Shown piece after piece: positions 1 to 64,000 of a stretch of 64,000 nt of DNA (positions are counted from its first letter, which is position 1; each line of letters opens with the position of its first letter). Source of the DNA: Arthrobacter sp. CAN_C5 (GTDB taxonomy: Bacteria; Actinomycetota; Actinomycetes; Actinomycetales; Micrococcaceae); NCBI RefSeq assembly GCF_017875735.1, contig NZ_JAGGMZ010000001.1, positions 310,001-374,000 of the forward strand, written 5' to 3'. The notes beneath the pieces are model-generated. The model saw nothing but the letters and a program-made list of their open reading frames with translations, ran no database searches and was not told where the DNA came from. Both the position numbers and the translations under genes were made by a program.

Positions 1-99
1 GTCAATCGATTCGACGAATCCTTGCCCCGAAACCTCCGCCACGTGGCCTTCGTCATCTGCGGCGCATTGGGCTGCCTCTTCACCAACCCTATCGCGCAT

Positions 100-123
100 A
101 GTAGACCTACGCACAGGCCTACT
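100..123. promoter_or_regulatory. Operator-like dyad
   Basis: A perfect interrupted palindrome with half-sites AGTAGNCCT and AGGNCTACT separated by six bases. The size and spacing fit a dimeric regulator site of the MerR or TetR kind, but no regulator gene is visible beside it, so the assignment is inference from symmetry alone. Confidence 0.3.
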
Positions 124-375
124 TTTAGCGAGCTGCCGCCGGAGGCTTTTCTCGGACAGTCGACCGAAACCGAGCAGCTTCCCATCGAGCAAATACCGGG
201 CGCGAAAACAACGTCGGGACGCACTGCGAGTTCGCGGCCCTGGGCGCTGGCAAGCTCGACTTCTTCGATTACTAAAGAATTTGTGCCACTGATGACAGCC
301 CGTCCACACATGACGCCATTGCTGCCCCACGAGTATTGCAGCTCACCCCCAGGTGGACGGCTCTGAGCTGGTCCC

Positions 376-409
376 CGGGTCATCCACCCGCCCACAGGTG
401 GATGACCCG
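376..409. terminator. Hairpin, possible terminator
   Basis: Arms 376-388 and 397-409 are perfectly complementary (13 bp, CGGGTCATCCACC on the left arm) around an 8-base loop. There is no T-tract, which is common for actinobacterial terminators. It lies ten bases after the end of a plus-strand open frame, so it could close a broken transcript; a regulatory palindrome is also possible. Confidence 0.4.
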
Positions 410-534
410 TAAGACACGACAGCAAAAGTAAGGGCACTGGTTGTCGGTGCCCACCCGGTACGGTCCCTTCGCATGAGCAGAACAAAAGGTACGCGTGGAC
501 CCCACGGAGTTGCATCTGGTGCTAGCCCTTTGCC

Positions 535-559
535 GGCTCTTCAGAATTGAGAGTGTAGT
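535..559. repeat. ISL3 terminal inverted repeat, left
   Basis: 25 bp, perfect inverted match to 1956-1980. The transposase stop codon (541-543) lies inside it. Confidence 0.92.
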
Positions 560-1848
560 CGCGGTCTGAATCCGCCGGATTCGAGTAGTGATCTGGCGAT
601 GTAGTTGGTGAGGTTCCGGAAGCCCAGGGCGGAGCCGCGGAGGTGTTCCAGGCGGCCGTTGATGGCTTCGGTTGGCCCATTTGAGGTCCCGGGTAGGTCG
701 AAGTAGGCAAGGACGTCTGGGGCCCGGCGGTTGAGAGTTCGCCCGAGGGTTTTGAGCTCAGCGAGGGCGGTGGGAACACCTGTGCCCAGGGATGTGATGA
801 CTGCTTCCATCAACGTCCGTCCCTTGGCCCGGTCCGCTTCCCGGTAGGCGGCAACCATGCGCTGGTAGATCCCCCAGCTCGCTTCTACCTCGACGTGGGT
901 GTCCGTTGTGAACAGGGATTGAAGACGCGTGCGTTGCTTATCGGTGAGCAGATCCGCCCCGGTGTGAAGCGTTAGCCTGGCCGAATACAGCGGGTCGCCA
1001 GCACGCCCACGGTGCCCGCAGGACTGTTGCTGAACGCGCCGTCGGCAGCTATCCAAAGCCTCTCCAGCCAGGCGGATGACATGGAAGGGATCCATCACCG
1101 GAACAGCCTCGGGAAGTTCTTCGGCCGCGGCGCTCTTAAATCCGGAGAACCCGTCCATGGCCGCGACCTCGATCCTGTCCCGCCATTGTTGCGGGCGTGC
1201 TTTTAGCCACGTGGCGAAGACTTGTTTTGAGCGGCCTTCGACCATATCCAGCAGGCGGGACGGTCCGGTGCCATCACGGATCGGGGTCAGATCGATGATT
1301 ACGCTCACGTACTTGTCCCCGCGGCGGGTGTGCCGCCAAACATGCTCATCAACACCGATGACTTTGCCCCCGTCGAACCGGTGCGGATCATCAATGAGCA
1401 CACGCTTACCTTCGGCCAGGACAGCTTTGTTGGCAGTATTCCAGCTCACGCCCAGCCCTTCGGCGACGCGGGCGACCGTGAGGTGTTGACACACGATTCC
1501 CTCCAACGCCCACCGCAGCCCGCGGCGGGAGAGTTTCGCCCGTGAATCGGCGGCTTTGGACGTGTCCTGCCGCCACACCTGTCCGCACCCGGAACATTTG
1601 TATCTGCGAACTTTGACCAGCAGCGTGGTCGGGCGCCAGCCGAAGGGTTCGTGAGCGAGCTGGCGGGTCACCGTGTCCCGAGGGACGCCTTGGCACCCAC
1701 AGTTACGGCACCAGTCATCTGGGTCAACAACACGGCAAGCAAGAACGGCGTGATCGCGGCTCAGATGCTGCCCCGTGGCCTCGAGTCCAAGTTCGTCGAG
1801 CCGACAGAATGTGGTCAGGTCAGGGCTGCGGAAGGTAGCGTGGAACAC
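541..1848 (-). CDS. ISL3 family transposase
   Basis: A 435-residue DDE transposase that cuts and pastes its own element. The N-terminal third carries two paired-cysteine zinc-ribbon motifs (CRNCG near residue 47 and CSGC near 85) followed by a helix-turn-helix-like segment. The catalytic core shows GVDEHVW (about 170), AAMDGFSGF and MDPFHV (about 230-250) and the family's C-terminal TEAINGRLEHLRG motif with its Glu. Length is normal for ISL3 and no frameshift or stop is visible, so the element may be active. The start ATG at 1848 is about 110 bp inside the right inverted repeat. Confidence 0.93.
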   Translation of the reverse strand: MFHATFRSPDLTTFCRLDELGLEATGQHLSRDHAVLACRVVDPDDWCRNCGCQGVPRDTVTRQLAHEPFGWRPTTLLVKVRRYKCSGCGQVWRQDTSKAADSRAKLSRRGLRWALEGIVCQHLTVARVAEGLGVSWNTANKAVLAEGKRVLIDDPHRFDGGKVIGVDEHVWRHTRRGDKYVSVIIDLTPIRDGTGPSRLLDMVEGRSKQVFATWLKARPQQWRDRIEVAAMDGFSGFKSAAAEELPEAVPVMDPFHVIRLAGEALDSCRRRVQQQSCGHRGRAGDPLYSARLTLHTGADLLTDKQRTRLQSLFTTDTHVEVEASWGIYQRMVAAYREADRAKGRTLMEAVITSLGTGVPTALAELKTLGRTLNRRAPDVLAYFDLPGTSNGPTEAINGRLEHLRGSALGFRNLTNYIARSLLESGGFRPRLHSQF

Positions 1849-1955
1849 GAGGGCCTTGCGGTAGAGGAATCAAGATCTAGACAATCCGATTCTCTCCCAA
1901 GGCCCTCCCTTCAGCCGAAACAACCTCTCGCCCCAGACTCCTCACGGCGCCGCCA

Positions 1956-1980
1956 ACTACACTCTCAATTCTGAAGAGCC
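1956..1980. repeat. ISL3 terminal inverted repeat, right
   Basis: 25 bp, perfect inverted match to 535-559. It ends where a truncated host reading frame begins (1983). Confidence 0.92.
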
Positions 1981-1982
1981 AC

Positions 1983-2126
1983 ATATGGTCCGGCGGCTCC
2001 TGGACGCCCGCCGACCGCGTCCGGGCCGACATCCGCAACTATCTCTTCGCCACTCAAGAAGCTTTCCGGCGCGCTGAAGGGGCGGGTAGTCAGCAGCACG
2101 CCGATTCCCGACCCTCCACCCCGTGA
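1983..2126 (+). pseudogene. 3' remnant of an unidentified gene cut by the ISL3 element
   Basis: Directly after the right inverted repeat an open frame runs from the IS edge to a TGA at 2124-2126 (47 residues, beginning IWSGGSWTPADRVRADIRNY) and has no start codon. Its composition (mixed charged, aromatic, GC-rich third positions) looks like a real protein C-terminus. No matching upstream half is seen left of the element at 534, consistent with the missing target duplication. I cannot name the family. Confidence 0.4.
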
Positions 2127-2262
2127 TTGCACGTGCAACGCGAAGCTGAGTGTCCTGCAGGTGCAAGGTTCATCTTTTTCTGAGAATGTAATCCTGCTTG
2201 TGATTAGGTTTCGGCGGTCACATCCGCAGTGCTGTTAGCGCACCACAAAGGAAAGGCCGCCC

Positions 2263-3158
2263 ATGGATTCGCCCCGAGTGTTCGACACAGTATCGATCAT
2301 TTTCAATCCCAACAGCACCGGTGATGCGCCGAAGCTGGCTAGCGAACTGTATGAGCAGTTGGGCGAGCTCCTGCCCGATGAAACCGACATCCGGTTGCAG
2401 CCGACGGAGCATGCCGTGCATGCCATTGATTTGTCGCGGGATGCTGCTGCCGTTGGCAATACCCTGGTGGTGTCCGTCAGTGGTGATGGTGGGTATAACG
2501 AAGGGTCAACGGCGTGATGGACAGCGGTAGCCAGGACGCGGTGTGCACTGTATTGGCTGCTGGAAATGCCAATGACCACAGCCGGGTGATGGGCAGGAAG
2601 CCACTGGCTGAGGCCGTTAGCGAAGGCAACGTCCGGCGCATCGACCTGCTGCGTGTCAGCACCGGAGACAACTCGACGGTTCGCGCTGAGTACGCTCAGT
2701 CCTACATCGGCTTTGGTCTCACTCCGATCATGGCCATCGATCTGGAGAAGGGCAGCAAGGGCGCAATTAAGGAGATGTTTTCCGTCGTGCGAACTTTCTC
2801 GAAATTCAGGCCGTTCGAGATTCGCCAGAAAGACGGAGTGCGCCGGAAATTCGACAGTCTGGTGTTCGCGAATATTTCCCAGATGGCGAAGTACGCAACG
2901 CTAATTGAAGCCGACGATCATCCATCCGATGGGAAATTCGGAGTCATCACCTTTGCGCACATGGCCAAGTGGCGGATACTCCCTCACTGCGCTGCATGCC
3001 ACCACCAAAGGTCTGGGGGATTAGCCGAGCATGGAGAGCTACCATTTCACGACTCTCAAACCCATCCCGTAACAAATCGACGGGGGAGTGAAATCGGTTG
3101 CCGCACATACCAACGTCCGGATCCTAGCCTGCCGTGTGCTCTGGCCACCCTTGGCTAG
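2263..3158 (+). pseudogene. Diacylglycerol/lipid kinase family protein, frameshifted
   Basis: The pieces together read like a DagK/sphingosine-kinase-type lipid kinase. The N-terminal part has IIFNPNSTGDAPKLA and the nucleotide-binding GDGGYNE motif; it shifts frame at about 2501 (GAAGGGTCAAC, one base short of GAA GGG GTC AAC) into NGVMDSGS and VLAAGNANDH at 2505 onward. A second frameshift lies near 2983, after FAHMAKWRIL, where the family-like LTALHATTKGLGD continues in another frame. In-frame stops at TAG (near 3020) and TAA (near 3070) interrupt the C-terminal part, which reads PSMESYHFTTLKPIP in the restored frame. The start ATG at 2263 follows an AAGGAAAGG ribosome site. With at least four lesions the gene is dead. 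Its former role would be phosphorylating a membrane lipid. Confidence 0.75.
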
Positions 3159-3243
3159 GTCAACCCCCTACACCTGTCAGCACAAGAGCCGTCCCATATC
3201 ATTGATGTCATCCCGTCCAATCAGCGTCGTACCCTGCGGGTCT

Positions 3244-3384
3244 CTACTTCGCATAAAACACTTCCGCCTCGTGGTGGACCCGCAACCAGGACCACCACCA
3301 AGCGTAGGCACCGCGGATGACCTGACGGACAACATGGGCGTCCGTCGAGGTATTCCTGCCGCCGAATCGATGTTGTCCTTTCAT
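3244..3384 (-). CDS. Possible small protein (46 aa)
   Basis: An ATG-initiated minus-strand frame encodes 46 residues with a tryptophan-rich centre (AYAWWWSWLRVHH) and ends FYAK. The amino-acid composition is more protein-like than a random frame, but no convincing ribosome-binding site precedes it and I do not recognise it. It could be a fragment. Confidence 0.25.
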   Translation of the reverse strand: MKGQHRFGGRNTSTDAHVVRQVIRGAYAWWWSWLRVHHEAEVFYAK

Positions 3385-3475
3385 TGAACAGGCACCGAGC
3401 CCATACACGTCATTAGGAGCCATAACCCTTCAGGACCACGGGTAGCCCAAAACGGCATCGCCCACACGAAAGATT

Positions 3476-3688
3476 TTAGCTGTTTTCCGGTTTGACTAGA
3501 CTGTCGTCGTCTTCCTCAAGGGCGGGAGCATCTCGAAGCCCTTCGGGAGTGGCATCGCTGTCCTCTACCGGCGATTTCGGGCTCGGGGGAATATCCTCGC
3601 GATCCTCTTTCGATGGTTCCCCTGAAACTTTTTCCAGTTCGTGCTTGGATTTTTTGCCAGTGGGGGCCGCTGAATTCTCGTTGCTCAT
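3476..3688 (-). CDS. Small acidic hydrophilic protein (70 aa)
   Basis: A 70-residue protein, starting MSNENSAAPTGKKSKHELEK and becoming strongly acidic toward its C-terminus (EEDDDSLVKPENS). It has no hydrophobic segment and is predicted to be disordered by composition. The ATG at 3688 is chosen because GAAAGG lies eight bases upstream; a GTG three codons earlier is less well placed. The ribosome site overlaps the stop of the frame at 3701-3958, suggesting co-transcription with it. Function unknown. Confidence 0.5.
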   Translation of the reverse strand: MSNENSAAPTGKKSKHELEKVSGEPSKEDREDIPPSPKSPVEDSDATPEGLRDAPALEEDDDSLVKPENS

Positions 3689-3700
3689 GAGGTGCACCTT

Positions 3701-3958
3701 TCAATCGGTAAGGCTTTTCAACTGCTGGTCTTTATCACCTACCAGAAGCGCCTGCCCGGTGCGCCCGGTGGGCGAACCGTACCGGGTTTTAGGCGTCTTC
3801 TTAAGGGGTACCTCGTCGTCTGATGAGGCGTCTATTTGAGCATAGTAGGTCTGCCCGAACTCGTTGGGCGGGTGCACAACAACCGAGATAAATCCGATGA
3901 CGGCAAGTAAGAGTGGCTTGGTGGGTTGCGAGTAACCATGCGGTGAGAGACCTTTACG
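3701..3958 (-). pseudogene. Start-less remnant of a small single-span membrane protein
   Basis: A minus-strand frame is open for 85 codons and ends with TGA (3701-3703) just before the ribosome site of the acidic protein gene. It reads as coding: a hydrophobic stretch (PLLLAVIGFISVVVHPP) followed by a hydrophilic tail (EVPLKKTPKTRYGSPTG, then DKDQQLKSLTD). No ATG is present after the upstream in-frame TAG; the only usable start is a GTG at 3877 inside the hydrophobic segment, giving 58 residues. I read this as a gene that lost its 5' end. Confidence 0.4.
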
Positions 3959-4303
3959 CTAAAATTGTGCGCTGCTAGGAATACCGTTGGGTGCGCTGAC
4001 GGTGCTCTCCCCCCCAGGATGAGTACCGGCAGCATAGGTGAGGGTGTCCCATCGGCAGCACCGTGGTGTTACTGCGCTCTCTAGGACCGAACTTTGGGTT
4101 TTGTCCTCGTTCTCCAACGGTTCAGGTGTCCTTCCGGCGTTACCGGAGCCAGCGGAACCGCCGCTTGGTAGTTAATCTGGCCCAGGATCTACCCAGCCCC
4201 CAGACGTTTCCTGACCTAGCGGTAGCTAACGCCCAGAGCGCCACCGCGTTTTTTCGGAGGTGGCGGGTTGTTTGCTTCCTCTTAGCGGCGGTCCCGGCCT
4301 TTC
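3959..4303. other. Gene-poor stretch between a truncated ORF and the IS21 element
   Basis: No supported gene. A minus-strand frame across 4140-4303 ends in a basic tail (TTKRRFRWLR) and would, once the IS21 element is removed, join a frame on the far side (6958-7080). See that entry. A run of seven C residues at about 4009-4015 breaks other frames. Confidence 0.35.
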
Positions 4304-4309
4304 GGGCTG
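4304..4309. repeat. Target-site duplication of the IS21 element, left copy
   Basis: GGGCTG immediately outside the left TG end; the same six bases follow the right end at 6952-6957. Confidence 0.8.
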
Positions 4310-4404
4310 TGTCAGCGGCCATGAAAAACTGCCCATAGGCGGCCACGGAATTGCCCACTGATGGCCAGTAAAACTGCCCGCCGGTGGCCATGGGATCTGC
4401 CCAC
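4310..4404. repeat. IS21 left-end transposase-binding repeats (4 copies)
   Basis: Four direct repeats of the form GGCCA-N6/7-TGCCC begin near 4317, 4341, 4363 and 4386. They are inverted relative to the repeats at the right end. Confidence 0.8.
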
Positions 4405-4500
4405 TTCTTTACTGGATTGACCGCGCTTGCGCGGCGGGAGCCTCTTCCCGGGGTTTGATGACGGTGTCTAGTCGCACCAAAGTCGCGGGAAGAGGCCCAA

Positions 4501-5829
4501 TTGAAGTCTGACGGAGAAATCATGGAAATACTTGCTGCTTATGATCTGACCGGGTCGTTGCGCGCTGCCGCGGAGCTTACGGGCTGTTCGCATCACACGG
4601 TCGCCCGGCACGTTGAGGCCCGTGACGCGGGCCAGCCAATGGCCGAGCCGGTCTACCGGGGCCGTGTCACTGATGCGTTCCTGCCCAAGATCGAGGAATG
4701 GGTTGAGGCCTCCAAGGGCAAGATCCGCGCCGACAAAGCCCACGACAAACTCCGGGCGCTGGGCTATGAGGGTTCGGAACGCTCGACCCGCCGTGCTGTC
4801 GCCCAGGTGCGGGCGGCGTGGCGGCTGGGTCATGTCCGGGTGCACCGGCCCTGGATCACCGAGCCGGGGATGTGGCTTCAGTACGATTTCGGCGACGGCC
4901 CCCTGATCGAGGGGAGGAAGACCGTGTTGTTCGTGGCATGGCTGGCGTGGTCGCGGTTCAGGATCGTGATCGCTTTGCGGGATCGGACGGCGCCGAGTGT
5001 GTTCGCGGCATTGGACCGCACCTTCCGTGTCCTAAGCGGCGCGCCAACCTATGTCCTGACCGACAATGAGAAAACGGTCACCGTTTCCCATGTTGCCGGG
5101 GTCCCGGTGCGTAACCAGCAGACCGTGGACTTCGCCCGCCACTACGGTGTGACAGTGTTGACCTGCCAGCCGGCGGATCCTGCCTCCAAGGGCGGCGTGG
5201 AGGCATCGGTGAGGGTCGCTAAAGCCGACATCGTCCCCAAAGACACGAATCTGCGGGCCGAATACGCCTCCTTCGCGGAGATCGAAGCGGCGTGCCAAGT
5301 GTTCATGGACGAGGTCAACCATCGTGAGCACCGTGCCACCCGCCGCAAACCAGCGGTGATGCTAGCCGAGGAAGCACCCCGGCTGCACCGGATCCCGGAC
5401 ACCGCGCACACGGTCGCGTTCGGGCTCTCCCGGACGGTGCCGGAGAACACGCCGATGGTCACCTTCGAAAACGGCCAGTACTCCGTCCCGGCAGCCCTGC
5501 TCGGCGCGCGCGTATTCGTGCGCAGCCACGGCGCCGGACCCGGTGAGCAGGTCATCATCGTCCATCACGGCAGCGCCGGCCCGGTGGAAATCGCCCGGCA
5601 CTCCCGCGCCCGCCCGGGCAGCCCCGCGATCAACGACGCCCACTTCCCTGATCACCGGCCGAAGATCCCAGGCGATTACGCGGTCAAGGCCCGCAGCGCC
5701 GCGGAGGCGGAGTTCCTTGGCATCGGGGACGGCGCCCGCGCGTGGCTGCTCGAAGCCGCCGCGGCGGGCACGGCGCGGATGAACGTGAAGATGGCCGAAG
5801 CGGTGGCCTTGGCGAAGATCGCCGGGTAG
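4501..5829 (+). CDS. istA: IS21 family transposase IstA, C-terminally truncated by a stop
   Basis: The IstA integrase-type transposase of the element. A helix-turn-helix (about residues 18-38, TGCSHHTVARHVEARD) precedes an rve/DDE core: WLQYDFGDGP (first Asp, about 125), VLTDNEKT (second Asp, about 190) and ASKGGVEASV (Glu, about 235), followed by a C-terminal beta-barrel-like region. Translation ends at TAG 5827-5829 after AKIAG. The same frame then continues for 70 more codons to a TGA at 6040-6042 that overlaps the istB ATG, the usual IS21 layout. The 442-residue product therefore looks like a truncated form of a 513-residue protein; the DDE core is intact. Confidence 0.85.
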   Translation: MKSDGEIMEILAAYDLTGSLRAAAELTGCSHHTVARHVEARDAGQPMAEPVYRGRVTDAFLPKIEEWVEASKGKIRADKAHDKLRALGYEGSERSTRRAVAQVRAAWRLGHVRVHRPWITEPGMWLQYDFGDGPLIEGRKTVLFVAWLAWSRFRIVIALRDRTAPSVFAALDRTFRVLSGAPTYVLTDNEKTVTVSHVAGVPVRNQQTVDFARHYGVTVLTCQPADPASKGGVEASVRVAKADIVPKDTNLRAEYASFAEIEAACQVFMDEVNHREHRATRRKPAVMLAEEAPRLHRIPDTAHTVAFGLSRTVPENTPMVTFENGQYSVPAALLGARVFVRSHGAGPGEQVIIVHHGSAGPVEIARHSRARPGSPAINDAHFPDHRPKIPGDYAVKARSAAEAEFLGIGDGARAWLLEAAAAGTARMNVKMAEAVALAKIAG

Positions 5830-6042
5830 GCCGACGTCGATCAGGCGTTGGGGACCGCGGCCGTCCATGGCCGCTTCGCGCACAAAGACCTGTCCTCAAT
5901 CCTGACCGCCGGGGGCGCCCGCACCACGACCCACGCCGCGGACGAAACCCGGTCCTTGACCCAGGGCACGGCCGGGTGGGCGGCCATCGGACGTCCACCC
6001 GGTGCCGGCCGTGGTGAGACCGGGCTGGAGGAAAGCGCATGA
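5830..6042 (+). pseudogene. istA: Disconnected C-terminal part of istA
   Basis: In-frame continuation after the amber codon: ADVDQALGTAAVHGRFAHKD and onward to GLEESA, typical of the IstA C-terminus. It ends in ATGA (6039-6042), overlapping the istB start. Only reached by readthrough of TAG at 5827 or in sister copies without the mutation. Confidence 0.75.
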
Positions 6043-6818
6043 GCCCGGTCCCGGTCACCGCGCCCGTCCTGCCGGCGGACCTGGAGGCGCTGATGCGGCA
6101 GCTGAAGATGCCCTACGCGCGGGCTCTGGCACCGGAGTTGATCGCGACCGCCCGTGCGCAACGCTGGGAACCGGCCGAGGTCATCAAGGCCCTCTTCACC
6201 GAGGAAGTCGCTGGCCGGTCCCGGTCCATGCTCGCCACCAGGCGTAAAGCCGCAGGGTTCCCGACCGGGAAGACCTTCGGCACCTGGGATCCCGCCGCGT
6301 CCTCAGTCCCGCTACCGACGCAGCAGGCGCTGCGGACACTGGAATGGATCGGGCGCAAGGAAAACGTTGTCATTTGCGGGCCCTCCGGCACCGGGAAAAC
6401 GTTCTTCCTTGAAGCCCTCGGGCAGCAGGCCGTCGAGGCCGGCATGCGTGTGGCATGGTTCCGCCTTGAAGACCTCGGCGCGCTGATGCGCGCGCACCGC
6501 TCCGACGACAGCGTCACGAAAGTGGTCGCCAGGATCCTGCGCGCGGATTTAGTGGTGGTCGATGACATAGGGCTCCTGCCGGTCGGGACCGATGCCGCCG
6601 AGGGCCTCTACCGCCTTGTTGACGCAGCCTATGAGAAACGCTCCATCGCGGTCTCCTCGAATCTGCATCCCGCGGGCTTCGACGAGCTCATGCCCAAAAC
6701 CCTCGCCACCGCGACGGTCGACCGGCTGCTGCACCACGCACACGTCTGCCAAACCACCGGGGAATCGATCCGCCTCAGCCAAGCCCTGGCCGGACAAGGA
6801 GTCACGCCAATGAGCTAA
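6039..6818 (+). CDS. istB: IS21 helper ATPase IstB
   Basis: A 259-residue AAA+ (DnaA/DnaC-like) ATPase that assembles on target DNA and stimulates IstA. It shows Walker A GPSGTGKT (about residues 113-120), Walker B LVVVDDIG (about 170-177), sensor 1 AVSSNLHP and an arginine-containing C-terminal segment VDRLLHHAH. The ATG overlaps the ancestral istA stop (ATGA), so its translation was coupled to istA; the early istA stop 210 bases upstream may reduce IstB synthesis. Confidence 0.92.
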   Translation: MSPVPVTAPVLPADLEALMRQLKMPYARALAPELIATARAQRWEPAEVIKALFTEEVAGRSRSMLATRRKAAGFPTGKTFGTWDPAASSVPLPTQQALRTLEWIGRKENVVICGPSGTGKTFFLEALGQQAVEAGMRVAWFRLEDLGALMRAHRSDDSVTKVVARILRADLVVVDDIGLLPVGTDAAEGLYRLVDAAYEKRSIAVSSNLHPAGFDELMPKTLATATVDRLLHHAHVCQTTGESIRLSQALAGQGVTPMS

Positions 6819-6855
6819 ACAAATCCCGAACATGGCCAACGCCGCCGAATACCCG

Positions 6856-6951
6856 GTGGGCAGATCCAATGGCCATGACCGGGCAGTTTTCATGGCCACC
6901 AGCGGGCAGTAATGCTGGCCGCCCGTGGGCACCTTTAACTGGCCCTTGACA
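6856..6951. repeat. IS21 right-end transposase-binding repeats (4 copies)
   Basis: Read from the right end inward, four repeats GGCCA...TGCCC occur at 22-24 bp spacing, mirroring the left end. The outermost is GGCCAGTTAAAGGTGCCC. Confidence 0.8.
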
Positions 6952-6957
6952 GGGCTG
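6952..6957. repeat. Target-site duplication of the IS21 element, right copy
   Basis: GGGCTG, identical to 4304-4309. Confidence 0.8.
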
Positions 6958-7205
6958 TTCGGGTGCCGGTAACCGTAGTGTAGCTCCGCCGTTTTGCGCG
7001 GCTCCAGTCGACGAGACGTGCGGCATCCTTGGCGGTGCGTCCCTTGGTGCGGGCATCGGCTGTGAATCGCCAGTCTGTCCAGTCGCCGTCCCCATCCCCT
7101 TACGGCCGCAGGTTTGATGGCAGAACACTGCTCCCTTCGAGAGGTCAGCGGGTCGCTGGCCCTTTGAGGTGAGAGTCGGTCTTCTACAGGGGGGAGAAGT
7201 GGGCG
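6958..7205. other. Intergenic stretch with one side of an IS-interrupted frame
   Basis: No complete gene. On the minus strand a frame beginning after a TAA near 7090 reads DGDWTDWRFTADARTKGRTA, then DAARLVDWSRAKRR up to the IS21 edge. Removing the IS and one copy of the duplication joins it in frame to the basic tail that ends near 4140 (TARKAGTAAKRKQTTRHLRK). The joined frame has no start codon, so it was already a fragment or is fortuitous. Confidence 0.3.
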
Positions 7206-9236
7206 TCAGGGGAAGTTTTGTGGTTTGGGTGGTCGAATGTGGTGGGTGAGCCAGTTGATGAGGAATCGGCTGGAGGCGGGGTGCACCCCCTGTGGTGTGT
7301 GTTGGAGTGCATGCCATGATTCCACCTCGGCGGTAGCTTGGGTTTCCTTGATGAACCCGGCGAGGGGGCAACGCTCGAGTGCCAGGGGGTGGGGTGCTGT
7401 CAGTCGGGCGAACTGCCAGTGATAGGCGAGGGCGCCAAGGGGTGTTTGTATCCGGGATAGGTGTGAGTGGAGGGTGAAGGACTCAGACCATCGGAGGCAG
7501 TCTTCTGGTGCCATCGGCTTGGCGAAATAGTAGCCTTGGCCCAGGGGCGCACCAAGGACGGTGGAGGCTTCGGTCAGGCTTTCATCTTCCAGGCCTTCGA
7601 TAACGACATTCATGCCGAGGTCCCTGCCCAGCTGGATGAGGGTCGCGATCACGCTGAGCATTTCCACGGGCCTGTCCGTGACGTGCAGGAATAGTCCGCG
7701 ATCGAGTTTGATGGTGCTGAACGGGAAGGATGAGAGCCGTTGGAGGCTGCTGTATCCGGATCCGAGATCATCCATGGCAAGGCCTACCCCCAAGTCAACG
7801 AGCTCGCGCAATGTGGTGCGCTGCTCCTCGAGGGTTATGACCTCCGATTCCAGCAGTTCCAAACCCAGCCGGTCCGGTTGGACGCCATGGTTGTGGAGAA
7901 GCTTTTGGACCAGAGCCGGTGTTGTGCCGTCGAAGAGCACTGCTGGTGGCAGGTTCACAGACACGTTATGGTGGGCACCTTTCTGGTCCCACGCCGCGAG
8001 GATTTCCAACGCCCGATCGAGGACGCCTGCGAACAACACGCGTAGCTCCTCGGTCCCGAAGTGAGGCAGGAACTCATCAGGGTACGCGACGCGTCCTTCG
8101 GGTAGCTTCAGGCGCGCCAACGCCTCGAACAGGTGCACCGACCCGTCACGAAGATCCACCACGGGCTGGAGGTGAACAAGGATGTTCCCACTCCGCAGAG
8201 CGTCTCGATAGACTTCCGGACTTGTTTCTTCTCCCGTGCTGGAGCTTTCATTGGTGTTACCGCTGTTGTAAGTGTCTTGTGAGTGGACGCTGGCGTGTTC
8301 AGCGGTCTCCCACCAGGTCGTCCCATGGTTCTTTCGTTTCTTGGCTGCGTAGAGAGCCTCATCGGCGCTGGAAAGAATTGACCGGCTGTCTGTGCCGTCT
8401 TCGGGAACCAGCGCAATGCCCAAGCTCATTCCGATCCGGACCTGGTCGCCGTCAACAGTGAAGGGTTCATTCACTGCCTCATGAATCCGGTGGAGTATTG
8501 CGGGAAGTTCTTCATTTGCGGTGCTACGGGGGATGTTTTTGAGGATCAGGGCGAATTCATCTCCGCCCATACGGGCCAGCACATCGCCTTCACGCAGACG
8601 TGAGAGCATACGTGCCGCCCACTGCTGCAAGACCGCATCACCTGCAGCATGACCCAGGGTGTTGTTGACGAGGCGGAAATCATCCAGATCAATCAGGCCA
8701 ACCGCCACCGTCACTTCCCGGTTAAGGGCACGTTTCACTGCTTCCTCCACAGCCCGTTCGGCCGCAGCCCGGTTCGGCAGCCCTGTCACAGGGTCGTGCA
8801 GGGCCAGGTTCTGCAGCTCCTCCAGCAAGGCCACGTGGTTGCTGATATCGCGTTGGATACTCACATAGTGGGTGATCGCGGTGCTGACACCGACCCGCAT
8901 CGGGATGATCTTCAAAGCGGTCCAGAAGGCGGAGCCGTTCTTACGGTAGTTAAGGATTTCCCCTTCGAAGACCTCCCCCGAAGCGAGAACGTCCCGCATG
9001 AGGCGTGTCGTGGTGGGATCGGTGCCAGGTCCCTGCATGAAACGACAGTTTCGGCCCATCAACTCGGCCTGCTCATACCCTGTCATGGCGGTAAAAGAAG
9101 CTGCAACATACACAATGGCCTGCGTGGAGTCGGTTATCAGCGCAATATCAGCGGTCGCCGTCCGGGCAGCCGCGAGCACTGCAGCGAAGCCACCTTCAAC
9201 ATCATCGTCATCGCTTTTATGCGTCAGCAAGCTCAT
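7206..9236 (-). CDS. LOV-PAS blue-light sensor with GGDEF and EAL domains
   Basis: A 676-residue cytoplasmic cyclic-di-GMP enzyme. The LOV domain (about residues 20-130) has the flavin-adduct motif GRNCRFMQG with Cys64, and the later conserved Gln in SIQRDIS; the usual FWN is FWT. The GGDEF domain has an intact GGDEF (224-228) and an I-site R215-E-G-D218. The EAL domain has FEALARL (371-373), NVSVNLPP, LELLES, DDLGSGYSS, IKLDRGLF, VIEGLED and GQGYYF, so the listed metal and catalytic positions look present. An extra C-terminal region of about 90 residues has unknown function. ATG 9236 is preferred to an upstream in-frame start because GGGAGAA precedes it and the longer N-terminus merely translates a tandem repeat. 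Light would be expected to switch the balance of c-di-GMP synthesis and breakdown. Confidence 0.88.
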   Translation of the reverse strand: MSLLTHKSDDDDVEGGFAAVLAAARTATADIALITDSTQAIVYVAASFTAMTGYEQAELMGRNCRFMQGPGTDPTTTRLMRDVLASGEVFEGEILNYRKNGSAFWTALKIIPMRVGVSTAITHYVSIQRDISNHVALLEELQNLALHDPVTGLPNRAAAERAVEEAVKRALNREVTVAVGLIDLDDFRLVNNTLGHAAGDAVLQQWAARMLSRLREGDVLARMGGDEFALILKNIPRSTANEELPAILHRIHEAVNEPFTVDGDQVRIGMSLGIALVPEDGTDSRSILSSADEALYAAKKRKNHGTTWWETAEHASVHSQDTYNSGNTNESSSTGEETSPEVYRDALRSGNILVHLQPVVDLRDGSVHLFEALARLKLPEGRVAYPDEFLPHFGTEELRVLFAGVLDRALEILAAWDQKGAHHNVSVNLPPAVLFDGTTPALVQKLLHNHGVQPDRLGLELLESEVITLEEQRTTLRELVDLGVGLAMDDLGSGYSSLQRLSSFPFSTIKLDRGLFLHVTDRPVEMLSVIATLIQLGRDLGMNVVIEGLEDESLTEASTVLGAPLGQGYYFAKPMAPEDCLRWSESFTLHSHLSRIQTPLGALAYHWQFARLTAPHPLALERCPLAGFIKETQATAEVESWHALQHTPQGVHPASSRFLINWLTHHIRPPKPQNFP

Positions 9237-9263
9237 AATTCTCCCTGGTGAGACCGAACAACA

Positions 9264-9290
9264 AACACTGCGAACACTGCGAACACTGCG
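9264..9290. repeat. Triple 9-bp direct repeat upstream of the LOV gene
   Basis: AACACTGCG occurs three times head to tail, 28-54 bp before the start codon of the minus-strand LOV-GGDEF-EAL gene. It may be a regulator binding array or simple slippage in the leader. Confidence 0.7.
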
Positions 9291-9543
9291 CCTACAAGCG
9301 CCTCCGACACCAGCACTTTCAGTGCTTTCTGCCCTCACCTGCCAAGGAGCAGGTTACCTCCGCCGTTGCTGACGCCGCCCGTACCTGCAGCGTTCCTTGC
9401 CATTCTTTACTACCGTGCTGTGCCCCATCAGTGTCGTGCGAGAACCACCTGACCTGCACTGGAAGCCGAAGTGTACGCTGAACACAACACGCTTGAGCAG
9501 CTCGGTGGTCTTCGGGCGAGAGCCATAAGGAAAGATTTTAGCA

Positions 9544-9711
9544 ATGACGGAGGAACTGGAACCAACAGCACGTCATCACAACGAAGCACCTGCTGAGGGT
9601 GACACAAACGCTGATCCGACCGACACTCGGGAACACGCCCAAGACCCCGCCGAAGGACCCGACACCGAAGATAAAGTCTCAGGCGAGCAAGATCCTCCCG
9701 AAACGGAGTAG
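9544..9711 (+). CDS. Small acidic disordered protein (55 aa)
   Basis: ATG at 9544 follows AAGGAAAG by nine bases. The 55-residue product, starting MTEELEPTARHHNEAPAEGD, is rich in Glu, Asp, Pro and Thr, has no hydrophobic core and ends SGEQDPPETE. It resembles in composition, not in sequence, the acidic protein at 3476-3688. Divergent from the LOV-GGDEF-EAL gene. Function unknown. Confidence 0.5.
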   Translation: MTEELEPTARHHNEAPAEGDTNADPTDTREHAQDPAEGPDTEDKVSGEQDPPETE

Positions 9712-10197
9712 AGGAAAATAGAGGTCGCAGAATTCGTCATCAGATTCTGGACACCATCCTTTGGTGATATCACACCAACACCTACGTCTCGGATCAACGA
9801 CCGTAGGAGGAGCAATGCCACAGAACATGACACTGAGCAATGTTCTTTGAGGGCGAAGGGCGCCCGCTAGCCGATGCCTAAGCGCAACAGGGCACCCTGC
9901 ACAATTATGCATAGGACTGTATGCAGCCCTTCCCATTTAAGTGTGGTTGATGGTGGGTTGTCGGTAGGGACGGTGGCCGCCGGCGGTTGCCCGGTGGCCT
10001 GGTGCAGGGTGTGCTGTGCGCCGTATCCGGAGGACTCGAACCTGCAAGCCTAACCTATATCGGTCCTCGTCCGGCCGAGGGCTGACGTTGCATACGGTTG
10101 AAGGCATGGACTGCCGAGATGACACCCCTGCCACGGTGAAACGCCGGAACCTCCGAGCGGACACGGGGATTCCGGCGGTTCCACCGACGCCGCCGGG
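9712..10197. other. Gene-free stretch
   Basis: Nothing supported. The plus frame after the acidic ORF stop remains open to about 9869 without a start. A GGTTCGAGTCC motif on the minus strand near 10035 resembles a tRNA T-loop, but no tRNA fold is present. Confidence 0.4.
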
Positions 10198-11118
10198 CTA
10201 GGCCGAAACGCTCCTGGCGGGCGAGGCACTTGCCGAAAACGCGGAATCGAAGAACTCCTGCAGGCGGTCGCACAGGGTCATGAATTCCGGGTGGTCGCCA
10301 TACATGAAGTCGTTGTGCCGGCCGTCGATCGTGTACAGGGTTTTGGGGGAGGACGCCGCCTCGTACAGAGACAGGGCCTCATCGTATGGGTGCAGCGTGT
10401 TGCGGGATCCGTGTCCGATGAACAGGGGCGCCGGCGCCAGATCCTTGACTGTTTTCTCCACCTTCACGTCGATGATGGATTCGGTGAACTGCAGCCGGGT
10501 GGGGTGCCCGAAACCATACACCTGGGATAGCTCCTTTCCGACGTAGTCCTCGGTAGCCGGATCCAGCGGATAGTGGGCGAAGGTGGCGCCCAGCTGTGAT
10601 TCCCCTTCAATGACCCGCCGCGTACGGTCCATGTGCACTTCGTCGAGGATTTTGGTCCATTCATCGAAGGTGTGGATCGACTTCAGCCACCGCTCACCGT
10701 CGTAAAAGCCGTTCAGCGCAGCCACACCGGCAACGTTGCGGGCCTTGCCGCCAGCGAGGACCACGTTCGCCGCGCCCATTCCCCAACCGATCAGCCCAAT
10801 CCGGTGGTCGTCCACATCCTCCTGGGACTGCATGAACGTGATGGCGTTGCGGATATCCTCAACCTGCTGCTCAATGAGGACGGTGCCCTTCGCACCCTCG
10901 CTGTCCGCCATCCCGCGGTAGTCAAAGCCCAGGCAGATGTAGCCGCGTTTGGTCATGTTCTTGGCGAACATCTTCGGGTAAAACTCGTTGAACCCCTGGT
11001 AACCGGAGTTGACGATCAACGCCGGATGCGGGCCGCCGGCCGGCAGGTCGTCCGGGTAGTACAGGGTGGCCTTCAGGCGGCTTCCCTCGCTGAAGAACGT
11101 GGTTTCTTTCTCAATCAC
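10198..11118 (-). CDS. Alpha/beta hydrolase fold protein with Gly at the nucleophile site
   Basis: A 306-residue protein of the alpha/beta hydrolase (dienelactone hydrolase-like) fold: ALIVNSGYQGFNEFYP (oxyanion region), FDYRGMADSEG, a nucleophile-elbow segment IGLIGWGMGAANVV, and late GHGSRNTLHP and GRHNDFM segments that could supply Asp and His. The elbow reads G-W-G-M-G where Ser or Cys is expected, so either catalysis is lost or a different chemistry is used. GTG start 11118 with GAAGGAAA six bases upstream. It is the last gene of a minus-strand operon whose earlier genes encode an amidohydrolase and an OpuC-type importer, so it probably acts on the imported compound or its product. Confidence 0.8.
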   Translation of the reverse strand: MIEKETTFFSEGSRLKATLYYPDDLPAGGPHPALIVNSGYQGFNEFYPKMFAKNMTKRGYICLGFDYRGMADSEGAKGTVLIEQQVEDIRNAITFMQSQEDVDDHRIGLIGWGMGAANVVLAGGKARNVAGVAALNGFYDGERWLKSIHTFDEWTKILDEVHMDRTRRVIEGESQLGATFAHYPLDPATEDYVGKELSQVYGFGHPTRLQFTESIIDVKVEKTVKDLAPAPLFIGHGSRNTLHPYDEALSLYEAASSPKTLYTIDGRHNDFMYGDHPEFMTLCDRLQEFFDSAFSASASPARSVSA

Positions 11119-11173
11119 TGTGTTTCCTTCTGTTTTCGTATGCAGAGTCTGGTGGAGCCGGGGTGGAGCCTGA

Positions 11174-12115
11174 TCAACCGATCAGGCCCTCGCTCTCGAG
11201 CCACTCGTCGGCGACGTCGCGCGGCTCTTCGCCGTCGTTGTCGATCCGGCCGTTGAGCTCGGTGATGGTCTCGTTGGTGAGCGCTTCATTGATGGGCGCC
11301 ATGATCTCGGCGATGGCGGGGTATTCGTCGAGGGTTTCCTGGCGAAGGGTCATCGCGCCCTGGTACTCGACGAAGAACGCCTGGTCGTCTTCGAGGACGG
11401 TCAATTCGTTGGAAACGATGCGGGCGTCCGTGGAGAACACTTCACCGAAGCTGCATTCCTCACCGATCTGCGTGTAGATCAGGTTCAGGTCCAGTTCAAC
11501 AACGCTGCTGAACTCGAAACCGTAGGCCTCTTCGAGGCCGGGCAGTCCGTCGTCACGGTTGATGAACTCGCTGGCTGCGCAGACCACGCCGTCGTCGGCG
11601 TTCGCCTGGATGTAGGTCGCAGCGTCACTCATGGTGGTGAGGCTGTTTTCCTCGGCGAAGCTGGTGGGAACGGCAATGCGGTAGGTGTTCTCGAACGGTG
11701 CCGGCTCCAGCCAGGCAATGTCGTTCGCCGCATCGCCTTCGACGACGGCGGCGTACAGGTCTTCGGGGACGTTCTCCGTGGTGTTGCCGAGAATGTTGAC
11801 CCAGCCGGTGCCGGTGTAATCCCAGTACATGTCGACTTCGCCGGTTTCCAGTGCTTCACGGACCGTGGCGCTGCCGGAGATTCCTGTCTTGTCCTCGACA
11901 GTTGCACCGGCGTTCTCCAAGGCGGCTGCGGTGATCTGGGCCAGCAGGATGGACTCGGTAAATTCCTTGGAGCCGACGGACAGTTCTGCGCCGGCGAGCT
12001 CACCGTCGGCGGCTGCACCACCCCCGGTGTCCCCGCCACCACAGGCGGTCAGCATCAGGACAAGGCCGGCACCAAAGGCCGTAAGGGTTTTCGCCGTAGC
12101 GGATGTTGTGTTCAT
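11174..12115 (-). CDS. OpuC-type ABC transporter substrate-binding lipoprotein
   Basis: A 313-residue extracytoplasmic solute receptor of the OpuAC/ProX family, which in known members binds glycine betaine, choline, carnitine or proline betaine. The signal peptide ends in a lipobox (LMLTACGGG, Cys about 26), so it is a lipoprotein. The mature part starts with the characteristic VGSKEFTESILLAQI and contains VDMYWDYTGTGW. It lies 28 bp downstream of a permease gene and 55 bp upstream of the alpha/beta hydrolase gene. The ligand may not be a classical osmolyte, since the operon includes hydrolases. Confidence 0.9.
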   Translation of the reverse strand: MNTTSATAKTLTAFGAGLVLMLTACGGGDTGGGAAADGELAGAELSVGSKEFTESILLAQITAAALENAGATVEDKTGISGSATVREALETGEVDMYWDYTGTGWVNILGNTTENVPEDLYAAVVEGDAANDIAWLEPAPFENTYRIAVPTSFAEENSLTTMSDAATYIQANADDGVVCAASEFINRDDGLPGLEEAYGFEFSSVVELDLNLIYTQIGEECSFGEVFSTDARIVSNELTVLEDDQAFFVEYQGAMTLRQETLDEYPAIAEIMAPINEALTNETITELNGRIDNDGEEPRDVADEWLESEGLIG

Positions 12116-12143
12116 GGTTCCTCTTCTTGTGGTTGTGATGGTC

Positions 12144-12926
12144 TTACAGCCCTTTGGGGCGCAGGAAGTCTTCGGCGATACCGGCCAGGTAATCGATGAG
12201 CAGCGCCAGGACGGCAGTCAGGGCGGCCCCGACAATTTGAATCAGGACGCGGTTGGTGGACAACCCGGCCACGATGATGTCGCCCAGGCCGCCGGCGTTG
12301 ATGTAGGTGGTGAGAGTGGCTGTGCCGACGTTGATGACCAGCGCCGTCCGCACACCGGCGAGAATGATGGGCACGGACAGCGGGAGTTCCAGCCGCCGCA
12401 GCACCCCGAACTTCGAGATGCCCATTCCCCGGCCGGCTTCCAAAACAGATTCGTCCACCTGTTCCAGGCCCACCATGGTGTTCAGCAGCACCGGGATGAT
12501 GGCGTAAAGCACCAGGCCCACCACCGCTGCCTGGAAGCCGAGGAACAGGAACGCGACGGCGAGCAGCACCAGCACGGCGATCGTCGGGACCGCCTGTCCC
12601 AGCGTGAGGATGGTCAGCACGTAGGGCCGGATCCGGCGTGTGAAGGGTCGGGTGAGCAGGATTCCCAGCGGCACGGCGACGATGAGGGTGAGCAGGGTCG
12701 ACACCGCAGTCAACTGGATGTGCTCCCAGGTTGCGGTGGCGAGCGATGCAGCATTGAGCGAGCGCGCTTCGATGCTGTCCAGTTCCCGCGAGCTGACGTA
12801 GAGGTACAGGCCCAGGCACACCAGCGCCAGGATTGCCGGCATGACCATATACCCTGCGAGGGAGCGCCGGCGGCCCCGCGGAGGGGTCTGGACGACGATG
12901 TCCTGGTCGCGTGCGTGCGTGGTCAT
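12144..12926 (-). CDS. OpuC-type ABC transporter permease
   Basis: A 260-residue inner-membrane permease (BPD_transp_1 family) with an N-terminal anchor (MPAILALVCLGLYLYV) and about five further spans. The EAA-like loop reads EAGRGMGISKFGVLRRLELP, which docks to the ATPase. Its ATG overlaps the stop of the ATPase gene (12923-12926), giving translational coupling. With the second permease (14140-14784) it forms a heteromeric channel. Confidence 0.9.
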   Translation of the reverse strand: MTTHARDQDIVVQTPPRGRRRSLAGYMVMPAILALVCLGLYLYVSSRELDSIEARSLNAASLATATWEHIQLTAVSTLLTLIVAVPLGILLTRPFTRRIRPYVLTILTLGQAVPTIAVLVLLAVAFLFLGFQAAVVGLVLYAIIPVLLNTMVGLEQVDESVLEAGRGMGISKFGVLRRLELPLSVPIILAGVRTALVINVGTATLTTYINAGGLGDIIVAGLSTNRVLIQIVGAALTAVLALLIDYLAGIAEDFLRPKGL

Positions 12927-14143
12927 GGCCGGTCACCGGCTCCCGCCGTCGGGCGTTCCGCGAGATCGGGGGCATTCTGGGCGGCGGAGGTGCTGCGCAT
13001 GGCACGGATGGCCTCGTTGATCTGGTGGATGTCCACCACGCCCTGGTAGGAGCCGGCAGAATCCACCACCAGGGTGACGCTGTTTTGTGCGGCGACCAGT
13101 TCGTTGAGTGCGTCGTTGAGCGTCGCAGTGGGTTCGACCATGCCCTCGGTCGGCACGCCGATCCCATCGAGCGATGTGCCGGAGGCCGATTGCAGATCCG
13201 TGCTGCTCGCCCAGCGGAGGGGGCGGCCGGCGTCGTCGAGAACCAGCACGGAGTCCCGCCCGCTGCTGGTTAGCACAGCCAGCGCCTGGGCAGCGTCGGT
13301 ACTCTCCGGAACCGTGGGCCAGGAGGACAGGCCGATATCGGCGACCCGGCTGAGGTTCAGCCGCTTCAGCGACGCCCCCTTGCCGATGAAGTCGGCGACG
13401 AACTGGTTGGCGGGCGCGGTGAGGATCCGTTCGGGGGTGTCGTATTGGGCGATCCGCGACGCTTCCTGCAGGATCACGATGCGGTCGCCCATCTTGATGG
13501 CTTCATCGATGTCGTGGGTGACGAAGACGATGGTCTTGCGGACCTCCGACTGCAGGCGGAGGAACTCGTTCTGCAGGCGGTCGCGGGTGATGGGGTCGAT
13601 CGCTCCGAACGGCTCGTCCATCAGCATGACATCAGGGTCCGCGCCGAGGGCCCTCGCTACCCCGACCCGCTGGCGCTGACCGCCGGAGAGTTGCTTGGGG
13701 TATCTGTCGCGGTACTCGGCAGGGGACATGTTGACCATTTCAAGCAGCTCATCCACCCGGGCAGCCACCCGTTTGTTGTCCCAGCCGAGCAGCTTGGGCA
13801 CGGTGGCAATGTTCTCGCCGATCGTCATGTGCGGGAACAGGCCCACCTGCTGGATGACATAACCGATCCGGCGCCGGAGAGTGTCCGGGTCCGCGGTGGT
13901 GACGTCTTCGCCGTCGAGAATGATGCGCCCGGACGTTGGTTCGATGATCCGGTTGATCGTTTTCATGGTGGTGGTCTTGCCGCAGCCGGACGGGCCGACC
14001 AGCACCACGATTTCGCCCTCGTAGATATCGAGGGTGAGGTTGTCGACGGCGTTCTCCTTCTGGCCGGGGAACCGCTTGGTGAGGTTCTCCAGCCGGATCA
14101 TGACCTTGCGGGGCGGCTGGGTGGCGGTGGGTGAAGTGATCAT
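12923..14143 (-). CDS. OpuC-type ABC transporter ATPase with CBS domains
   Basis: A 406-residue ATP-binding subunit. Walker A GPSGCGKTTT (about residues 53-62), Q-loop IQQVGLFPH, signature LSGGQRQRVGVARAL, Walker B DVMLMDEPFG and the H-loop FVTHDIDEA are all present. Residues about 270-390 form a tandem CBS pair, as in OpuA/OpuC ATPases where it senses ionic strength. The gene overlaps both permease genes by 4 bp (ATGA), so the three subunits are made together. Confidence 0.93.
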   Translation of the reverse strand: MITSPTATQPPRKVMIRLENLTKRFPGQKENAVDNLTLDIYEGEIVVLVGPSGCGKTTTMKTINRIIEPTSGRIILDGEDVTTADPDTLRRRIGYVIQQVGLFPHMTIGENIATVPKLLGWDNKRVAARVDELLEMVNMSPAEYRDRYPKQLSGGQRQRVGVARALGADPDVMLMDEPFGAIDPITRDRLQNEFLRLQSEVRKTIVFVTHDIDEAIKMGDRIVILQEASRIAQYDTPERILTAPANQFVADFIGKGASLKRLNLSRVADIGLSSWPTVPESTDAAQALAVLTSSGRDSVLVLDDAGRPLRWASSTDLQSASGTSLDGIGVPTEGMVEPTATLNDALNELVAAQNSVTLVVDSAGSYQGVVDIHQINEAIRAMRSTSAAQNAPDLAERPTAGAGDRP

Positions 14144-14784
14144 CGGATTCCTTGGGAGGTTGTGAGCCTGCGGATGACGTAGAACAAGACATCGGACAGA
14201 ACGGCGAGAACAATGATGCCGAGGGTGCCGGCAAGGACGAGATTAACGGCCACTGGCGTGCCAACGCGGGCCAGCCCGGTGAAGATCATTTCGCCGTAGC
14301 CGGGGCCGAGAACGATCGACCCGATGGCCGCAATGCCGAGCAAGACCAGGGAGGTCACGCGGACACCGGTGATGATCACCGGCCACGCCAGGGGCAGTTC
14401 GATCCGCATCAGCTGCTGCCTGCGGCTCATGCCCATGCCGCTGGCGGATTCGACAATGGCCGGATCCACTTCCCGGAGCCCGGTAATGGTGTTGCGGATG
14501 ATCGGCAGCAGCCCGTACATGGTCAGCGCAACCACCACCGGCATGGCCCCGAGGCCGAGCGGGCCGATCAACAAGATGAAGAGCGCGAAGGAGGGGACGG
14601 TCAGGAACGCGCCGGCGACGGCGAGCACCGCCTCGCGTGGTCGGGGACGCCGGTAGGTGGCGATGCCTAGTCCCACACCGATGACAGTGGCCAGCAGCAC
14701 CGAGACGCCGACGACGGCGGCGTGTCCCAGCCCGAGTTCGAGCATGTCGTCGCTGCGGTTGACGAGGAATTCGAAAAAGTTCAT
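14140..14784 (-). CDS. OpuC-type ABC transporter permease
   Basis: A 214-residue permease with about five membrane spans and the EAA-like segment ESASGMGMSRRQQLMRIELP. The ATG at 14784 has GGTGAG just upstream. It overlaps the downstream ATPase gene by four bases. About 100 bp separate it from the amidohydrolase gene, with no terminator-like hairpin that I can see. Confidence 0.9.
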   Translation of the reverse strand: MNFFEFLVNRSDDMLELGLGHAAVVGVSVLLATVIGVGLGIATYRRPRPREAVLAVAGAFLTVPSFALFILLIGPLGLGAMPVVVALTMYGLLPIIRNTITGLREVDPAIVESASGMGMSRRQQLMRIELPLAWPVIITGVRVTSLVLLGIAAIGSIVLGPGYGEMIFTGLARVGTPVAVNLVLAGTLGIIVLAVLSDVLFYVIRRLTTSQGIR

Positions 14785-14885
14785 TCAGCTCACCGGTCCG
14801 GTGGTTGTTGGCGGATGGCCGACAGCTGGTCCGATTTCGCCGGCGCATGCGCTCTGGCGTGCCGGGTGGAGGGGTAGGGGAGAAG

Positions 14886-15719
14886 TCATGAAAGCACGAG
14901 CTTCCTGGGGTTGTCGGAGGCGCTGTCCCGCAGCCAGCTGTGGTCGAGGCCCCGGGAGGCCAGCCGTTCAATGAGTTCCCTCAGCGCCTGCGGGGGCTGG
15001 GGGCTGTTCGGCTGACCGGCGTCGGATGAGAGAATCAGGCGGTTACCGGCCGCGAGGGCCACCTCGGCCAGCAGCGCTTCGGTCATCTCCGGCTGATGCC
15101 AGAGCTGGTAAGCGGTGATTTCGACGTAGGCGCCGCGTTCGGCCAGCTCGGCGATCTCGGCCATGCTCATCGCTGGGACGGTATAGGACGGGTGCGTGAG
15201 TAGGAACCGGTTGATTCCATGCTTCCCGGCCTCGTCGAAGAGCCACCGGCATTCAGGAGCGCTCAGGTGTCCCGTACACAGGACGGCGTCGAACTCGGCG
15301 ATCAGATCCAGAACCAGGGAAATATTGTTCAACTGTTCGTCATCGGCCGCCAGTACCGGAGGGGTCGAAAGAGTTGAGCGGTTCAGGCTTGGTTGAAGGT
15401 CGCTCAGCCGGGGCAGTGCCGCGCTCTCCTGGGTGTGCGCGTCAGCGGTTGGAAACCAGATGACACGGCCTCCGCTGTGGAGCGTCGCTGCTACTGCAGC
15501 CGGGTTGATGCCGCCGGCCGGCCGATTGAGTGCGATGCCGCCGACGACGTCGAGTCCCGACGAGCGTGCCAGCGCCTTCGCTCGTCCGACGGTTGATTCA
15601 TGGTGCCCCTTGAGCACGAAGCCGCTGAAACCATCGGCGGCGTACTGGGCGCAGATCTGGTCGTCATAGCCGATGCGGTCAATGACGTCCGGCGCGGCGT
15701 GGACGTGGACATCAAACAT
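14886..15719 (-). CDS. DUF6282 family amidohydrolase-like protein
   Basis: A 277-residue predicted metal-dependent hydrolase of the amidohydrolase (TIM-barrel) type. MFDVHVHAAPDV at the N-terminus carries the H-x-H metal pair, GFVLKGHHEST a later Lys/His pair, CTGHLSAPE and LLTHPSYTVP supply further His, and LILSSDAGQPN gives the usual Asp. ATG 15719 is chosen over an upstream start because AGAAGGG lies eight bases before it and the family begins at this point. It is the first gene of the operon containing the OpuC-type importer, so it likely hydrolyses a ring or amide in the imported substrate. The exact reaction of DUF6282 is not known to me. Confidence 0.75.
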   Translation of the reverse strand: MFDVHVHAAPDVIDRIGYDDQICAQYAADGFSGFVLKGHHESTVGRAKALARSSGLDVVGGIALNRPAGGINPAAVAATLHSGGRVIWFPTADAHTQESAALPRLSDLQPSLNRSTLSTPPVLAADDEQLNNISLVLDLIAEFDAVLCTGHLSAPECRWLFDEAGKHGINRFLLTHPSYTVPAMSMAEIAELAERGAYVEITAYQLWHQPEMTEALLAEVALAAGNRLILSSDAGQPNSPQPPQALRELIERLASRGLDHSWLRDSASDNPRKLVLS

Positions 15720-16039
15720 CTGCCGAGGCCCTTCTGCCTGCCAGTACCGCTGCGGGCGGGGTGAATCCACTCTGATTTGTTCCCGGGTTCATGGGGACGA
15801 CTCTAAGAGCGAAATGTGAGCTGCACAACACTGTGGTGCAAAATATGCAACCTTGGGTTTATGCTGTTCCGCCGTGCGGTTCCAACGGTTCGCTGTGGAA
15901 CCCCGGATGGGGAGTTGCGATTTATGCACTGATGATTGCGGCTTCAGCATCCGCCATGAATAGTGATGCACATGATTACCGGAGTGACACTCACTCCGCC
16001 GACGAGGTGGGTTATCCCGCTCAAGAAGGGATTTTGCCA
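15720..16039. promoter_or_regulatory. Divergent control region of the importer operon and nitrilase gene
   Basis: 320 bp separate the divergent starts. It contains TGCAAAATATGCA (15837-15849, palindromic TGC-N7-GCA) and a perfect 7-bp inverted repeat GGAGTGA-CAC-TCACTCC (15981-15997). A related TGT-N7-GCA sequence lies before the IclR gene (16949-16961). These are candidate operators for the IclR-family regulator. Confidence 0.4.
15981..15997. promoter_or_regulatory. Palindrome GGAGTGA-N3-TCACTCC
   Basis: Perfect dyad 43 bp before the nitrilase GTG start. Plausible operator for the IclR-type regulator or another dimeric repressor. Confidence 0.4.
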
Positions 16040-16891
16040 GTGAGCAAAGCTGCTGAGGATGGGGCCATTGAAAGCGACACACTGAAGGTCAGGCTGCTGC
16101 AGACCGATCCCACGCTGGGCGATGTCGACGGCAACCTGCGGGAGATTGACTCGTTGATCGCAGCTGCCACCGACAGCGATCTGGTGGTGCTCCCCGAACT
16201 GGCGACCCACGGTTACCACCTGAGCGAGGTACCTGATGCGATGCCGCTGCAGCCTACGGATCAGCGTCTACTGGGTCTGAGTAGGCATGGCCCGGCAGCT
16301 GTGGTGGGCTTTGCCGAAGCCTTCCGTCACCACACCTTCAACAGTGCGGCCCTGCTGAGCCACGGCGAGGCCCGGATTCAGCGCAAGATGTTCCTGCCGA
16401 CGTACCGCGGATGGGAAGAGCGCAAGCATTTCCGTCCCGGCGGGCAGTTGCACTGTGAGGACCTTTTGAACACCCGCCTGTCGGTGCTGATCTGTAACGA
16501 TGCCTGGCAGCCCGCCATTCCCTGGCTCGCCGCTCATGCAGGCGCCGAAGTTTTGGTGGTACCCGTCAATAGCGCAACGAGCCACGTGGGCGTAGCAACG
16601 GAGCGTGCCTGGGAAATTCTCCTGCTCCACGCTGCAGTGGTACTGCAGTCTTTTGTGGTCTTCGTCAACCGGTGCGGGGAGGAAAACCAGCGGGACTTCT
16701 GGGGTGGTTCGCGCGTGATCCACCCCTCCGGTGAAGTTCTCGGCCAACTGGGATCAGACCCCGGCCAGCTGGATGTTGAACTCGATCTGGGGGAGCTGCG
16801 GCTCCTGCGGCGCCAGTGGCCCCTTCTGCAGGAATCCAGGGCAGACCTCATTGCCCGCGAGGCTGGCAGGCTGGCGGCGGACGACCTCTGA
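16040..16891 (+). CDS. Carbon-nitrogen hydrolase (nitrilase superfamily)
   Basis: A 283-residue amidase-type enzyme with the nitrilase-superfamily Glu-Lys-Cys triad: Glu in LPELATHGY, Lys in RKMFLPTY and Cys in LICNDAWQPAIPWLAA. It would hydrolyse a C-N bond (amide, carbamoyl or nitrile) in the cytoplasm. GTG at 16040 is preferred since AGAAGGG sits about nine bases before it and the superfamily fold starts shortly after; the frame is open for 83 more codons upstream but those look non-coding. It is divergent from the importer operon and is followed by the IclR gene on the same strand. Confidence 0.82.
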   Translation: MSKAAEDGAIESDTLKVRLLQTDPTLGDVDGNLREIDSLIAAATDSDLVVLPELATHGYHLSEVPDAMPLQPTDQRLLGLSRHGPAAVVGFAEAFRHHTFNSAALLSHGEARIQRKMFLPTYRGWEERKHFRPGGQLHCEDLLNTRLSVLICNDAWQPAIPWLAAHAGAEVLVVPVNSATSHVGVATERAWEILLLHAAVVLQSFVVFVNRCGEENQRDFWGGSRVIHPSGEVLGQLGSDPGQLDVELDLGELRLLRRQWPLLQESRADLIAREAGRLAADDL

Positions 16892-16948
16892 CGCCGTCGC
16901 CAACCACCGCTGCCGCTGAATCAGGGTTGTGCTTCCTGCATCAACAGT

Positions 16949-16961
16949 TGTAAATATCGCA
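16949..16961. promoter_or_regulatory. Possible IclR operator upstream of its own gene
   Basis: TGTAAATATCGCA resembles TGCAAAATATGCA at 15837-15849 (shared TGYAAA...GCA). It lies 22 bp before the iclR-type start, a position suited to autoregulation. Confidence 0.3.
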
Positions 16962-16983
16962 TCTGGCTTCTAGGCTTTGCGTC

Positions 16984-17766
16984 ATGAGCACGGGGCAGAA
17001 GCAAAGTGGGGCAGCCAAGATCATGGCCGTGCTGGAAGTGCTAGGTACGGCAGATGCGGTGCTGCACCCCCACGGAATGACCGTTTCGGAGGTCTCCCGG
17101 GCGTTGGGCCGCGATAAATCAATCGTTTCCCGGCAGCTGAAGAGCCTGTTGGAGTCCGGGCTGGTATCTAGGGGCCCAGCCGGATGTTTTGAGTTGAGCT
17201 GGCGGTTGTACGCTTTGGCTTCCCGTGCCGGTGATCAGCATCTTGCCAAGAAAGCCGGCCCAGTGATGCGCAAGCTCACGGACCATGTCCGTGAGCGCAC
17301 CCACCTCACAGTCCTCAGCGACGGTGAAGTGCTGACCGTGCGGTCTGAGAGCTCGCGCCGTTCCATCGAGACCCAGGGATGGGTGGGCCGGACCATCCCG
17401 GTGGGACGCAGCTCCAGCGGCATGGCGCTACTGATGGATCATGACGACGACCAGATCCTGGAGATCGCACACGCGTCGGACCCGAACGGGTCAAAGAGCC
17501 AGGCGGTAGCGTTCCTTGAGGAAATCAAACGGTCCCGGCAGCGGCAATATTCGGTGGCGAACCGAATCTTCGACCCGGAGATCATTGGCATCGGCACGCC
17601 GGTGCGGGACTTCTCGGGCAGGATCATCGCCGCGCTGAACATCTCTGGCCCGGCACTGCGGATCGAGGACCACGTCCACCCGTTCGGCTCGCACCTAGTG
17701 GCGGCAGCAGGAAGCCTGCGGCAGCCACTTCCGTCCGCGGGGCCCGGAGCAATTGGACACTCCTAG
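16984..17766 (+). CDS. IclR family transcriptional regulator
   Basis: A 260-residue regulator. A winged helix-turn-helix occupies about residues 10-75 (MTVSEVSRALGRDKSIVSRQ), followed by the IclR effector-binding domain with VRSESSRRSIETQGWVGRTI, PVGRSSSGMALL and the typical DPEIIGIGTPVRDFSGRIIA. It lies directly after the nitrilase gene and probably controls the divergent uptake/hydrolysis genes in response to the substrate. Confidence 0.9.
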   Translation: MSTGQKQSGAAKIMAVLEVLGTADAVLHPHGMTVSEVSRALGRDKSIVSRQLKSLLESGLVSRGPAGCFELSWRLYALASRAGDQHLAKKAGPVMRKLTDHVRERTHLTVLSDGEVLTVRSESSRRSIETQGWVGRTIPVGRSSSGMALLMDHDDDQILEIAHASDPNGSKSQAVAFLEEIKRSRQRQYSVANRIFDPEIIGIGTPVRDFSGRIIAALNISGPALRIEDHVHPFGSHLVAAAGSLRQPLPSAGPGAIGHS

Positions 17767-18516
17767 CTGTTTGGTGGGGAGTTTATCGGATGCGGATTCC
17801 GTAGCCCTGTTGAACGTTGATGAGGTCAGTGTCGTTTACCAAGATGGGATCGGCGCTGGCCACCGTTGTTGGTTCGGCTGCCGCGTCGTTTCCGTCTTAA
17901 TCCAGTCTATGTGATGTAGCACGGATTTGAATGGTTTTGGAAGCTCAAAACATAGACCGGATCATCAGAGCCTTGATGGAACCCGTGGCAATGCGCGAAG
18001 GGGTGCGGCTAGTTGTCGCGAATCGCCGTGGACTGCTCGGTCGGCCGCCCATGGGATGACTCTATGTTTTTGGCAGGGGCCCCGGGGCAGGTCTGCTGCC
18101 CGCAGGCCTGCACTACAGGTCCTCCAGGAAATGCGCTAACCAGAACAACGCCCCTATGTTATCTGCACTGTTATCGGCGTTTCGTTTGGTAGGTGAAAGG
18201 TTTACCAAGCCGTCACCTGCCCCGGTGTCAGAGGAGGCTACCGCGTATCAGGCTCCGGCGCTTCGTTTGTAGTCGGAGGATTCAGGGATCGCTTAGACCG
18301 TCAGCCACGGCGCGTGCCAATATCATTGATCGGTTCGTTACGCAGCTTCGCGGCGATGATGTCGCCCAGTGATCCTGATGGCCGGTCGGTTCACGAGTAA
18401 CCCATCCGTGAGAACGGCTGTTTCGAAGAATAGTCAGGTACGCCGGTTAGGGCTCGCAGCAGCAACGCCAAGGAACTGCCCTCCAGGCTCCGCGAACTGA
18501 TTGGATAAAGCCCATC
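17767..18516. other. 750-bp stretch with fragments only
   Basis: Besides the remnant at 17783-17896, short protein-like frames occur at about 17932-18060 (MVLEAQNIDRIIRALMEP, 42 codons) and 18156-18272 (MLSALLSAFRLVGERF, 38 codons). Neither has a ribosome site or a recognisable relative. I see no RNA gene. Confidence 0.4.
17783..17896 (-). pseudogene. C-terminal remnant of an unidentified gene
   Basis: A start-less minus frame between an in-frame TAA (17897-17899) and a stop (17783-17785) encodes 37 residues ending DLINVQQGYGIRIR. The sequence looks like a protein C-terminus by composition. No upstream continuation is present. Family not recognised. Confidence 0.3.
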
Positions 18517-19200
18517 ATGCTTAGCTCACCCAGCGGACGTCGCGGAGGGTACTTTGCCTCAGCAGCAGTTGCCGCCCTCATCCTTACAGGCTGCGCAACA
18601 GAGGCCCCGGCCCAAAGCCAGGAAACGGCGTCGCCGCCGACGGTTTCCTCCACGCCCGCGGTGCCGGCTCCCGCGCAGACATCTGCGCCGCCCGCACCTG
18701 AAACTCCCGTGGCGTCGGCCCCCGCTCCTACCCAGTTGACGGTCCTGCCCGAGTCTGCCCCGGTTTCATTTAGCATCCCCGCAATCGGCGCGGGATCAGA
18801 GCTCCTTAGCCTCGGGCTGCGCGACAACGGCTCACTCGAAGTCCCACCCGATGGCCCCGGCGCCCCCGCGAGCTGGTACAACGACTCCCCCACACCCGGT
18901 GAACGCGGACCCGCTGTCCTCCTCGGCCACGTCAACGCCACCGACGGCGGCCCAGGCGTCTTCGCCGACCTACGCAGCCTCAAGGCCGGCGACACTATCG
19001 AAGTCGCCCGCGAAGACGGCACCACAGCAACGTTCGTCTTTGATCGCGGCGAGCAGTACCCCAAAGACGAGTTCCCGACCCAGACGGTCTACGGCAACAC
19101 CGAGGGATCCGAACTACGCCTGATAACCTGCGACGGCTATGACCCGGATACCGGTGAATTCGACGACAACTACGTCGTCTACGCAAAGCTAGTCACCTAA
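18517..19200 (+). CDS. Class F sortase-like lipoprotein
   Basis: A 227-residue secreted protein. The N-terminal signal ends in a lipobox (ALILTGCAT, Cys about 27), followed by a Pro/Ala/Ser linker to about residue 80 and a sortase beta-barrel. The conserved His is in VLLGHVNATDGGPGVF and the Cys in RLITCDGYDPDTGEF. In class F sortases a catalytic Arg normally lies about 12 residues after the Cys; here that segment reads FDDNYVVYA, so Arg appears replaced by Asp. No substrate with a sorting signal is seen nearby. Transpeptidase activity is therefore uncertain. Confidence 0.8.
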   Translation: MLSSPSGRRGGYFASAAVAALILTGCATEAPAQSQETASPPTVSSTPAVPAPAQTSAPPAPETPVASAPAPTQLTVLPESAPVSFSIPAIGAGSELLSLGLRDNGSLEVPPDGPGAPASWYNDSPTPGERGPAVLLGHVNATDGGPGVFADLRSLKAGDTIEVAREDGTTATFVFDRGEQYPKDEFPTQTVYGNTEGSELRLITCDGYDPDTGEFDDNYVVYAKLVT

Positions 19201-19256
19201 AATCGTGCATCCGATAGGGGCTGCCGCTATCGCGGTGAATCTCCACTGCAGTCCAC

Positions 19257-19433
19257 TGGGACGTGAAACGCTTCCGCTACCGGCTCTTCGCCACCGCCGG
19301 TAAACTCACCCGCCACGGCAGGCAAATCACCCTTCTGCTGCCCGAATAAACGCCGGAAAGAGACCTCATCACTACCGTCATCGAGGCCATCAAAAGCTTG
19401 ACCGAACGACAACCGAAGATCGCCCGAACCTGA
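19257..19433 (+). pseudogene. C-terminal fragment of an IS transposase (IS1380-like)
   Basis: An in-frame fragment reads WDVKRFRYRLFATAGKLT and then GRQITLLLPE, a stop at 19347-19349, then TPERDLITTVIEAIKSLTER to a TGA at 19431-19433. The arrangement of a basic FRYRLF-like strand followed by a short helix resembles the C-terminus of IS1380-family transposases. It lacks everything upstream and has an internal stop. Family assignment is from pattern memory only. Confidence 0.5.
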
Positions 19434-19691
19434 CTTCACGGGCCGTCAATGACCACCACAAAGACAGGAAAAACACACCGACCGCACGTGGAACCGGCGC
19501 CCCACCCGGCGGATAAAGGGACATCCCGCCATGCCTAAAAAACGGTTGCCATCCGACCAGCAACGCAAACTCACTCATCCAACCCGATCAAACGCCCGAT
19601 GAAAAATTCGGGCTTAGCGCTGGTTCTGGTGGTGTACGTCGAGGATCAGTAGGAAGCGACTCATTATTGATTCCCGTTCTATAGATGAGGA
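19434..19691. other. Intergenic stretch between IS fragment and plasmid-type genes
   Basis: No supported gene. A long minus frame at 19390-19578 has no ribosome site or recognisable feature. Confidence 0.4.
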
Positions 19692-20003
19692 CTAGGATTC
19701 TGCGCCAGGCGAATCGTCTGGTGAAGGTTGCTGTGTTATGTCTGATGGAGTGGAGCGCCGGGCATTGCGTCGCCGACCGGCAGCGCTGTTCTCTAGTCCG
19801 AGCTTCTTAAGTTGTTCGGCGGTCCAGCCGTCTTTCGTGGCACGAACGTAAGCACGTTTGTCGTCCTTCTCCGCTTCTGCAAGTTGCTCTTTGAGGTCAG
19901 CGACTCGTTGCCGCACCTTCACCAAAGCGGTCACAGATTCGATACGGGTATCCAGGAGAGCGCGAGCCTGAGTCTGTGCCTGTTCAATGCTGATAGTTGC
20001 CAT
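19692..20003 (-). CDS. Plasmid-type coiled-coil protein (103 aa)
   Basis: A 103-residue soluble protein with a predicted long helix (residues about 5-60, RIESVTALVKVRQRVADLKE and onward, heptad-like), then a WTAEQLKKLGL segment and a polar tail. Small proteins of this style accompany mobilization genes on actinobacterial plasmids. It is on the opposite strand to mobCA. I infer a DNA-transfer or partition accessory role without direct evidence. Confidence 0.6.
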   Translation of the reverse strand: MATISIEQAQTQARALLDTRIESVTALVKVRQRVADLKEQLAEAEKDDKRAYVRATKDGWTAEQLKKLGLENSAAGRRRNARRSTPSDITQQPSPDDSPGAES

Positions 20004-20038
20004 ACCTCCACCCTAACTTTGATGCAGCCGGGCTGGCA

Positions 20039-20259
20039 CTATACGGAGCACAAGTAGTCCGACTCATTCAGTGGGAGATCGTGTAGGTTTGCGTTCGCTG
20101 GATCGTGGAACCACTTGTCTAAATCGTCCGTCCCGTACCGAACCAAACGGGGCGAGATTCGGTAATACTCTGGGCTTCTCCTGTCTGCCGCCACCGGCCC
20201 AGGTCAGCGGTGCTGACACCGTATTTACGTTCCACGCTCTTAGGTGAGATGAGAGCCAT
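20039..20259 (-). pseudogene. Helix-turn-helix (excisionase/MerR-like) protein, frameshifted
   Basis: ATG 20259, preceded by AGGAG at good distance, starts MALISPKSVERKYGVSTADL, GRWRQTGE. The frame then fails near 20178. One base change of frame restores PEYYRISPRLVRYGTDDLDK followed by WFHDPANANLHDL to the stop at 20039. The whole length is one base short of a multiple of three, so a single-base deletion explains it. The restored product (about 73 aa) looks like a small winged-helix DNA-binding protein of plasmids or phages. Confidence 0.65.
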
Positions 20260-20498
20260 GGTTGTGTTCTCCTGTTTGTCATCCTTGCCACCGTTCCTTT
20301 CGGCAACGCCGTCATCACTTGGCTGCGAGGTGAATTGGCAAGTTGGATCTAGGGGACCGTGGAATACCGCAAGGGAGCGTAGTGAGTGAGGATATGCCGC
20401 GAAAGCGCCCAGTGGAGACTTGCCAAGAAAAGGGCAGACAGTACATTCACAAGCCGAAACGGAACGGCGTAACTGATCTATCAATTGCAGTCGCGAAG
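20260..20498. other. Control region before the transfer origin
   Basis: No supported gene; the plus frame across 20343-20639 crosses the inverted repeats of the probable oriT and has no ribosome site. Contains the promoter side of the HTH pseudogene. Confidence 0.4.
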
Positions 20499-20619
20499 AC
20501 TCCGCTAAAGCGGAGTAAAACGGAGCAAGCTATATACTTATGCCCGCATAAGTTGCTCTTGCTCTCGACACAGGGTGTCTCGTGCGGCACACTGGGAGTG
20601 TGGTCCCCGAGGTTCGGGG
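20499..20619. other. Probable origin of transfer (oriT)
   Basis: A cluster of perfect inverted repeats just upstream of mobC: ACTCCGCT-AA-AGCGGAGT (20499-20516), CTTATGC-CC-GCATAAG (20537-20552) nested within GAGCAA/TTGCTC (20523-20528, 20553-20558), CACACT-GGG-AGTGTG (20588-20602) and CCCCGA-GGT-TCGGGG (20605-20619). Such arrays beside relaxosome genes are typical of oriT sites. The nick position cannot be assigned by eye. Confidence 0.6.
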
Positions 20620-20653
20620 TCGCTGCGCTGGGCATCTGAGAGGCGGTGGTTGC

Positions 20654-21046
20654 ATGTCTGAGGACATGGAGAAGCGTTCGCGCTTTGGGAAGCGCCGCCG
20701 TGAGAACGCCCCGAAGGGGACGAAGAAGCGCCGTGAGGTGTGGGTGACAGCTGAGGAAGAAGCTCAGCTGTTGATCCGGGCCGAGCGTGAAGGCGTGACC
20801 GTTCCTAAGCTTTTGATCAGTGCTGCTACCTCTGATGCGGTAGAGACTCCCACGGAGCGCCGTGCGATTGTGGCCGAGCTTATGGCGGTTCACACGTTGC
20901 TGGGGCGAGTGTCGAATAACGTCAACCAGATCGCCCGTCACGCGAACGCTGGGGATGAGTTCCCGAAGGATGCCGCAGCTGCGCTGGCGTATGTGCGAGA
21001 GGTCGCCCAGCGCATTGATGCAACCGTTGAGGGGATCAACCCGTGA
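20654..21046 (+). CDS. mobC: Mobilization relaxosome protein MobC
   Basis: A 130-residue basic protein with the MobC family pattern: a basic N-terminus (KRSRFGKRRRENAPKGTKKR), a ribbon-helix-helix-like EVWVTAEEEAQLLIRAEREG, and the conserved LLGRVSNNVNQIARHANAG. MobC binds oriT and helps strand separation for the relaxase. ATG 20654 follows GAGAGGCGG. Its stop overlaps the mobA start by four bases (21043-21046), indicating translational coupling. Confidence 0.88.
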   Translation: MSEDMEKRSRFGKRRRENAPKGTKKRREVWVTAEEEAQLLIRAEREGVTVPKLLISAATSDAVETPTERRAIVAELMAVHTLLGRVSNNVNQIARHANAGDEFPKDAAAALAYVREVAQRIDATVEGINP

Positions 21047-22695
21047 TCCCGAACATTACCCGTGGTTCTCGGATGGGTGGGCTGATGGTCTACCTTGCAT
21101 CCACAGACGCGGACAAGACGAAGAACGCACACACCAACCCGCACCTGGTAGCCGGGGATGCGGCAATAATGGCGTGGTACGACGACGGCACGATAGGCCG
21201 CGACGATGCACTAGCTATTGCTAAGCACTTGGATCAGCCGCACCGTAAGTTCGGCGTGGAGGTCTTGCAAAAGGATCTTCGCTGGGACGAAGCGACTAAG
21301 CAGCGCGTGGACCACGGCCACAAGCAGGCCGACGTGTGGCATTGTTCGTTGAGTTTGCGAGCTGGTGAGCGTGAGCTGACGGATCAAGAGTGGGGCGATA
21401 TCGCCAACGAGTTCGTTGATGAAATGGGTTTCACCGAAGCCAGCGGCAAAGCACAGTGCCGGTGGGCTGCGGTCAATCACGGAGTGAGCACCAATGGCAA
21501 TCACCACATACACATTGCCGTGTCACTGGTGCGCGAGGACGGCACGAAGGCATCCACCCATGGCGACTACCGCCGTGCACAGAGAACCTGCCGGGAGCTG
21601 GAGTCCAAGCACGGTTTAGAGGAACTGTCCTCAGTCCACGCGACCAGGGGATACGAGCGGGCCGAACCGCAAATAGCTGTCCGCAATGATCGGGAAATGT
21701 ACCGGGATTCTTTGTCGCGGAAAGTCCGGGCTGCTGCCACGTCGTCGCAGTCCGAAGCGCAGTTCGTCCGCCGGGGACGTGACACGGGGCTGCTGATGCG
21801 CCCACGGTATGAGAAGGGCACCACTGATGTAGTGGTGGGCTACTCGGTAGCCGAACGCCCGCCCCGAGGGGAGCGCCCCGTTTGGTACGGCGGCGGGAAG
21901 CTAGCCGGCGATCTTGGGTTAGGTCAGCTGCGCAAGGAATGGCCCGACACTCCCCAGGATGCGACCGCTGCCGCTGCGGAGTGGAACGCCGCCGCTCGCA
22001 ACAAGCGACAAGTCGCACCCGAGACAGTCAGTGCAGCACCTACACCTGAGTTGTGGGAGAAGCACACCCAGCAGGCTAAGGCCCTGGCAGATCAGTTACG
22101 CGAGATCCCACCGACCGATCACGCGACGTGGGCGAAAGCTGCCCGGCAGGCGTCAGGAACATTCGCGGCGTGGTCGGTACAGTTCGAACAGAAGCCGGGC
22201 CCGCTGGCCGCGACGGCGGCTGAGCTGTCTAAGACAGCCCAGCTGCGCAACCCCCGCGAACACTCAAAGCCGGTAGCTCTGCCGTCCCTGGCAGGGTCCG
22301 CCATGTTGCTCATGGCAGCGAACGGCAAGAGCAAATCAGCGGCGCACACAGCCATGATGGTCCAGCTGATGCGCACCGCCCGCGCCGTGTACGACATGCA
22401 CAACCAGTCGGGCCGGTTGCGGGAAAGCCAGCACCTTTACCGGGTACTGACCACGGAGCTTGCCCCGTTCTCCAAGACCATGCCCGCTCTCGTCACGGCT
22501 GGACCAGGACAGGCACCAGCAGCCACGGTTGGCACGCCAGCGAAGCAGGCCGAGGGCCGACAGCTCACAGCGGCGGAACTTGCCGGGGGAGACTTCGCGG
22601 CGACCAGGGCAGGCAGTGTCGTCCCATCGAAAACCGAACCGGCGAAACGCTACCAACCGACCACACCAGAACCGGATAAGGGCTACGGGCGCTAA
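21043..22695 (+). CDS. mobA: Relaxase/mobilization nuclease MobA
   Basis: A 550-residue relaxase (Relaxase PF03432, MOBP-like) that nicks oriT and covalently leads the transferred strand. The N-terminal ~230 residues are the nuclease: GSRMGGLMVYLAST, then VWHCSLSLRAGERELTDQEW, and the three-histidine metal motif in HGVSTNGNHHIHIAVSL (about 150-165). The C-terminal half is helical and variable. Start overlaps mobC. No type IV secretion genes are visible, so transfer would need a helper element. Confidence 0.9.
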   Translation: MIPNITRGSRMGGLMVYLASTDADKTKNAHTNPHLVAGDAAIMAWYDDGTIGRDDALAIAKHLDQPHRKFGVEVLQKDLRWDEATKQRVDHGHKQADVWHCSLSLRAGERELTDQEWGDIANEFVDEMGFTEASGKAQCRWAAVNHGVSTNGNHHIHIAVSLVREDGTKASTHGDYRRAQRTCRELESKHGLEELSSVHATRGYERAEPQIAVRNDREMYRDSLSRKVRAAATSSQSEAQFVRRGRDTGLLMRPRYEKGTTDVVVGYSVAERPPRGERPVWYGGGKLAGDLGLGQLRKEWPDTPQDATAAAAEWNAAARNKRQVAPETVSAAPTPELWEKHTQQAKALADQLREIPPTDHATWAKAARQASGTFAAWSVQFEQKPGPLAATAAELSKTAQLRNPREHSKPVALPSLAGSAMLLMAANGKSKSAAHTAMMVQLMRTARAVYDMHNQSGRLRESQHLYRVLTTELAPFSKTMPALVTAGPGQAPAATVGTPAKQAEGRQLTAAELAGGDFAATRAGSVVPSKTEPAKRYQPTTPEPDKGYGR

Positions 22696-22733
22696 AGCGT
22701 CCACGCCGTAACCAGCACACAGGGGGAGAGATC

Positions 22734-23930
22734 ATGAGTGAGTCAGACGGCATTGATGACGCAGTATCGGGAGGGTTCCGGCAATCGCTGATGCTCGCCT
22801 CACAGATCGCGGAGCGACTAGCGCGGGCACGGCAGGAATCCATGCGGCAACGCCAAGACCAGGTTGAGCGCTCCCAGACCGAAGCGCAGCGACAGATCAC
22901 CGCCGAGCGGACGGCCATGCGTGCCACCGTGGCACCGACAGAACATGGCCGTTGGTGGGACCAGGCCACCCCGGATCAAGTGGTCGAGGCATACCAGGCG
23001 GCAGAGGCGTGGAAAGATCACGACCCGCAAGCACTGGCCGCGTCGGAGAGAATCAATCAAGAAGTGGGACGCCGTTACGGGATCAATACCCACGACCTCA
23101 ACGGGGACAGCCAATATCTCGGATCAGCTGTCGAAGCGCAGCAAGCCGAGCAGGCCCGCACACAAGCGGTGCGCGACCATCAGGGATCTATGGCACTGAT
23201 CGCCGCCGCCCAAGCTGAGGAAATTCGCGCCAACGCCGCAGCGCTACGCCCAGAGATCGAGCGCCACCAGGTGCCCGAAGATTACCTAGCCAACCCCGAG
23301 CTGGTGGAAGCGCTGAACAACTCCCGCGAAGCGACTGGACCGGAGGCCACAGCAGAGACAGACCGGGCAGTTGCCGAACGCATGTACTTGATTGAGAAGG
23401 ACGGCGTGAACGGTCCGAGTATCGAGCAGCTGCGCGAGGAAATCGGGCAGAACTATTCAGGAGCAGACGACTCCCTATTCAAAGATCCCGAGTTCGTGAA
23501 CGCGGCGAAGGACTGGCACGAATCAAAAGCCCTCGCAGAAGGCGGCTTTCTCGAGAAAGGCAACACCGGTTTAGAAGCCCGATACGGGAACAGCGAAAAA
23601 GAGCTGTTCGACCGGATCGGACCCATGGGGCGAGACATCGAAAGCGACGTACTCAAAGACAACGCCGAGAACCTACGCGGACAAGCCGGAGACGCTAGAG
23701 CGTCATCGGCTGCTGCCTACGGTTCAGCCCAACACAATCAGGAGTTCGCCAACTCATTGAAAGGGTCAGCGAACGAGGAACACATACAGGGCCGAGTCCT
23801 GGCCGCAACGGACCAAGCCAAACACCCAGGCGACGCCGTGAAGGGCCCAGCGAAGGCACCGAAGGCCCGTAAAGCGAACTTGGGGACAGGGATGGGCAAA
23901 GACAAGAGTCGAGGCGGACCGGCCCGCTAG
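22734..23930 (+). CDS. Mobilization-associated coiled-coil protein
   Basis: A 398-residue hydrophilic protein 38 bp after mobA, with a long helical region (residues about 15-60, RLARARQESMRQRQDQVERS and so on) and an Ala/Glu/Gln-rich middle, ending in a basic tail (KAPKARKANLGTGMGKDK). No enzyme motif is visible. Conserved position after mobA suggests an accessory role in conjugative processing, inferred from context only. Confidence 0.6.
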   Translation: MSESDGIDDAVSGGFRQSLMLASQIAERLARARQESMRQRQDQVERSQTEAQRQITAERTAMRATVAPTEHGRWWDQATPDQVVEAYQAAEAWKDHDPQALAASERINQEVGRRYGINTHDLNGDSQYLGSAVEAQQAEQARTQAVRDHQGSMALIAAAQAEEIRANAAALRPEIERHQVPEDYLANPELVEALNNSREATGPEATAETDRAVAERMYLIEKDGVNGPSIEQLREEIGQNYSGADDSLFKDPEFVNAAKDWHESKALAEGGFLEKGNTGLEARYGNSEKELFDRIGPMGRDIESDVLKDNAENLRGQAGDARASSAAAYGSAQHNQEFANSLKGSANEEHIQGRVLAATDQAKHPGDAVKGPAKAPKARKANLGTGMGKDKSRGGPAR

Positions 23931-24040
23931 AACGGTACACAGAGTCGGCATCGGTGTGGTGAGGGGTTACCGAAGCACCTGGCGGCACCTGCAGATTAGC
24001 AACTGGGTCGACCTATTTTGTCTTAGACATTCCAAGATAA

Positions 24041-24814
24041 TCATGGTTTGTTGCGTCGTATCTGATGCAGCTTTTCTACTGCTAAACGATCCCCTTTCTG
24101 AGCAGCTTTCTTGAGAGTGGCTTTACCTTCGCTTGTCTGTCCGTCTTCCCAAAGAGCCACCCCCAAATTATGAAGCGCATGGGGTTCACCTGCCGCAACG
24201 CTGCGGCGAAGGAGCTCAATGCCGTCGGCATGTCGGCCGACCTTCGAGTATAGGTCTGCGAGCGGAAGTAGAACGTCAACATCTCCATTTTCAAGGTGCT
24301 TTTCTAAGAGGCGGATAGAGCTGTCGGTATCGAGCTGGTCTGTCGTCTGGATGAGTTCTACTGCTGCTTCCGCGCTCTGCTCGCTACCAGCACGCAGCAC
24401 CTCTACCGCTGACATTTCGTCCCCAACTGCTCGGTAAGCGATCGCCAGCCGGAGCGGAACATATGGATGTTCACCCGCAATGCGTAACCACTTGATCGCC
24501 TCTAGGGGGTTACCCATCTCGAGTTGCTCTTGGCCAAGGGCAAAAGCTGCCTTTGGATCACCGGAAGCATAAGCTTTCTCGAAATAAACGATCCCCTCGT
24601 CAGGGCGTCCTCTCTCACAGAGAAAATATCCGTAGTTGAGTAGTGCTTCCTCCTCTCTGTGCTCGATCGCAAGCAGGTACAGGATTTCGATTGCTTCGGA
24701 CTTGGAAATTTGTTGCAGGTCATTGGCAGCGTTGAACAAACCTGCTGGATCACCTGAGAGAATCAACTCCAGTGATGAGCGGAATATTGCCAGTTGAGGT
24801 TGCATGTCACCCAT
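24041..24814 (-). CDS. TPR/Sel1-like repeat protein, candidate immunity protein
   Basis: A 257-residue protein built of helical repeats: EEALLNYGYFLCERGRPDEG, IVYFEKAYASGDPKAAFALG, ADLYSKVGRHADGIELLRRS, and PHALHNLGVALWEDGQTSEG. It has no signal peptide. Its start has AAAGGAA upstream and lies 27 bp after the end of the Rhs tip/toxin frame, the place where polymorphic-toxin immunity genes sit. Immunity is inferred from position and small soluble repeat fold. Confidence 0.65.
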   Translation of the reverse strand: MGDMQPQLAIFRSSLELILSGDPAGLFNAANDLQQISKSEAIEILYLLAIEHREEEALLNYGYFLCERGRPDEGIVYFEKAYASGDPKAAFALGQEQLEMGNPLEAIKWLRIAGEHPYVPLRLAIAYRAVGDEMSAVEVLRAGSEQSAEAAVELIQTTDQLDTDSSIRLLEKHLENGDVDVLLPLADLYSKVGRHADGIELLRRSVAAGEPHALHNLGVALWEDGQTSEGKATLKKAAQKGDRLAVEKLHQIRRNKP

Positions 24815-24841
24815 GAACTAATTCCTTTCGACTCTAAAAAC

Positions 24842-25422
24842 CTACGTGGCCTTCCGCTTTGAATTCTTGGGTTGATTGGGGTTAACCCATTTCTTCTTCC
24901 CGCCGTGCCCCTGAGCTTTGGAGTGCTTATCGTGCGTGTTTTTCCGTGCACCCGCGTTACTTCCAGAGTTGGCGCCGTGCCCGTCTCGATCGGCATTTTT
25001 GGCGCCCGTACGTTTTGGCTTCGAAAACCATACCCCCCAGGGGACCTGCCATACCCATGATGGTCGCCAAATTTGCCGCCATTGCCAGCGTGGGCTGTAG
25101 ATAGGGCGCCAGAAGTACCACCAGTAGTAAGACACAACGACCCAGACCAGCACCAGGACGATGACGGGCAAGAAGACAAGGACCCACCATTCGCCCGTGG
25201 TGTCCTTTTTATTGATGGGGTCTTGTGGATATGTGTAGCTTGTAGTGTTGCCACCGGGTATCGGATCTCGGCTGGTGAAGAGCCCCGTGGAGGTGTTGTA
25301 AAGGCGGGCTCCCATGAGAATGAGACCTGATGTATCGAGGGCGCGTTGTGCTGCTCCATGCCAGCTGTAGGTGGTGTTGCCGGTGTTAGGGGTGGTCCCG
25401 GTTTGATTGCCATATCCCTACG
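24842..25422 (-). pseudogene. 5'-truncated Rhs/YD-repeat C-terminus with variable toxin tip
   Basis: From the IS3 edge the frame reads GYGNQTGTTPNTGNTTYSWH, GAAQRALDTSGLILMGARLY, NTSTGLFTSRDPIPGGN, and TTSYTYPQDPINKKDTTGEW, the hallmark end of an Rhs core. The tip that follows (about 110 residues) has a strongly hydrophobic Trp-rich stretch (WWVLVFLPVIVLVLVWVVVS) then a basic, Gly/Asn/His-rich tail (THDKHSKAQGHGGKKKW). The rest of the gene is absent. An ATG at 25315 (MGARLYN) could start a 157-residue product, so a detached toxin tip might still be made. Confidence 0.75.
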
Positions 25423-25539
25423 TGTCAGGGTGAGTTGAGGCCAGTGGCTCATAGCAAGTCCGTCTAATTCGTAGGGCGAGAATCAGGATCAGAACCAATG
25501 TCTATCTCCACAATTTCCCGGGTGCGGGAAGATGGGTCC

Positions 25540-25935
25540 ATGAGTAATTCTGGCCCTCGTGCCGGCGGTCCAAGGCCTCGAAGGTCGTTTACCCCGGCGC
25601 AGAAACTAGCCCATCTGGCCGCTTACCAACAGGCCTGTGACGATGGCTCCGGAGGCGGGGCGTACCTTCGTCGTGAGGGCATCTATTCCTCCCAGATCAC
25701 TGAGTGGCGCAAACTCCGTGATGCAGGTGTGCTCGAGGGTAGGAAGCCCGGGGAGAAGATCGGCAAGCTTACCGCTGAGCAGGCCGAAATCGCCCGTCTA
25801 CGCCGGCAACTGGAGGTGAATGAACGCACGCTGGCACGGACTCGGGCAGCGTTGGACATCATGGGAAAAGCACGGCAGCTTTTGGAGGAAATCTCCGAAA
25901 GCGAGGAGCAGCAGCAGTGGTACAGGAAACCCTGA
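25540..25935 (+). CDS. IS3 family transposase OrfA
   Basis: A 131-residue HTH protein of IS3 elements: RRSFTPAQKLAHLAAYQQAC, RREGIYSSQITEWRKLRDAG and a leucine-zipper-like LTAEQAEIARLRRQLEVNER. ATG 25540 was chosen over an upstream ATG (25498) because the family begins here. The end overlaps orfB in the -1 frame, as usual for this family. Confidence 0.88.
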   Translation: MSNSGPRAGGPRPRRSFTPAQKLAHLAAYQQACDDGSGGGAYLRREGIYSSQITEWRKLRDAGVLEGRKPGEKIGKLTAEQAEIARLRRQLEVNERTLARTRAALDIMGKARQLLEEISESEEQQQWYRKP

Positions 25936-26936
25936 TGGGGGTTTATGCCGAACTCACAGGTGCGCATATCCCCACGCGGGAAGCGGCGGTCTTGGCCGGG
26001 ATACCGCGGGCGACCGCAACCCGCAGCCCGCGGATCCCGCAGGCCGGGCCGATGCCCGTGTCTGTCCCGGCAAACAAGCTCGACCCGGACGAACGCGCCG
26101 GTATCCTCGCTGCCGTGAACTCTGCCCGCTTCGTGGATCTAGCCCCGGTCCAGATCTACGCGCAGCTGCTGGACGAGGGGACCTACCTGTGCTCAATCTC
26201 AACGATCTACCGGATATTGACTGAGAATAAGCAGGTCAAAGAGCGCCGCCGGCAGGCACGCCATCCGCCCAGGACCGTTCCGGAATTGACAGCGGCTGGC
26301 CCCGGGCAGGTCTACAGCTGGGACATTACCAAGCTTGCCGGCCCGGTCAGGGGTAAGTACTTCGATGCCTACGTGATGCTCGATATTTACTCCCGCTACA
26401 TCGTGGGCGCATACGTCCATGCCCACGAATCCGGGGAGTTGGCGGTGGAGATGATGAAGGAAATCTTCGGTATCCACGGCATCCCGGAAATCGTGCACGC
26501 GGACCGCGGGACTTCTATGACGTCCAAGACCGTAGCTGTACTGCTCTCCGATCTGGAAGTCACCAGGTCACACTCCAGGCCCCGCGTATCCAATGACAAC
26601 CCCTACAGCGAGGCGTGGTTCAAGACCTTGAAATTCGCTCCCGTGTTCCCTGAACGATTCGGCTCCCTGGCCGATGCGAGGGCCTTCATGGCGACTTTTG
26701 TCGAAGGATACAACCACAGCCACCGCCATACCGGAATCGGACTAAACACCCCGGCAGACGTCCACTACGGTCTTGCCGCGACGAAGGCCACCGAACGCTC
26801 CATCACTTTGGCCGCCGCACGGCAGAAGAATCCCGAACGATTCAGCACCGAAACGGACCCAAAAATACTCACCGTCCCCGGCGCGGCATGGATCAACAAA
26901 CCATCCCAGGAAACCCAGACAGAAGCAGCCGCCTAA
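25917..26936 (+). CDS. IS3 family transposase OrfB (DDE integrase)
   Basis: A 339-residue rve-type integrase. DDE residues: VYSWDITKL (Asp), IVHADRGTSM (Asp) and NDNPYSEAWFKTLKF (Glu). The frame is -1 relative to orfA; a GTG at 25917 or the ATG at 25935 (TGATG overlap with the orfA stop) could start it, or it is made by frameshifting as an OrfAB fusion. Differs from copy 2 at two residues that I can see (MMKEIF versus MMKGIF; AARQKN versus AARRKN). Confidence 0.9.
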   Translation: MVQETLMGVYAELTGAHIPTREAAVLAGIPRATATRSPRIPQAGPMPVSVPANKLDPDERAGILAAVNSARFVDLAPVQIYAQLLDEGTYLCSISTIYRILTENKQVKERRRQARHPPRTVPELTAAGPGQVYSWDITKLAGPVRGKYFDAYVMLDIYSRYIVGAYVHAHESGELAVEMMKEIFGIHGIPEIVHADRGTSMTSKTVAVLLSDLEVTRSHSRPRVSNDNPYSEAWFKTLKFAPVFPERFGSLADARAFMATFVEGYNHSHRHTGIGLNTPADVHYGLAATKATERSITLAAARQKNPERFSTETDPKILTVPGAAWINKPSQETQTEAAA

Positions 26937-27020
26937 CTCCCACTGGCCCCATTCACCTTGACAACTTCCGCCCTACTGATGAATCAGCGGTTCACCACCC
27001 TAGCGGGAGCGACTCTGGCT

Positions 27021-27800
27021 CTACCTGTCGCTATGCCTGTCGGACAAAGTGAGCCACAACCGGTGCGTAGTAATAACCACTGCCAGCCACCCGAGTCCCA
27101 GGGTCGCAGCGACCACCACGTCGGTCACCCAGTGGTGGCCCAGATAGACCCGGGTGGCGGCCATCAGGAAGGTGAACAGCAGCGCGGCAGCAACGATGAG
27201 GGCCCGGGTTCGCTTGCGGTGTTCGCTCAGGACCAGCAGGTAGGCGATGATCCCGGTGATCACCATTGCGTTCAGCGTGTGCCCGCTGGGGAAGGACGGC
27301 GACGATTCGTACGGGGGAACAGCGAACTCAAGGGGCGGACGTAACCGTCCAATCGCGTTCTTTCCCAGGACAGTCATCAGGAGGGAACCGGCGGCAGCGA
27401 CTGCCACGAGGATCAGCGGGGTGACCGACCGTCGCCGGAAGCAGAGCGCGGCAATGGCTGCGGCGGTGAGGATCGGCATCGCAATCGGTCCGCCCAGGAA
27501 CGTGAACCCGGTGGCCAGGGCCACCAATGCCGGATTGCGCAGTTGCACCGACGCATCCAGGGCTGGCTGATCAATGATGGCTATGCCGTCCGTCTCGGCA
27601 ACCGCCTCATACACTTCGGCTGATGCGACGGCGAGCGAAACCGCGAGCCCGCCACCGACCACCAGGATCAGCAACATCGCCCAGTGCGGCCCGATCCAGC
27701 CGGCCAGGACGCGGACCCACCGGACCAGGAAGCGCCCCACGGGCGTGGTCCAGCGGGTGTAATCCTTGCCGCCGGTGAAACTGTCCTTCTCGGGTGTCAT
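27021..27800 (-). CDS. PAP2-family membrane phosphatase
   Basis: A 259-residue integral membrane phosphatase, probably acting on lipid phosphates or undecaprenyl pyrophosphate. Six hydrophobic spans; the three phosphatase motifs are KNAIGRLRPP (KX6RP), SFPSGH (PSGH) and TRVYLGHHWVTD (RX5HX3D), all intact. Divergent from the PdxH-like gene with about 40 bp between starts. Confidence 0.9.
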   Translation of the reverse strand: MTPEKDSFTGGKDYTRWTTPVGRFLVRWVRVLAGWIGPHWAMLLILVVGGGLAVSLAVASAEVYEAVAETDGIAIIDQPALDASVQLRNPALVALATGFTFLGGPIAMPILTAAAIAALCFRRRSVTPLILVAVAAAGSLLMTVLGKNAIGRLRPPLEFAVPPYESSPSFPSGHTLNAMVITGIIAYLLVLSEHRKRTRALIVAAALLFTFLMAATRVYLGHHWVTDVVVAATLGLGWLAVVITTHRLWLTLSDRHSDR

Positions 27801-27840
27801 TTCTCGACTTTAGCGCGACAGCGGGGCCTAGGCTGGTGTC

Positions 27841-28506
27841 ATGAGTGAACACCAATCGATGCGTGACCTCCTCCGCGGGGTCCCCGCGTTCCCCGACTCC
27901 CTGCCCGCCTTTGACCCGTCCGCTGCACCGGGTTCGCCGACCGACCTGTTCCTTGAGTGGCTGGCCGCGGCAGTCGAGGACGGCGTGGCAGCGCCGCACG
28001 CTCTCACGCTCGGCACCGTGGACCGGGACGGCATCCCGGACGCCCGGGTGGTGATCCTGAAGGACGTCGACGACAACGGTTTCTCCTTTGCTACCAGCAG
28101 CGACAGTCCCAAGGGCCGGCAACTGGAAGGCGCACCGGCTGCGGCGTTGACCCTGTTCTGGCCGACGGTGGGCCGGCAGATCCGTATCCGGGGCTCTGTT
28201 CGCCCGGCGGGCACGGAGGAGAACGACGCCGACTTCCGCCGCCGCCATCCCGTAGCCCGGGCGTTGGTGCTCGCCGGCGAGCAGAGCAGCGTCCTGCGCT
28301 CCCGGGACGAACTGGACGACGCCGTCGCAACCCAGGTGCAACGACTGGAAGGGGACGGTCCGACACCCGGATCGACCACCTGGACCGTGTACACGGTGTC
28401 CCCGGACAGCGTCGAGTTCTGGCAGGCCGACCCGGAACGACGCCACCTGCGGCTCCGGTATGCCCGGGACGGTGCTGGCTGGTCCCGCACCCTGCTCTGG
28501 CCCTAG
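27841..28506 (+). CDS. Pyridoxamine 5'-phosphate oxidase family protein
   Basis: A 221-residue FMN-binding split-barrel protein of the PdxH/PhzG group. Recognisable segments: ALTLGTVDRDGIPDARVVIL, then KDVDDNGFSFATSSDSPKGR, LFWPTVGRQIRIRGSV and the C-terminal EFWQADPERRHLRLRY (PdxH usually has EFWQG..RLHDR). The C-terminal substrate-binding Arg-Leu-His motif is altered, so it may oxidise another substrate than pyridoxamine phosphate. Confidence 0.8.
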   Translation: MSEHQSMRDLLRGVPAFPDSLPAFDPSAAPGSPTDLFLEWLAAAVEDGVAAPHALTLGTVDRDGIPDARVVILKDVDDNGFSFATSSDSPKGRQLEGAPAAALTLFWPTVGRQIRIRGSVRPAGTEENDADFRRRHPVARALVLAGEQSSVLRSRDELDDAVATQVQRLEGDGPTPGSTTWTVYTVSPDSVEFWQADPERRHLRLRYARDGAGWSRTLLWP

Positions 28507-28667
28507 GCTAACCGCGCCGGGCCATGCCCGGTGAGGATTCGGCCCGGCACGGACCCGGACACGGCAACGGGCTGGCGAAGACACAATCTCCCGCTGTTCA
28601 CTGACGCTTCCACCGCCGGTCATCTGGCCGTCACCGGCTCACCACCCGGGACTGCCACCGTTGTGGC

Positions 28668-29801
28668 GTGAGGATCGTGATTGTTGCCGAGACATTCCTG
28701 CCCGCCGTCAACGGGGTCACCCACTCCGTCCAAAAGATGCTCGAGCACTTCGCCGCCCGCGGCGACGAGGTGCTGGTGATTGCCCCCTCAGGCGCGGGTG
28801 CCACCGAGGAGCCAATCGGCGGCCGAACGGTGCGCGTCCACCGGCTGCCAGCGGTTCCCCTGGCGGGCTACGGCACTGTCCGGGTCGCCCTGGGAGGGGT
28901 CGCCAGGGTGCGGAACATTCTCGCCGACTTTGCACCCGACATCATTCATCTGGCGTCACCGTTCGAGCTGGGATGGCGTGCCACCCGGGCCGCTGAGCAA
29001 CTCGGGATCCCGGTGGTCGCGGTCTACCAGACTGATGTTCCCGGGTATGCGGCACGGTACGGTGTACCGTTCCTGACCAACTGGGCGTGGCAGCGGGTTC
29101 AGAACATCCACGAGGGCGCCGCCCGCACCCTTGCACCCTCCACCGCTGCCGTGAACCAACTGCAAGGCCACGGCATCCCCCGGGTTCAGTTGTGGCGCCG
29201 GGGCGTCGATACGGGCCGGTTCCATCCCGGCCGGCGCGACGAGGAACTCCGGACACGGCTTGCCCCGGGCGGAGAACGGCTGATCGGCTACGTGGGCCGG
29301 CTCGCGGCGGAAAAACAGGTCGAGGACCTGAGGGTCCTCGCTGACATCGAGAACACCCGACTGGTGATCATCGGTGATGGTCCTTTGCGGAGCACCCTCG
29401 AAGAGACGCTCCCTAACGCCGTCTTTACCGGTTTCCTGGGTGGCGGAGAGTTGGCGACGGCGGTGGCCAGCCTGGACCTCTTCGTGCATCCCGGTGAGCT
29501 GGAAACGTTCTGCCAGACCATCCAGGAGGCAATGGCCTCAGGCGTACCGGTGGTGGCCACCGGTAAGGGCGGACCAGTGGATCTGGTGGACGTCTCCCGC
29601 ACCGGGTGGCTTTACCGGCCGGGCGACCTGGACCAGTTGCGCCGCCAGGTGGTGGACCTGATCGGCGACGACGCCAAGCGTCTCGCCTTCGCCGAAGCCG
29701 CCTTCGAGGGCGTGCAGGGCCGCACCTGGCCGGTGCTTTGCGAACTGCTCATTCAGCACTACGAGGAGGTCCTGCTTGAACATGCACTGCTGCGCCTCTG
29801 A
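28668..29801 (+). CDS. Glycosyltransferase family 4 (mannosyltransferase-like)
   Basis: A 377-residue GT-B enzyme resembling the GDP-mannose-dependent alpha-mannosyltransferases of actinobacterial glycolipid synthesis. N-terminal VAETFLPAVNGVTHSVQKML, donor domain LIGYVGRLAAEKQVEDL, and the EX7E-like FVHPGELETFCQTIQEAMASG. GTG start at 28668; no ATG in frame nearby. Membrane-associated function at the inner leaflet is expected. Confidence 0.85.
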   Translation: MRIVIVAETFLPAVNGVTHSVQKMLEHFAARGDEVLVIAPSGAGATEEPIGGRTVRVHRLPAVPLAGYGTVRVALGGVARVRNILADFAPDIIHLASPFELGWRATRAAEQLGIPVVAVYQTDVPGYAARYGVPFLTNWAWQRVQNIHEGAARTLAPSTAAVNQLQGHGIPRVQLWRRGVDTGRFHPGRRDEELRTRLAPGGERLIGYVGRLAAEKQVEDLRVLADIENTRLVIIGDGPLRSTLEETLPNAVFTGFLGGGELATAVASLDLFVHPGELETFCQTIQEAMASGVPVVATGKGGPVDLVDVSRTGWLYRPGDLDQLRRQVVDLIGDDAKRLAFAEAAFEGVQGRTWPVLCELLIQHYEEVLLEHALLRL

Positions 29802-29849
29802 GCTAGAAGCACCCGCCGTTGCCCCTCACCGCGGGGCCGCTGGCCCTAC

Positions 29850-30680
29850 ATGAGCGGGCCCACGCTACGGTACGTCGCCCTGGGTGATTCCTTCACCGAG
29901 GGGGTCGGTGACCCGAACAAGCACCTGCCCAATGGGGTCCGCGGCTGGGCCGATCGGGTCGCCGAGAAGCTGGCCAAGGACCAGCCGGGCTGGGAGTACG
30001 CGAACCTGGCCGTGCGCAGCAAACGACTGCGCCACATCGCCGCCGAACAGCTGGAGCGGGCCGTGGACCTGCACCCCACCCTGATCACGCTCTATGCCGG
30101 GGGCAACGACATCCTCGACGCGGGGACCTCCGTGCCGCAAATCCTGGCCGACTACGAGGAGCTGGTGGCACCCCTGGCCGCCACCGGAGCCCGGCTGCTG
30201 CTTTTCACCGGGTACGACGTCGACGTGACACCCGCCCTCCGGCTTCTTCGGAAGCGGCACCAGCTTTATAACGACGGCGTCCGGCGGATCGCTGACGCCT
30301 ATGGCGCGGACCTGGTGGACTACTGGTCCTTCAGCGCCTACCAGGACCGGCGGATGTGGGGTCCGGACCGGCTGCACATGTCCAAGGCCGGCCACAGGTA
30401 TATGGCCTCGCAGGTGCTGGACCTCTTGGCAGTTCCGCACTCGGTGAAGCTGACGGACTGGGACCCGCCAGTCCCGAAGACGTTCAGGGAATGGGAGCGC
30501 GAGCAACGGCGGTGGATCCACGACTGGGTGCTCCCGTTGGCGGGCCGCAAGATCCGGCGGGTCACCCTGGGTGACAACCTCCCGCCGCGGTGGCCGAACC
30601 CGGTGGTGGTGCCGCCGAAGGGTGGCCTCCGCCGGCTGGTCAGGGATGAGGGTCTGCCGTCGACGGCGCCGGTAAGGTAA
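29850..30680 (+). CDS. SGNH/GDSL hydrolase
   Basis: A 276-residue esterase/lipase-type protein. Block I ALGDSFTEGVGD (Ser nucleophile), block III YAGGNDIL (oxyanion Asn) and block V WGPDRLHMSKAGH (Asp, His) are all present. No signal peptide, so intracellular. Beyond residue 215 there is a basic tail, usual for this actinobacterial subgroup. It follows the glycosyltransferase gene by 48 bp on the same strand and may be co-transcribed. Confidence 0.88.
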   Translation: MSGPTLRYVALGDSFTEGVGDPNKHLPNGVRGWADRVAEKLAKDQPGWEYANLAVRSKRLRHIAAEQLERAVDLHPTLITLYAGGNDILDAGTSVPQILADYEELVAPLAATGARLLLFTGYDVDVTPALRLLRKRHQLYNDGVRRIADAYGADLVDYWSFSAYQDRRMWGPDRLHMSKAGHRYMASQVLDLLAVPHSVKLTDWDPPVPKTFREWEREQRRWIHDWVLPLAGRKIRRVTLGDNLPPRWPNPVVVPPKGGLRRLVRDEGLPSTAPVR

Positions 30681-30689
30681 CCGTCCGGG

Positions 30690-32078
30690 CTAGCCCACCA
30701 GCCCGGCCCCGACGATCAGCAGGATCGCCGCGAACACCGCACCCGAGACGATCAGGGTCACCATCGTGTATCCGAGGATGTCCCGCATCTTCAACCCGGC
30801 GATGGCCAGCAGCGGCAACGCCCAGAACGGCTGGATCATGTTGGTCCACTGGTCACCGTAGGACACCGCCATGATCGCGATCGCCGGGTCCACGCCCAGG
30901 CGTTCAGCGGCGTCGAGCATGATCGGTGCCTGGACCGCGAACTGGCCACCACCGGAGGGCACGAAGAAGTTAACGAGACCGGCGGACAGGAGCGCGAACA
31001 AGCCAAACGTCGTCGGGCTGGCGATACTCACAATCGCGTCGGAAACCAGGTTGATGAGCCCCGTCGTCGTCATTATCCCCATGATCCCCGCGTACAGGGG
31101 GAACTGGAGCAGGATCTCACCGACGTTGGAGGCGGCGTTCTTGGTGAGGGCGATGAGCTCGAACGGGCTGCGGACCAGCAGGAACAGCAGGGCGAGGAAG
31201 GTCCAGTTGACGATGTCCAGAGTGGCGGTGCCGCCCTGCACGTAGTGGACCACCAGGTAGGCGACCAGCGCCACGCCCACCACGGTGGTGAGGATCCGGC
31301 TGGCGTCGATGCGGTCGGCGGGGGTGACAACCTCGTCGTCGAGCTTCACATCGTCGGACCGGCGGGCGTCGACCTCCAGTTCGGTGATCTGATCCCCGGC
31401 ACGCGGTGAGACGAGCGCCAGCGCGGCGGCCACCAGGATGATCGTGGCAATGGCGGCGGTGATGTTCCACCAGGAGAAGGTGGTCTCGGTGATGGGAATG
31501 GTGCGCCCCAGCTGCTCGGCGATGAAGGAGCCTTCGGTGGCGGCGGTCAGCGGGCCGGATCCCGAGTACCCCATGTGCCACACCACGAAGCCGGAGAAAC
31601 CGGCGGCGACGAGCATCGGGAAGTGCAAGGCCATTCCGCGCTCGCGGGCCTGCGCGGCGACCTCCTTCGCGAGCAGACCACCGACGACGAGGCCGAGCCC
31701 CCAGGTGATCAGAGACGCGGCGGCAGCAACCACAAACACGAAGACGTACGCCTGCAGTGGGCTTCGGGGGATCCCGCCGAGGCGGGCCAGGAGTTTCCGG
31801 ACCGGGCCCGTATGGGCGAGTGCGTGCCCCAGCAGCAGGATCAGCGCCATCTGGGTCATGAAGGCGAGCAGCCCGGCCAACCCGTCGCCCCATCCGGTGA
31901 GGACGTCCACGGGGCCGGCGTCGGTGAAGACCAGGGCGGCGAGAGCAACCACCAGGCTGAGGACCACCGCGAACACCAGGGCGCTGGGCAGGAAGCGTTC
32001 AACCACCGAGTTGATCGGACGCATGGCCGCCGACACTGCTGATGTCTGCTGTTTTGAGGGGGGACCAGAGGGTGCCAT
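30690..32078 (-). CDS. Short-chain fatty acid transporter (AtoE-like)
   Basis: A 462-residue membrane protein of the AtoE/short-chain fatty acid uptake family, about 11 spans. Distinctive segments: WGLGLVVGGLLAKEVA, FSGFVVWHMGYSGSGPLTAA, FFVPSGGGQFAVQAP and SYGDQWTNMIQPFWALPLL. ATG 32078 (MAPSGPPSKQQ) has AGGAG eight bases upstream; an in-frame extension upstream overlaps the divergent PRPP synthetase gene and is non-coding. Confidence 0.88.
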   Translation of the reverse strand: MAPSGPPSKQQTSAVSAAMRPINSVVERFLPSALVFAVVLSLVVALAALVFTDAGPVDVLTGWGDGLAGLLAFMTQMALILLLGHALAHTGPVRKLLARLGGIPRSPLQAYVFVFVVAAAASLITWGLGLVVGGLLAKEVAAQARERGMALHFPMLVAAGFSGFVVWHMGYSGSGPLTAATEGSFIAEQLGRTIPITETTFSWWNITAAIATIILVAAALALVSPRAGDQITELEVDARRSDDVKLDDEVVTPADRIDASRILTTVVGVALVAYLVVHYVQGGTATLDIVNWTFLALLFLLVRSPFELIALTKNAASNVGEILLQFPLYAGIMGIMTTTGLINLVSDAIVSIASPTTFGLFALLSAGLVNFFVPSGGGQFAVQAPIMLDAAERLGVDPAIAIMAVSYGDQWTNMIQPFWALPLLAIAGLKMRDILGYTMVTLIVSGAVFAAILLIVGAGLVG

Positions 32079-32241
32079 GGTGGTGTTCTCCTGTGAAGTG
32101 ACGTCGTTGTCGGTTCGGTGGGGGCCCCGATCCGGCATCAACGTTACTTCACCGCGCAACACCGGGAACCGCAGCGGGCCAATGTGTACGACAATGGTGT
32201 GCACAGCACGATCCCCACCACCTGCCGTGAGAGGTAAGTCG

Positions 32242-33201
32242 TTGATCAAAGAGATTGCCGTTTTCAGTGGACAAGCAAGCGGGGGATTCGCGGCGGAGAT
32301 CTGCGGGCACCTGGGCGTGCCGTTGCTCCCCTCCCGGTTGCAGCGTTTCGCCAACGACTGCCTGGAGGTGCAGCTGCTGGAGAACTGCCGGGAACGGGAC
32401 GTGTTCATTGTCCAGCCGCTGGTCAAACCGGTGCAGGAAAACCTGATGGAGCTGCTGATGATGATCGATGCGGCCCGCGGTGCCTCCGCCGGGCGCATTA
32501 CCGCGGTGATGCCCCACTACTCCTACGCCCGCTCCGACAAGAAGGACGCCCCGCGCATCTCGATCGGCGGCAAGCTGGTGGCGGACCTGCTGACCACGGC
32601 GGGTGCTTCGCGGGTGCTCACCATGACCCTGCACGCCCCGCAGGTGCAGGCCTTTTTCGGGGTGCCCGTCGATCAGTTGCACGCCCTGCGCGAACTGGCC
32701 GCGCACTTCCAGGACCTGGACCTGAGCAACACCATCGTGGTGTCGCCGGACCTGGGTAACGCCAAGGCCGCGACGGCGTTCTCCCGCCTCCTGGGCACCC
32801 CCGTCGCGGCGGGGGCGAAGGAACGGTTCGAGAACGACAGGGTGCAGATCACGTCGATCATCGGCGATGTGCGGGACAAGGACATCGTGGTGCTCGACGA
32901 CGAGATCGCCAACGGGAGTACCGTCCTGGAACTGCTGGACCACCTGGCCAAGATGGGCGCGCGGAAGGCGCGGGTGGTGTGCACCCACGGTATTTTCTCC
33001 AACGGGGCGGTGGAACGCATCGCCGAGCGCGACGACGTCATCGAGGTCCTCTGCACCGACACGGTCCCGATCGGGGCTGACAAGTCCCATCCGAAGCTGA
33101 AGGTGATTTCGGTGGCTAATGCCTTCGCCGAGGCGATCCGTCGGATTCACACCGGCGAGTCGGTGAGCGAGCTCTTCCAGGGGGAGGGCATCAACGTCTA
33201 G
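32242..33201 (+). CDS. prs: Ribose-phosphate pyrophosphokinase-like protein
   Basis: A 319-residue PRPP synthetase: KEIAVFSGQASGGFAAEI, the ATP-binding loop YSYARSDKKDAPRISIGG, LTMTLHAPQVQAFF and the PRPP loop IVVLDDEIANGSTVLEL. It makes PRPP for nucleotides. The PRPP loop has EIANGST where housekeeping enzymes have (M)IDTGGT, so this is a divergent paralogue. TTG 32242 is chosen as start because GAGAGG lies upstream and the family begins here. Divergent from the fatty acid transporter (163 bp apart). Confidence 0.82.
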   Translation: MIKEIAVFSGQASGGFAAEICGHLGVPLLPSRLQRFANDCLEVQLLENCRERDVFIVQPLVKPVQENLMELLMMIDAARGASAGRITAVMPHYSYARSDKKDAPRISIGGKLVADLLTTAGASRVLTMTLHAPQVQAFFGVPVDQLHALRELAAHFQDLDLSNTIVVSPDLGNAKAATAFSRLLGTPVAAGAKERFENDRVQITSIIGDVRDKDIVVLDDEIANGSTVLELLDHLAKMGARKARVVCTHGIFSNGAVERIAERDDVIEVLCTDTVPIGADKSHPKLKVISVANAFAEAIRRIHTGESVSELFQGEGINV

Positions 33202-33278
33202 AAGCCAGCGTCTGGCCGCCGGTCCTCCCGAAGGGTCGTCTGGCGGTCCTGGCCGGGGATGGTTCCGGCGTGCGGAGG

Positions 33279-34019
33279 CTAGGTGGCCGTCGCCAGCCGG
33301 CGGCGCAGCTCGGCTGCTGCGTCGCTGGGTGGGGCGCCCTCGGGAAGCGGTCCCCGACCCCAGAGCCAGAGCAGCAACTCCGTTGGTTTTCCACTGATTT
33401 GGGCGTCTGCCCGATCGCTGACCAGCCGCTCCAGTGTTACCACCGCGGGGTTGATCGTCACCGTCCAGGCGAGCCCAGCAGTCCGAAGGGTGACCGTCGA
33501 GCCGGTGGCGCCGTCGTCGGGCTTGCTGCGCACCAGCATGACGGTGAGCACCTCATCGATCCCGTCGACGGCGAGGTCCGGGTCGATCGGTGACGCGGTA
33601 CCCAGCGCCGATTCGAGGTCGTAACGGTGGATGGAGGTCTCGTGGGCCAGCCGGCGGATCCAGAAGCCAACACTCTGATCGTCCTTGACCCAGGTGAACG
33701 CCGGATCGCCCGGTGAGTGGCTATCGAACTGGTCCATCAGGCGGGCGTAGCACTGTCGCAGCGCGTGAACCGGCTCCAGCTGGGCAAGCTCTGCGGGTGG
33801 CCAGGTGCCGGCTGGCTTGGCAGCGGTTCTGATGGACTCGGCCTTGTGCAGGTAGACCATCGCGGTGTGCCGGATCAGATCCTCGCCGGACCAGCCGGGG
33901 CAGGCCGGCACCTGCGCGGTGAGCGCGGCGGCCGCCACCTCGACCATCCGGGCATGATCACGGTCCAACAGCGCGCGGTATCGATCGAAGGACAGGGCAT
34001 ACGGGTACGGTGCGGTCAT
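33279..34019 (-). CDS. Maleylpyruvate isomerase family mycothiol-dependent enzyme
   Basis: A 246-residue protein of the DinB/mycothiol-dependent superfamily: VPACPGWSGEDLIRHTAMVY carries the first metal His, DQFDSHSPGD an intermediate segment, and IRRLAHETSIHRYDLESALG the H-x3-H pair. A C-terminal SCP2-like domain follows. Probably transfers or isomerises using mycothiol, the actinobacterial thiol. Substrate unknown. Confidence 0.85.
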   Translation of the reverse strand: MTAPYPYALSFDRYRALLDRDHARMVEVAAAALTAQVPACPGWSGEDLIRHTAMVYLHKAESIRTAAKPAGTWPPAELAQLEPVHALRQCYARLMDQFDSHSPGDPAFTWVKDDQSVGFWIRRLAHETSIHRYDLESALGTASPIDPDLAVDGIDEVLTVMLVRSKPDDGATGSTVTLRTAGLAWTVTINPAVVTLERLVSDRADAQISGKPTELLLWLWGRGPLPEGAPPSDAAAELRRRLATAT

Positions 34020-34122
34020 TACCCGAGTCTAGATACCCCGCGGTCCTCAGCCCCGGAGGCGGTGACCCTGCCGCTCACGCCGGGCAGGCTCGAGGCATGT
34101 TACTGGCCGGTAATGTAGGGGT

Positions 34123-34671
34123 ATGCATCTTCTGCTTCGGACCCTGCTGACCCTGTTCATCTCCCGGCGCCGCCCGCGCCTCAGCATCTGGGGAGAGTCG
34201 TCGTTGCCCTTGCGGGTGCTGCCCACCGATATCGACATTGCGATGCATGTCAACAACGGCATGTATTTCTCGCTGATGGATCTGGGCCGCTTCGATCTGA
34301 TGATCCGCAGCGGCACCTGGTCCCAGATGCGCCGACGGGGCTGGAGCCCGGTGGCCAACGGCGAAACCATCAGCTTCCGCAAATCCCTGACACTGGGGCA
34401 ACGCTATACGATCGAGACCCGGATCGTCGGGTTCGACGAGCGGGCCATCTACTTTGAGCAGCGCATGGTCAGCGCCGGCGAGATCTACGCGAAGGCAGTC
34501 ATCGCCACCCGCCTGGTCTCCAGGAGCGGTCCGGTCAGCAACGAGGACATCTTCGCCGCCTTCGGCGAGCCGCCAGCGGATCTGGTGCTCCCCGAGTGGA
34601 TTCACGAGTGGCGGCTCAACAACTCCCTCCCCAGCACCCGCCGTCCCGCACCCCACAGTTGGGTCCGCTAG
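34123..34671 (+). CDS. Acyl-CoA thioesterase (hotdog fold)
   Basis: A 182-residue hotdog protein related to 4-hydroxybenzoyl-CoA thioesterases: VLPTDIDIAMHVNNGMYFSL (the D..MH.NN signature) and YTIETRIVGFDERAIYFEQR. Likely hydrolyses an acyl-CoA. Its stop overlaps the stop of the convergent xdhC gene by four bases. Confidence 0.82.
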   Translation: MHLLLRTLLTLFISRRRPRLSIWGESSLPLRVLPTDIDIAMHVNNGMYFSLMDLGRFDLMIRSGTWSQMRRRGWSPVANGETISFRKSLTLGQRYTIETRIVGFDERAIYFEQRMVSAGEIYAKAVIATRLVSRSGPVSNEDIFAAFGEPPADLVLPEWIHEWRLNNSLPSTRRPAPHSWVR

Positions 34672-35504
34672 CGTCTGCCCGCCGTCGCCCCGCTGGGGGC
34701 GGCAGTTGGAAGGAGCTGCAGCAGCCGGGCCGCGACGCTGATCGCGATCACGGCAGGCGCTTTGCCAGCGATGTCCGGTAGTCCGATGGGGCAGCTGATG
34801 CGCTCGATCGTCTCGCCCGGATGGCCCTCGGTCTGCAGTCGCGCCCGGAAACGTGACCATTTGGCGCTGGACCCGATCAGACCGACCGAGCCCAGGTCGC
34901 TGCGGTGCAGGGCCGCGTCGCACAGCAGGAAGTCCTCGGCGTGGTCATGGGTCATGATGAGCACATGGGCCCCGGCGGGCAGGGTCCCCAGCACCGAATC
35001 CGGCACGGGACTATGCACGGGGTGGACGTCCGCGACCCCGCCGAGTACGTCGGCGAGCCGGTCGGGGCTGACCTGGTCCGCCCGGCTATCCACCAGGTAC
35101 AGGTGGACGGGCAGCCGGGACAGAATGCGCGCCAGCTCATGGCCCACGTGACCCACACCAAACACCGCCACGGTGGGCCGGGGCAGGAACGGTTCGAGGA
35201 GGACCTCGACGACGCCGCCGCAGCACTGCTTCCCGTGCTGGGTGACAGCGCGCTCATTGAGCGTGAAGGTGAGGCTCTCGGGGGTGGTGGCGCCGCCGTC
35301 GAGCATGGCACGGGCACGGTCGATCACGGTGGCCTCCAGATTGCCGCCGCCGATGCTGTCCCACGATTCGCTTGCCCCCACCAGCATTTTCGCACCGGCC
35401 TCCCGTGGCGCGTGGCCGCGTACCCCGGTAACCGTGGCGAGCACTCCGGGCTGATCCGTCGAGCGGAGACGCTGCAGCGCTTCCAACCAGTCCATGTCAG
35501 TCAA
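34668..35504 (-). CDS. xdhC: XdhC family xanthine dehydrogenase accessory protein
   Basis: A 278-residue chaperone that binds and sulfurates the molybdenum cofactor and inserts it into xanthine dehydrogenase. N-terminal VTGVRGHAPREAGAKMLV, SIGGGNLEA and the two-Cys GKQCCGGVVEVLLEP, then a Rossmann-type XdhC_C domain (VAVFGVGHVGHELARILSRL, LIMTHDHAEDF). Lies 24 bp downstream of xdhB in the same operon. Confidence 0.92.
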   Translation of the reverse strand: MTDMDWLEALQRLRSTDQPGVLATVTGVRGHAPREAGAKMLVGASESWDSIGGGNLEATVIDRARAMLDGGATTPESLTFTLNERAVTQHGKQCCGGVVEVLLEPFLPRPTVAVFGVGHVGHELARILSRLPVHLYLVDSRADQVSPDRLADVLGGVADVHPVHSPVPDSVLGTLPAGAHVLIMTHDHAEDFLLCDAALHRSDLGSVGLIGSSAKWSRFRARLQTEGHPGETIERISCPIGLPDIAGKAPAVIAISVAARLLQLLPTAAPSGATAGRR

Positions 35505-35528
35505 TGTAGCTCAGCCGATCCGTCCCAG

Positions 35529-37955
35529 TCAGTCACCCTGGATTCCACCCTGGTGCGCTGGCTCGGGGATTGGCAGGAACGGTCGATCATCCTGCGCGCC
35601 GGTGGTTCCGCCGTCGCGCGCTGCCTGCGCGTCCCGGGCCTGCGTGAGCGCCCAGAAGACCGCCTCCGGAGTAGCCGGGCTGGCCAGTTGGGCCTCCCGA
35701 CCGCCCGGCCCAAACGCGGCTGCCGCGAGGCGGAGCGCCTCCCGGACGCTGAAGGCGAGCATCAGCGGTGGTTCGCCGACCGCCTTCGACCCGTAGACCA
35801 CCCCATCCTCGGTGGCCCGCTCGAAGAGGTGCACGTTGAACTCCTCGGGCATTTCGGAGAAGCTGGGCAGCTTGTAGGTGCTCGCCGATTGGGTGGCCAG
35901 CCGACCCCGATCCGGCCCGTCGGACACATCCCAGCGCAGATCCTCGAGGGTCAGCCAGCCGGCACCCTGCACAAAACCACCCTCGATCTGTCCCACGTCG
36001 ATGAGCGGTGACAGGCTGTCGCCTACGTCGTGCACAATGTCGGTGCGCAACTGGCGGTAGGCCCCGGTGAACCCGTCGACCTCAACCTCGGAGGCCGCCG
36101 CCCCGTAGCTGAAGTACTTGAACGGTTCGCCCTGCATGCGCGAGATGTCCCAGTGCAGACCCTCGGTCCGGTAGTACCCGGCGGCGGAGAGGGAAACGCG
36201 TTGGAAGTACGCGTCGCGGGCCAGGTCCGCGAAACTGATCTCCCGGTCGGTGAAACCGATGCCGGTGACCACGCCCTTCACGAAGCGGACGTCGTCGGGG
36301 TGGATGTTCAGTTTCCGCGCGGCCACCTCGGCGAGACGGTCACGGATCTGCTCACAGGCGTTCTTCACCGCCCCGCCGTTCAGGTCAGCGCCCGAACTGG
36401 CGGCGGTTGCCGACGTATTGGGGACCTTGTCGGTGCGGGTGGGCGCCAGCCGCACCAGTGCCAGCGGCACGCCGAGTGCCGTCGCCGCCACCTGGCGCAT
36501 CTTCGTGTGCAGCCCCTGCCCCATCTCGGTGCCACCGTGGTTGATGAGGATTGACCCGTCCTTGTAGACGTGGACCAGCGCGCCGGCCTGGTTGAACGCG
36601 GTGAGGTTGAAGGAGATGCCGAATTTGACGGGTGTGACGGCCAGGGCACGCCGGAGGTGCGGGTGGCTGGCGTTGAATTCCCTGATTTTCTCCTGCCGCC
36701 GGACCACGTCGGCGCTGTCGTGGAGTTGCTGCCAGATGGCCTGCAGCCGTTCGGCGTGCCGGACCGGCTGGCCATAGGGGGTGGTCTGCCCCGGAACGTA
36801 CAGGTTCCGCTTCCGAAGCTCACCGGGCTCGACGCCGAGGAGCGGCGCGCAGCGTCCCAGGATGTCCTCGATGACGAACATGCCCTGGGGGCCGCCGAAT
36901 CCGCGGAACGCGGTCTGAGAGGTCTTGTTGGTCCTGGCCACCCGGCCATGAACCTCCACGTTGGGGATCCAGTAGGAATTGTCGATGTGGCATAGCGCCC
37001 GGGCGAGGACTGGCTCCGACAGGTCAAGGCTCCACCCGCCGTCGCTGGTCAGCGTGGCTTTGAGCGCCTGGATCCGTCCCTCCTCATCGAATCCGGCCTC
37101 CCAGCGGGCGTGGAACGGGTGCCGCTTGCCGGAAAGGGTGATGTCCTGGGTCCGGTTGAGCCGCAGCCTCACCGGGCGGCCGGTCAGGGTGGCGCCCAGC
37201 GCGGCAATGGCCGCGAAACCGTGGGGCTGCATTTCCTTCCCGCCGAACCCGCCGCCCATCCGCAGGCACTGCACCGTCACCTCGTGGCTTGGCATACCGA
37301 GCACGTGGGCGACGATTTCCTGCGTCTCGGAGGGATGCTGGGTGCTGCAGTGAACAAAAACCTGCCCGCCCTCGTCGACGTACACGAAGGAAGCATGGGT
37401 CTCCAGATAGAAGTGTTCCTGGCCGCCGAACTCGATGTCACCACTGAACCGGTGCGCGGAGGCGGCCAGTGCGGCATCCGCCTCGCCCCTGCTCAGCGTC
37501 GGCTGGTTGCCCTGGAAACTCTCGGCCCCGATGGCTTCGGTCAGGGTCAGGAGGGACGGCAGCAGCCGGTACTGGACCTGCACGGCCGCGGCTCCGAGGC
37601 GGGCTGCCTCAAGGGTTTCCCCCAACACCCAGCACACCGCGTGGCCATAGAACATGACCTCGGTGGGAAAGAGCGGTTCGTCGTGCTTGATGCCCGCGTC
37701 GTTGATTCCGGGCACGTCCTCCGCCGTCAGGACCCGGACCACCCCCGGCACCGTGAGCGCCACGTCGGTGGTCAGCGACTCGACCAGGGCGTGGGCGTGC
37801 GGCGCCTGGACGGGCCAGGCGTGCAACACGTTCGCGCTGCGGACCACGAGGTCATCGGTGTAGAGCGCCTCCCCCGTGACGTGGAGGTCAGCACTTTCAT
37901 GGGAGACGGACTGGCCCACCACAGGATCGACGGGGCGGTTCGCGAGGGACCTCAC
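35529..37955 (-). CDS. xdhB: Xanthine dehydrogenase, molybdopterin-binding subunit
   Basis: An 808-residue large subunit that holds the molybdenum site and hydroxylates hypoxanthine and xanthine. Segments: GEALYTDDLVV (N-terminus), GGQEHFYLETHASFVYVDEG, RMGGGFGGKEMQPHGFAAIA, FRGFGGPQGMFVIEDILGRC (Arg substrate contact), INHGGTEMGQGLHTKM and the catalytic Glu in KAVGEPPLMLAFSV. GTG 37955 overlaps the xdhA stop (GTGA). Confidence 0.93.
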   Translation of the reverse strand: MRSLANRPVDPVVGQSVSHESADLHVTGEALYTDDLVVRSANVLHAWPVQAPHAHALVESLTTDVALTVPGVVRVLTAEDVPGINDAGIKHDEPLFPTEVMFYGHAVCWVLGETLEAARLGAAAVQVQYRLLPSLLTLTEAIGAESFQGNQPTLSRGEADAALAASAHRFSGDIEFGGQEHFYLETHASFVYVDEGGQVFVHCSTQHPSETQEIVAHVLGMPSHEVTVQCLRMGGGFGGKEMQPHGFAAIAALGATLTGRPVRLRLNRTQDITLSGKRHPFHARWEAGFDEEGRIQALKATLTSDGGWSLDLSEPVLARALCHIDNSYWIPNVEVHGRVARTNKTSQTAFRGFGGPQGMFVIEDILGRCAPLLGVEPGELRKRNLYVPGQTTPYGQPVRHAERLQAIWQQLHDSADVVRRQEKIREFNASHPHLRRALAVTPVKFGISFNLTAFNQAGALVHVYKDGSILINHGGTEMGQGLHTKMRQVAATALGVPLALVRLAPTRTDKVPNTSATAASSGADLNGGAVKNACEQIRDRLAEVAARKLNIHPDDVRFVKGVVTGIGFTDREISFADLARDAYFQRVSLSAAGYYRTEGLHWDISRMQGEPFKYFSYGAAASEVEVDGFTGAYRQLRTDIVHDVGDSLSPLIDVGQIEGGFVQGAGWLTLEDLRWDVSDGPDRGRLATQSASTYKLPSFSEMPEEFNVHLFERATEDGVVYGSKAVGEPPLMLAFSVREALRLAAAAFGPGGREAQLASPATPEAVFWALTQARDAQAARDGGTTGAQDDRPFLPIPEPAHQGGIQGD

Positions 37956-39523
37956 CGGGCCACCTCCGGCGTGGCGTCCTGCGTCCGCGCGAAGAACCTG
38001 AGCAGTGACTGCTCGAGCATGGCGGAACGGTAGCGGGCACTGGCCCGCAGATCGTCGATCGGGGTCCCCTCGGTGGCCAGAATGGCGGCGGCGGCAGCGA
38101 CGCTTGACTGGGTCCACGGGTGACCCTGCAGCGCTTCCTCGGTCCGGCGGGCGCGAATCGGCGTGGCCGCGATTCCGCCGACCCCAATCCGGATCGAGGA
38201 TACGACGCCATCATCCAGATGGGCGGCGAAGCCGATGGCAACGCTTGAAATGTCGTCGAAGCGGCGCTTGGAAATCTTGTAGAAGGCGCTCTGTTCGGCG
38301 AGAGGGAGCGGGATCTGCACCGCGCGCACCAGCTCACCGGCCTCCCTGACGCTCTGCCGGTATCCGGTGTAGTACTCGCTCAGCGGCACCTCCCGGTCGC
38401 CGTCCGCCGACGCCAGGACGACGACGGCGTCCAGCGCCAGCAGTACCGGCGCCGAATCGCCGATGGGGGAACCTGTCGCCAGGTTGCCGCCGAAGGTCGC
38501 CGCGTTGCGGATGAGCCGGGACGCGAACCGTGGAAACAGCTGGTCCAGGAGGGGGACCCGCCCGTTCAGCCCACGCTCCACCTCGGAGAGGGTGAGGGCT
38601 GCGCCGATTTCGATGCTGTCGGCGCCGACGGTGAGGGCGCGTAGGGGCTCAAGCCGGTCGATGGCCAGCACGAGCGCGGGCCGGGAGTGCCGCAGGTTGA
38701 TCTCCACGCCCAGATCGGTGCTGCCGGACACCAGCTTGGCTTCGGGATCCCTCGCGAGGAGCTGGAACAGGTCAGCCATGGTGTGTGGCCGCACGAATTC
38801 TGCACCGTCGACGGCGCTGTGGGTGGGACGGGCCGCCGGCGCCGGGCTGTCCTGGCGGAGCAGCAGTGGATCTGATTGGTCGGGGGTGCTGAGCGCAAAA
38901 GCTGCGTCACGGATGGGCCGGTAGCCGGTGCAGCGGCAAAGGTTTCCGCTCAGCGCGTGCAGGTCGAACCCGTTGGGGCCCGTCTCGTGGTCGGTGGTGT
39001 GTTCCTCGCCGACGGCGGAGGTTCCGGTGTCGGACGTCTCCTGCGGGGCCTGTCCCTCTGCAACCGGGTCAACAGCTCCACCGGACTCACCGGCGGTGCT
39101 GACGGTGCGTTCGGGGCGGTAGTACTCCGCCGCCATGGAGCAGACAAAGCCGGGGGTGCAGTAGCCGCACTGGGATCCTCCCCGTTCCGCCATTTCCTGC
39201 TGGACCGGGTGCATTTGTCTCGCGGCGCGGGCTCCGGGCGCGCTGCCGAGTCCCTCGGCCGTCACAATTTCCTGGCCGTCGAAGGCCAGCGCAGGGGGCA
39301 GGCACGCGTTGACCGAGGTCCAGCGGCTGCCGTCGGGGCCGTCCGGGCGGGCAACCATTACCGCGCAGGCACCGCATTCGCCCTCCGCGCAGCCTTCCTT
39401 GGAACCGGTCAAACCACCGTCCCGCAGCCAGTCGAGCAGATTGGTGTGCGGGCTGACGCCGTCGCACGACCGAACCTGACCATTGACCGTAACTTCTATC
39501 CGTTCCATCCCGTTCCTCACCAT
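37952..39523 (-). CDS. xdhA: Xanthine dehydrogenase, iron-sulfur/FAD subunit
   Basis: A 523-residue fused small subunit: a plant-type [2Fe-2S] domain (GCAEGECGACAV), a second [2Fe-2S] helical domain (QCGYCTPGFV ... GNLCRCTGYRPI) and an FAD-binding domain (LVSGSTDLGVEI, RNAATFGGNLATGSPIGDS). Between the two Cys pairs of the second cluster lies an extra acidic insertion of about 45 residues (from ERTVSTAGESGG to ETGPNGFD) that is unusual. ATG 39523 or the in-frame ATG 39508 (AGGA upstream) may be the start. Overlaps xdhB by four bases. Confidence 0.92.
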   Translation of the reverse strand: MVRNGMERIEVTVNGQVRSCDGVSPHTNLLDWLRDGGLTGSKEGCAEGECGACAVMVARPDGPDGSRWTSVNACLPPALAFDGQEIVTAEGLGSAPGARAARQMHPVQQEMAERGGSQCGYCTPGFVCSMAAEYYRPERTVSTAGESGGAVDPVAEGQAPQETSDTGTSAVGEEHTTDHETGPNGFDLHALSGNLCRCTGYRPIRDAAFALSTPDQSDPLLLRQDSPAPAARPTHSAVDGAEFVRPHTMADLFQLLARDPEAKLVSGSTDLGVEINLRHSRPALVLAIDRLEPLRALTVGADSIEIGAALTLSEVERGLNGRVPLLDQLFPRFASRLIRNAATFGGNLATGSPIGDSAPVLLALDAVVVLASADGDREVPLSEYYTGYRQSVREAGELVRAVQIPLPLAEQSAFYKISKRRFDDISSVAIGFAAHLDDGVVSSIRIGVGGIAATPIRARRTEEALQGHPWTQSSVAAAAAILATEGTPIDDLRASARYRSAMLEQSLLRFFARTQDATPEVAR

Positions 39524-39619
39524 TTCCCCTGATGTACCTCATGAATCGTTCTGCCCGGTGGGTGGCCCATCATGAGCTTGCCGCCATCGTAGTGGTCGCC
39601 GTCGTCGAACATGCCGGGT

Positions 39620-40567
39620 CTAGCAGAATCCGGGGGTGTCGGCCCAGACGGCTGATTCGCTGGCTGCGCCTTCGCGCTCAACCGTCGCCTCGATCAGGCC
39701 ATAGGGACGGTCGGCGGCGAAGAAGACCTCGTTCGGATTCTCCAGTCCGAACGGCGCCAGATCCACCAGGAAGTGGTGCTTGTTCGGCAGGGACATCCTG
39801 ACTTCCTGGATTTCCGGGTGCGCCTCAAGGACCTTCTTGCCCATCTGGAACATGGTCTGTTGCAGGGCCAGCGAGTGCGTCTGGGCGAACGTGTCCAGGA
39901 GGATCCCGCGCACACTGTCGTAGGCGGCGTCGAAATCTATGCCGGCGGTGTCTCCGGGGGTGTACCTCCACCTGGCGGTGACGTCCGTGGCGAGGATGCG
40001 GTCAGTCGTTTCGGGCAGGGTGGTGTAGCGGTCACGGGGGAAACCGTGGAATTCGGATCCGGTGGACTTCAGGACTGTCAGGCCCTGGATTCCGGCGACG
40101 ATGTGCTGATGCCTGCCCTCGACCAGCAGGAGGGCGGTCCTGGTTTCTGAGGTGTTGCGGGAAAAGGCGTGGTTGTGGTCGTTGATCCGGTCCCACCGGT
40201 ACTGCTCCGCTGACCACCGCCCGCCGGTTACCCAGTCAAAACTTGTGGTGAAGTGGGCGCCGAGACGCAGGAGGAAGGCTTCGGGTGAGCCGACGCCTTC
40301 CTTCGCGAATGCGTACACCGTGTTTTTCTGGGTGTCGGTCGCGACCACCTGCGAATTGTCGCCGTCGGTGTAGGCGGCCTCGAAATCGCCGTGCAGCTGA
40401 GAGGTGACGTTGAGGTCCTCGATGGTGTGGCGGTCGGTGTCCCGGGTGATCCGGACCAGACGTACCTCGGCTTTCCCGTACTGGTTGCGCCCCAGGACGA
40501 TGCGTCCGGTGTCAGCGGAATCAGCACCGGGGGTGTGAACGGTGTCCTGGTGGCTCGTTGCAGTCAT
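39620..40567 (-). CDS. Urate oxidase (uricase, factor-independent)
   Basis: A 315-residue cofactor-less uricase of two T-fold domains that oxidises urate to 5-hydroxyisourate. Recognisable: LGRNQYGKAEVRLVRI (catalytic Lys), SQVVATDTQKNTVYAFAKEG (Thr of the TQKN motif), STGSEFHGFPRDRYTTL and NKHHFLVDLAPFGLENPNEV. It lies 2 bp downstream of the hydroxyisourate hydrolase gene, within the purine operon. Confidence 0.95.
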   Translation of the reverse strand: MTATSHQDTVHTPGADSADTGRIVLGRNQYGKAEVRLVRITRDTDRHTIEDLNVTSQLHGDFEAAYTDGDNSQVVATDTQKNTVYAFAKEGVGSPEAFLLRLGAHFTTSFDWVTGGRWSAEQYRWDRINDHNHAFSRNTSETRTALLLVEGRHQHIVAGIQGLTVLKSTGSEFHGFPRDRYTTLPETTDRILATDVTARWRYTPGDTAGIDFDAAYDSVRGILLDTFAQTHSLALQQTMFQMGKKVLEAHPEIQEVRMSLPNKHHFLVDLAPFGLENPNEVFFAADRPYGLIEATVEREGAASESAVWADTPGFC

Positions 40568-40569
40568 GG

Positions 40570-40908
40570 TTAGCTCCCTCGATACGTTGAATAGGCGAAT
40601 GGGCTCAGGAGTAGCGGTACGTGGTAGTGCTCGGTTGAGGTGACGCTGAAGGTCAGGGTCACCTCAGGGAAGAAGGTCCCGGTGCCGGTACTGCCGAAGT
40701 ATTCGCCGGTGGCGAAGGTGATCCGGTAGATTCCGGGGTCCACCTGTTCCGGGCCCAAAGACCGGATCCGGCCGTCGGCATCGGTGGTTCCCGCCGCCAC
40801 CGGTTCCCATCCGGCGGGGGATTGTGCAGACAACTGCGCGGTGATGCCCTCCGCGGGACGGCCGGTGCCGGTGTCAAGGACGTGGGTGGTGATATGGCTC
40901 GGGGTCAT
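40570..40908 (-). CDS. uraH: 5-Hydroxyisourate hydrolase
   Basis: A 112-residue transthyretin-like enzyme that opens 5-hydroxyisourate to OHCU. The family signatures are ITTHVLDTGTGRPAEG (catalytic His), TDADGRIRSL (Arg) and the C-terminal YHVPLLLSPFAYSTYRGS. Its ATG overlaps the uraD stop (ATGA at 40905-40908), and uricase follows, so the three consecutive steps are co-translated. Confidence 0.95.
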   Translation of the reverse strand: MTPSHITTHVLDTGTGRPAEGITAQLSAQSPAGWEPVAAGTTDADGRIRSLGPEQVDPGIYRITFATGEYFGSTGTGTFFPEVTLTFSVTSTEHYHVPLLLSPFAYSTYRGS

Positions 40909-41399
40909 GATGTGACAAGGCCTTCCAGGCGGATGAGGGCGATTTCCCTGAGCTGCTCGGCAACCACCGGCAACTCGTTCTCGGGCGTATGGTTCAGCCG
41001 GGATTGCAGGTGGGTCAGGATTTCCTCGGCGTTGCGGCCGGCAGCACGGATCAGGAATACCCGGCCAAACTTCGCTTCGTACTCCCGGTTGCCGGCGACC
41101 AACTGTTCCGCTGTGTCGGCTGAATTGTCGACGCCGGACTGCTCGCGGCGGGACAGCTCATTTTCCGCGGAGGCGCCCTGGGCGCGTTCCCCGATCCGTG
41201 GATGGTGCTGCAGCGCCCGGTCCAGCTCCGCTTCGGTCCAGGCGGGTGCCGCGTCGGCGGCATGGGCCAGAAGGTCGGCACGCGTGGCATAAGGGCGGGC
41301 CTCGACGATGGCGGTGATCCAGCGGGGCACATCCGCACACGGACCAAGGAAGGCGGCAGCAGCTGTGGAAGGGGCCGAATTGAAGTCGCTCAGGCGCAT
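40905..41399 (-). CDS. uraD: OHCU decarboxylase
   Basis: A 164-residue all-helical enzyme converting 2-oxo-4-hydroxy-4-carboxy-5-ureidoimidazoline to (S)-allantoin. The active-site HHPRIGER motif and the FGRVFLIRAAGRNAEEIL segment are present. ATG 41399 (MRLSDFN) has GAAGG about nine bases upstream; an in-frame longer start does not fit the family. First gene of the uraD-uraH-uricase unit. Confidence 0.93.
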   Translation of the reverse strand: MRLSDFNSAPSTAAAAFLGPCADVPRWITAIVEARPYATRADLLAHAADAAPAWTEAELDRALQHHPRIGERAQGASAENELSRREQSGVDNSADTAEQLVAGNREYEAKFGRVFLIRAAGRNAEEILTHLQSRLNHTPENELPVVAEQLREIALIRLEGLVTS

Positions 41400-41576
41400 G
41401 GGTGTCAGCCTTCGTCGTTGTCCACTGCAGCGCTGAACACCCTTGACCATCGACGAATCGACTTGATTCGATGTTTCTGCAGTGCGGAATACCTATTTCA
41501 CGAAAGTGTAATCCCTGTCACGCCGGATGTGTCAAGCATTCGCTGGCAACATCCTTCGCCGGGTCGCGCTGGTAGG
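41400..41576. promoter_or_regulatory. Promoter region of the uricase operon with two dyads
   Basis: CGAATC-GACTT-GATTCG (41454-41470) is a perfect inverted repeat and TTTC-AC-GAAA (41496-41505) a second. Both lie upstream of uraD. One may bind the purine catabolic regulator, which is not encoded in the window. Confidence 0.4.
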
Positions 41577-42392
41577 TCAGAGGATAATCTGACGGTTGAC
41601 ATCCTTGTACAGCAGATAGCGGAAGTTGGTGGGCCCGCCGGCATAGCAAGCCTGCGGGCAGAAGGCCCGCAGGGACATGTAGTCACCTTCCTGAACCTCC
41701 ACCCAGTCCCCGTTCAGCCGGTACACCGCCTTGCCCTCCAGCACGTACAGTCCGTGCTCCATGACGTGCGTTTCCGCGAAGGGAATGGACGCACCCGGCT
41801 CGAACGTGACCACGTTGATGTGCATGTCGTACGCGAGGTCCTGGACATCGAGCATGCGGGTGGTGCGCCACTTGTTGTCGGTGTCCGGCATTGCACCCGG
41901 TTCGACGTCGCGCTCATTGCCGACGACGGCCCGGGCCGTGTGACCGGCCAGGGGCTCATAGCGCTTCCTGATCCACTGGAACTTCGCCAGGTCAGCGCCA
42001 CGGTTCTCCGCCTGCCAGTGAGACCCGGCGGGCAGGTAGGCGAACCCTCCGGGCGTCAGCGAGTGCACCACGCCGTCAATGGTGACGGCGAGCTCCCCGG
42101 CGAGGAGGAAGACAAACGACTCGACCTCCCGCTGGGGTTCGGGTGCACCCGAACCGCCACCAGGGGCGACCTCCATCAGGTACTGGGCGAACGTCGTCGC
42201 GCCGCCGGCCACCGGACGGTTGAGGATCCACGCACGGGTGCCCGTCCATTCGGGGAGGACACTGGTGACAATGTCCCGCAGGACTCCCCGGGGGATGACG
42301 GTGTACGCCTCGGTCACGATGGCGCGGTCCGTAAGCAACGCCGACTGTGGGGGCAGCCCGGTCTGCGGAGCGTAGTAGGTGGGATCAGTCAT
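41577..42392 (-). CDS. (S)-Ureidoglycine aminohydrolase
   Basis: A 271-residue double-cupin enzyme (UGlyAH/YlbA family) releasing ammonia from ureidoglycine to give ureidoglycolate. Second cupin metal site: FAETHVMEHGLYVLEG (HxxxE-type ligands) with a later Gln/His/Glu set in YRLNGDWVEVQEGDYMSL and the C-terminal YKDVNR. It overlaps the DUF6986 gene end by eight bases (42385-42392). Confidence 0.92.
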   Translation of the reverse strand: MTDPTYYAPQTGLPPQSALLTDRAIVTEAYTVIPRGVLRDIVTSVLPEWTGTRAWILNRPVAGGATTFAQYLMEVAPGGGSGAPEPQREVESFVFLLAGELAVTIDGVVHSLTPGGFAYLPAGSHWQAENRGADLAKFQWIRKRYEPLAGHTARAVVGNERDVEPGAMPDTDNKWRTTRMLDVQDLAYDMHINVVTFEPGASIPFAETHVMEHGLYVLEGKAVYRLNGDWVEVQEGDYMSLRAFCPQACYAGGPTNFRYLLYKDVNRQIIL

Positions 42393-43668
42393 TATTCTCC
42401 TTGGCGGTGGGCATCAACCCGGACTGGGCCAGCGCTGCGAGTTGGTGCGCTGAAAGACTGACTGCAGCGTCGATTTCCTGCGGATCAACGGCACCGCAGA
42501 GAAGCCCCCGCTGCAGAAAACGGGCAAGGGCACGCGCGGTGGCAGGTTCATCGAGCACCGTGCTTTCCAGCCGGTGTGCGTAGTTCCGCAGGCGTGCGGC
42601 GGCAGCACCGAACCCACGCCGGTAAAACAGGTAGGTCGCGGCGAAACGGCTGGGAAGCTGGGCCGGGTGCAGGTCCCAGCCCTGGTAGTACCCGCGTTCC
42701 AGGGATCGTTGCACCAGGGCCGAATGCAGTTTCCAGGCACTGAGGACATTTTCGTCCGAGCCCAGCGGCAGGATGTTCGTCGAGCCGTCGGATAACCGCA
42801 CGCCGGTGCCCGCGACGGCCACCTGCATGACCTGCTTGGCGAAATCGGCCGCGGGATGATCCATGGCCTGGTAAGCCGCGGCGATCTCCAGCGATGCGCT
42901 GTAGTCGTAGGTGCCATAGTGCAGCGCCGATACACGCCCGTTGCCCACCTGCAACAGTTTCGCGACGGGCACTGTCCCGTCTGCGGCGAGGATCAGCTGC
43001 GGGGTCTCCACTTGCACTTCAAACCGCAGCCGGCCCGCCGGGAGGGCGTGGAAGTGCTCGAGCTTCTCACAGGCGTAGACCATCCCCTCGACCTGGGCCG
43101 CGGTGCTGACCTTGGGCAGGGTGAGAATCAACCCCTCGGGCAGGCCGCCGCGTTCCATCAGCCGGGCGGCAAAGAGGTCGAGGGTCCTCAGTCCTCTGGC
43201 CCGGGTGGATTCCTCAAGACTCTTGAACCTGATGCCAATGAACGGCGGGCTGGTCCCATCCTTGACGGCGGCAGCCACCAGGTCGGCGACCCGCAGCGTA
43301 TCGCCGTCTTCCTCCGCATCAGCACGCAGCCCGTACCCGTCCTCGAAATCCAGCCGGAGGTCTTCGATCGGTTCGCTGTGGAGCTTGGCGGTGACCCGCG
43401 CGCTGATCTGGTCGATCAGGGGAGCCGGCAGGCCCATCGTGGCGGACAGCGCCTCCATGCCGCCCTGCGCGCGAAGGGCAGCGAGCGCCCCAGCACCCCA
43501 CTCCGCAACCAGGGTTCCGGTGAACCGGTCGGCTGGCACGTAGACCGTGTGGACGGGCTGGCGGGTGCCGTCATCCCCCGGGTAGTTTTCGGACAGCAGC
43601 CGGTCGGTGGACTGCAGGACGGTGTCGATTGCCTTGTAGTCGGCAGCGCTCAGCGTGGGCTCGGTCAT
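42385..43668 (-). CDS. DUF6986 family aldolase-like protein
   Basis: A 427-residue protein of the HpcH/HpaI-CitE-malate synthase-like TIM-barrel group. LRLDFEDGYG resembles the D-F-E-D-G metal motif of citrate lyase beta subunits, LRFEVQVETPQLIL supplies a Glu, and LHYGTYDYSASLEIAAAYQA a following Asp. Its place between purine degradation genes suggests it consumes glyoxylate released from ureidoglycolate, but that is inference. ATG 43668 is used; a GTG four codons upstream is possible, and neither has a strong ribosome site. Confidence 0.75.
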   Translation of the reverse strand: MTEPTLSAADYKAIDTVLQSTDRLLSENYPGDDGTRQPVHTVYVPADRFTGTLVAEWGAGALAALRAQGGMEALSATMGLPAPLIDQISARVTAKLHSEPIEDLRLDFEDGYGLRADAEEDGDTLRVADLVAAAVKDGTSPPFIGIRFKSLEESTRARGLRTLDLFAARLMERGGLPEGLILTLPKVSTAAQVEGMVYACEKLEHFHALPAGRLRFEVQVETPQLILAADGTVPVAKLLQVGNGRVSALHYGTYDYSASLEIAAAYQAMDHPAADFAKQVMQVAVAGTGVRLSDGSTNILPLGSDENVLSAWKLHSALVQRSLERGYYQGWDLHPAQLPSRFAATYLFYRRGFGAAAARLRNYAHRLESTVLDEPATARALARFLQRGLLCGAVDPQEIDAAVSLSAHQLAALAQSGLMPTAKENND

Positions 43669-43833
43669 CGGCTCACCCACGTCCCGGCAGGGAAGCTGAG
43701 GGAATTATTCACCGGATCTCCTCGCGACGATTTCGCCTGATGGATACCACTGCCTACTGAGTGGAAGTATCTGTCTAGGTGAATGTAGCAGCACCGGGTA
43801 CGTTGATGGGTCAGACGGACGTCAGGAGACAGC
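43669..43833. promoter_or_regulatory. Divergent promoter region, DUF6986 and allantoinase
   Basis: 165 bp between divergent starts. It contains CCACT-N8-AGTGG flanked by GATAC and GTATC (about 43741-43769), a partial dyad that could be a shared operator. Confidence 0.35.
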
Positions 43834-45210
43834 ATGCCCCACGCCACCGAAACGCGCTCACCGGGAGGAACGCAGCCGCACTTTGACCTGGTGATCCGGG
43901 GCGAGCGCATCATGACGCCCGCTGGCGAGCTCCCCCGCGAGGTCGGAATCCTGGACGGGCGGGTCAGCGCGGTCGAACCCCTCGGAAGTGGACTGTCGGG
44001 CAACGAGATCGTCGAACTGACCAGCACCGAAGTGCTCCTTCCCGGTCTCGTAGACACTCACGTCCACGTCAACGAGCCCGGCAGGACCGAGTGGGAGGGA
44101 TTCGCCTCCGCCACCCGGGCCGCGGCTGCCGGCGGTGTCACCACCATCATCGATATGCCGCTGAACTCCCTTCCACCGACTACCAACCCCGGGGCCCTCC
44201 ATACCAAGCAGGACGTCGCGAAGGACCAGGCGTTCGTCGACGTGGGGTTCTGGGGAGGGGCAGTTCCCGGGAACACCGACGCCCTGCGGCCACTGCACGA
44301 CGAGGGGGTTTTCGGGTTCAAGTGTTTCCTGCTGCACTCGGGGGTGGACGAGTTCCCCGCCCTCGACCCCGCGGAAATGGAGCAGGACATGGCGGTCCTG
44401 GCGGGTTTCGACTCGGTCATGATCGTGCACGCGGAGGACGCGGGAGCGATCGAGCGGGCGCCCTCGGCGGCAGGAACGGCCTACGGGAACTTCCTGGCCT
44501 CCCGGCCCCGCGGGGCCGAGAACGTAGCCATCGCCGAGGTGATTGAGCGGGCCGGTCGCACGGGTGCACGCGCGCACATCCTGCACCTGTCATCCTCGGA
44601 TGCCCTACCGTTGATTGCCGCGGCGAAGCGGGACGGCGTCCGACTGACGGTCGAGACGTGCCCCCATTACCTGACCCTCACGGCCGAAGAGATCCCCGAT
44701 GGTGCCACCGCCTACAAATGCTGCCCACCCATCCGGGAAGCGAGCAACCGCGAGCTGCTCTGGGCAGGCCTGCGGGACGGCACCATTGACTGCATCGTCT
44801 CCGATCACTCACCGAGCACCCTCGATCTGAAGGACCTGGAGAACGGTGACTTCGCGGTGGCGTGGGGAGGGGTCTCCTCCTTGCAACTGGGCCTCTCCCT
44901 GATCTGGACGGAGGCGCTGCAAAGGGGCATCGACCTTCACCAGGTCAGCGACTGGATGTCCGCCCGGCCGGCGCAGCTGGCACGGCTCACCACGAAGGGG
45001 CGCCTCGCGGTCGGCTATGACGCGGACCTCGCGATTTTCGCGCCCGACGACGTGTTTGTCGTCGACCCGGGGAAGCTGCACCACAAGAACCCCATCACCC
45101 CGTACGCCGGGAAGCAGCTCTCGGGTGTCGTGCGCCGAACCTTCCTCCGCGGCCGGGTCATCGACTATTCGACTCCGTCCGGGCGGCTCCTCCGCAACAG
45201 CCTGGCATAG
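43834..45210 (+). CDS. allB: Allantoinase
   Basis: A 458-residue cyclic amidohydrolase that opens allantoin to allantoate. Binuclear metal site: LVDTHVHVNEPGRTEWEG (H-x-H), FGFKCFL (carboxylated Lys), HAEDAG (His), HILHLSSS (His) and IVSDHSPST (Asp). Length is usual. Divergent from the ureidoglycine aminohydrolase/DUF6986 operon. Confidence 0.95.
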   Translation: MPHATETRSPGGTQPHFDLVIRGERIMTPAGELPREVGILDGRVSAVEPLGSGLSGNEIVELTSTEVLLPGLVDTHVHVNEPGRTEWEGFASATRAAAAGGVTTIIDMPLNSLPPTTNPGALHTKQDVAKDQAFVDVGFWGGAVPGNTDALRPLHDEGVFGFKCFLLHSGVDEFPALDPAEMEQDMAVLAGFDSVMIVHAEDAGAIERAPSAAGTAYGNFLASRPRGAENVAIAEVIERAGRTGARAHILHLSSSDALPLIAAAKRDGVRLTVETCPHYLTLTAEEIPDGATAYKCCPPIREASNRELLWAGLRDGTIDCIVSDHSPSTLDLKDLENGDFAVAWGGVSSLQLGLSLIWTEALQRGIDLHQVSDWMSARPAQLARLTTKGRLAVGYDADLAIFAPDDVFVVDPGKLHHKNPITPYAGKQLSGVVRRTFLRGRVIDYSTPSGRLLRNSLA

Positions 45211-45261
45211 CGCCCGAGCGTCCCGGCGCCACGTTGGCCGGAAGCGCGGGGCGCGTTAGTG

Positions 45262-47244
45262 TCAGCGGTAATTCCGGTGCAGGTTGGGCCGGGTTGACGG
45301 TCCCTCCGGCCGGGGCGCAATCCACGGTCCGGTGCCCTCGGACTGGTCGATGATCCCCTTCTCCAGCCAGGTGTAGGTGCCGTCGAGGACCTGCCGGGAC
45401 AAACGGCGGTCGGAGGAGTCGGTGTTGCTCCACAGGTCGGTGAAGAGTCGCCCGATCCGACCCCGGGACTGCAGGCAGAACGCGTCTGCCAGCTGATAGG
45501 CGGTGCGGCCCTCGTCCGGATCCTCCGAGCGGAGCAGCTCAGCGCGCGTACAGACCGCCGCCATCGCAAAAAGCTCGGCACCGATGTCGACAATCCTGCC
45601 GAGGAACACCTGCTTGTGCTCCAGCCCGGCCTGCCACCGGCCCATCCCGAGGAAGGTGTTGCGCGCCAGACGCCGGGAGGACCGTTCCGCAAAGCGCAGA
45701 TGTTTGGCCAGGCTCCCGAAGTCACCATAGGCCGCAGGATTCAGGCCTTGGCCCGCCACCAGCTTGGGCAGCCAGCGGGCGTAGAACCCGCTCGCCCCGA
45801 CCGCGGCTCTCGCCTTTGCGGCCAGGTCAGCGTCCGACGACGCCAGATCACCGGCCGCCGACAGGTGAGCATCGACTGCCTCCCGGGCAATGAGCAGGTG
45901 CATGATTTCGGTGGATCCTTCGAAGATCCGGTTGATCCGCAGGTCCCGTAGCAGCTGCTCGGCGGCCACCGCACGCTCCCCGCGGGCCCGCAGGGAATCG
46001 GCGGTCTCGTAACCCCGCCCGCCGCGGATCTGGACCAGTTCGTCGGCCACCTTGCACGCCATTTCACTCGACCACAGCTTCGCCAGGGCTGCCTCAATCC
46101 GGACGTCCACCTGGTTGCTGTCGGCGAGTGCTGCGGAGAGCTCGAAGACCGCCTCCAGGGCGAAGGCGGTCGCGCCGATGAACGCGATTTTCTGGCCGAC
46201 GGCCTCGTGCTGTCCTACCGGGCGCCCCCATTGCACCCGGGCGTTGGACCATTCGCGGGCGATCTTCAGCGACCACTTGCCCGACGCGGCGCAGATGGCC
46301 GGAATCGAGAGTCTGCCGGTGTTCAGCGTGGTGAGAGCAATTTTCAGGCCTTGGCCCTCTCTCCCCAGCCGGTTGGCGGCCGGTACCCTGACGTTGTCGA
46401 ACCGGGTGACCCCGTTTTCGATGCCTTTGAGCCCCATGAAGGTGTTCCGGTTTTCGACGGTGATGCCGGGGGAGTCGGCTTCCACCACGAAGGCGGAGAT
46501 GCCGCCCTTCCCGCCGTCGTGCGCCGGGACCTTCGCCATCACCACCACCAGTTCCGCGATGACGCCGTTGGTGGTCCAGAGTTTGCTGCCGTTGAGGACG
46601 TAGGTGTCGCCGTCGAGCGTTGCGGTGACGCCCATCCGGGCGGGGTCGGAGCCGACGTCGGCCTCGGTCAGGAGGAAGGCCGTCACCGCGCCGGCGGCGC
46701 AACGCGGCAGATACTGCTGCTTTTGTTCAGGGGTGCCGAAGATCTTCACCGGCTCGGGCACCCCGATCGACTGGTGCGCCGAGATGAGCGCCCCGATGCT
46801 GGGGTGGACTGAGCTCAGCAGCATCAACGCCCGACCGTAGTAGGTCAGGGACAGTCCGAGACCGCCGTATTCCCGTGGGATCTTCATCCCGAAGACGCCG
46901 AGGGCGGCGAACCCGCTGAGGTACTCGTCCGGAATCTGCGCGTCGCGTTCAATGCGACCGCCGTCCAGGGTGGCGGCGTAGCTGGTCAGGTCCCGCAGGA
47001 ACGCTTCGCCGCGCTCCCGGTCTGCGGTGGTGGACACCTGGTGCGGATGGATCAGCCGCAGGTCGAAGTTGCCCAGGTACAGGCCTTTCGCGAAGCTGGG
47101 CCGGGTCCACCCAGTTTCCCGGGCCGCCTCCGCCACCTCCCGCGCCCTGCGCTCGGTGACCGGCGGGCCACCAGTGTCCGGCGCAACCGGCGGGGTCGCG
47201 TCGGGGAGTAACTGGTCTGACTGTGGCTGCGTTTCGGCGCTCAT
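45262..47244 (-). CDS. Acyl-CoA dehydrogenase family protein
   Basis: A 660-residue flavoprotein of the ACAD superfamily. N-terminal helical domain, then AFLLTEADVGSDPARMGVTA and LWTTNGVIAELVVVMAK (FAD/substrate contacts), FMGLKGIENG, and the C-terminal FAD contact QIRGGRGYETADSLRARGER and FEGSTEIMHLLIAREAV with the Glu usual for this subgroup. An extra C-terminal helical region (residues about 480-660) matches the long ACAD class. Substrate unknown. Confidence 0.9.
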   Translation of the reverse strand: MSAETQPQSDQLLPDATPPVAPDTGGPPVTERRAREVAEAARETGWTRPSFAKGLYLGNFDLRLIHPHQVSTTADRERGEAFLRDLTSYAATLDGGRIERDAQIPDEYLSGFAALGVFGMKIPREYGGLGLSLTYYGRALMLLSSVHPSIGALISAHQSIGVPEPVKIFGTPEQKQQYLPRCAAGAVTAFLLTEADVGSDPARMGVTATLDGDTYVLNGSKLWTTNGVIAELVVVMAKVPAHDGGKGGISAFVVEADSPGITVENRNTFMGLKGIENGVTRFDNVRVPAANRLGREGQGLKIALTTLNTGRLSIPAICAASGKWSLKIAREWSNARVQWGRPVGQHEAVGQKIAFIGATAFALEAVFELSAALADSNQVDVRIEAALAKLWSSEMACKVADELVQIRGGRGYETADSLRARGERAVAAEQLLRDLRINRIFEGSTEIMHLLIAREAVDAHLSAAGDLASSDADLAAKARAAVGASGFYARWLPKLVAGQGLNPAAYGDFGSLAKHLRFAERSSRRLARNTFLGMGRWQAGLEHKQVFLGRIVDIGAELFAMAAVCTRAELLRSEDPDEGRTAYQLADAFCLQSRGRIGRLFTDLWSNTDSSDRRLSRQVLDGTYTWLEKGIIDQSEGTGPWIAPRPEGPSTRPNLHRNYR

Positions 47245-47324
47245 GGCTGACCCCTCTGCTCAGCTGGGTCGCCGCGGGTCGGTGACCCAGTGGAGCTGTG
47301 CCCTTATGCTACTCCCGGGTAGCT

Positions 47325-47609
47325 TCATTCCGTCCGGAAATCGGTGAATTCCCCGGCGGGCTCGCTATACGATTCGACGACGTTCTCCACCCTGCCCGGG
47401 GCGCCCGTGGAGTTGAGCCACCCGACCAGCGAGCGGATGGCGGTCTCCGGCCCTTCGGCGACAATCAGCACCGACCCGTCCGGCCGGTTTGAGGCGACCC
47501 CGGTCAGGTTCAACTGGCGGGCCTTTTCGCGGGTGTAGTAGCGGAATCCCACCCCCTGGACGGTTCCGCTGATGGTGGCGGTGAGCCGGGTCCGCTGCTG
47601 GTCATCCAT
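47325..47609 (-). CDS. acyP: Acylphosphatase
   Basis: A 94-residue acylphosphatase. TISGTVQGVGFRYYTREKAR carries the phosphate loop and catalytic Arg, LTGVASNRPDGSVLIVAEGP the catalytic Asn. ATG 47609 (MDDQQRTRL) fits the family; the frame is open further upstream into the promoter of the convergent-free malQ gene and is not used. Confidence 0.92.
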   Translation of the reverse strand: MDDQQRTRLTATISGTVQGVGFRYYTREKARQLNLTGVASNRPDGSVLIVAEGPETAIRSLVGWLNSTGAPGRVENVVESYSEPAGEFTDFRTE

Positions 47610-47655
47610 CACTCCAGCGTAGCGAACCGCCCTCCGACCCCCTAGATTTGAGGGT

Positions 47656-49785
47656 ATGCCTGCAACAGAAGAATCCCGTTCGTCCACCCCGCCCGAGCCC
47701 GACCTGCTGCACCGCCTCGCCGAAGCTCACCACGTGGGCACAGCCTTCCGTGGCTGGGACGGCGCCGAGAAGAGCGTCAGCCCGCAGACCCTCACGAAAG
47801 TGCTCACAGCACTCGGCGTGGCTTGCGAGACCGGGGACGATGCCGCCCGATCGCTGAGCGAGTCCGAGACCTCGCCGTGGCGACGGACCCTTCCCCCTGT
47901 CGTCGTTGGCAGGGAATCCGTGGCACAGGATGTCCCGGTCACCGTGCCCGCCGGAACGACGCCCACCCTTCGGGTGTTGCTTGAGGACGGTGGGCAGCGG
48001 GACCTGGCCCTGGCCGACGTGCCCACGGAGCACTCGGAGGTCGACGGCGCCGCCCGCCAGCGCCTGCACTTCGCCCTTCCAGCGGACCTGCCCCTCGGCT
48101 GGCACACCCTGCACGCCGGACCTGCGGATGACGGCGAGGCCGCGCAGTGCACGCTGGTCATCACCCCGCAGCGGCTGGACACCACAGCACGCCTGACCCG
48201 GACCTGGGGGCTCATGGCGCAGCTGTATTCGGTGCGGTCCCAGGACTCCTGGGGTATTGGTGATATCGCCGATCTGGGGGCGCTGGCCGCGTTCTCGGCC
48301 AGCCGTGGCGCCGGTTTCGTGCTGATCAACCCGCTGCACGCTGCGGAGCCCGCGCCCCCGGTCGAGCCATCCCCGTACCTGCCCTCGACCCGGCGGTTCT
48401 TCAACCCGCTCTACCTGCGGGTGGAGGATGTGCCGGAGTTCACCGCGCTTGCCCCCGAGCAGCGCCAGGCCGTTGAAGAGCAGGCCGCCGCGCTGAAACA
48501 AGCCAACCAGAACGCGGAGATCCTTGACCGTGACAGCAGCTACGCCGCGAAGTTGAGTGCCCTGGAAGCCATCCACCGGGTACCGCTCAACGCCGAGCGG
48601 CAGCACAGCTTTGACGAGTTCCTTGGCCAGGAAGGGCCGGGGCTGGACAGCTTCGCCCTGTGGTGCGCGCTCGCCGAGACCCTTGCCCCGGGGGCTGCCG
48701 CGTGGGATGACCCCGACTACATTGATGCGCAGCGCATCGAACTGGCCGACCGGATCCGGTTCCACCTGTGGTTGCAGTGGCTCTGCGACGAACAGCTGGC
48801 GGCCGCACAGCACGGCGCCCTCGACGCGGGGATGACCATCGGGATCATTCACGATCTGGCGGTAGGAGTGCACGCCCACGGATCCGATGCCTGGTCGCTG
48901 CGGGACGTCCTGGCCGATGGGATCAGCGTCGGCGCGCCACCGGACATGTTCAACCAGCAGGGCCAGGACTGGAGCCAGCCGCCCTGGCACCCGGGCCGTC
49001 TCGCCGAGTCCGGGTACGCGGCGTACCGTGACATGCTGCGCACCGTCCTCAAACACGCCGGCGGCATTCGCGTGGACCACATCCTCGGGCTGTTTCGCCT
49101 CTGGTGGATCCCCGCGGGCGGCGCCTCGGGCGACGGGACCTACGTCTACTACGACCACGAGGCCCTCATCGGCATCCTCGCCCTCGAAGCGCAACGGGCG
49201 GGCGCCGTCGTCATCGGCGAGGATCTCGGCGTGTTTGAGCCCGGGGTGCAGGACTACCTGGCCGAGCGCGGGATCCTCGGGACCTCGATCCTGTGGTTCG
49301 AGCACGACGACGACGGCCCCCGCCGGCCCGAAAGCTACCGTCAGGCGTGCCTCACGTCCGTCACCACCCACGACCTGCCGCCTACCGCGGGCTACCTGGC
49401 CGGTGAGCACGTTGACCTGCGCGAGTCGCTGGGCCTGCTGAACCGTCCCGTCGAGGAGGAGCGGGCCGCCGATCAGGCGGCCCAGGAATCGGTGCTGTCC
49501 CTGGTGCGGTCAGTGACCGGACCGACAGCCGAGGGGTCAGCAGACACTGTGGAGAAAACCGTCGTGGCGTTGCACCAGTTCATCGTGCGGACACCGTCGG
49601 TCCTGTTGGGTGTCGCGTTGACCGATGCGGTGGGGGAGCGACGCACCCAGAACCAGCCGGGCACCAAGGACGAGTACCCCAACTGGCGGATCCCGCTCGC
49701 CGGTCCGGAGGGCCAGTCGGTGCTGATCGAGGACCTGGCCGGCAGCGAACGGTTTGCTGCCCTGGCCCGGGTGATGGCTGGCTGA
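47656..49785 (+). CDS. malQ: 4-alpha-Glucanotransferase
   Basis: A 709-residue GH77 enzyme that disproportionates maltodextrins. N-terminal actinobacterial extension (about 170 residues), then QLYSVRSQDSWGIGDIADLG, SPYLPSTRRFFNPLYLRVED, and catalytic residues in AGGIRVDHILGLFRLWWIP (nucleophile Asp), VVIGEDLGVFEP (Glu) and TSVTTHDLPPTAGYL (Asp). No truncation. Confidence 0.95.
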   Translation: MPATEESRSSTPPEPDLLHRLAEAHHVGTAFRGWDGAEKSVSPQTLTKVLTALGVACETGDDAARSLSESETSPWRRTLPPVVVGRESVAQDVPVTVPAGTTPTLRVLLEDGGQRDLALADVPTEHSEVDGAARQRLHFALPADLPLGWHTLHAGPADDGEAAQCTLVITPQRLDTTARLTRTWGLMAQLYSVRSQDSWGIGDIADLGALAAFSASRGAGFVLINPLHAAEPAPPVEPSPYLPSTRRFFNPLYLRVEDVPEFTALAPEQRQAVEEQAAALKQANQNAEILDRDSSYAAKLSALEAIHRVPLNAERQHSFDEFLGQEGPGLDSFALWCALAETLAPGAAAWDDPDYIDAQRIELADRIRFHLWLQWLCDEQLAAAQHGALDAGMTIGIIHDLAVGVHAHGSDAWSLRDVLADGISVGAPPDMFNQQGQDWSQPPWHPGRLAESGYAAYRDMLRTVLKHAGGIRVDHILGLFRLWWIPAGGASGDGTYVYYDHEALIGILALEAQRAGAVVIGEDLGVFEPGVQDYLAERGILGTSILWFEHDDDGPRRPESYRQACLTSVTTHDLPPTAGYLAGEHVDLRESLGLLNRPVEEERAADQAAQESVLSLVRSVTGPTAEGSADTVEKTVVALHQFIVRTPSVLLGVALTDAVGERRTQNQPGTKDEYPNWRIPLAGPEGQSVLIEDLAGSERFAALARVMAG

Positions 49786-49827
49786 TTCGCGCGGCACTCA
49801 GATACCCGGCGGGCGTCGGGGAGATCT

Positions 49828-50289
49828 ATGCTGTACCCATGGTCTCAGCCGAATCATGCTTCCTCTCGCATCCGCACTGTCACCCGCTGGAGTACCGAAG
49901 GGTCCGTCGTGGGTGAGCTCCCGCCGGACGAGATCGACGGGATCGGCGCAACCTTGGCCCTGGGGGCCGACAGCATCCTGCGTCTGAGGTGGGAGAGGGG
50001 AATCTCTATCGCCGAGGAGGACGCCCGCCGCGCGATGGACCGGGTGAATGATCTCTGCGACGGCGCACGCCACCCGATGCTCGTTGACATGGCCACAACC
50101 AAGGCAGTCAGCCGGGGAGCGCGAACGGTGTTCGGGTTGCCCTGCTCGGCCTCGCGAATCGCTCTCCTGGGCGCCTCCCAGGTGGATAAGGTCATCGCCA
50201 ACTTCATTCTTGGAGTGAGCTCGCTCCCGTGCCCCACAAAATTCTTCACCTCCGAACCGGCCGCGCTTGTCTGGCTGAAGGAGGGGTGA
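49828..50289 (+). CDS. STAS-like small protein (DUF7793-type) paired with a c-di-GMP enzyme
   Basis: A 153-residue protein. From about residue 45 it reads LGADSILRLRWERGISIAEE, DARRAMDRVNDLCDGARHPM, LVDMATTKAVSRGAR and IANFILGVSSLPCPTKFFTS, a pattern like STAS/SpoIIAA-related domains (DUF7793) with the central Thr of the LVDMATTK strand. The N-terminal 30 residues are uncertain and the true start may be internal. The stop (50287-50289) abuts the ATG of the GGDEF-EAL gene (50290), so the two are coupled. A regulatory partner for that enzyme is inferred. Confidence 0.6.
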   Translation: MLYPWSQPNHASSRIRTVTRWSTEGSVVGELPPDEIDGIGATLALGADSILRLRWERGISIAEEDARRAMDRVNDLCDGARHPMLVDMATTKAVSRGARTVFGLPCSASRIALLGASQVDKVIANFILGVSSLPCPTKFFTSEPAALVWLKEG

Positions 50290-51870
50290 ATGGCGGAAGA
50301 GTTTGTGGACAAGCGGCTCGACGCCCTGGTGGAGGGGATTGTCCGGCTCTCCTCCGGGGACTTGTCAGCCAGAATGGAAGTTTCACCCGCCCGAGACTCA
50401 ATGGACGCCGTCATCAGCGGCGTGAACCTCTTGGCCGAGGAACTCGAAGTTTTCTACGAAGAACTGGAGCAGCGGGTCCGTGACCGGACCGCAAGCTTGC
50501 ACGCGGCGCAGGTTGAGTTGGAACGGATGGCTATGTATGACAGTCTCACCGGTCTCCCGAACCGAACCCTGCTGCGCCGACGGATTGACGACGAAACGCT
50601 GCCCGCCGCCGTAAGGTCGCAACCCGCCGCCTTGATTCTGCTGGATCTTGACGCCTTCAAGGCTGTGAACGATAGCCTTGGCCACTCTGCCGGCGACCAG
50701 GTGCTGATCGAAGTGGGACGCCGTCTTGAGTCGACCGTCCGGGAAACCGATACCGTTGCACGGCTGGGCGGCGACGAGTTTGCAATCTTGTTGCCGCAAA
50801 CCACCGACGAGATTGCCTGCGACATCGCTGAGCGCATCCTTCATGCGTTGCGGCCGGCGATGATCGTCGCCGAAACCAGCATCCACATCCTTGCGAGTAT
50901 CGGGGTCCGGTGCGGTGAAGCTGGACAGTCGGGCGAAGACATGATGCGCGACGCGGATACCGCCATGTATGTGGCGAAAAACCTTGGCCGCAGCAACGTC
51001 CAGGTGTTTCATCCGGCCATGCTGCATGCCACGCACGAGCGTTTCACCATTCTTGAGGAGCTGCGTCAGGCCATTCCGGCGGGCCAGCTCCGCGTTTATT
51101 ACCAGCCGCTGGTCTTACTCCGGAACTCCACGATTATTGGTGCGGAGGCTCTGGTGCGCTGGGAGCACCCGGACCGTGGGCTGCTGTATCCGGATAACTT
51201 CATTGGGATAGCTGAGGAAAGTGGACTGGTCGTCGATATCGGCGGATGGATGATCGACGCCGTCGCTGCTCAGCTCGGAAACTGGGGGGATGTTCTGGAT
51301 GGCCGGGATTTCGCCGTCCGAATTAACCTGTCCACCGCTGAAAGCAGGGCCCCCGGTCTGGCTGATCTGATCGACCGGGCCCTCGCCGAGCATGCTGTTC
51401 CCACCGATCGATTTATCGTCGAGATTACCGAGACTTCCCTGATGACGGATCCGGAAGCGAGCTCCGCGAACTTGCTCGAGTTGCGGGAGCTTGGCGTCGG
51501 TGTCGAAATCGACGACTTTGGTACCGGCTACTCATCCATCAGCTACCTCAGGAAACTTCCCGCCCAGGCGGTGAAGATGGACAGCTCGCTGATCGAAGAC
51601 ATCGCCACGGATCCGCGGCAGCGAAAGTTCATTGCCGCCGTCCTGCAACTGATCGAGGCGGCCGGGCTCATTTCCATCGCGGAGGGAGTCGAAACAGCTG
51701 ACCAGTCGCGGATCCTGACCGAGCTGGGGTGCTGCTACGGGCAGGGCTACTTCTTCGGCAGGCCGATGCTGGCCGCGGACATGGCGGCAGTCATTACGGG
51801 TGGATTGGGGGCCACAGCCGGCGGCGGTGACCCGGAGGCGGATCGGACCATCGGCAACCTCAGGGCATAG
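50290..51870 (+). CDS. GGDEF-EAL cyclic-di-GMP enzyme with HAMP-like N-terminus
   Basis: A 526-residue cytoplasmic protein. Residues 1-75 form helices with a HAMP-like pattern (LSSGDLSARMEV) and a coiled coil (EELEQRVRDRTASLHAAQVE). The GGDEF domain has intact GGDEF (160-164) and I-site R151-E-T-D154. The EAL domain has GAEALVRW (286-288), RINLSTAE, VEITETSL, IDDFGTGYSS, VKMDSSLI, AEGVE and GQGYFF, so it looks catalytically complete. No membrane segment; the sensor input is probably the partner at 49828-50289. Confidence 0.9.
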   Translation: MAEEFVDKRLDALVEGIVRLSSGDLSARMEVSPARDSMDAVISGVNLLAEELEVFYEELEQRVRDRTASLHAAQVELERMAMYDSLTGLPNRTLLRRRIDDETLPAAVRSQPAALILLDLDAFKAVNDSLGHSAGDQVLIEVGRRLESTVRETDTVARLGGDEFAILLPQTTDEIACDIAERILHALRPAMIVAETSIHILASIGVRCGEAGQSGEDMMRDADTAMYVAKNLGRSNVQVFHPAMLHATHERFTILEELRQAIPAGQLRVYYQPLVLLRNSTIIGAEALVRWEHPDRGLLYPDNFIGIAEESGLVVDIGGWMIDAVAAQLGNWGDVLDGRDFAVRINLSTAESRAPGLADLIDRALAEHAVPTDRFIVEITETSLMTDPEASSANLLELRELGVGVEIDDFGTGYSSISYLRKLPAQAVKMDSSLIEDIATDPRQRKFIAAVLQLIEAAGLISIAEGVETADQSRILTELGCCYGQGYFFGRPMLAADMAAVITGGLGATAGGGDPEADRTIGNLRA

Positions 51871-51879
51871 TCTAGGCGG

Positions 51880-52668
51880 GTGCCATCCCTGAAGAAGTAC
51901 CTCCTGCTGCCCTCCATCATCAGGCTGTCCTCACGGGTGCCCAGGAACCGGAACACGGCCTGGGAGGGCTATTGGGGGAGGATCCAGAAGACCGGCTCCG
52001 GTGGTGACGTGCTGTGGGACGCCGGCAACGACCATGAGTTCGCCAGCTATCTCCCGGCACTACAACGGACCCTGAACCCCGACCTGCCCGTCGTCGATGT
52101 GGGATGCGGCCATGGCAGTTTCACCCGCCTGCTGGCGGGTCACTTCCCGCGGGCCTTCGGCGTCGACGTCGCACCCGGCGCGGTTGCGCGGGCCCGGGAC
52201 CAGAACACCGACCTGCCCAGCGTGGAATTCCGGACCCTCGACTGCACCGTGGCCGGTGCGGGGGAGCTGCTGGCCACTGAGCTGGGTGACTGCAACGTGT
52301 TTGTCCGCGGGGTTTTCCACGTCCTCGACCCCGGGGCGCGGATTGCCCTGGCCGCGAACCTGCTACCGCTGGTGGGTCGGCAGGGGCGGGTTTTCCTCGT
52401 CGAAACGAACTTCCGCGGCAATGCCCTGGACTACATCTCGCGGCTAGGCGCCTCGCCCCGCAAGATTCCCCGGCCGCTGAAACTGGCGATCTCCGGCCTG
52501 CCGAAGCCGGGACACTTTGGGCCCCTGGAACGGCTGGCAGCCTTCGACGACGACGGGTGGACGGTGCTGGAGGACGGGGCGGTCACCATCGATGCGGCGG
52601 ACATGACGACGAAGGGCCAGCCGGAGCAGATCCCCGGGTACTACGCCGTGCTGGCGCCACGAGGCTGA
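51880..52668 (+). CDS. Class I SAM-dependent methyltransferase
   Basis: A 262-residue methyltransferase. Motif I VVDVGCGHGSFTRLL binds SAM; FGVDVAPGAVARARDQN supplies the acidic residue; FVRGVFHVLDPGARIAL is the post-motif. GTG start at 51880. Ten bases after the GGDEF-EAL gene on the same strand, so part of the same transcript is possible. Substrate unknown. Confidence 0.85.
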   Translation: MPSLKKYLLLPSIIRLSSRVPRNRNTAWEGYWGRIQKTGSGGDVLWDAGNDHEFASYLPALQRTLNPDLPVVDVGCGHGSFTRLLAGHFPRAFGVDVAPGAVARARDQNTDLPSVEFRTLDCTVAGAGELLATELGDCNVFVRGVFHVLDPGARIALAANLLPLVGRQGRVFLVETNFRGNALDYISRLGASPRKIPRPLKLAISGLPKPGHFGPLERLAAFDDDGWTVLEDGAVTIDAADMTTKGQPEQIPGYYAVLAPRG

Positions 52669-52735
52669 TCCACGCGCTGTGGGGCCGGTGCCCGCTGTTC
52701 AACGGACAGTGTGATCTTCGTCTACCCTTAGAAAG

Positions 52736-52756
52736 TTGAACTTTGAACATTTGAAC
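52736..52756. promoter_or_regulatory. Three TTGAAC direct repeats upstream of the OFA transporter gene
   Basis: TTGAAC starts at 52736, 52743 and 52751, 62-82 bp before the transporter ATG. Such spaced repeats can be a regulator site or overlapping -35 elements. Confidence 0.35.
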
Positions 52757-52817
52757 GTAGCGTCCGTGGCTGCCGCCCTGGCTGCACCCCACGATCTCCG
52801 TGACGAAGGAGTACTAG

Positions 52818-54221
52818 ATGAGCTGGCTTGCCCGTGAACACACCATTGCCCCGCCCGGGTTTAACCGTTGGCTGATTCCCCCCGCAGCGTTGGCGGTGCA
52901 CTTGTGTATCGGCCAGGCCTACGCAACCAGCGTGTACAAGACCGCACTGGTTGAGCACTTCGACGCGAGCCTGACCCAGATCGGTGTGATCTTCTCGATC
53001 GCCATCGTGATGCTTGGTCTCTCCGCCGCCGTGATGGGCACCTGGGTGGACAAAAACGGTCCACGCATGGCCATGTTCACCTCGGCCCTGTTCTGGACCA
53101 GCGGTTTCCTCATCGGTTCGCTCGGCATCTTCACCAACCAGTTGTGGCTGGTCTACGTGGGCTACGGGTTCATCGGTGGCATCGGCCTGGGTATCGGCTA
53201 CATCTCGCCAGTTTCCACCCTGATCAAATGGTTCCCGGACAGGCCAGGACTGGCCACCGGCATGGCCATCATGGGCTTCGGTGGCGGCGCGCTGATCGCC
53301 AGCCCCCTTTCTACCCAGCTGCTGCGGATGTACGACCCGAACTCGAGTGCCGAGGGCTGGGTTGCCAGCGGCGAAGCGGTTGGCTTCCTCTTCCTCACAC
53401 TCGCTGCCGTCTACCTCGTGTACATGATGTTCGGGGCGTTCACCATCAAGGTTCCCGCAGCGGACTGGAAGCCGGACGGCTTCGACCCCTCAACGGTCAA
53501 AACCAAGGCTCTGGTCACCTCCGATAACGTCTCGGCCAAGAACTCCATCAAGACCAAGCAGTTCTGGCTGGTCTGGATTGTGCTTTTCTGCAACGTGACC
53601 GCCGGCATCGGCATCCTCGAGCAGGCATCCCCGATGATCCAGGACTTCTTCCGCGAAGCAGACGGCTCAACAGCCGTGACTGTCGCGGTGGCCGGTGGGT
53701 TCGTCGGTCTGCTCTCGATCGGTAACATGGCGGGACGCTTCGTCTGGTCCTCCACCTCGGACATCATCGGCCGCAAGAAGATCTACATGATTTACTTGGG
53801 CGTCGGCGCCATCCTGTACACCACGCTGGCTCTTGCCGGTGCAGGTACCACCATCCTCTTCGTGTTCCTGGCCTTCTTCATCATCTCGTTCTACGGCGGT
53901 GGATTCGCGACCGTACCGGCTTATCTGCGAGACCTCTTCGGGACCTACCAGGTTGGTGCCATCCACGGTCGACTGCTGACCGCCTGGTCCGCAGCCGGTA
54001 TTGCCGGACCCCTGATCATCAATGGTTTCCTTGACGCCCAGGGCACCCCCGGCGAGCTCACTGCGGCTGCTTACCAGCCGGCACTGCTGACCATGGTGGG
54101 TCTGTTGATCATCGGCTTCATCGCCAACCTGATGATCAAGCCGGTCGACTCGAAGTTCCATGAACCAAAGGAAAAGCCCGATTCCGGGACGTCCACCAAA
54201 GAACCAGCAATGGAGGCATGA
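52818..54221 (+). CDS. OFA family MFS transporter (oxalate/formate antiporter-like)
   Basis: A 467-residue 12-span major facilitator. Conserved pieces: WLIPPAALAVHLCIGQAYAT, YGFIGGIGLGIGYISPVSTL, KWFPDRPGLATGMAIMGFGG (motif A/cytoplasmic loop) and GFATVPAYLRDLFGTYQVGA. Probably exchanges small carboxylates; could export or import an oxalate/formate-type acid. Followed immediately by a 34-residue membrane peptide gene. Confidence 0.88.
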   Translation: MSWLAREHTIAPPGFNRWLIPPAALAVHLCIGQAYATSVYKTALVEHFDASLTQIGVIFSIAIVMLGLSAAVMGTWVDKNGPRMAMFTSALFWTSGFLIGSLGIFTNQLWLVYVGYGFIGGIGLGIGYISPVSTLIKWFPDRPGLATGMAIMGFGGGALIASPLSTQLLRMYDPNSSAEGWVASGEAVGFLFLTLAAVYLVYMMFGAFTIKVPAADWKPDGFDPSTVKTKALVTSDNVSAKNSIKTKQFWLVWIVLFCNVTAGIGILEQASPMIQDFFREADGSTAVTVAVAGGFVGLLSIGNMAGRFVWSSTSDIIGRKKIYMIYLGVGAILYTTLALAGAGTTILFVFLAFFIISFYGGGFATVPAYLRDLFGTYQVGAIHGRLLTAWSAAGIAGPLIINGFLDAQGTPGELTAAAYQPALLTMVGLLIIGFIANLMIKPVDSKFHEPKEKPDSGTSTKEPAMEA

Positions 54222-54222
54222 G

Positions 54223-54327
54223 ATGAAGGCAGTCAGTACCACGTTCGTATGGGCCCTTGTGGTCGTACCCCTGGCGTATGGAATCGCTCAAACTATGACC
54301 CGCGTCTGGGCACTGTTCGGCGGCTAA
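54223..54327 (+). CDS. Small membrane partner of the OFA transporter (34 aa)
   Basis: MKAVSTTFVWALVVVPLAYG followed by IAQTMTRVWALFGG: one transmembrane helix and a short amphipathic end. It starts one base after the transporter stop (GGAGG in the transporter tail acts as ribosome site), so it is coupled. NCBI annotates similar genes as an MFS transporter small subunit; I assign it on size and position. Too short for the ORF list used by most callers. Confidence 0.75.
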   Translation: MKAVSTTFVWALVVVPLAYGIAQTMTRVWALFGG

Positions 54328-54352
54328 CGCTGGGCTCCTAACGGCACCGCAT

Positions 54353-54395
54353 ACGACGGCGGCCCCCACCCTCGCAGGGTGGGGGCCGCCGTCGT
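54353..54395. terminator. Bidirectional terminator, 20-bp stem
   Basis: Arms ACGACGGCGGCCCCCACCCT (54353-54372) and its exact complement (54376-54395) close over a CGC loop. It lies between the OFA small-subunit gene (+) and the convergent aldo/keto reductase gene (-), and would stop both transcripts. Confidence 0.9.
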
Positions 54396-54423
54396 TAACG
54401 CGTTGCCAGCCAGACGTCGAAAG

Positions 54424-55407
54424 CTACCAGCGGGGGTGGATCGCTTCGCGGAAATGCCGGTCATAGATCTTGCTGACACCCTTGTTGAGCTCCGCGCCGA
54501 GAGCGCCGGTGTCGGCGGCCGCGGCGTTGGCGCGTGCCTGCTCCACAGTGCGGGCGCCCGGGATCACGCTGGTGACGCCGTCCTGCGCAATAATCCAGGC
54601 GATGGCCGCCTGAGCGGTGGTGACGCCGTCGGGAACCAGTCCCTCAAACTCCTTCACCGCGGTGAGGCCGGTGCTGAAGTCGACACCGGAGAAGGTCTCG
54701 CCCACATCGAAGGCTGACCCGGTGCGGTTGTAGTTCCGGTGGTCGTTCTCGGCGAACGTCGTGTCCTTCGAGTACTTGCCCGAGAGAAGACCCGAGGCGA
54801 GGGGGACTCGCGCGATGATGCCGACATCCGCGGCCTTCGCTGCGGGCAGCACCTCGTCCAGCGGCTTGAGCCGAAACGCGTTGAGGATGATCTGAATGGT
54901 GGCGATATTGCCGTGCTTCAGGGCTGCCATGGCCTCGTCGGTGCGTTCAACGCTGACGCCGTAGTTGCGAATGGCGCCCTCGCTGACCAGGGTGTCCAAG
55001 GCATCGTAGACTTCTGCGTCCGAGTACACGGACGACGGCGGGCAGTGCAGCTGCACCAGGTCGAGGGTGTCCACGCGAAGGTTGGTACGCGACCGGTCGA
55101 TCCACTGGCGGAAGTTCGCCAGCGTGTAGTTCTCCGGCTGTTGTTCCCCCCGGCGGCCCATCTTGGTGGCGACGGTGATGTCCAGCCCGGGGTTGTCCGC
55201 CAGGAAGGCGCCGATGGTCTGTTCGCTGCGTCCATCGCCATACACATCGGCGGTGTCGAAGAAGTTGATGCCCGCGTCGACTGCGGCGTGGAGGATTGCG
55301 GTGGCGTCCTTCGGGTCGACGTCCCCCCAATCAGCGCCGAGCTGCCAGGTTCCCAGCCCTACGGTCGAAACGGAGCGTGCGGTTTTGCCTAGAGTTCGTT
55401 GTTCCAT
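54424..55407 (-). CDS. Aldo/keto reductase
   Basis: A 327-residue NADPH-dependent TIM-barrel oxidoreductase. Catalytic tetrad: Asp and Tyr in NFFDTADVYGDG, Lys in TVATKMG, His in LVQLHCPP. NADPH contact SVIPGARTVEQ. Full length; substrate unknown. Confidence 0.9.
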   Translation of the reverse strand: MEQRTLGKTARSVSTVGLGTWQLGADWGDVDPKDATAILHAAVDAGINFFDTADVYGDGRSEQTIGAFLADNPGLDITVATKMGRRGEQQPENYTLANFRQWIDRSRTNLRVDTLDLVQLHCPPSSVYSDAEVYDALDTLVSEGAIRNYGVSVERTDEAMAALKHGNIATIQIILNAFRLKPLDEVLPAAKAADVGIIARVPLASGLLSGKYSKDTTFAENDHRNYNRTGSAFDVGETFSGVDFSTGLTAVKEFEGLVPDGVTTAQAAIAWIIAQDGVTSVIPGARTVEQARANAAAADTGALGAELNKGVSKIYDRHFREAIHPRW

Positions 55408-55533
55408 GCTTCGACTCTAGTATCCCGGCCAATCCCGCAAACACGCCGGGCGCAATCCCGGTTTCCAGGGGTGGGGATCTGTGTAGCTCCCGCCCTCTGG
55501 CACGCACCTGCTCCCTGGCGTAGCCTGAGGGCC

Positions 55534-56322
55534 ATGGCGAGAATAGTGGTTGTCGGGGGTACTGGCCTGGTGGGTCACCACGTGGTGGACGAATGCGTCA
55601 GGCGCGGCCACCAGACGCGGTCAGTCGGCCGGCACCTTCCTGCCCACCACTCGTCCCGGTGGGTGTCCGGGGCCACGTACCTCCAGGCTGATGTGACAAC
55701 CGGAGAGGGGTTGGCCGCCGCAATGGAGGAGGCCGACGTCCTGATCGATGTTCTCGACGGACATGTCGGCAAGGGGTTACGCGCGCTCGACGACGGCGCA
55801 CTGAACCTGCTTGCAGCCGCCCGCGGGGGCGGGGTGCGCCATGCGGTACTGCTTTCGATCGTCAACGCGGATCGCGCGGCGTTCTCGTACTATCGTTCGA
55901 AGGTGCGGCAGGAGAAGATCTACCAGAACTCGGCCGTCTCCTCAGTCGTCGTGCGCGCCACCCAGTTCCACAATTTTGTGGCCGGCGTGTTTGACGCCGG
56001 AGGCAAGGTAGGCGTGCTGCCGGTCCTGAAAGGGGCTGCGTTTCAGCCGGTCTCTGTCCAGGATGTGGCGGGCGCCCTCGCCGACGCAGCAACTCACGAG
56101 CCTGCTCCCACCGGGGTCATCAACGTCGGCGGCCCGCAGGTGCTCGACATGGCCGAGCTCGCCCGGATCTACCGTGACGTGACCGGAACCACCAGCCGGC
56201 AGGTCGCCATCCCCCTGCCCGGTGCACTGGGCAGATTCTTCAGTAGCGGCGACAATCTGGCCCCCGACAACCCGGTTGACGGACTCACCTTCGAGGACTG
56301 GCTCCGTCACCGGTCTGCTTAA
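55534..56322 (+). CDS. NAD(P)H-binding atypical SDR (NmrA-like)
   Basis: A 262-residue Rossmann protein. VVVGGTGLVGHHVVDE is the dinucleotide motif; YYRSKVRQEKIYQNSAVSSV gives a YxxxK-like pair (Y-R-S-K); then VRATQFHNFV. The ATG at 55534 was chosen because the glycine motif follows directly; earlier in-frame starts give an arginine/proline-rich nonsense leader. Related to quinone or stress-response reductases. Confidence 0.85.
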   Translation: MARIVVVGGTGLVGHHVVDECVRRGHQTRSVGRHLPAHHSSRWVSGATYLQADVTTGEGLAAAMEEADVLIDVLDGHVGKGLRALDDGALNLLAAARGGGVRHAVLLSIVNADRAAFSYYRSKVRQEKIYQNSAVSSVVVRATQFHNFVAGVFDAGGKVGVLPVLKGAAFQPVSVQDVAGALADAATHEPAPTGVINVGGPQVLDMAELARIYRDVTGTTSRQVAIPLPGALGRFFSSGDNLAPDNPVDGLTFEDWLRHRSA

Positions 56323-56388
56323 GGCTGCCCCTGGCTCAAGGTTCCCCCTGACCTAGGCTGCCCCCGACTTGAGACTGCTCCCCACGCA
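56321..56388. repeat. Four degenerate 17-bp tandem repeats
   Basis: Units at 56321-56337, 56338-56354, 56355-56371 and 56372-56388 follow the consensus ARGCTGCCCCYGACTYG. The first starts in the stop codon of the SDR gene, so the array lies in the 3' untranslated region. Confidence 0.6.
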
Positions 56389-56454
56389 GAATCGCCGGTT
56401 AGAGCAAGATCCGCCGCTTGCAAGCGGCGAACCTGACCCTAACCGGCGATTCTG
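56387..56454. terminator. Nested hairpin (cruciform) between convergent genes
   Basis: An outer 16-bp perfect stem (56387-56402 with 56439-56454, CAGAATCGCCGGTTAG on the left arm) encloses an inner perfect palindrome CGCCGCTTGCAAGCGGCG (56412-56429), separated by about nine unpaired bases on each side. It can act as terminator for the SDR gene (+) and GAPDH (-). The symmetry also resembles mobile palindromic repeats. Confidence 0.75.
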
Positions 56455-56494
56455 GTGCTGTGGTGCTTGGACGCTGTAGTGCGGGCGGCGTGTC

Positions 56495-57976
56495 TTAGAC
56501 CGCCGAGGACCGCACGGTCGCCGCGACGGGTTCCTTGGCGGGGTACGACGGCGGGTTTACTCCGGCCATCTCCTCCATCACCCGAACCACCTGGCAGCTG
56601 TAGCCGAATTCGTTGTCGTACCAGACGTAGAGCACCAGGTTGGTGCCGTTCGCGATGGTCGCCAGCCCGTCGACAATCCCCGCCCGGCGCGAGCCGACAA
56701 AGTCGGTGGAAACGACGTCGGGCGAGTCTATGTAGTCCACCTGCTTGCGCAGATCGGAGTGCAGCGAGGTTTCGCGGAGGTAGGTGTTGACCTCGTCCTT
56801 GCTGGTGCCGTCGGCCAGGGTGAGGTTGAGGATGGCGATCGAGACGTCGGGGGTCGGCACGCGGATGGAGCTGCCCGTCAGTTTGCCCTCGAGCTCGGGC
56901 AGGGCCTTGGCGACGGCCTTCGCGGCGCCTGTCTCGGTGATGACCATGTTCAACGCCGCCGAGCGGCCGCGCCGGTCACCCTGATGGAAGTTGTCGATCA
57001 GGTTCTGGTCGTTGGTGAAGGAGTGGACCGTCTCCACATGCCCGTGCACCACGCCGAACCGGTCGTTGATGGCCTTCAGCACCGGGGTGATGGCGTTCGT
57101 GGTGCACGAGGCGGCGGTGACGATCTGGTCCGTGGGCAGGATCGTGTTGTGGTTGATGCCGTGCACAATGTTCTTCAGCGCGCCCTTACCCGGGGCGGTG
57201 AGGAGCACGCGGGCGATGCCCTTGCTCTGCAGGTGCTTCGACAGCCCCTCCTCGTCGCGCCAGCGTCCGGTGTTGTCGACCAGCAGCGCGTCCTTGATGC
57301 CGTAGGCGGTGTAGTCGACGGTGGACGGATCGTTCGAGTAGATGACCTGGATGTGGACACCGTTCGCGGTGATCGTGTTGGCGTCCTCGTCAATCCGGAT
57401 GGTGCCTTCGAAGCTGCCGTGCACCGAGTCGCGGCGGAGCAGGCTTGCCCGCTTCATCAGGTCATTGTCGGCGCCCTTGCGGACCACGATGGCGCGCAGC
57501 CGCAGACCGTGCCCGCCGCCGGCCTTTTCGATCAGGAGCCGGGCCACCAGCCGGCCGATCCGGCCAAACCCGTAGAGGACGACGTCGGTGCTGGTGCGCT
57601 CGTCGGCCCCCCGCTTGTCGACCACGTCGGCCAGTTCCACCCGCAGGAAGTCCTCCAGAGAGGCCCCGCCGCCGTCGGCCTTGAACTTCTGGGTGAGTCG
57701 GGCGATATCGATGGCCGCGGCACCGAGGTCCAGGTCCACCAGGGTGCGCAGCAGCGGTGCGGTCTCCTCCAGGAACAGCTCTTCCTTGCTGATCCTGCGG
57801 GCAAACCGGTGGGCTTTGAGGATGTTCATCGCCGACTTGTTGATGAGGCTCCGGCCGTGAATGCTGATCACCACGTTGTTCTCACGGTACAGCCGCCCGA
57901 TGACGGGGATCATTCCCTCGGCGAGAGCCTCTCGGCTCATCCATGTGTCAAGGCATTCCGATGGGTCGCGATGCAC
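56495..57976 (-). CDS. Glyceraldehyde-3-phosphate dehydrogenase, long form
   Basis: A 493-residue GAPDH with an N-terminal extension of about 130 residues, as in the long actinobacterial paralogue. The NAD-binding motif VVLYGFGRIGRLVARLL begins near residue 125, the catalytic Cys lies in TAASCTTNAITPVLKA and the His in VETVHSFTNDQNLID, with WYDNEFGYSCQVVRV at the C-terminus. GTG 57976 with GGAAGGG upstream is used. Probable role in carbon metabolism beside a housekeeping gap gene elsewhere. Confidence 0.88.
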   Translation of the reverse strand: MHRDPSECLDTWMSREALAEGMIPVIGRLYRENNVVISIHGRSLINKSAMNILKAHRFARRISKEELFLEETAPLLRTLVDLDLGAAAIDIARLTQKFKADGGGASLEDFLRVELADVVDKRGADERTSTDVVLYGFGRIGRLVARLLIEKAGGGHGLRLRAIVVRKGADNDLMKRASLLRRDSVHGSFEGTIRIDEDANTITANGVHIQVIYSNDPSTVDYTAYGIKDALLVDNTGRWRDEEGLSKHLQSKGIARVLLTAPGKGALKNIVHGINHNTILPTDQIVTAASCTTNAITPVLKAINDRFGVVHGHVETVHSFTNDQNLIDNFHQGDRRGRSAALNMVITETGAAKAVAKALPELEGKLTGSSIRVPTPDVSIAILNLTLADGTSKDEVNTYLRETSLHSDLRKQVDYIDSPDVVSTDFVGSRRAGIVDGLATIANGTNLVLYVWYDNEFGYSCQVVRVMEEMAGVNPPSYPAKEPVAATVRSSAV

Positions 57977-58208
57977 TGTCTGTCCCTTCCTGCCGCTGGG
58001 TGTTCCAGCGCTGTGTCCGGCCAGTCGCCTTGTCGGGCTAACCCGGGTTACGGGTGCTGGCCCAGTCGCGCGGTCCGCCCGGACGACGGTGTCGGGGGCT
58101 TCGGTGGTGCGCGGGTGGTATCTCCAGAATATCGTCCCCGTGGCGTTTGGCGATAAACGGTCACGACGTCGCAACGCGGGCGAAACAGCGGGCCTGCATG
58201 CTGGAGGT

Positions 58209-59033
58209 ATGAAGCGACATCTCACCCATGCAGCGACTGCCGACCTGATCTGCGATTTGTGTGGTCAACTTCCCGAACCGGGAAAGACCCGGGTGACGCT
58301 CGCCAACGTGGCGGTGATGCTTCCCATCGAACTGCTGGTGCACGCCGCGGTGGTCAACACCGACCTGCCGTACCTGGCCAAGGTGCTGGTGCTGGCGGTG
58401 ACTGCCACGGCCCTGGTGATCTTTGTGGCCGACCCGGCAGCGGCCCGGCTGCTGCGTTCCTTCCTGCACGCGCCGGCTATCCGGCGTCGCCGTCGGCTCG
58501 ATACAGCGGCAGCCCTGTGGCGGGCGCGCGTCCTGGTGCGGGATGAGCCGGGAGCGTTGGAGCGGATCACCCGCAGGCTGGCCCGGCTCGACATCAACAT
58601 CCTCAGCATCCATGTGCACCCCGCCGAGCTGGGCACCCTGGACGAGTTTGTGCTGTCCGCCCCCGGCGGCCTCCGTGAGGATGACATTCTGGGGATACTG
58701 CACGACGCCGGTGGGCGGGCTGCCAGTATCTGGCCGACGACGGCACTCGCCCTCGCTGATGGGCAGACGAAGGCGTTGACCCTCGCTGCCCGGCTGACCC
58801 GGGACCCCAGCGAGCTGCGGCATGTGGTGGCCGAGTTGCTGTCGGCGGAGGTGATGCACCCCGGCGAGGTGCCGCCGTCGTCGGCGGACCGGACGATCCT
58901 GAAGATCCCGACCGCCTGGCACGGGCCGCTCCTGTTCCGGCGGGCGGGCGAGCCGTTCACCCTGGCGGAATCCGCGCGGGCGCACCGCCTCGCGGAGATC
59001 GCCGAGAGCGTGGAACGCGCACCGGTCTGGTGA
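58209..59033 (+). CDS. ACT domain protein with N-terminal membrane spans
   Basis: A protein of about 274 residues. Two hydrophobic spans occur in the first 80 residues (VAVMLPIELLVHAAVV and VLVLAVTATALVIFVAD). An ACT domain follows: ARVLVRDEPGALERITRRLA and LDINILSIHVHPAELGTLDE. The C-terminal part is unassigned. ATG 58209 has GGAGG directly adjacent, too close for a normal ribosome site, so the start could lie upstream or be leaderless. Divergent from GAPDH. ACT domains usually sense amino acids. Confidence 0.7.
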   Translation: MKRHLTHAATADLICDLCGQLPEPGKTRVTLANVAVMLPIELLVHAAVVNTDLPYLAKVLVLAVTATALVIFVADPAAARLLRSFLHAPAIRRRRRLDTAAALWRARVLVRDEPGALERITRRLARLDINILSIHVHPAELGTLDEFVLSAPGGLREDDILGILHDAGGRAASIWPTTALALADGQTKALTLAARLTRDPSELRHVVAELLSAEVMHPGEVPPSSADRTILKIPTAWHGPLLFRRAGEPFTLAESARAHRLAEIAESVERAPVW

Positions 59034-59072
59034 CGTCTGCCTGCCGACACAGATAGCCGCTGCCGGGCGGTT

Positions 59073-60047
59073 GTGAGCAATACTGTCTCCATGGATCAGA
59101 CCAACTCGGTGACCTTGCGTTTTCTGGCCGCGCCCACAGACCTCGGGCACAGCGGGTCCGTCGACGCCGGGACGGTGCTGGAGTGGGTGGACAAGGCCGC
59201 CTACGCCGCGGCGGTCGGGTGGGCGAAGAGCTACTGTGTCACCGCGTATGTCGGCAACATCCACTTCTCCGACCCTGTCAACGTGGGCGACATGGTGGAG
59301 GTCGAAGCGACCATCGTGTACACCGGGAGGTCGTCGCTGCACATCCAGACGGTAGTGTCCTCGGGCGACGTCAAGGGCAGCGGTGCCACCATGCGCAGCC
59401 GGTGCCTGGTGATCTTCGTGGCGGTCGGCGAGGACGGCAAACCGCTCCCGGTCCCACCGTACGAGCCGTCAACGCCTGAGGAGATCAGCCGCCGCGACGC
59501 GGCCGTGGCCAGGATTGCTGTCCGCGAAGAGATCGTCGAGGCGATGCGCGGGCAGGTCTATACCGATGAAGGAACGGCCGAGAAAGTCATCCTGCGGTTC
59601 CTCGCCGCGCCCACCGACGTGAATTGGGGCGGAAAGGTGCACGGCGGCACAGTGATGGACTGGATCGACGAGGCCGCCTACGTCTGCTCCGCACGGTATT
59701 GCGGGCAGGACACCGTGGCGGTGTTCTCCGGTGGGGTGCGGTTTTACCGTCCGCTGCTGATCGGCGACGTGGTCGAGGTGGAGGCCCGGCTGGTCTACAC
59801 CGGAAACAAGGGCATGCACATTGCTGTTCATGTCAGGTCCGGGAAGCCCACGGAGGATGAGATGCACCTGACGACGTACTGTCTGACGGTCATGGTGGCG
59901 CGGGATGAGACTGGCACGGCTGTGGCGGTACCGGGGTGGATCCCCCGGTCGGAGGAGGACCGCCGGCTGGAGGCTCATGCGCGGGAGCTACTGGAAATCC
60001 GTGGCAGGGCGCCGGGTAACCGGCTCCCAAACCATCTCACGGGTTAG
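59073..60047 (+). CDS. Double-hotdog acyl-CoA thioesterase
   Basis: A 324-residue tandem hotdog protein. The second domain has NWGGKVHGGTVMDWIDEAAY with the catalytic Asp. The first domain has the matching HSGSVDAGTVLEWVDKAAYA but lacks the HGG loop. It hydrolyses acyl-CoA, probably in fatty acid turnover. An in-frame ATG at 59091 could be the start instead of the GTG at 59073. No terminator is seen before the convergent SNase gene. Confidence 0.85.
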   Translation: MSNTVSMDQTNSVTLRFLAAPTDLGHSGSVDAGTVLEWVDKAAYAAAVGWAKSYCVTAYVGNIHFSDPVNVGDMVEVEATIVYTGRSSLHIQTVVSSGDVKGSGATMRSRCLVIFVAVGEDGKPLPVPPYEPSTPEEISRRDAAVARIAVREEIVEAMRGQVYTDEGTAEKVILRFLAAPTDVNWGGKVHGGTVMDWIDEAAYVCSARYCGQDTVAVFSGGVRFYRPLLIGDVVEVEARLVYTGNKGMHIAVHVRSGKPTEDEMHLTTYCLTVMVARDETGTAVAVPGWIPRSEEDRRLEAHARELLEIRGRAPGNRLPNHLTG

Positions 60048-61306
60048 GGGCAGGGCTTCCACGTTTTCCCGCCGGGCGCGTAGCAGCGGGGCCCGGTATA
60101 ACCCGGGTACGGCTCTTGAACGGCCGGGGGAGGTTGTACAACCGGGGGCGATGGTTGCGGGGCAGACGGAACGTAGGGCTGTGGCGCCGGGGGAACATAG
60201 GGGGCCGGGAGATTCCGGACACGCTCGCGCTCGGCTTCGGCAAGCCTCTCAGCTTCCGCAGCAGCGGCAGCCTCAGCCGCCATCCGTTCTGTCTCCGCCC
60301 GCGCCGCCGCCTCTTGGCGTTCCCGATCGGCGGCGGCTTCAGCCACCCGCTTCTTCTCCGCCGCAGCTTCAGCCACCCACTTCTTCTCCGCCGCAGCTTC
60401 AGCCACCCGCTTCTTCTCTGCAGCAGCTTCTCTCGCTTCGGCAGCCTTCGCCTTCTCAGCAGCTGCCTTCGCCGAAGCTTCCTCCGATTCCAACGTCTTG
60501 ACCTTGGACTCAAGAGCGACGAGTTGGGATTCACCTGAGTCAATCGTGGATGCGAGCCCGGCAAGAAGCGTCACCCCGGCAGCGGTTGAGTGTGCAAGCC
60601 AGCGCAGGGAGTCCTCGCCCGCTTCCAGCGCGGCATGCAACGTTTTTGCTGCTGCCAGTGCGGCGGCCAGTGCGCCGACGGTCGTTGCCACGGCCGCGGC
60701 AGTTTCGCCGACCGGTTCTTCCATCGCTTCGGCGATAGTCGCCGTCACCTGCTCTATTTCGGCCGGAACGGTGCATTCCACGGCAGGATCGTAGAGACCC
60801 GCCTCGTTGGCGGTTGCCTCAGCCTGCGCTTCCTTGACGACGTCGAAGTACTTGCTGTTCGGTTCGAACAGGACCGCAACACCGAATCCCTGACGGGCAA
60901 TCTCGGCATTGACCAACGTGCCATTCTCCACAGCCACTGCAGCAAGGACACGGTCGTACTGGTCAGTTTTCTCCACATCGAAGTCCAAACCCACCGGGGT
61001 GCCAGGTGGAAGCATGCTCTCCAGGAAGGCGGTCGCCTCCGGGCCGAGACATTCAACCGCTTTGTCTGGGTGTTTGGTCTCGGGGGTATCCACGTTGAGG
61101 AGCCGGACCCTTTGGTCCTCGCCGTCGAAGTTGATGATCAAGGTGTCGCCGTCAATGACGCGGACCACTTCGCCCGTCTGGGCATCCGAGCTGACTGAAC
61201 CGCATCCTGATGCCCCAGCCACCACAGAAGCCGCCACAATTAACGCGGTGGGAAAGCGAAATCGCTTTCGCGCGAAAAATACCGACGACGGACTAAATTT
61301 CTGCAT
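60044..61306 (-). CDS. Thermonuclease-like (SNase) lipoprotein with repeat and proline-rich tail
   Basis: A 420-residue exported protein. Signal peptide with lipobox (SVVAGASGCGSV, Cys about 35), then an SNase domain (VVRVIDGDTLIINF, RVRLLNVDTPETKHPDKA, YDRVLAAVAVENGTLVN) with the Arg, Glu and Arg catalytic set. Residues about 275-320 hold AEKKRVAEAA-type 10-residue coiled-coil repeats, then a Pro-rich stretch and a Cys-bearing end (GYTGPRCYAPGGKTWKPC). Its 3' end overlaps the convergent thioesterase stop region by four bases. Probably a surface nuclease. Confidence 0.88.
   Translation of the reverse strand: MQKFSPSSVFFARKRFRFPTALIVAASVVAGASGCGSVSSDAQTGEVVRVIDGDTLIINFDGEDQRVRLLNVDTPETKHPDKAVECLGPEATAFLESMLPPGTPVGLDFDVEKTDQYDRVLAAVAVENGTLVNAEIARQGFGVAVLFEPNSKYFDVVKEAQAEATANEAGLYDPAVECTVPAEIEQVTATIAEAMEEPVGETAAAVATTVGALAAALAAAKTLHAALEAGEDSLRWLAHSTAAGVTLLAGLASTIDSGESQLVALESKVKTLESEEASAKAAAEKAKAAEAREAAAEKKRVAEAAAEKKWVAEAAAEKKRVAEAAADRERQEAAARAETERMAAEAAAAAEAERLAEAERERVRNLPAPYVPPAPQPYVPSAPQPSPPVVQPPPAVQEPYPGYTGPRCYAPGGKTWKPCP
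60337..60426. repeat. Three 30-bp tandem repeats in the SNase gene
   Basis: Near-identical 30-bp units (on the plus strand each contains TTCAGCCACCC and CTTCTTCTC) encode the AEKKxVAEAA coiled-coil repeats. Boundaries are approximate to a few bases. Confidence 0.6.
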
Positions 61307-61562
61307 TGATTCCCCATATTGCTAAGGCCCGAAACGCGGATGGTGATTGATCATCCCGGAAAGCGGCTGATCAATCACCTTAGCTCCTTTCCACTGCTTT
61401 CCGACCCGCATCGACGCGGCTGGGCAGCCGTCCTATCCCTCCGGATGATGACCGGATCGTTCGACCTGGCTGAATGCCCCGGTGTAGCGAATGCAAGCGT
61501 CGGTATCAAGGAATCCTTTGACGAAAGGCGGGCTGTCTTGCTGGTGCGACAGAGAAGGTTGG
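61307..61562. other. Intergenic stretch
   Basis: No supported gene. Contains the promoter side of the SNase lipoprotein gene; a plus-strand frame at 61319-61579 has no features of a real gene. Confidence 0.35.
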
Positions 61563-62402
61563 TCAGTGGGTGGGGGTGAGGCCGACGAGCTCTGCGCTTT
61601 TGTCCCAGAGGTTGGCTGCGAGCTGGGTGTCGGCAGCTTGTGGGTTTGTTTTGGCGGGCTTTTGCTTTTCGTAGTATTCCCCGGATATCCAGTCGTGGCC
61701 GGGGGTTCCTTCGACGAGCCAGACGAGGAGTTCTGCGCCCTTTTCCGGGCTGATGAGGCCACTTAGCCGGCCTAGCGGTGTCTGGTAGATGAATCGCATG
61801 ATGCTGGTGGTGTCGGAGGCGAAGTTCGTCCGGACGTTCCCTGGGTGGAAGGAAACCGCGGAGATGCCCTTGCCTCCGTAGCGGCGGTCAAGTTCCTTGG
61901 CGAAGAGGATGTTGGCGAGCTTCGCATCACCGTAGGCCTTGTTCGCGGAGTATTTCTTGTCGTTGTTGAGGTCATCGAGGTCAATGTTCCCGAAGATCCG
62001 GGCGCCGACACTCGCGGTGTTCACGATGACGGCGCTGCTCGAGGTGAGCCTGTCCATGAGGAGGTTGGTCAGCAGGAACGGTGCCAGATGGTTCACCTGC
62101 AGCGTTTTCTCGTACCCATCGGTGGTGCGGGTTTGATCTCCGAAGATGCCGCCGGCGTTGTTGACCAGGACGTCGATGCGCGGATAGGCGCTCTTGAGTG
62201 CGGCCGCCAGCGTGCGGACGTCTTCGAACTTCGTGAAGTCCGCGACGAAGTGGTCTGCACCCAGTTCCCGGGCCAGTGCTTTGGTCTTTTCTGCAGAGCG
62301 GCCGACAAGGGCGACAGTGTGCCCGTCAGCGACGAGCTTCCTGGCGGCAGCGGCTCCGATCCCATCGCTGGCGCCTGTGAGAACAATGGTCTTACCGGGC
62401 AT
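61563..62402 (-). CDS. Short-chain dehydrogenase/reductase
   Basis: A 279-residue classical SDR related to retinol-dehydrogenase-type enzymes. TGASDGIGAAAARKLV (cofactor), VLVNNAGGIF, Ser in VIVNTASVGA and Y-G-D-A-K in NKAYGDAKLANILF (active site). ATG start at 62402 with AGGAGA upstream. Substrate unknown. Confidence 0.92.
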   Translation of the reverse strand: MPGKTIVLTGASDGIGAAAARKLVADGHTVALVGRSAEKTKALARELGADHFVADFTKFEDVRTLAAALKSAYPRIDVLVNNAGGIFGDQTRTTDGYEKTLQVNHLAPFLLTNLLMDRLTSSSAVIVNTASVGARIFGNIDLDDLNNDKKYSANKAYGDAKLANILFAKELDRRYGGKGISAVSFHPGNVRTNFASDTTSIMRFIYQTPLGRLSGLISPEKGAELLVWLVEGTPGHDWISGEYYEKQKPAKTNPQAADTQLAANLWDKSAELVGLTPTH

Positions 62403-62644
62403 GTGGTGTCTCCTTGAAGATGAATGTCGTGCTTGTGCGGTAGCGGTGTTTGTTAGGTGGCTCAGAGTGCCAGTGTAGGGAGTCCAGTGCAGGGCCGGAT
62501 GGTCCCGTCCTCCCCTCTCCCTCGTGAGGCTTTACTTGAGGTTCGTATCGACGCTGGAATACTCTCATCCCTACCTTTGACAGATAGGAACCAGACCATG
62601 AACTCAGTCCAGCCTCGCCCCGTCGACCTATTGAGCGTGTGCGC

Positions 62645-62817
62645 ATGACCGCTCCCCAGATCTATGTCAGTTTCCCCGGTACAGCCCGTGAAGCGCTGAG
62701 CTTCTACGCTGACGTCTTCGGTGGGGAACTCACTCTGCACACATACGAAGATTTCGGGCGCAGCGACGGACCCGGAAACGCTATCGCGCACGGGGTCCTG
62801 ACCGGTGTGGTCGCCTC
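62645..62817 (+). pseudogene. VOC/PhnB-like protein, truncated by IS3 copy 2
   Basis: MTAPQIYVSFPGTAREALSF, YADVFGGELTLHTYEDFGRS and GPGNAIAHGVLTGVVA match the N-terminal half of PhnB-type glyoxalase-superfamily proteins (normally about 140 residues). The frame runs into the IS3 terminus at about 62817 and stops soon after. A 16-codon ORF (62598-62648) ends in TGA overlapping its ATG. The rest of the gene presumably lies beyond the window. Confidence 0.75.
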
Positions 62818-62850
62818 GGAAGTTGTCAAGGTGAATGGGGCCAGTGGGAG

Positions 62851-63870
62851 TTAGGCGGCTGCTTCTGTCTGGGTTTCCTGGGATGGTTTGTTGATCCATG
62901 CCGCGCCGGGGACGGTGAGTATTTTTGGGTCCGTTTCGGTGCTGAATCGTTCGGGATTCTTCCGCCGTGCGGCGGCCAAAGTGATGGAGCGTTCGGTGGC
63001 CTTCGTCGCGGCAAGACCGTAGTGGACGTCTGCCGGGGTGTTTAGTCCGATTCCGGTATGGCGGTGGCTGTGGTTGTATCCTTCGACAAAAGTCGCCATG
63101 AAGGCCCTCGCATCGGCCAGGGAGCCGAATCGTTCAGGGAACACGGGAGCGAATTTCAAGGTCTTGAACCACGCCTCGCTGTAGGGGTTGTCATTGGATA
63201 CGCGGGGCCTGGAGTGTGACCTGGTGACTTCCAGATCGGAGAGCAGTACAGCTACGGTCTTGGACGTCATAGAAGTCCCGCGGTCCGCGTGCACGATTTC
63301 CGGGATGCCGTGGATACCGAAGATTCCCTTCATCATCTCCACCGCCAACTCCCCGGATTCGTGGGCATGGACGTATGCGCCCACGATGTAGCGGGAGTAA
63401 ATATCGAGCATCACGTAGGCATCGAAGTACTTACCCCTGACCGGGCCGGCAAGCTTGGTAATGTCCCAGCTGTAGACCTGCCCGGGGCCAGCCGCTGTCA
63501 ATTCCGGAACGGTCCTGGGCGGATGGCGTGCCTGCCGGCGGCGCTCTTTGACCTGCTTATTCTCAGTCAATATCCGGTAGATCGTTGAGATTGAGCACAG
63601 GTAGGTCCCCTCGTCCAGCAGCTGCGCGTAGATCTGGACCGGGGCTAGATCCACGAAGCGGGCAGAGTTCACGGCAGCGAGGATACCGGCGCGTTCGTCC
63701 GGGTCGAGCTTGTTTGCCGGGACAGACACGGGCATCGGCCCGGCCTGCGGGATCCGCGGGCTGCGGGTTGCGGTCGCCCGCGGTATCCCGGCCAAGACCG
63801 CCGCTTCCCGCGTGGGGATATGCGCACCTGTGAGTTCGGCATAAACCCCCATCAGGGTTTCCTGTACCAC
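62851..63870 (-). CDS. IS3 family transposase OrfB (copy 2)
   Basis: 339 residues, same DDE motifs as copy 1 (WDITKL, HADRGTSM, EAWFKTLKF). Two residue differences from copy 1 are visible. An ATG at 63852 overlaps the orfA stop. Confidence 0.92.
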   Translation of the reverse strand: MVQETLMGVYAELTGAHIPTREAAVLAGIPRATATRSPRIPQAGPMPVSVPANKLDPDERAGILAAVNSARFVDLAPVQIYAQLLDEGTYLCSISTIYRILTENKQVKERRRQARHPPRTVPELTAAGPGQVYSWDITKLAGPVRGKYFDAYVMLDIYSRYIVGAYVHAHESGELAVEMMKGIFGIHGIPEIVHADRGTSMTSKTVAVLLSDLEVTRSHSRPRVSNDNPYSEAWFKTLKFAPVFPERFGSLADARAFMATFVEGYNHSHRHTGIGLNTPADVHYGLAATKATERSITLAAARRKNPERFSTETDPKILTVPGAAWINKPSQETQTEAAA

Positions 63871-64000
63871 TGCTGCTCCTCGCTTTCGGAGATTTCCTCC
63901 AAAAGCTGCCGTGCTTTTCCCATGATGTCCAACGCTGCCCGAGTCCGTGCCAGCGTGCGTTCATTCACCTCCAGTTGCCGGCGTAGACGGGCGATTTCGG
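63852..64000 (-). CDS. IS3 family transposase OrfA, partial at window edge
   Basis: C-terminal about 49 codons of orfA: EIARLRRQLEVNERTLARTR onward, ending near the tri/di-CAG tract. Cut by the end of the window, not by mutation. Confidence 0.85.
   Translation of the reverse strand, partial: EIARLRRQLEVNERTLARTRAALDIMGKARQLLEEISESEEQQWYRKP

Follow-up and report, generated by a model that had tools for sequence, protein, structure and literature searches.

The eight genes found at positions 10198-17766 of the window, the whole 64-kb stretch of Arthrobacter sp. CAN_C5 DNA that was analysed, form a real unit whose linkage goes beyond chance, because 16 of the 18 other cassette loci, picked via DUF6282 matches, carry the full set of eight, and the other two loci were interrupted by contig ends. 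The best reading of this cassette, tentative and somewhat short of an even chance, is an inducible catabolic route from a small amide, imide or lactam to a 2-hydroxy acid, with activities and a substrate that we infer. An ORF check confirmed the positions given for all eight ORFs in a first-pass annotation of this DNA. ORF positions and Pfam domains also bear out the layout that it proposed, a six-gene minus-strand operon (ABH, receptor, permease, CBS-ATPase, permease, DUF6282) divergent from the nitrilase and IclR genes. Three of the genes are joined by ATGA, as it had described, through two overlaps: the permease at 12144-12926 with the ATPase at 12923-14143, and that ATPase with the permease at 14140-14784. 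The features are as follows.

10198-11118, minus strand: alpha/beta-hydrolase-fold protein (ABH); elbow GWGMG with Gly as nucleophile-position residue, Asn at the acid position, His retained
11174-12115, minus strand: substrate-binding lipoprotein of the OpuC-type importer; OpuAC domain
12144-12926, minus strand: ABC permease; Pfam BPD_transp_1
12923-14143, minus strand: ABC ATPase with CBS domain; above the TIGR01186 (proV subfamily) cut-off
14140-14784, minus strand: ABC permease; Pfam BPD_transp_1
14886-15770, minus strand: DUF6282 protein with amidohydrolase-like fold (Pfam and predicted fold)
15815-15849, no strand: two operator-like palindromes of the form TGYRN5YRCA, their centres 22 bp apart
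15915-15928, no strand: single operator-like site upstream of the nitrilase gene (pattern match)
16040-16891, plus strand: nitrilase-superfamily hydrolase with Glu, Lys and Cys; ORF 15791-16891 trimmed to the likely GTG start
16948-16961, no strand: single operator-like site upstream of iclR (pattern match)
16984-17766, plus strand: IclR-family regulator; HTH_IclR and IclR_C (Pfam)

The other cassette loci belong to several groups of soil-dwelling bacteria, Arthrobacter, Paenarthrobacter, Streptomyces and Micromonospora, and those with all eight genes show three arrangements of the gene order (A, B and C). At the distant loci L105 and L108, seven of the eight genes are present before the contig ends. 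ABH was detected (E<=1e-40) in 12 of 395 genomes of the family, which are only the 12 carrying the cassette. The proposal of a single unit uniting an importer with two hydrolases of amide type and a local regulator is thus upheld by conservation across genera, together with common operator-like sites. Likewise, homologues of the DUF6282 and nitrilase genes do co-occur with the importer; their never doing so had been named as grounds for abandoning the proposal.

The regulator belongs to the IclR family, as shown by its HTH_IclR and IclR_C domains. In the window, the palindrome pair lies upstream of the DUF6282 gene. A weight matrix for the operators had mixed registers and was replaced by the plain pattern TGYRN5YRCA; even so mixed, it placed the three cassette sites among its four best matches in the 64-kb window. 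With the plain pattern, defined by eye on the cassette loci themselves, a double palindrome was found upstream of cassette genes at 16 of 19 loci as compared to none of nine controls, the strict pair being absent from L041, L042 and L064. Control of the cassette by the IclR protein via these palindromes is therefore likely on sequence grounds.

The DUF6282 protein matches its Pfam family (PF19799) with an E-value of 2.1e-55 and 187.9 bits against a gathering score of 26.8; its conserved start is possibly the ATG at 15719. A PDB sequence search at E 1 gave no relative of it, and no publication on DUF6282 was found in a literature search. Using a mid-confidence structure model (pLDDT 76.6, pTM 0.80), Foldseek returned members of the amidohydrolase superfamily, with E-values of 8.6e-7 and below and TM-scores of only 0.5-0.6. 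The metal ligands of this superfamily are HxH, His, His and Asp, and residues H22, H24, H168, H193 and D250, invariant in an alignment of 14 rows, reproduce this pattern. In predicted fold and in these invariant residues the protein thus resembles phosphotriesterase-like lactonases, isoaspartyl dipeptidase, dihydroorotase, allantoinase and TatD, whereas it constitutes a Pfam family of its own and shares 10-16% identity with the listed structure matches. Overall, the DUF6282 protein is predicted to fold as amidohydrolases do.

The second enzyme matches Pfam CN_hydrolase (4e-29, 102.1 bits against 23.2). The Glu-Lys-Cys triad attributed to it holds, all three columns being invariant in an alignment of 19 rows, and its membership of the nitrilase superfamily is clear. 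Because the ORF from 15791 crosses the operator region and the Pfam match starts only at residue 99, the GTG at 16040, preceded by AAGAAGGGA, was taken as the probable start. The nitrilase is strongly divergent between orders A and B (40-46%), and none of the 10 listed NCBIfam nitrilase-family enzymes reaches its curated cut-off.

A gene for a putative FAD/Fe-S D-2-hydroxyacid dehydrogenase is present in 16 of the 18 cassette stretches; it was not found in the L038 stretch, and in the genome of the window it lies outside the 64 kb, 20 and 64 kb away, and so beyond the reach of the first-pass annotation. The L045 protein resembles the YdiJ and GlcD-GlcF D-2-hydroxyacid dehydrogenases in being a single chain with FAD_binding_4, FAD-oxidase C, Fe-S and CCG domains. 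However, it scores 443.2 bits with the YdiJ D-2-hydroxyglutarate dehydrogenase model, far under the curated cut-off of 1350. For ABH, nitrilase and dehydrogenase alike, the specific enzyme models all stay below their cut-offs.

In the order of steps that we infer, the cassette would be induced by its substrate under the IclR-family protein, which would act at the paired TGYRN5YRCA operators, and the dedicated OpuC-type ABC importer would bring a small carboxylate or zwitterion containing nitrogen into the cell. The DUF6282 protein, as a metal-dependent amidohydrolase, would open the ring of a cyclic amide or imide, and the amide so formed would be hydrolysed by the nitrilase-family enzyme with release of ammonia. 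The product would be a 2-hydroxy acid, which the FAD/Fe-S dehydrogenase would oxidise, supplying central metabolism with the resulting 2-oxo acid. ABH, which has no nucleophile of its own, may carry out a needed step that does not use a Ser acyl-enzyme, for example as a lyase, decarboxylase or isomerase. Besides the conserved gene set and palindromes, this reading is favoured by the three further OpuAC receptors of the genome and by a Priestia plasmid on which ABH, DUF6282 and GlcD/GlcF accompany another transporter. The distance of the dehydrogenase gene in the window's own genome and the failure to find it in the L038 stretch, the low TM-scores of DUF6282, the shortfall of the specific enzyme models and the divergence of the nitrilase between orders A and B count against this reading, as does the lack of a clear job for ABH in the chain.

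Conversion of a cyclic imide to a half-amide and then to a 2-hydroxy acid has a precedent in fungi, in the nicotinate (hxn) pathway (PMC9304392). The two systems may share the logic of a cyclic imidase followed by an amidase yielding a 2-hydroxy acid, but HxnM and HxnN belong to other enzyme families by that description, and the fungal pathway as presented there begins with pyridine-ring oxidation and is without an OpuC importer. Among the literature matches listed, as far as their entries and the beginnings of their abstracts go, none describes the cassette, and no publication was found on MmgE/PrpD with nitrilase and IclR.

The importer is of the OpuC type, with an OpuAC receptor (11174-12115; Pfam, 5.6e-56), two BPD_transp_1 permeases and a proV-type ATPase carrying ABC_tran and CBS domains, which scores 349.1 bits with TIGR01186 against a cut-off of 326.6. 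In these respects it is like the OpuC/ProU-type osmoprotectant importers (PF04069, TIGR01186); unlike them, it is accompanied by a fixed set of enzymes of catabolic type and by an IclR gene together with palindromes that are conserved. Osmolytes are mostly the known cargo of the family, as would suit an ordinary osmoprotectant importer lying by chance beside unrelated hydrolases. This explanation, already disfavoured, is scarcely credible in view of the same gene set in three orders at 16 of 18 loci, the common palindromes and the three further OpuAC receptors encoded by the genome. The first-pass annotation had instead proposed uptake and hydrolysis of a quaternary ammonium or betaine-like compound bearing an amide or ring. 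The conserved unit of importer, hydrolases and regulator agrees with it; the quaternary or betaine-like nature of the substrate is unlikely. The receptor does retain the family aromatics, Tyr97, Tyr100, Tyr145, Phe227 and Tyr251 being invariant in 16 rows, as is Arg187, and the PDB sequences closest to it come from choline/nicotine-type sensors and from betaine binders. However, receptors of this family bind non-quaternary solutes too, and a non-exhaustive look at the conserved cassette genes recognised no N-demethylase or TMA-releasing enzyme. Furthermore, on a Priestia plasmid the same ABH, a DUF6282 gene and GlcD/GlcF lie beside a transporter gene of another kind, annotated as a sodium:glutamate symporter (a name from the record annotation alone, with no Pfam match at 1e-5), and no OpuC importer occurs in the stretch examined.

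ABH matches several alpha/beta-hydrolase Pfam models. Its elbow had been noted as that of a 'Gly-elbow hydrolase'; the Gly is there, but the word hydrolase became doubtful since the acid is missing as well as the nucleophile, so that the protein has neither the elbow nucleophile (Ser, Cys or Asp) nor the acid that a catalytic member of the fold carries. Ser is replaced by Gly and Asp by Asn in all 18 cassette rows of the alignment, both residues are likewise gone in four distant Ser-less relatives, and the Ser-less rows form a single group in the tree (support 99/99). ABH is thus probably not an ordinary hydrolase. Its structure model was poor (pLDDT 65.1) and was left out of the analysis. ABH shares fold family and length with the UilS-type and 7qjm-type alpha/beta hydrolases, which differ from it in having the Ser and Asp. 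The best NCBIfam match, UilS lactonase (NF047920), gave an E-value of 5e-27 and 95.3 bits, far from the cut-off of 400. A cassette degrading lactones or quorum signals, with ABH acting like UilS and DUF6282 like the phosphotriesterase-like lactonases, would fit this match and the Geobacillus lactonase entries that head the Foldseek results, but it leaves the nitrilase and the OpuC importer unexplained. It is highly improbable and was set aside given the low ABH score and the missing triad residues. ABH might also be no enzyme but serve to bind a ligand or to partner another protein, handing the ligand on to IclR for instance, in a pathway needing only DUF6282, the nitrilase and the dehydrogenase. 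In animal neuroligins, loss of Ser to Gly accompanies non-enzymatic roles, and the ABH gene adjoins iclR in order B. Nevertheless, the gene lies within the operon in orders A and C, no cassette protein is better conserved from order A to order B than ABH (72-82%), and its His267 is invariant; a non-enzymatic role is rather unlikely. As for the catabolic reading, its fullest form would be an undescribed pathway from imide or lactam via half-amide and 2-hydroxy acid to 2-oxo acid, in which the ABH clade, devoid of nucleophile and acid, catalyses a different His-based reaction such as that of a lyase or decarboxylase. This form is possible but doubtful.

No bacterial Ser-less alpha/beta-hydrolase clade of the ABH type is named in the titles and abstract beginnings of the literature matches listed. 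Belonging to a very large enzyme fold and placed in a metabolic context, this conserved Ser-less clade would allow new chemistry to be tested directly. For DUF6282, a family of unknown function, there is now a predicted fold, and the family is connected with a transporter, with a regulator that has a candidate operator and with a probable kind of end product, so that the substrate can be searched for by simple growth, induction and binding tests.

All eight genes named in the first-pass annotation were found in the window as open reading frames.

10198-11118, minus strand: alpha/beta-hydrolase-fold protein (ABH)
11174-12115, minus strand: receptor
12144-12926, minus strand: permease
12923-14143, minus strand: CBS-ATPase
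14140-14784, minus strand: permease
14886-15770, minus strand: DUF6282 protein
Long open reading frame from 15791, probable start GTG 16040, plus strand: nitrilase
16984-17766, plus strand: IclR regulator

The ATGA overlaps read earlier among three genes are two 4-base overlaps joining permease, ATPase and permease. The nitrilase Pfam match starts at residue 99 of the long open reading frame and a conserved palindrome pair lies inside its upstream part. Therefore, the start is probably GTG 16040, 3′ of AAGAAGGGA, rather than 15791. The genome is a single contig of 3,860,921 bases, of which the window represents 310001-374000. Downstream of ABH, a 710-residue open reading frame (7206-9338) was assigned by eye to a PAS-GGDEF-EAL-like signalling protein. 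An IstB-like ATPase gene (6039-6818) and a relaxase-like gene (21043-22695), also recognized by eye from translations, flank the cassette at some distance, so that the region may be mobile.

The distribution of DUF6282 is patchy, since a match was observed in just 8 of 97 relatives (7 above the cut-off), and these include the window genome itself and six of 37 further genomes from its genus. The closest named matches are from Arthrobacter. Within the family, 41 of 395 genomes have a match. We sampled 20 stretches around these matches, from 44 places listed, together with 14 named loci; seven of the latter coincide with fetched stretches (L057-L061, L068, L070) and seven are new. The cassette was visible in 11 of the 20 stretches, the other nine (L048-L056) carrying other kinds of DUF6282 without it. 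In two of these genomes (L053 4309-10676, L054 9556-16526), a DUF6282 gene 30-34% identical to that of the window is accompanied by MFS transporter, IclR, Cyclase-family and RraA-like genes, with Pfam behind the Cyclase assignment alone (L054).

Besides the window, 18 cassette loci were thus available (11 stretches and the seven new named loci). The complete eight-gene set is present in 16 of them; L041 shows four of the genes and L064 three before the contig end, and the L037 nitrilase is broken by an assembly gap. The genes occur in several orders.

Gene orders of the cassette
Order A: iclR and nitrilase divergent from DUF6282-permease-ATPase-permease-receptor-ABH; window, L037-L040, L042
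Order B: ABH-iclR-permease-ATPase-permease-receptor-nitrilase-DUF6282; Paenarthrobacter and relatives, Streptomyces, Micromonospora
Order C: iclR-permease-ATPase-permease-receptor-nitrilase-DUF6282-ABH; L047, the visible part of L041 being consistent with it
Fourth order: DUF6282 divergent from iclR-ABH-permease-ATPase-permease-receptor; L105, L108

The first-pass annotation had proposed looking for the same gene order in other actinobacteria: the gene set stays together, in the orders listed above. Comparison of the window with the B loci shows higher identity for ABH (72-82%) and DUF6282 (70-74%) than for the ATPase (56-63%), the permeases (42-57%), the nitrilase (40-46%) and the receptor (41-44%).

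ABH was detected at E <= 1e-40 in 12 of 395 family genomes, exactly those whose DUF6282 sits in a cassette; at this threshold it is absent from the other 29 family genomes with a DUF6282 match. At E <= 1e-30, 6 of 396 phylum genomes, window genome counted, have a relative. Two of them, G715 (L105) and G743 (L108), carry seven of the eight cassette genes, with no nitrilase before the contig end. In G752 (L106), ABH, nitrilase and a GlcD-type FAD oxidase are consecutive. In G571, a Gly-elbow ABH is divergent from a Cyclase-family (PF04199) gene (L107 8619-10413) and no cassette was found around it within the 11 kb seen. The G547 relative is of the Ser type.

Two 13-base palindromes TGYRN5YRCA, with centres 22 bp apart, lie between DUF6282 and nitrilase (15815-15849). 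This pair is the sole match in the window (mean expectation 0.01; reached in 1 of 100 shuffles). Of the 19 cassette loci, window counted, 16 contain this paired pattern with the same spacing (L041, L042 and L064 do not), as do none of the nine loci with other DUF6282 genes. Inspection by eye of 14 loci (the window, five of order A and eight of order B) gave the pattern, and these loci are therefore not independent support; the pair occurs in three of the five cassette loci outside this set (L041, L047, L063, L064, L066). It is absent from L089, L090 and L105-L108. In A loci it stands upstream of DUF6282 (4/6) or of iclR (L037), and in orders B and C it precedes ABH, iclR or both. Similar single sites lie upstream of the nitrilase gene, at 15915, and of iclR, at 16948. 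We infer that these sites are putative operators bound by IclR.

The stretches retrieved for 16 of the 18 cassette loci also encode a protein of some 950 residues that combines FAD-binding, FAD-oxidase C and Fe-S domains; it was not found in the L038 stretch, nor in L041 before the contig end. Domain and family searches with the L045 protein showed it to be most like YdiJ and GlcD/GlcF. Its gene follows DUF6282 in order B, except in L043 (upstream of ABH), and lies beyond ABH in order A, in convergent orientation wherever it is visible in full. In the window genome, two closely similar copies are found about 64 kb and 20 kb from the cassette (88% and 77% identical, respectively, to the L039 protein). 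The nearer copy adjoins the apparent remnant of a second cassette (L088, own genome C1:290001-310000, 5640-12120). This remnant comprises a truncated IclR gene (79% identical), 58 residues of a DUF6282 protein (36%), one copy of the double palindrome, an MmgE/PrpD gene and the FAD/Fe-S dehydrogenase with a divergent GntR. IS21-like genes lie nearby (L088 1253-3681). A lipoprotein gene at window 18517-19200, called sortase-like from what we take to be a sortase motif, is found again next to this remnant (L088 13230-13778; DNA 84% identical over 522 bases). L038 carries an MmgE/PrpD gene (69% identical) within the cassette, between nitrilase and iclR. MmgE/PrpD also occurs on a Roseomonas marmotae plasmid (L092 8150-12241), with DUF6282 (36%), aldolase/citrate lyase and tripartite tricarboxylate receptor genes. 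ABH (55%), DUF6282 (30%), GlcF and GlcD, the latter with a broken frame in the record, are also encoded on a plasmid of Priestia filamentosa isolated from cigar leaves. Next to them are a GntR gene, a gene annotated as a sodium:glutamate symporter and one for a lipoprotein nitrilase with two domains (26% to the window nitrilase). The enzyme set is retained there with a different transporter, a symporter by annotation.

No PDB sequence relative of DUF6282 was found at E <= 1. Its structure model (pLDDT 76.6, pTM 0.80, from 14 sequence rows) gave 1534 structure matches, of which the best 50 are mostly of the amidohydrolase superfamily, with some other barrels. Those listed include a lactonase (E 8.6e-7), isoaspartyl dipeptidase, TatD, allantoinase and dihydroorotase, with TM-scores of about 0.5-0.6. 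The candidate ligands H22, H24, H168, H193 and D250 are invariant in the 14 rows. Glu, Lys and Cys are conserved in the nitrilase, which falls below every specific family cut-off. In the receptor, Tyr97, Tyr100, Tyr145, Arg187, Phe227 and Tyr251 are kept in 16 rows. The genome has three further OpuAC receptors; therefore, ordinary osmolyte uptake is probably handled by its other systems. A quaternary or betaine-like compound, as put forward in the first-pass annotation, is a possible substrate.

In ABH, GWGMG replaces GxSxG, Asn replaces the acid and His is invariant (18/18 rows). The Priestia ABH and four distant relatives show GWG or GWA with Asn; in six outgroup rows the residues are Ser and Asp. 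In a midpoint-rooted tree of 21 rows, with several long outgroup branches and an unusual composition for L090, a single branch separates the 15 Ser-less rows from the others (support 99/99; recovered in 99% of 200 bootstrap trees). ABH could be a His-based lyase-like enzyme or a binding protein. In animal neuroligins, loss of Ser to Gly accompanies a non-enzymatic function. In the pathway that we propose, the substrate would be imported, DUF6282 would hydrolyse a ring or amide, amide hydrolysis would free ammonia and a 2-hydroxy acid would be oxidised; this chain contains no step calling for the Ser-less ABH. The fungal nicotinate pathway (PMC9304392) offers a precedent for such imidase/amidase chemistry: a cyclic imidase yields alpha-hydroxyglutaramate and an amidase alpha-hydroxyglutarate, these enzymes belonging to other families than those of the cassette.

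Searches of open-licence PMC papers returned no paper naming DUF6282 and, among the papers listed, no description of the cassette gene set. An inducible importer-plus-enzymes cassette is a kind of system already well known; the new points are this gene combination and the Ser-less ABH within it.
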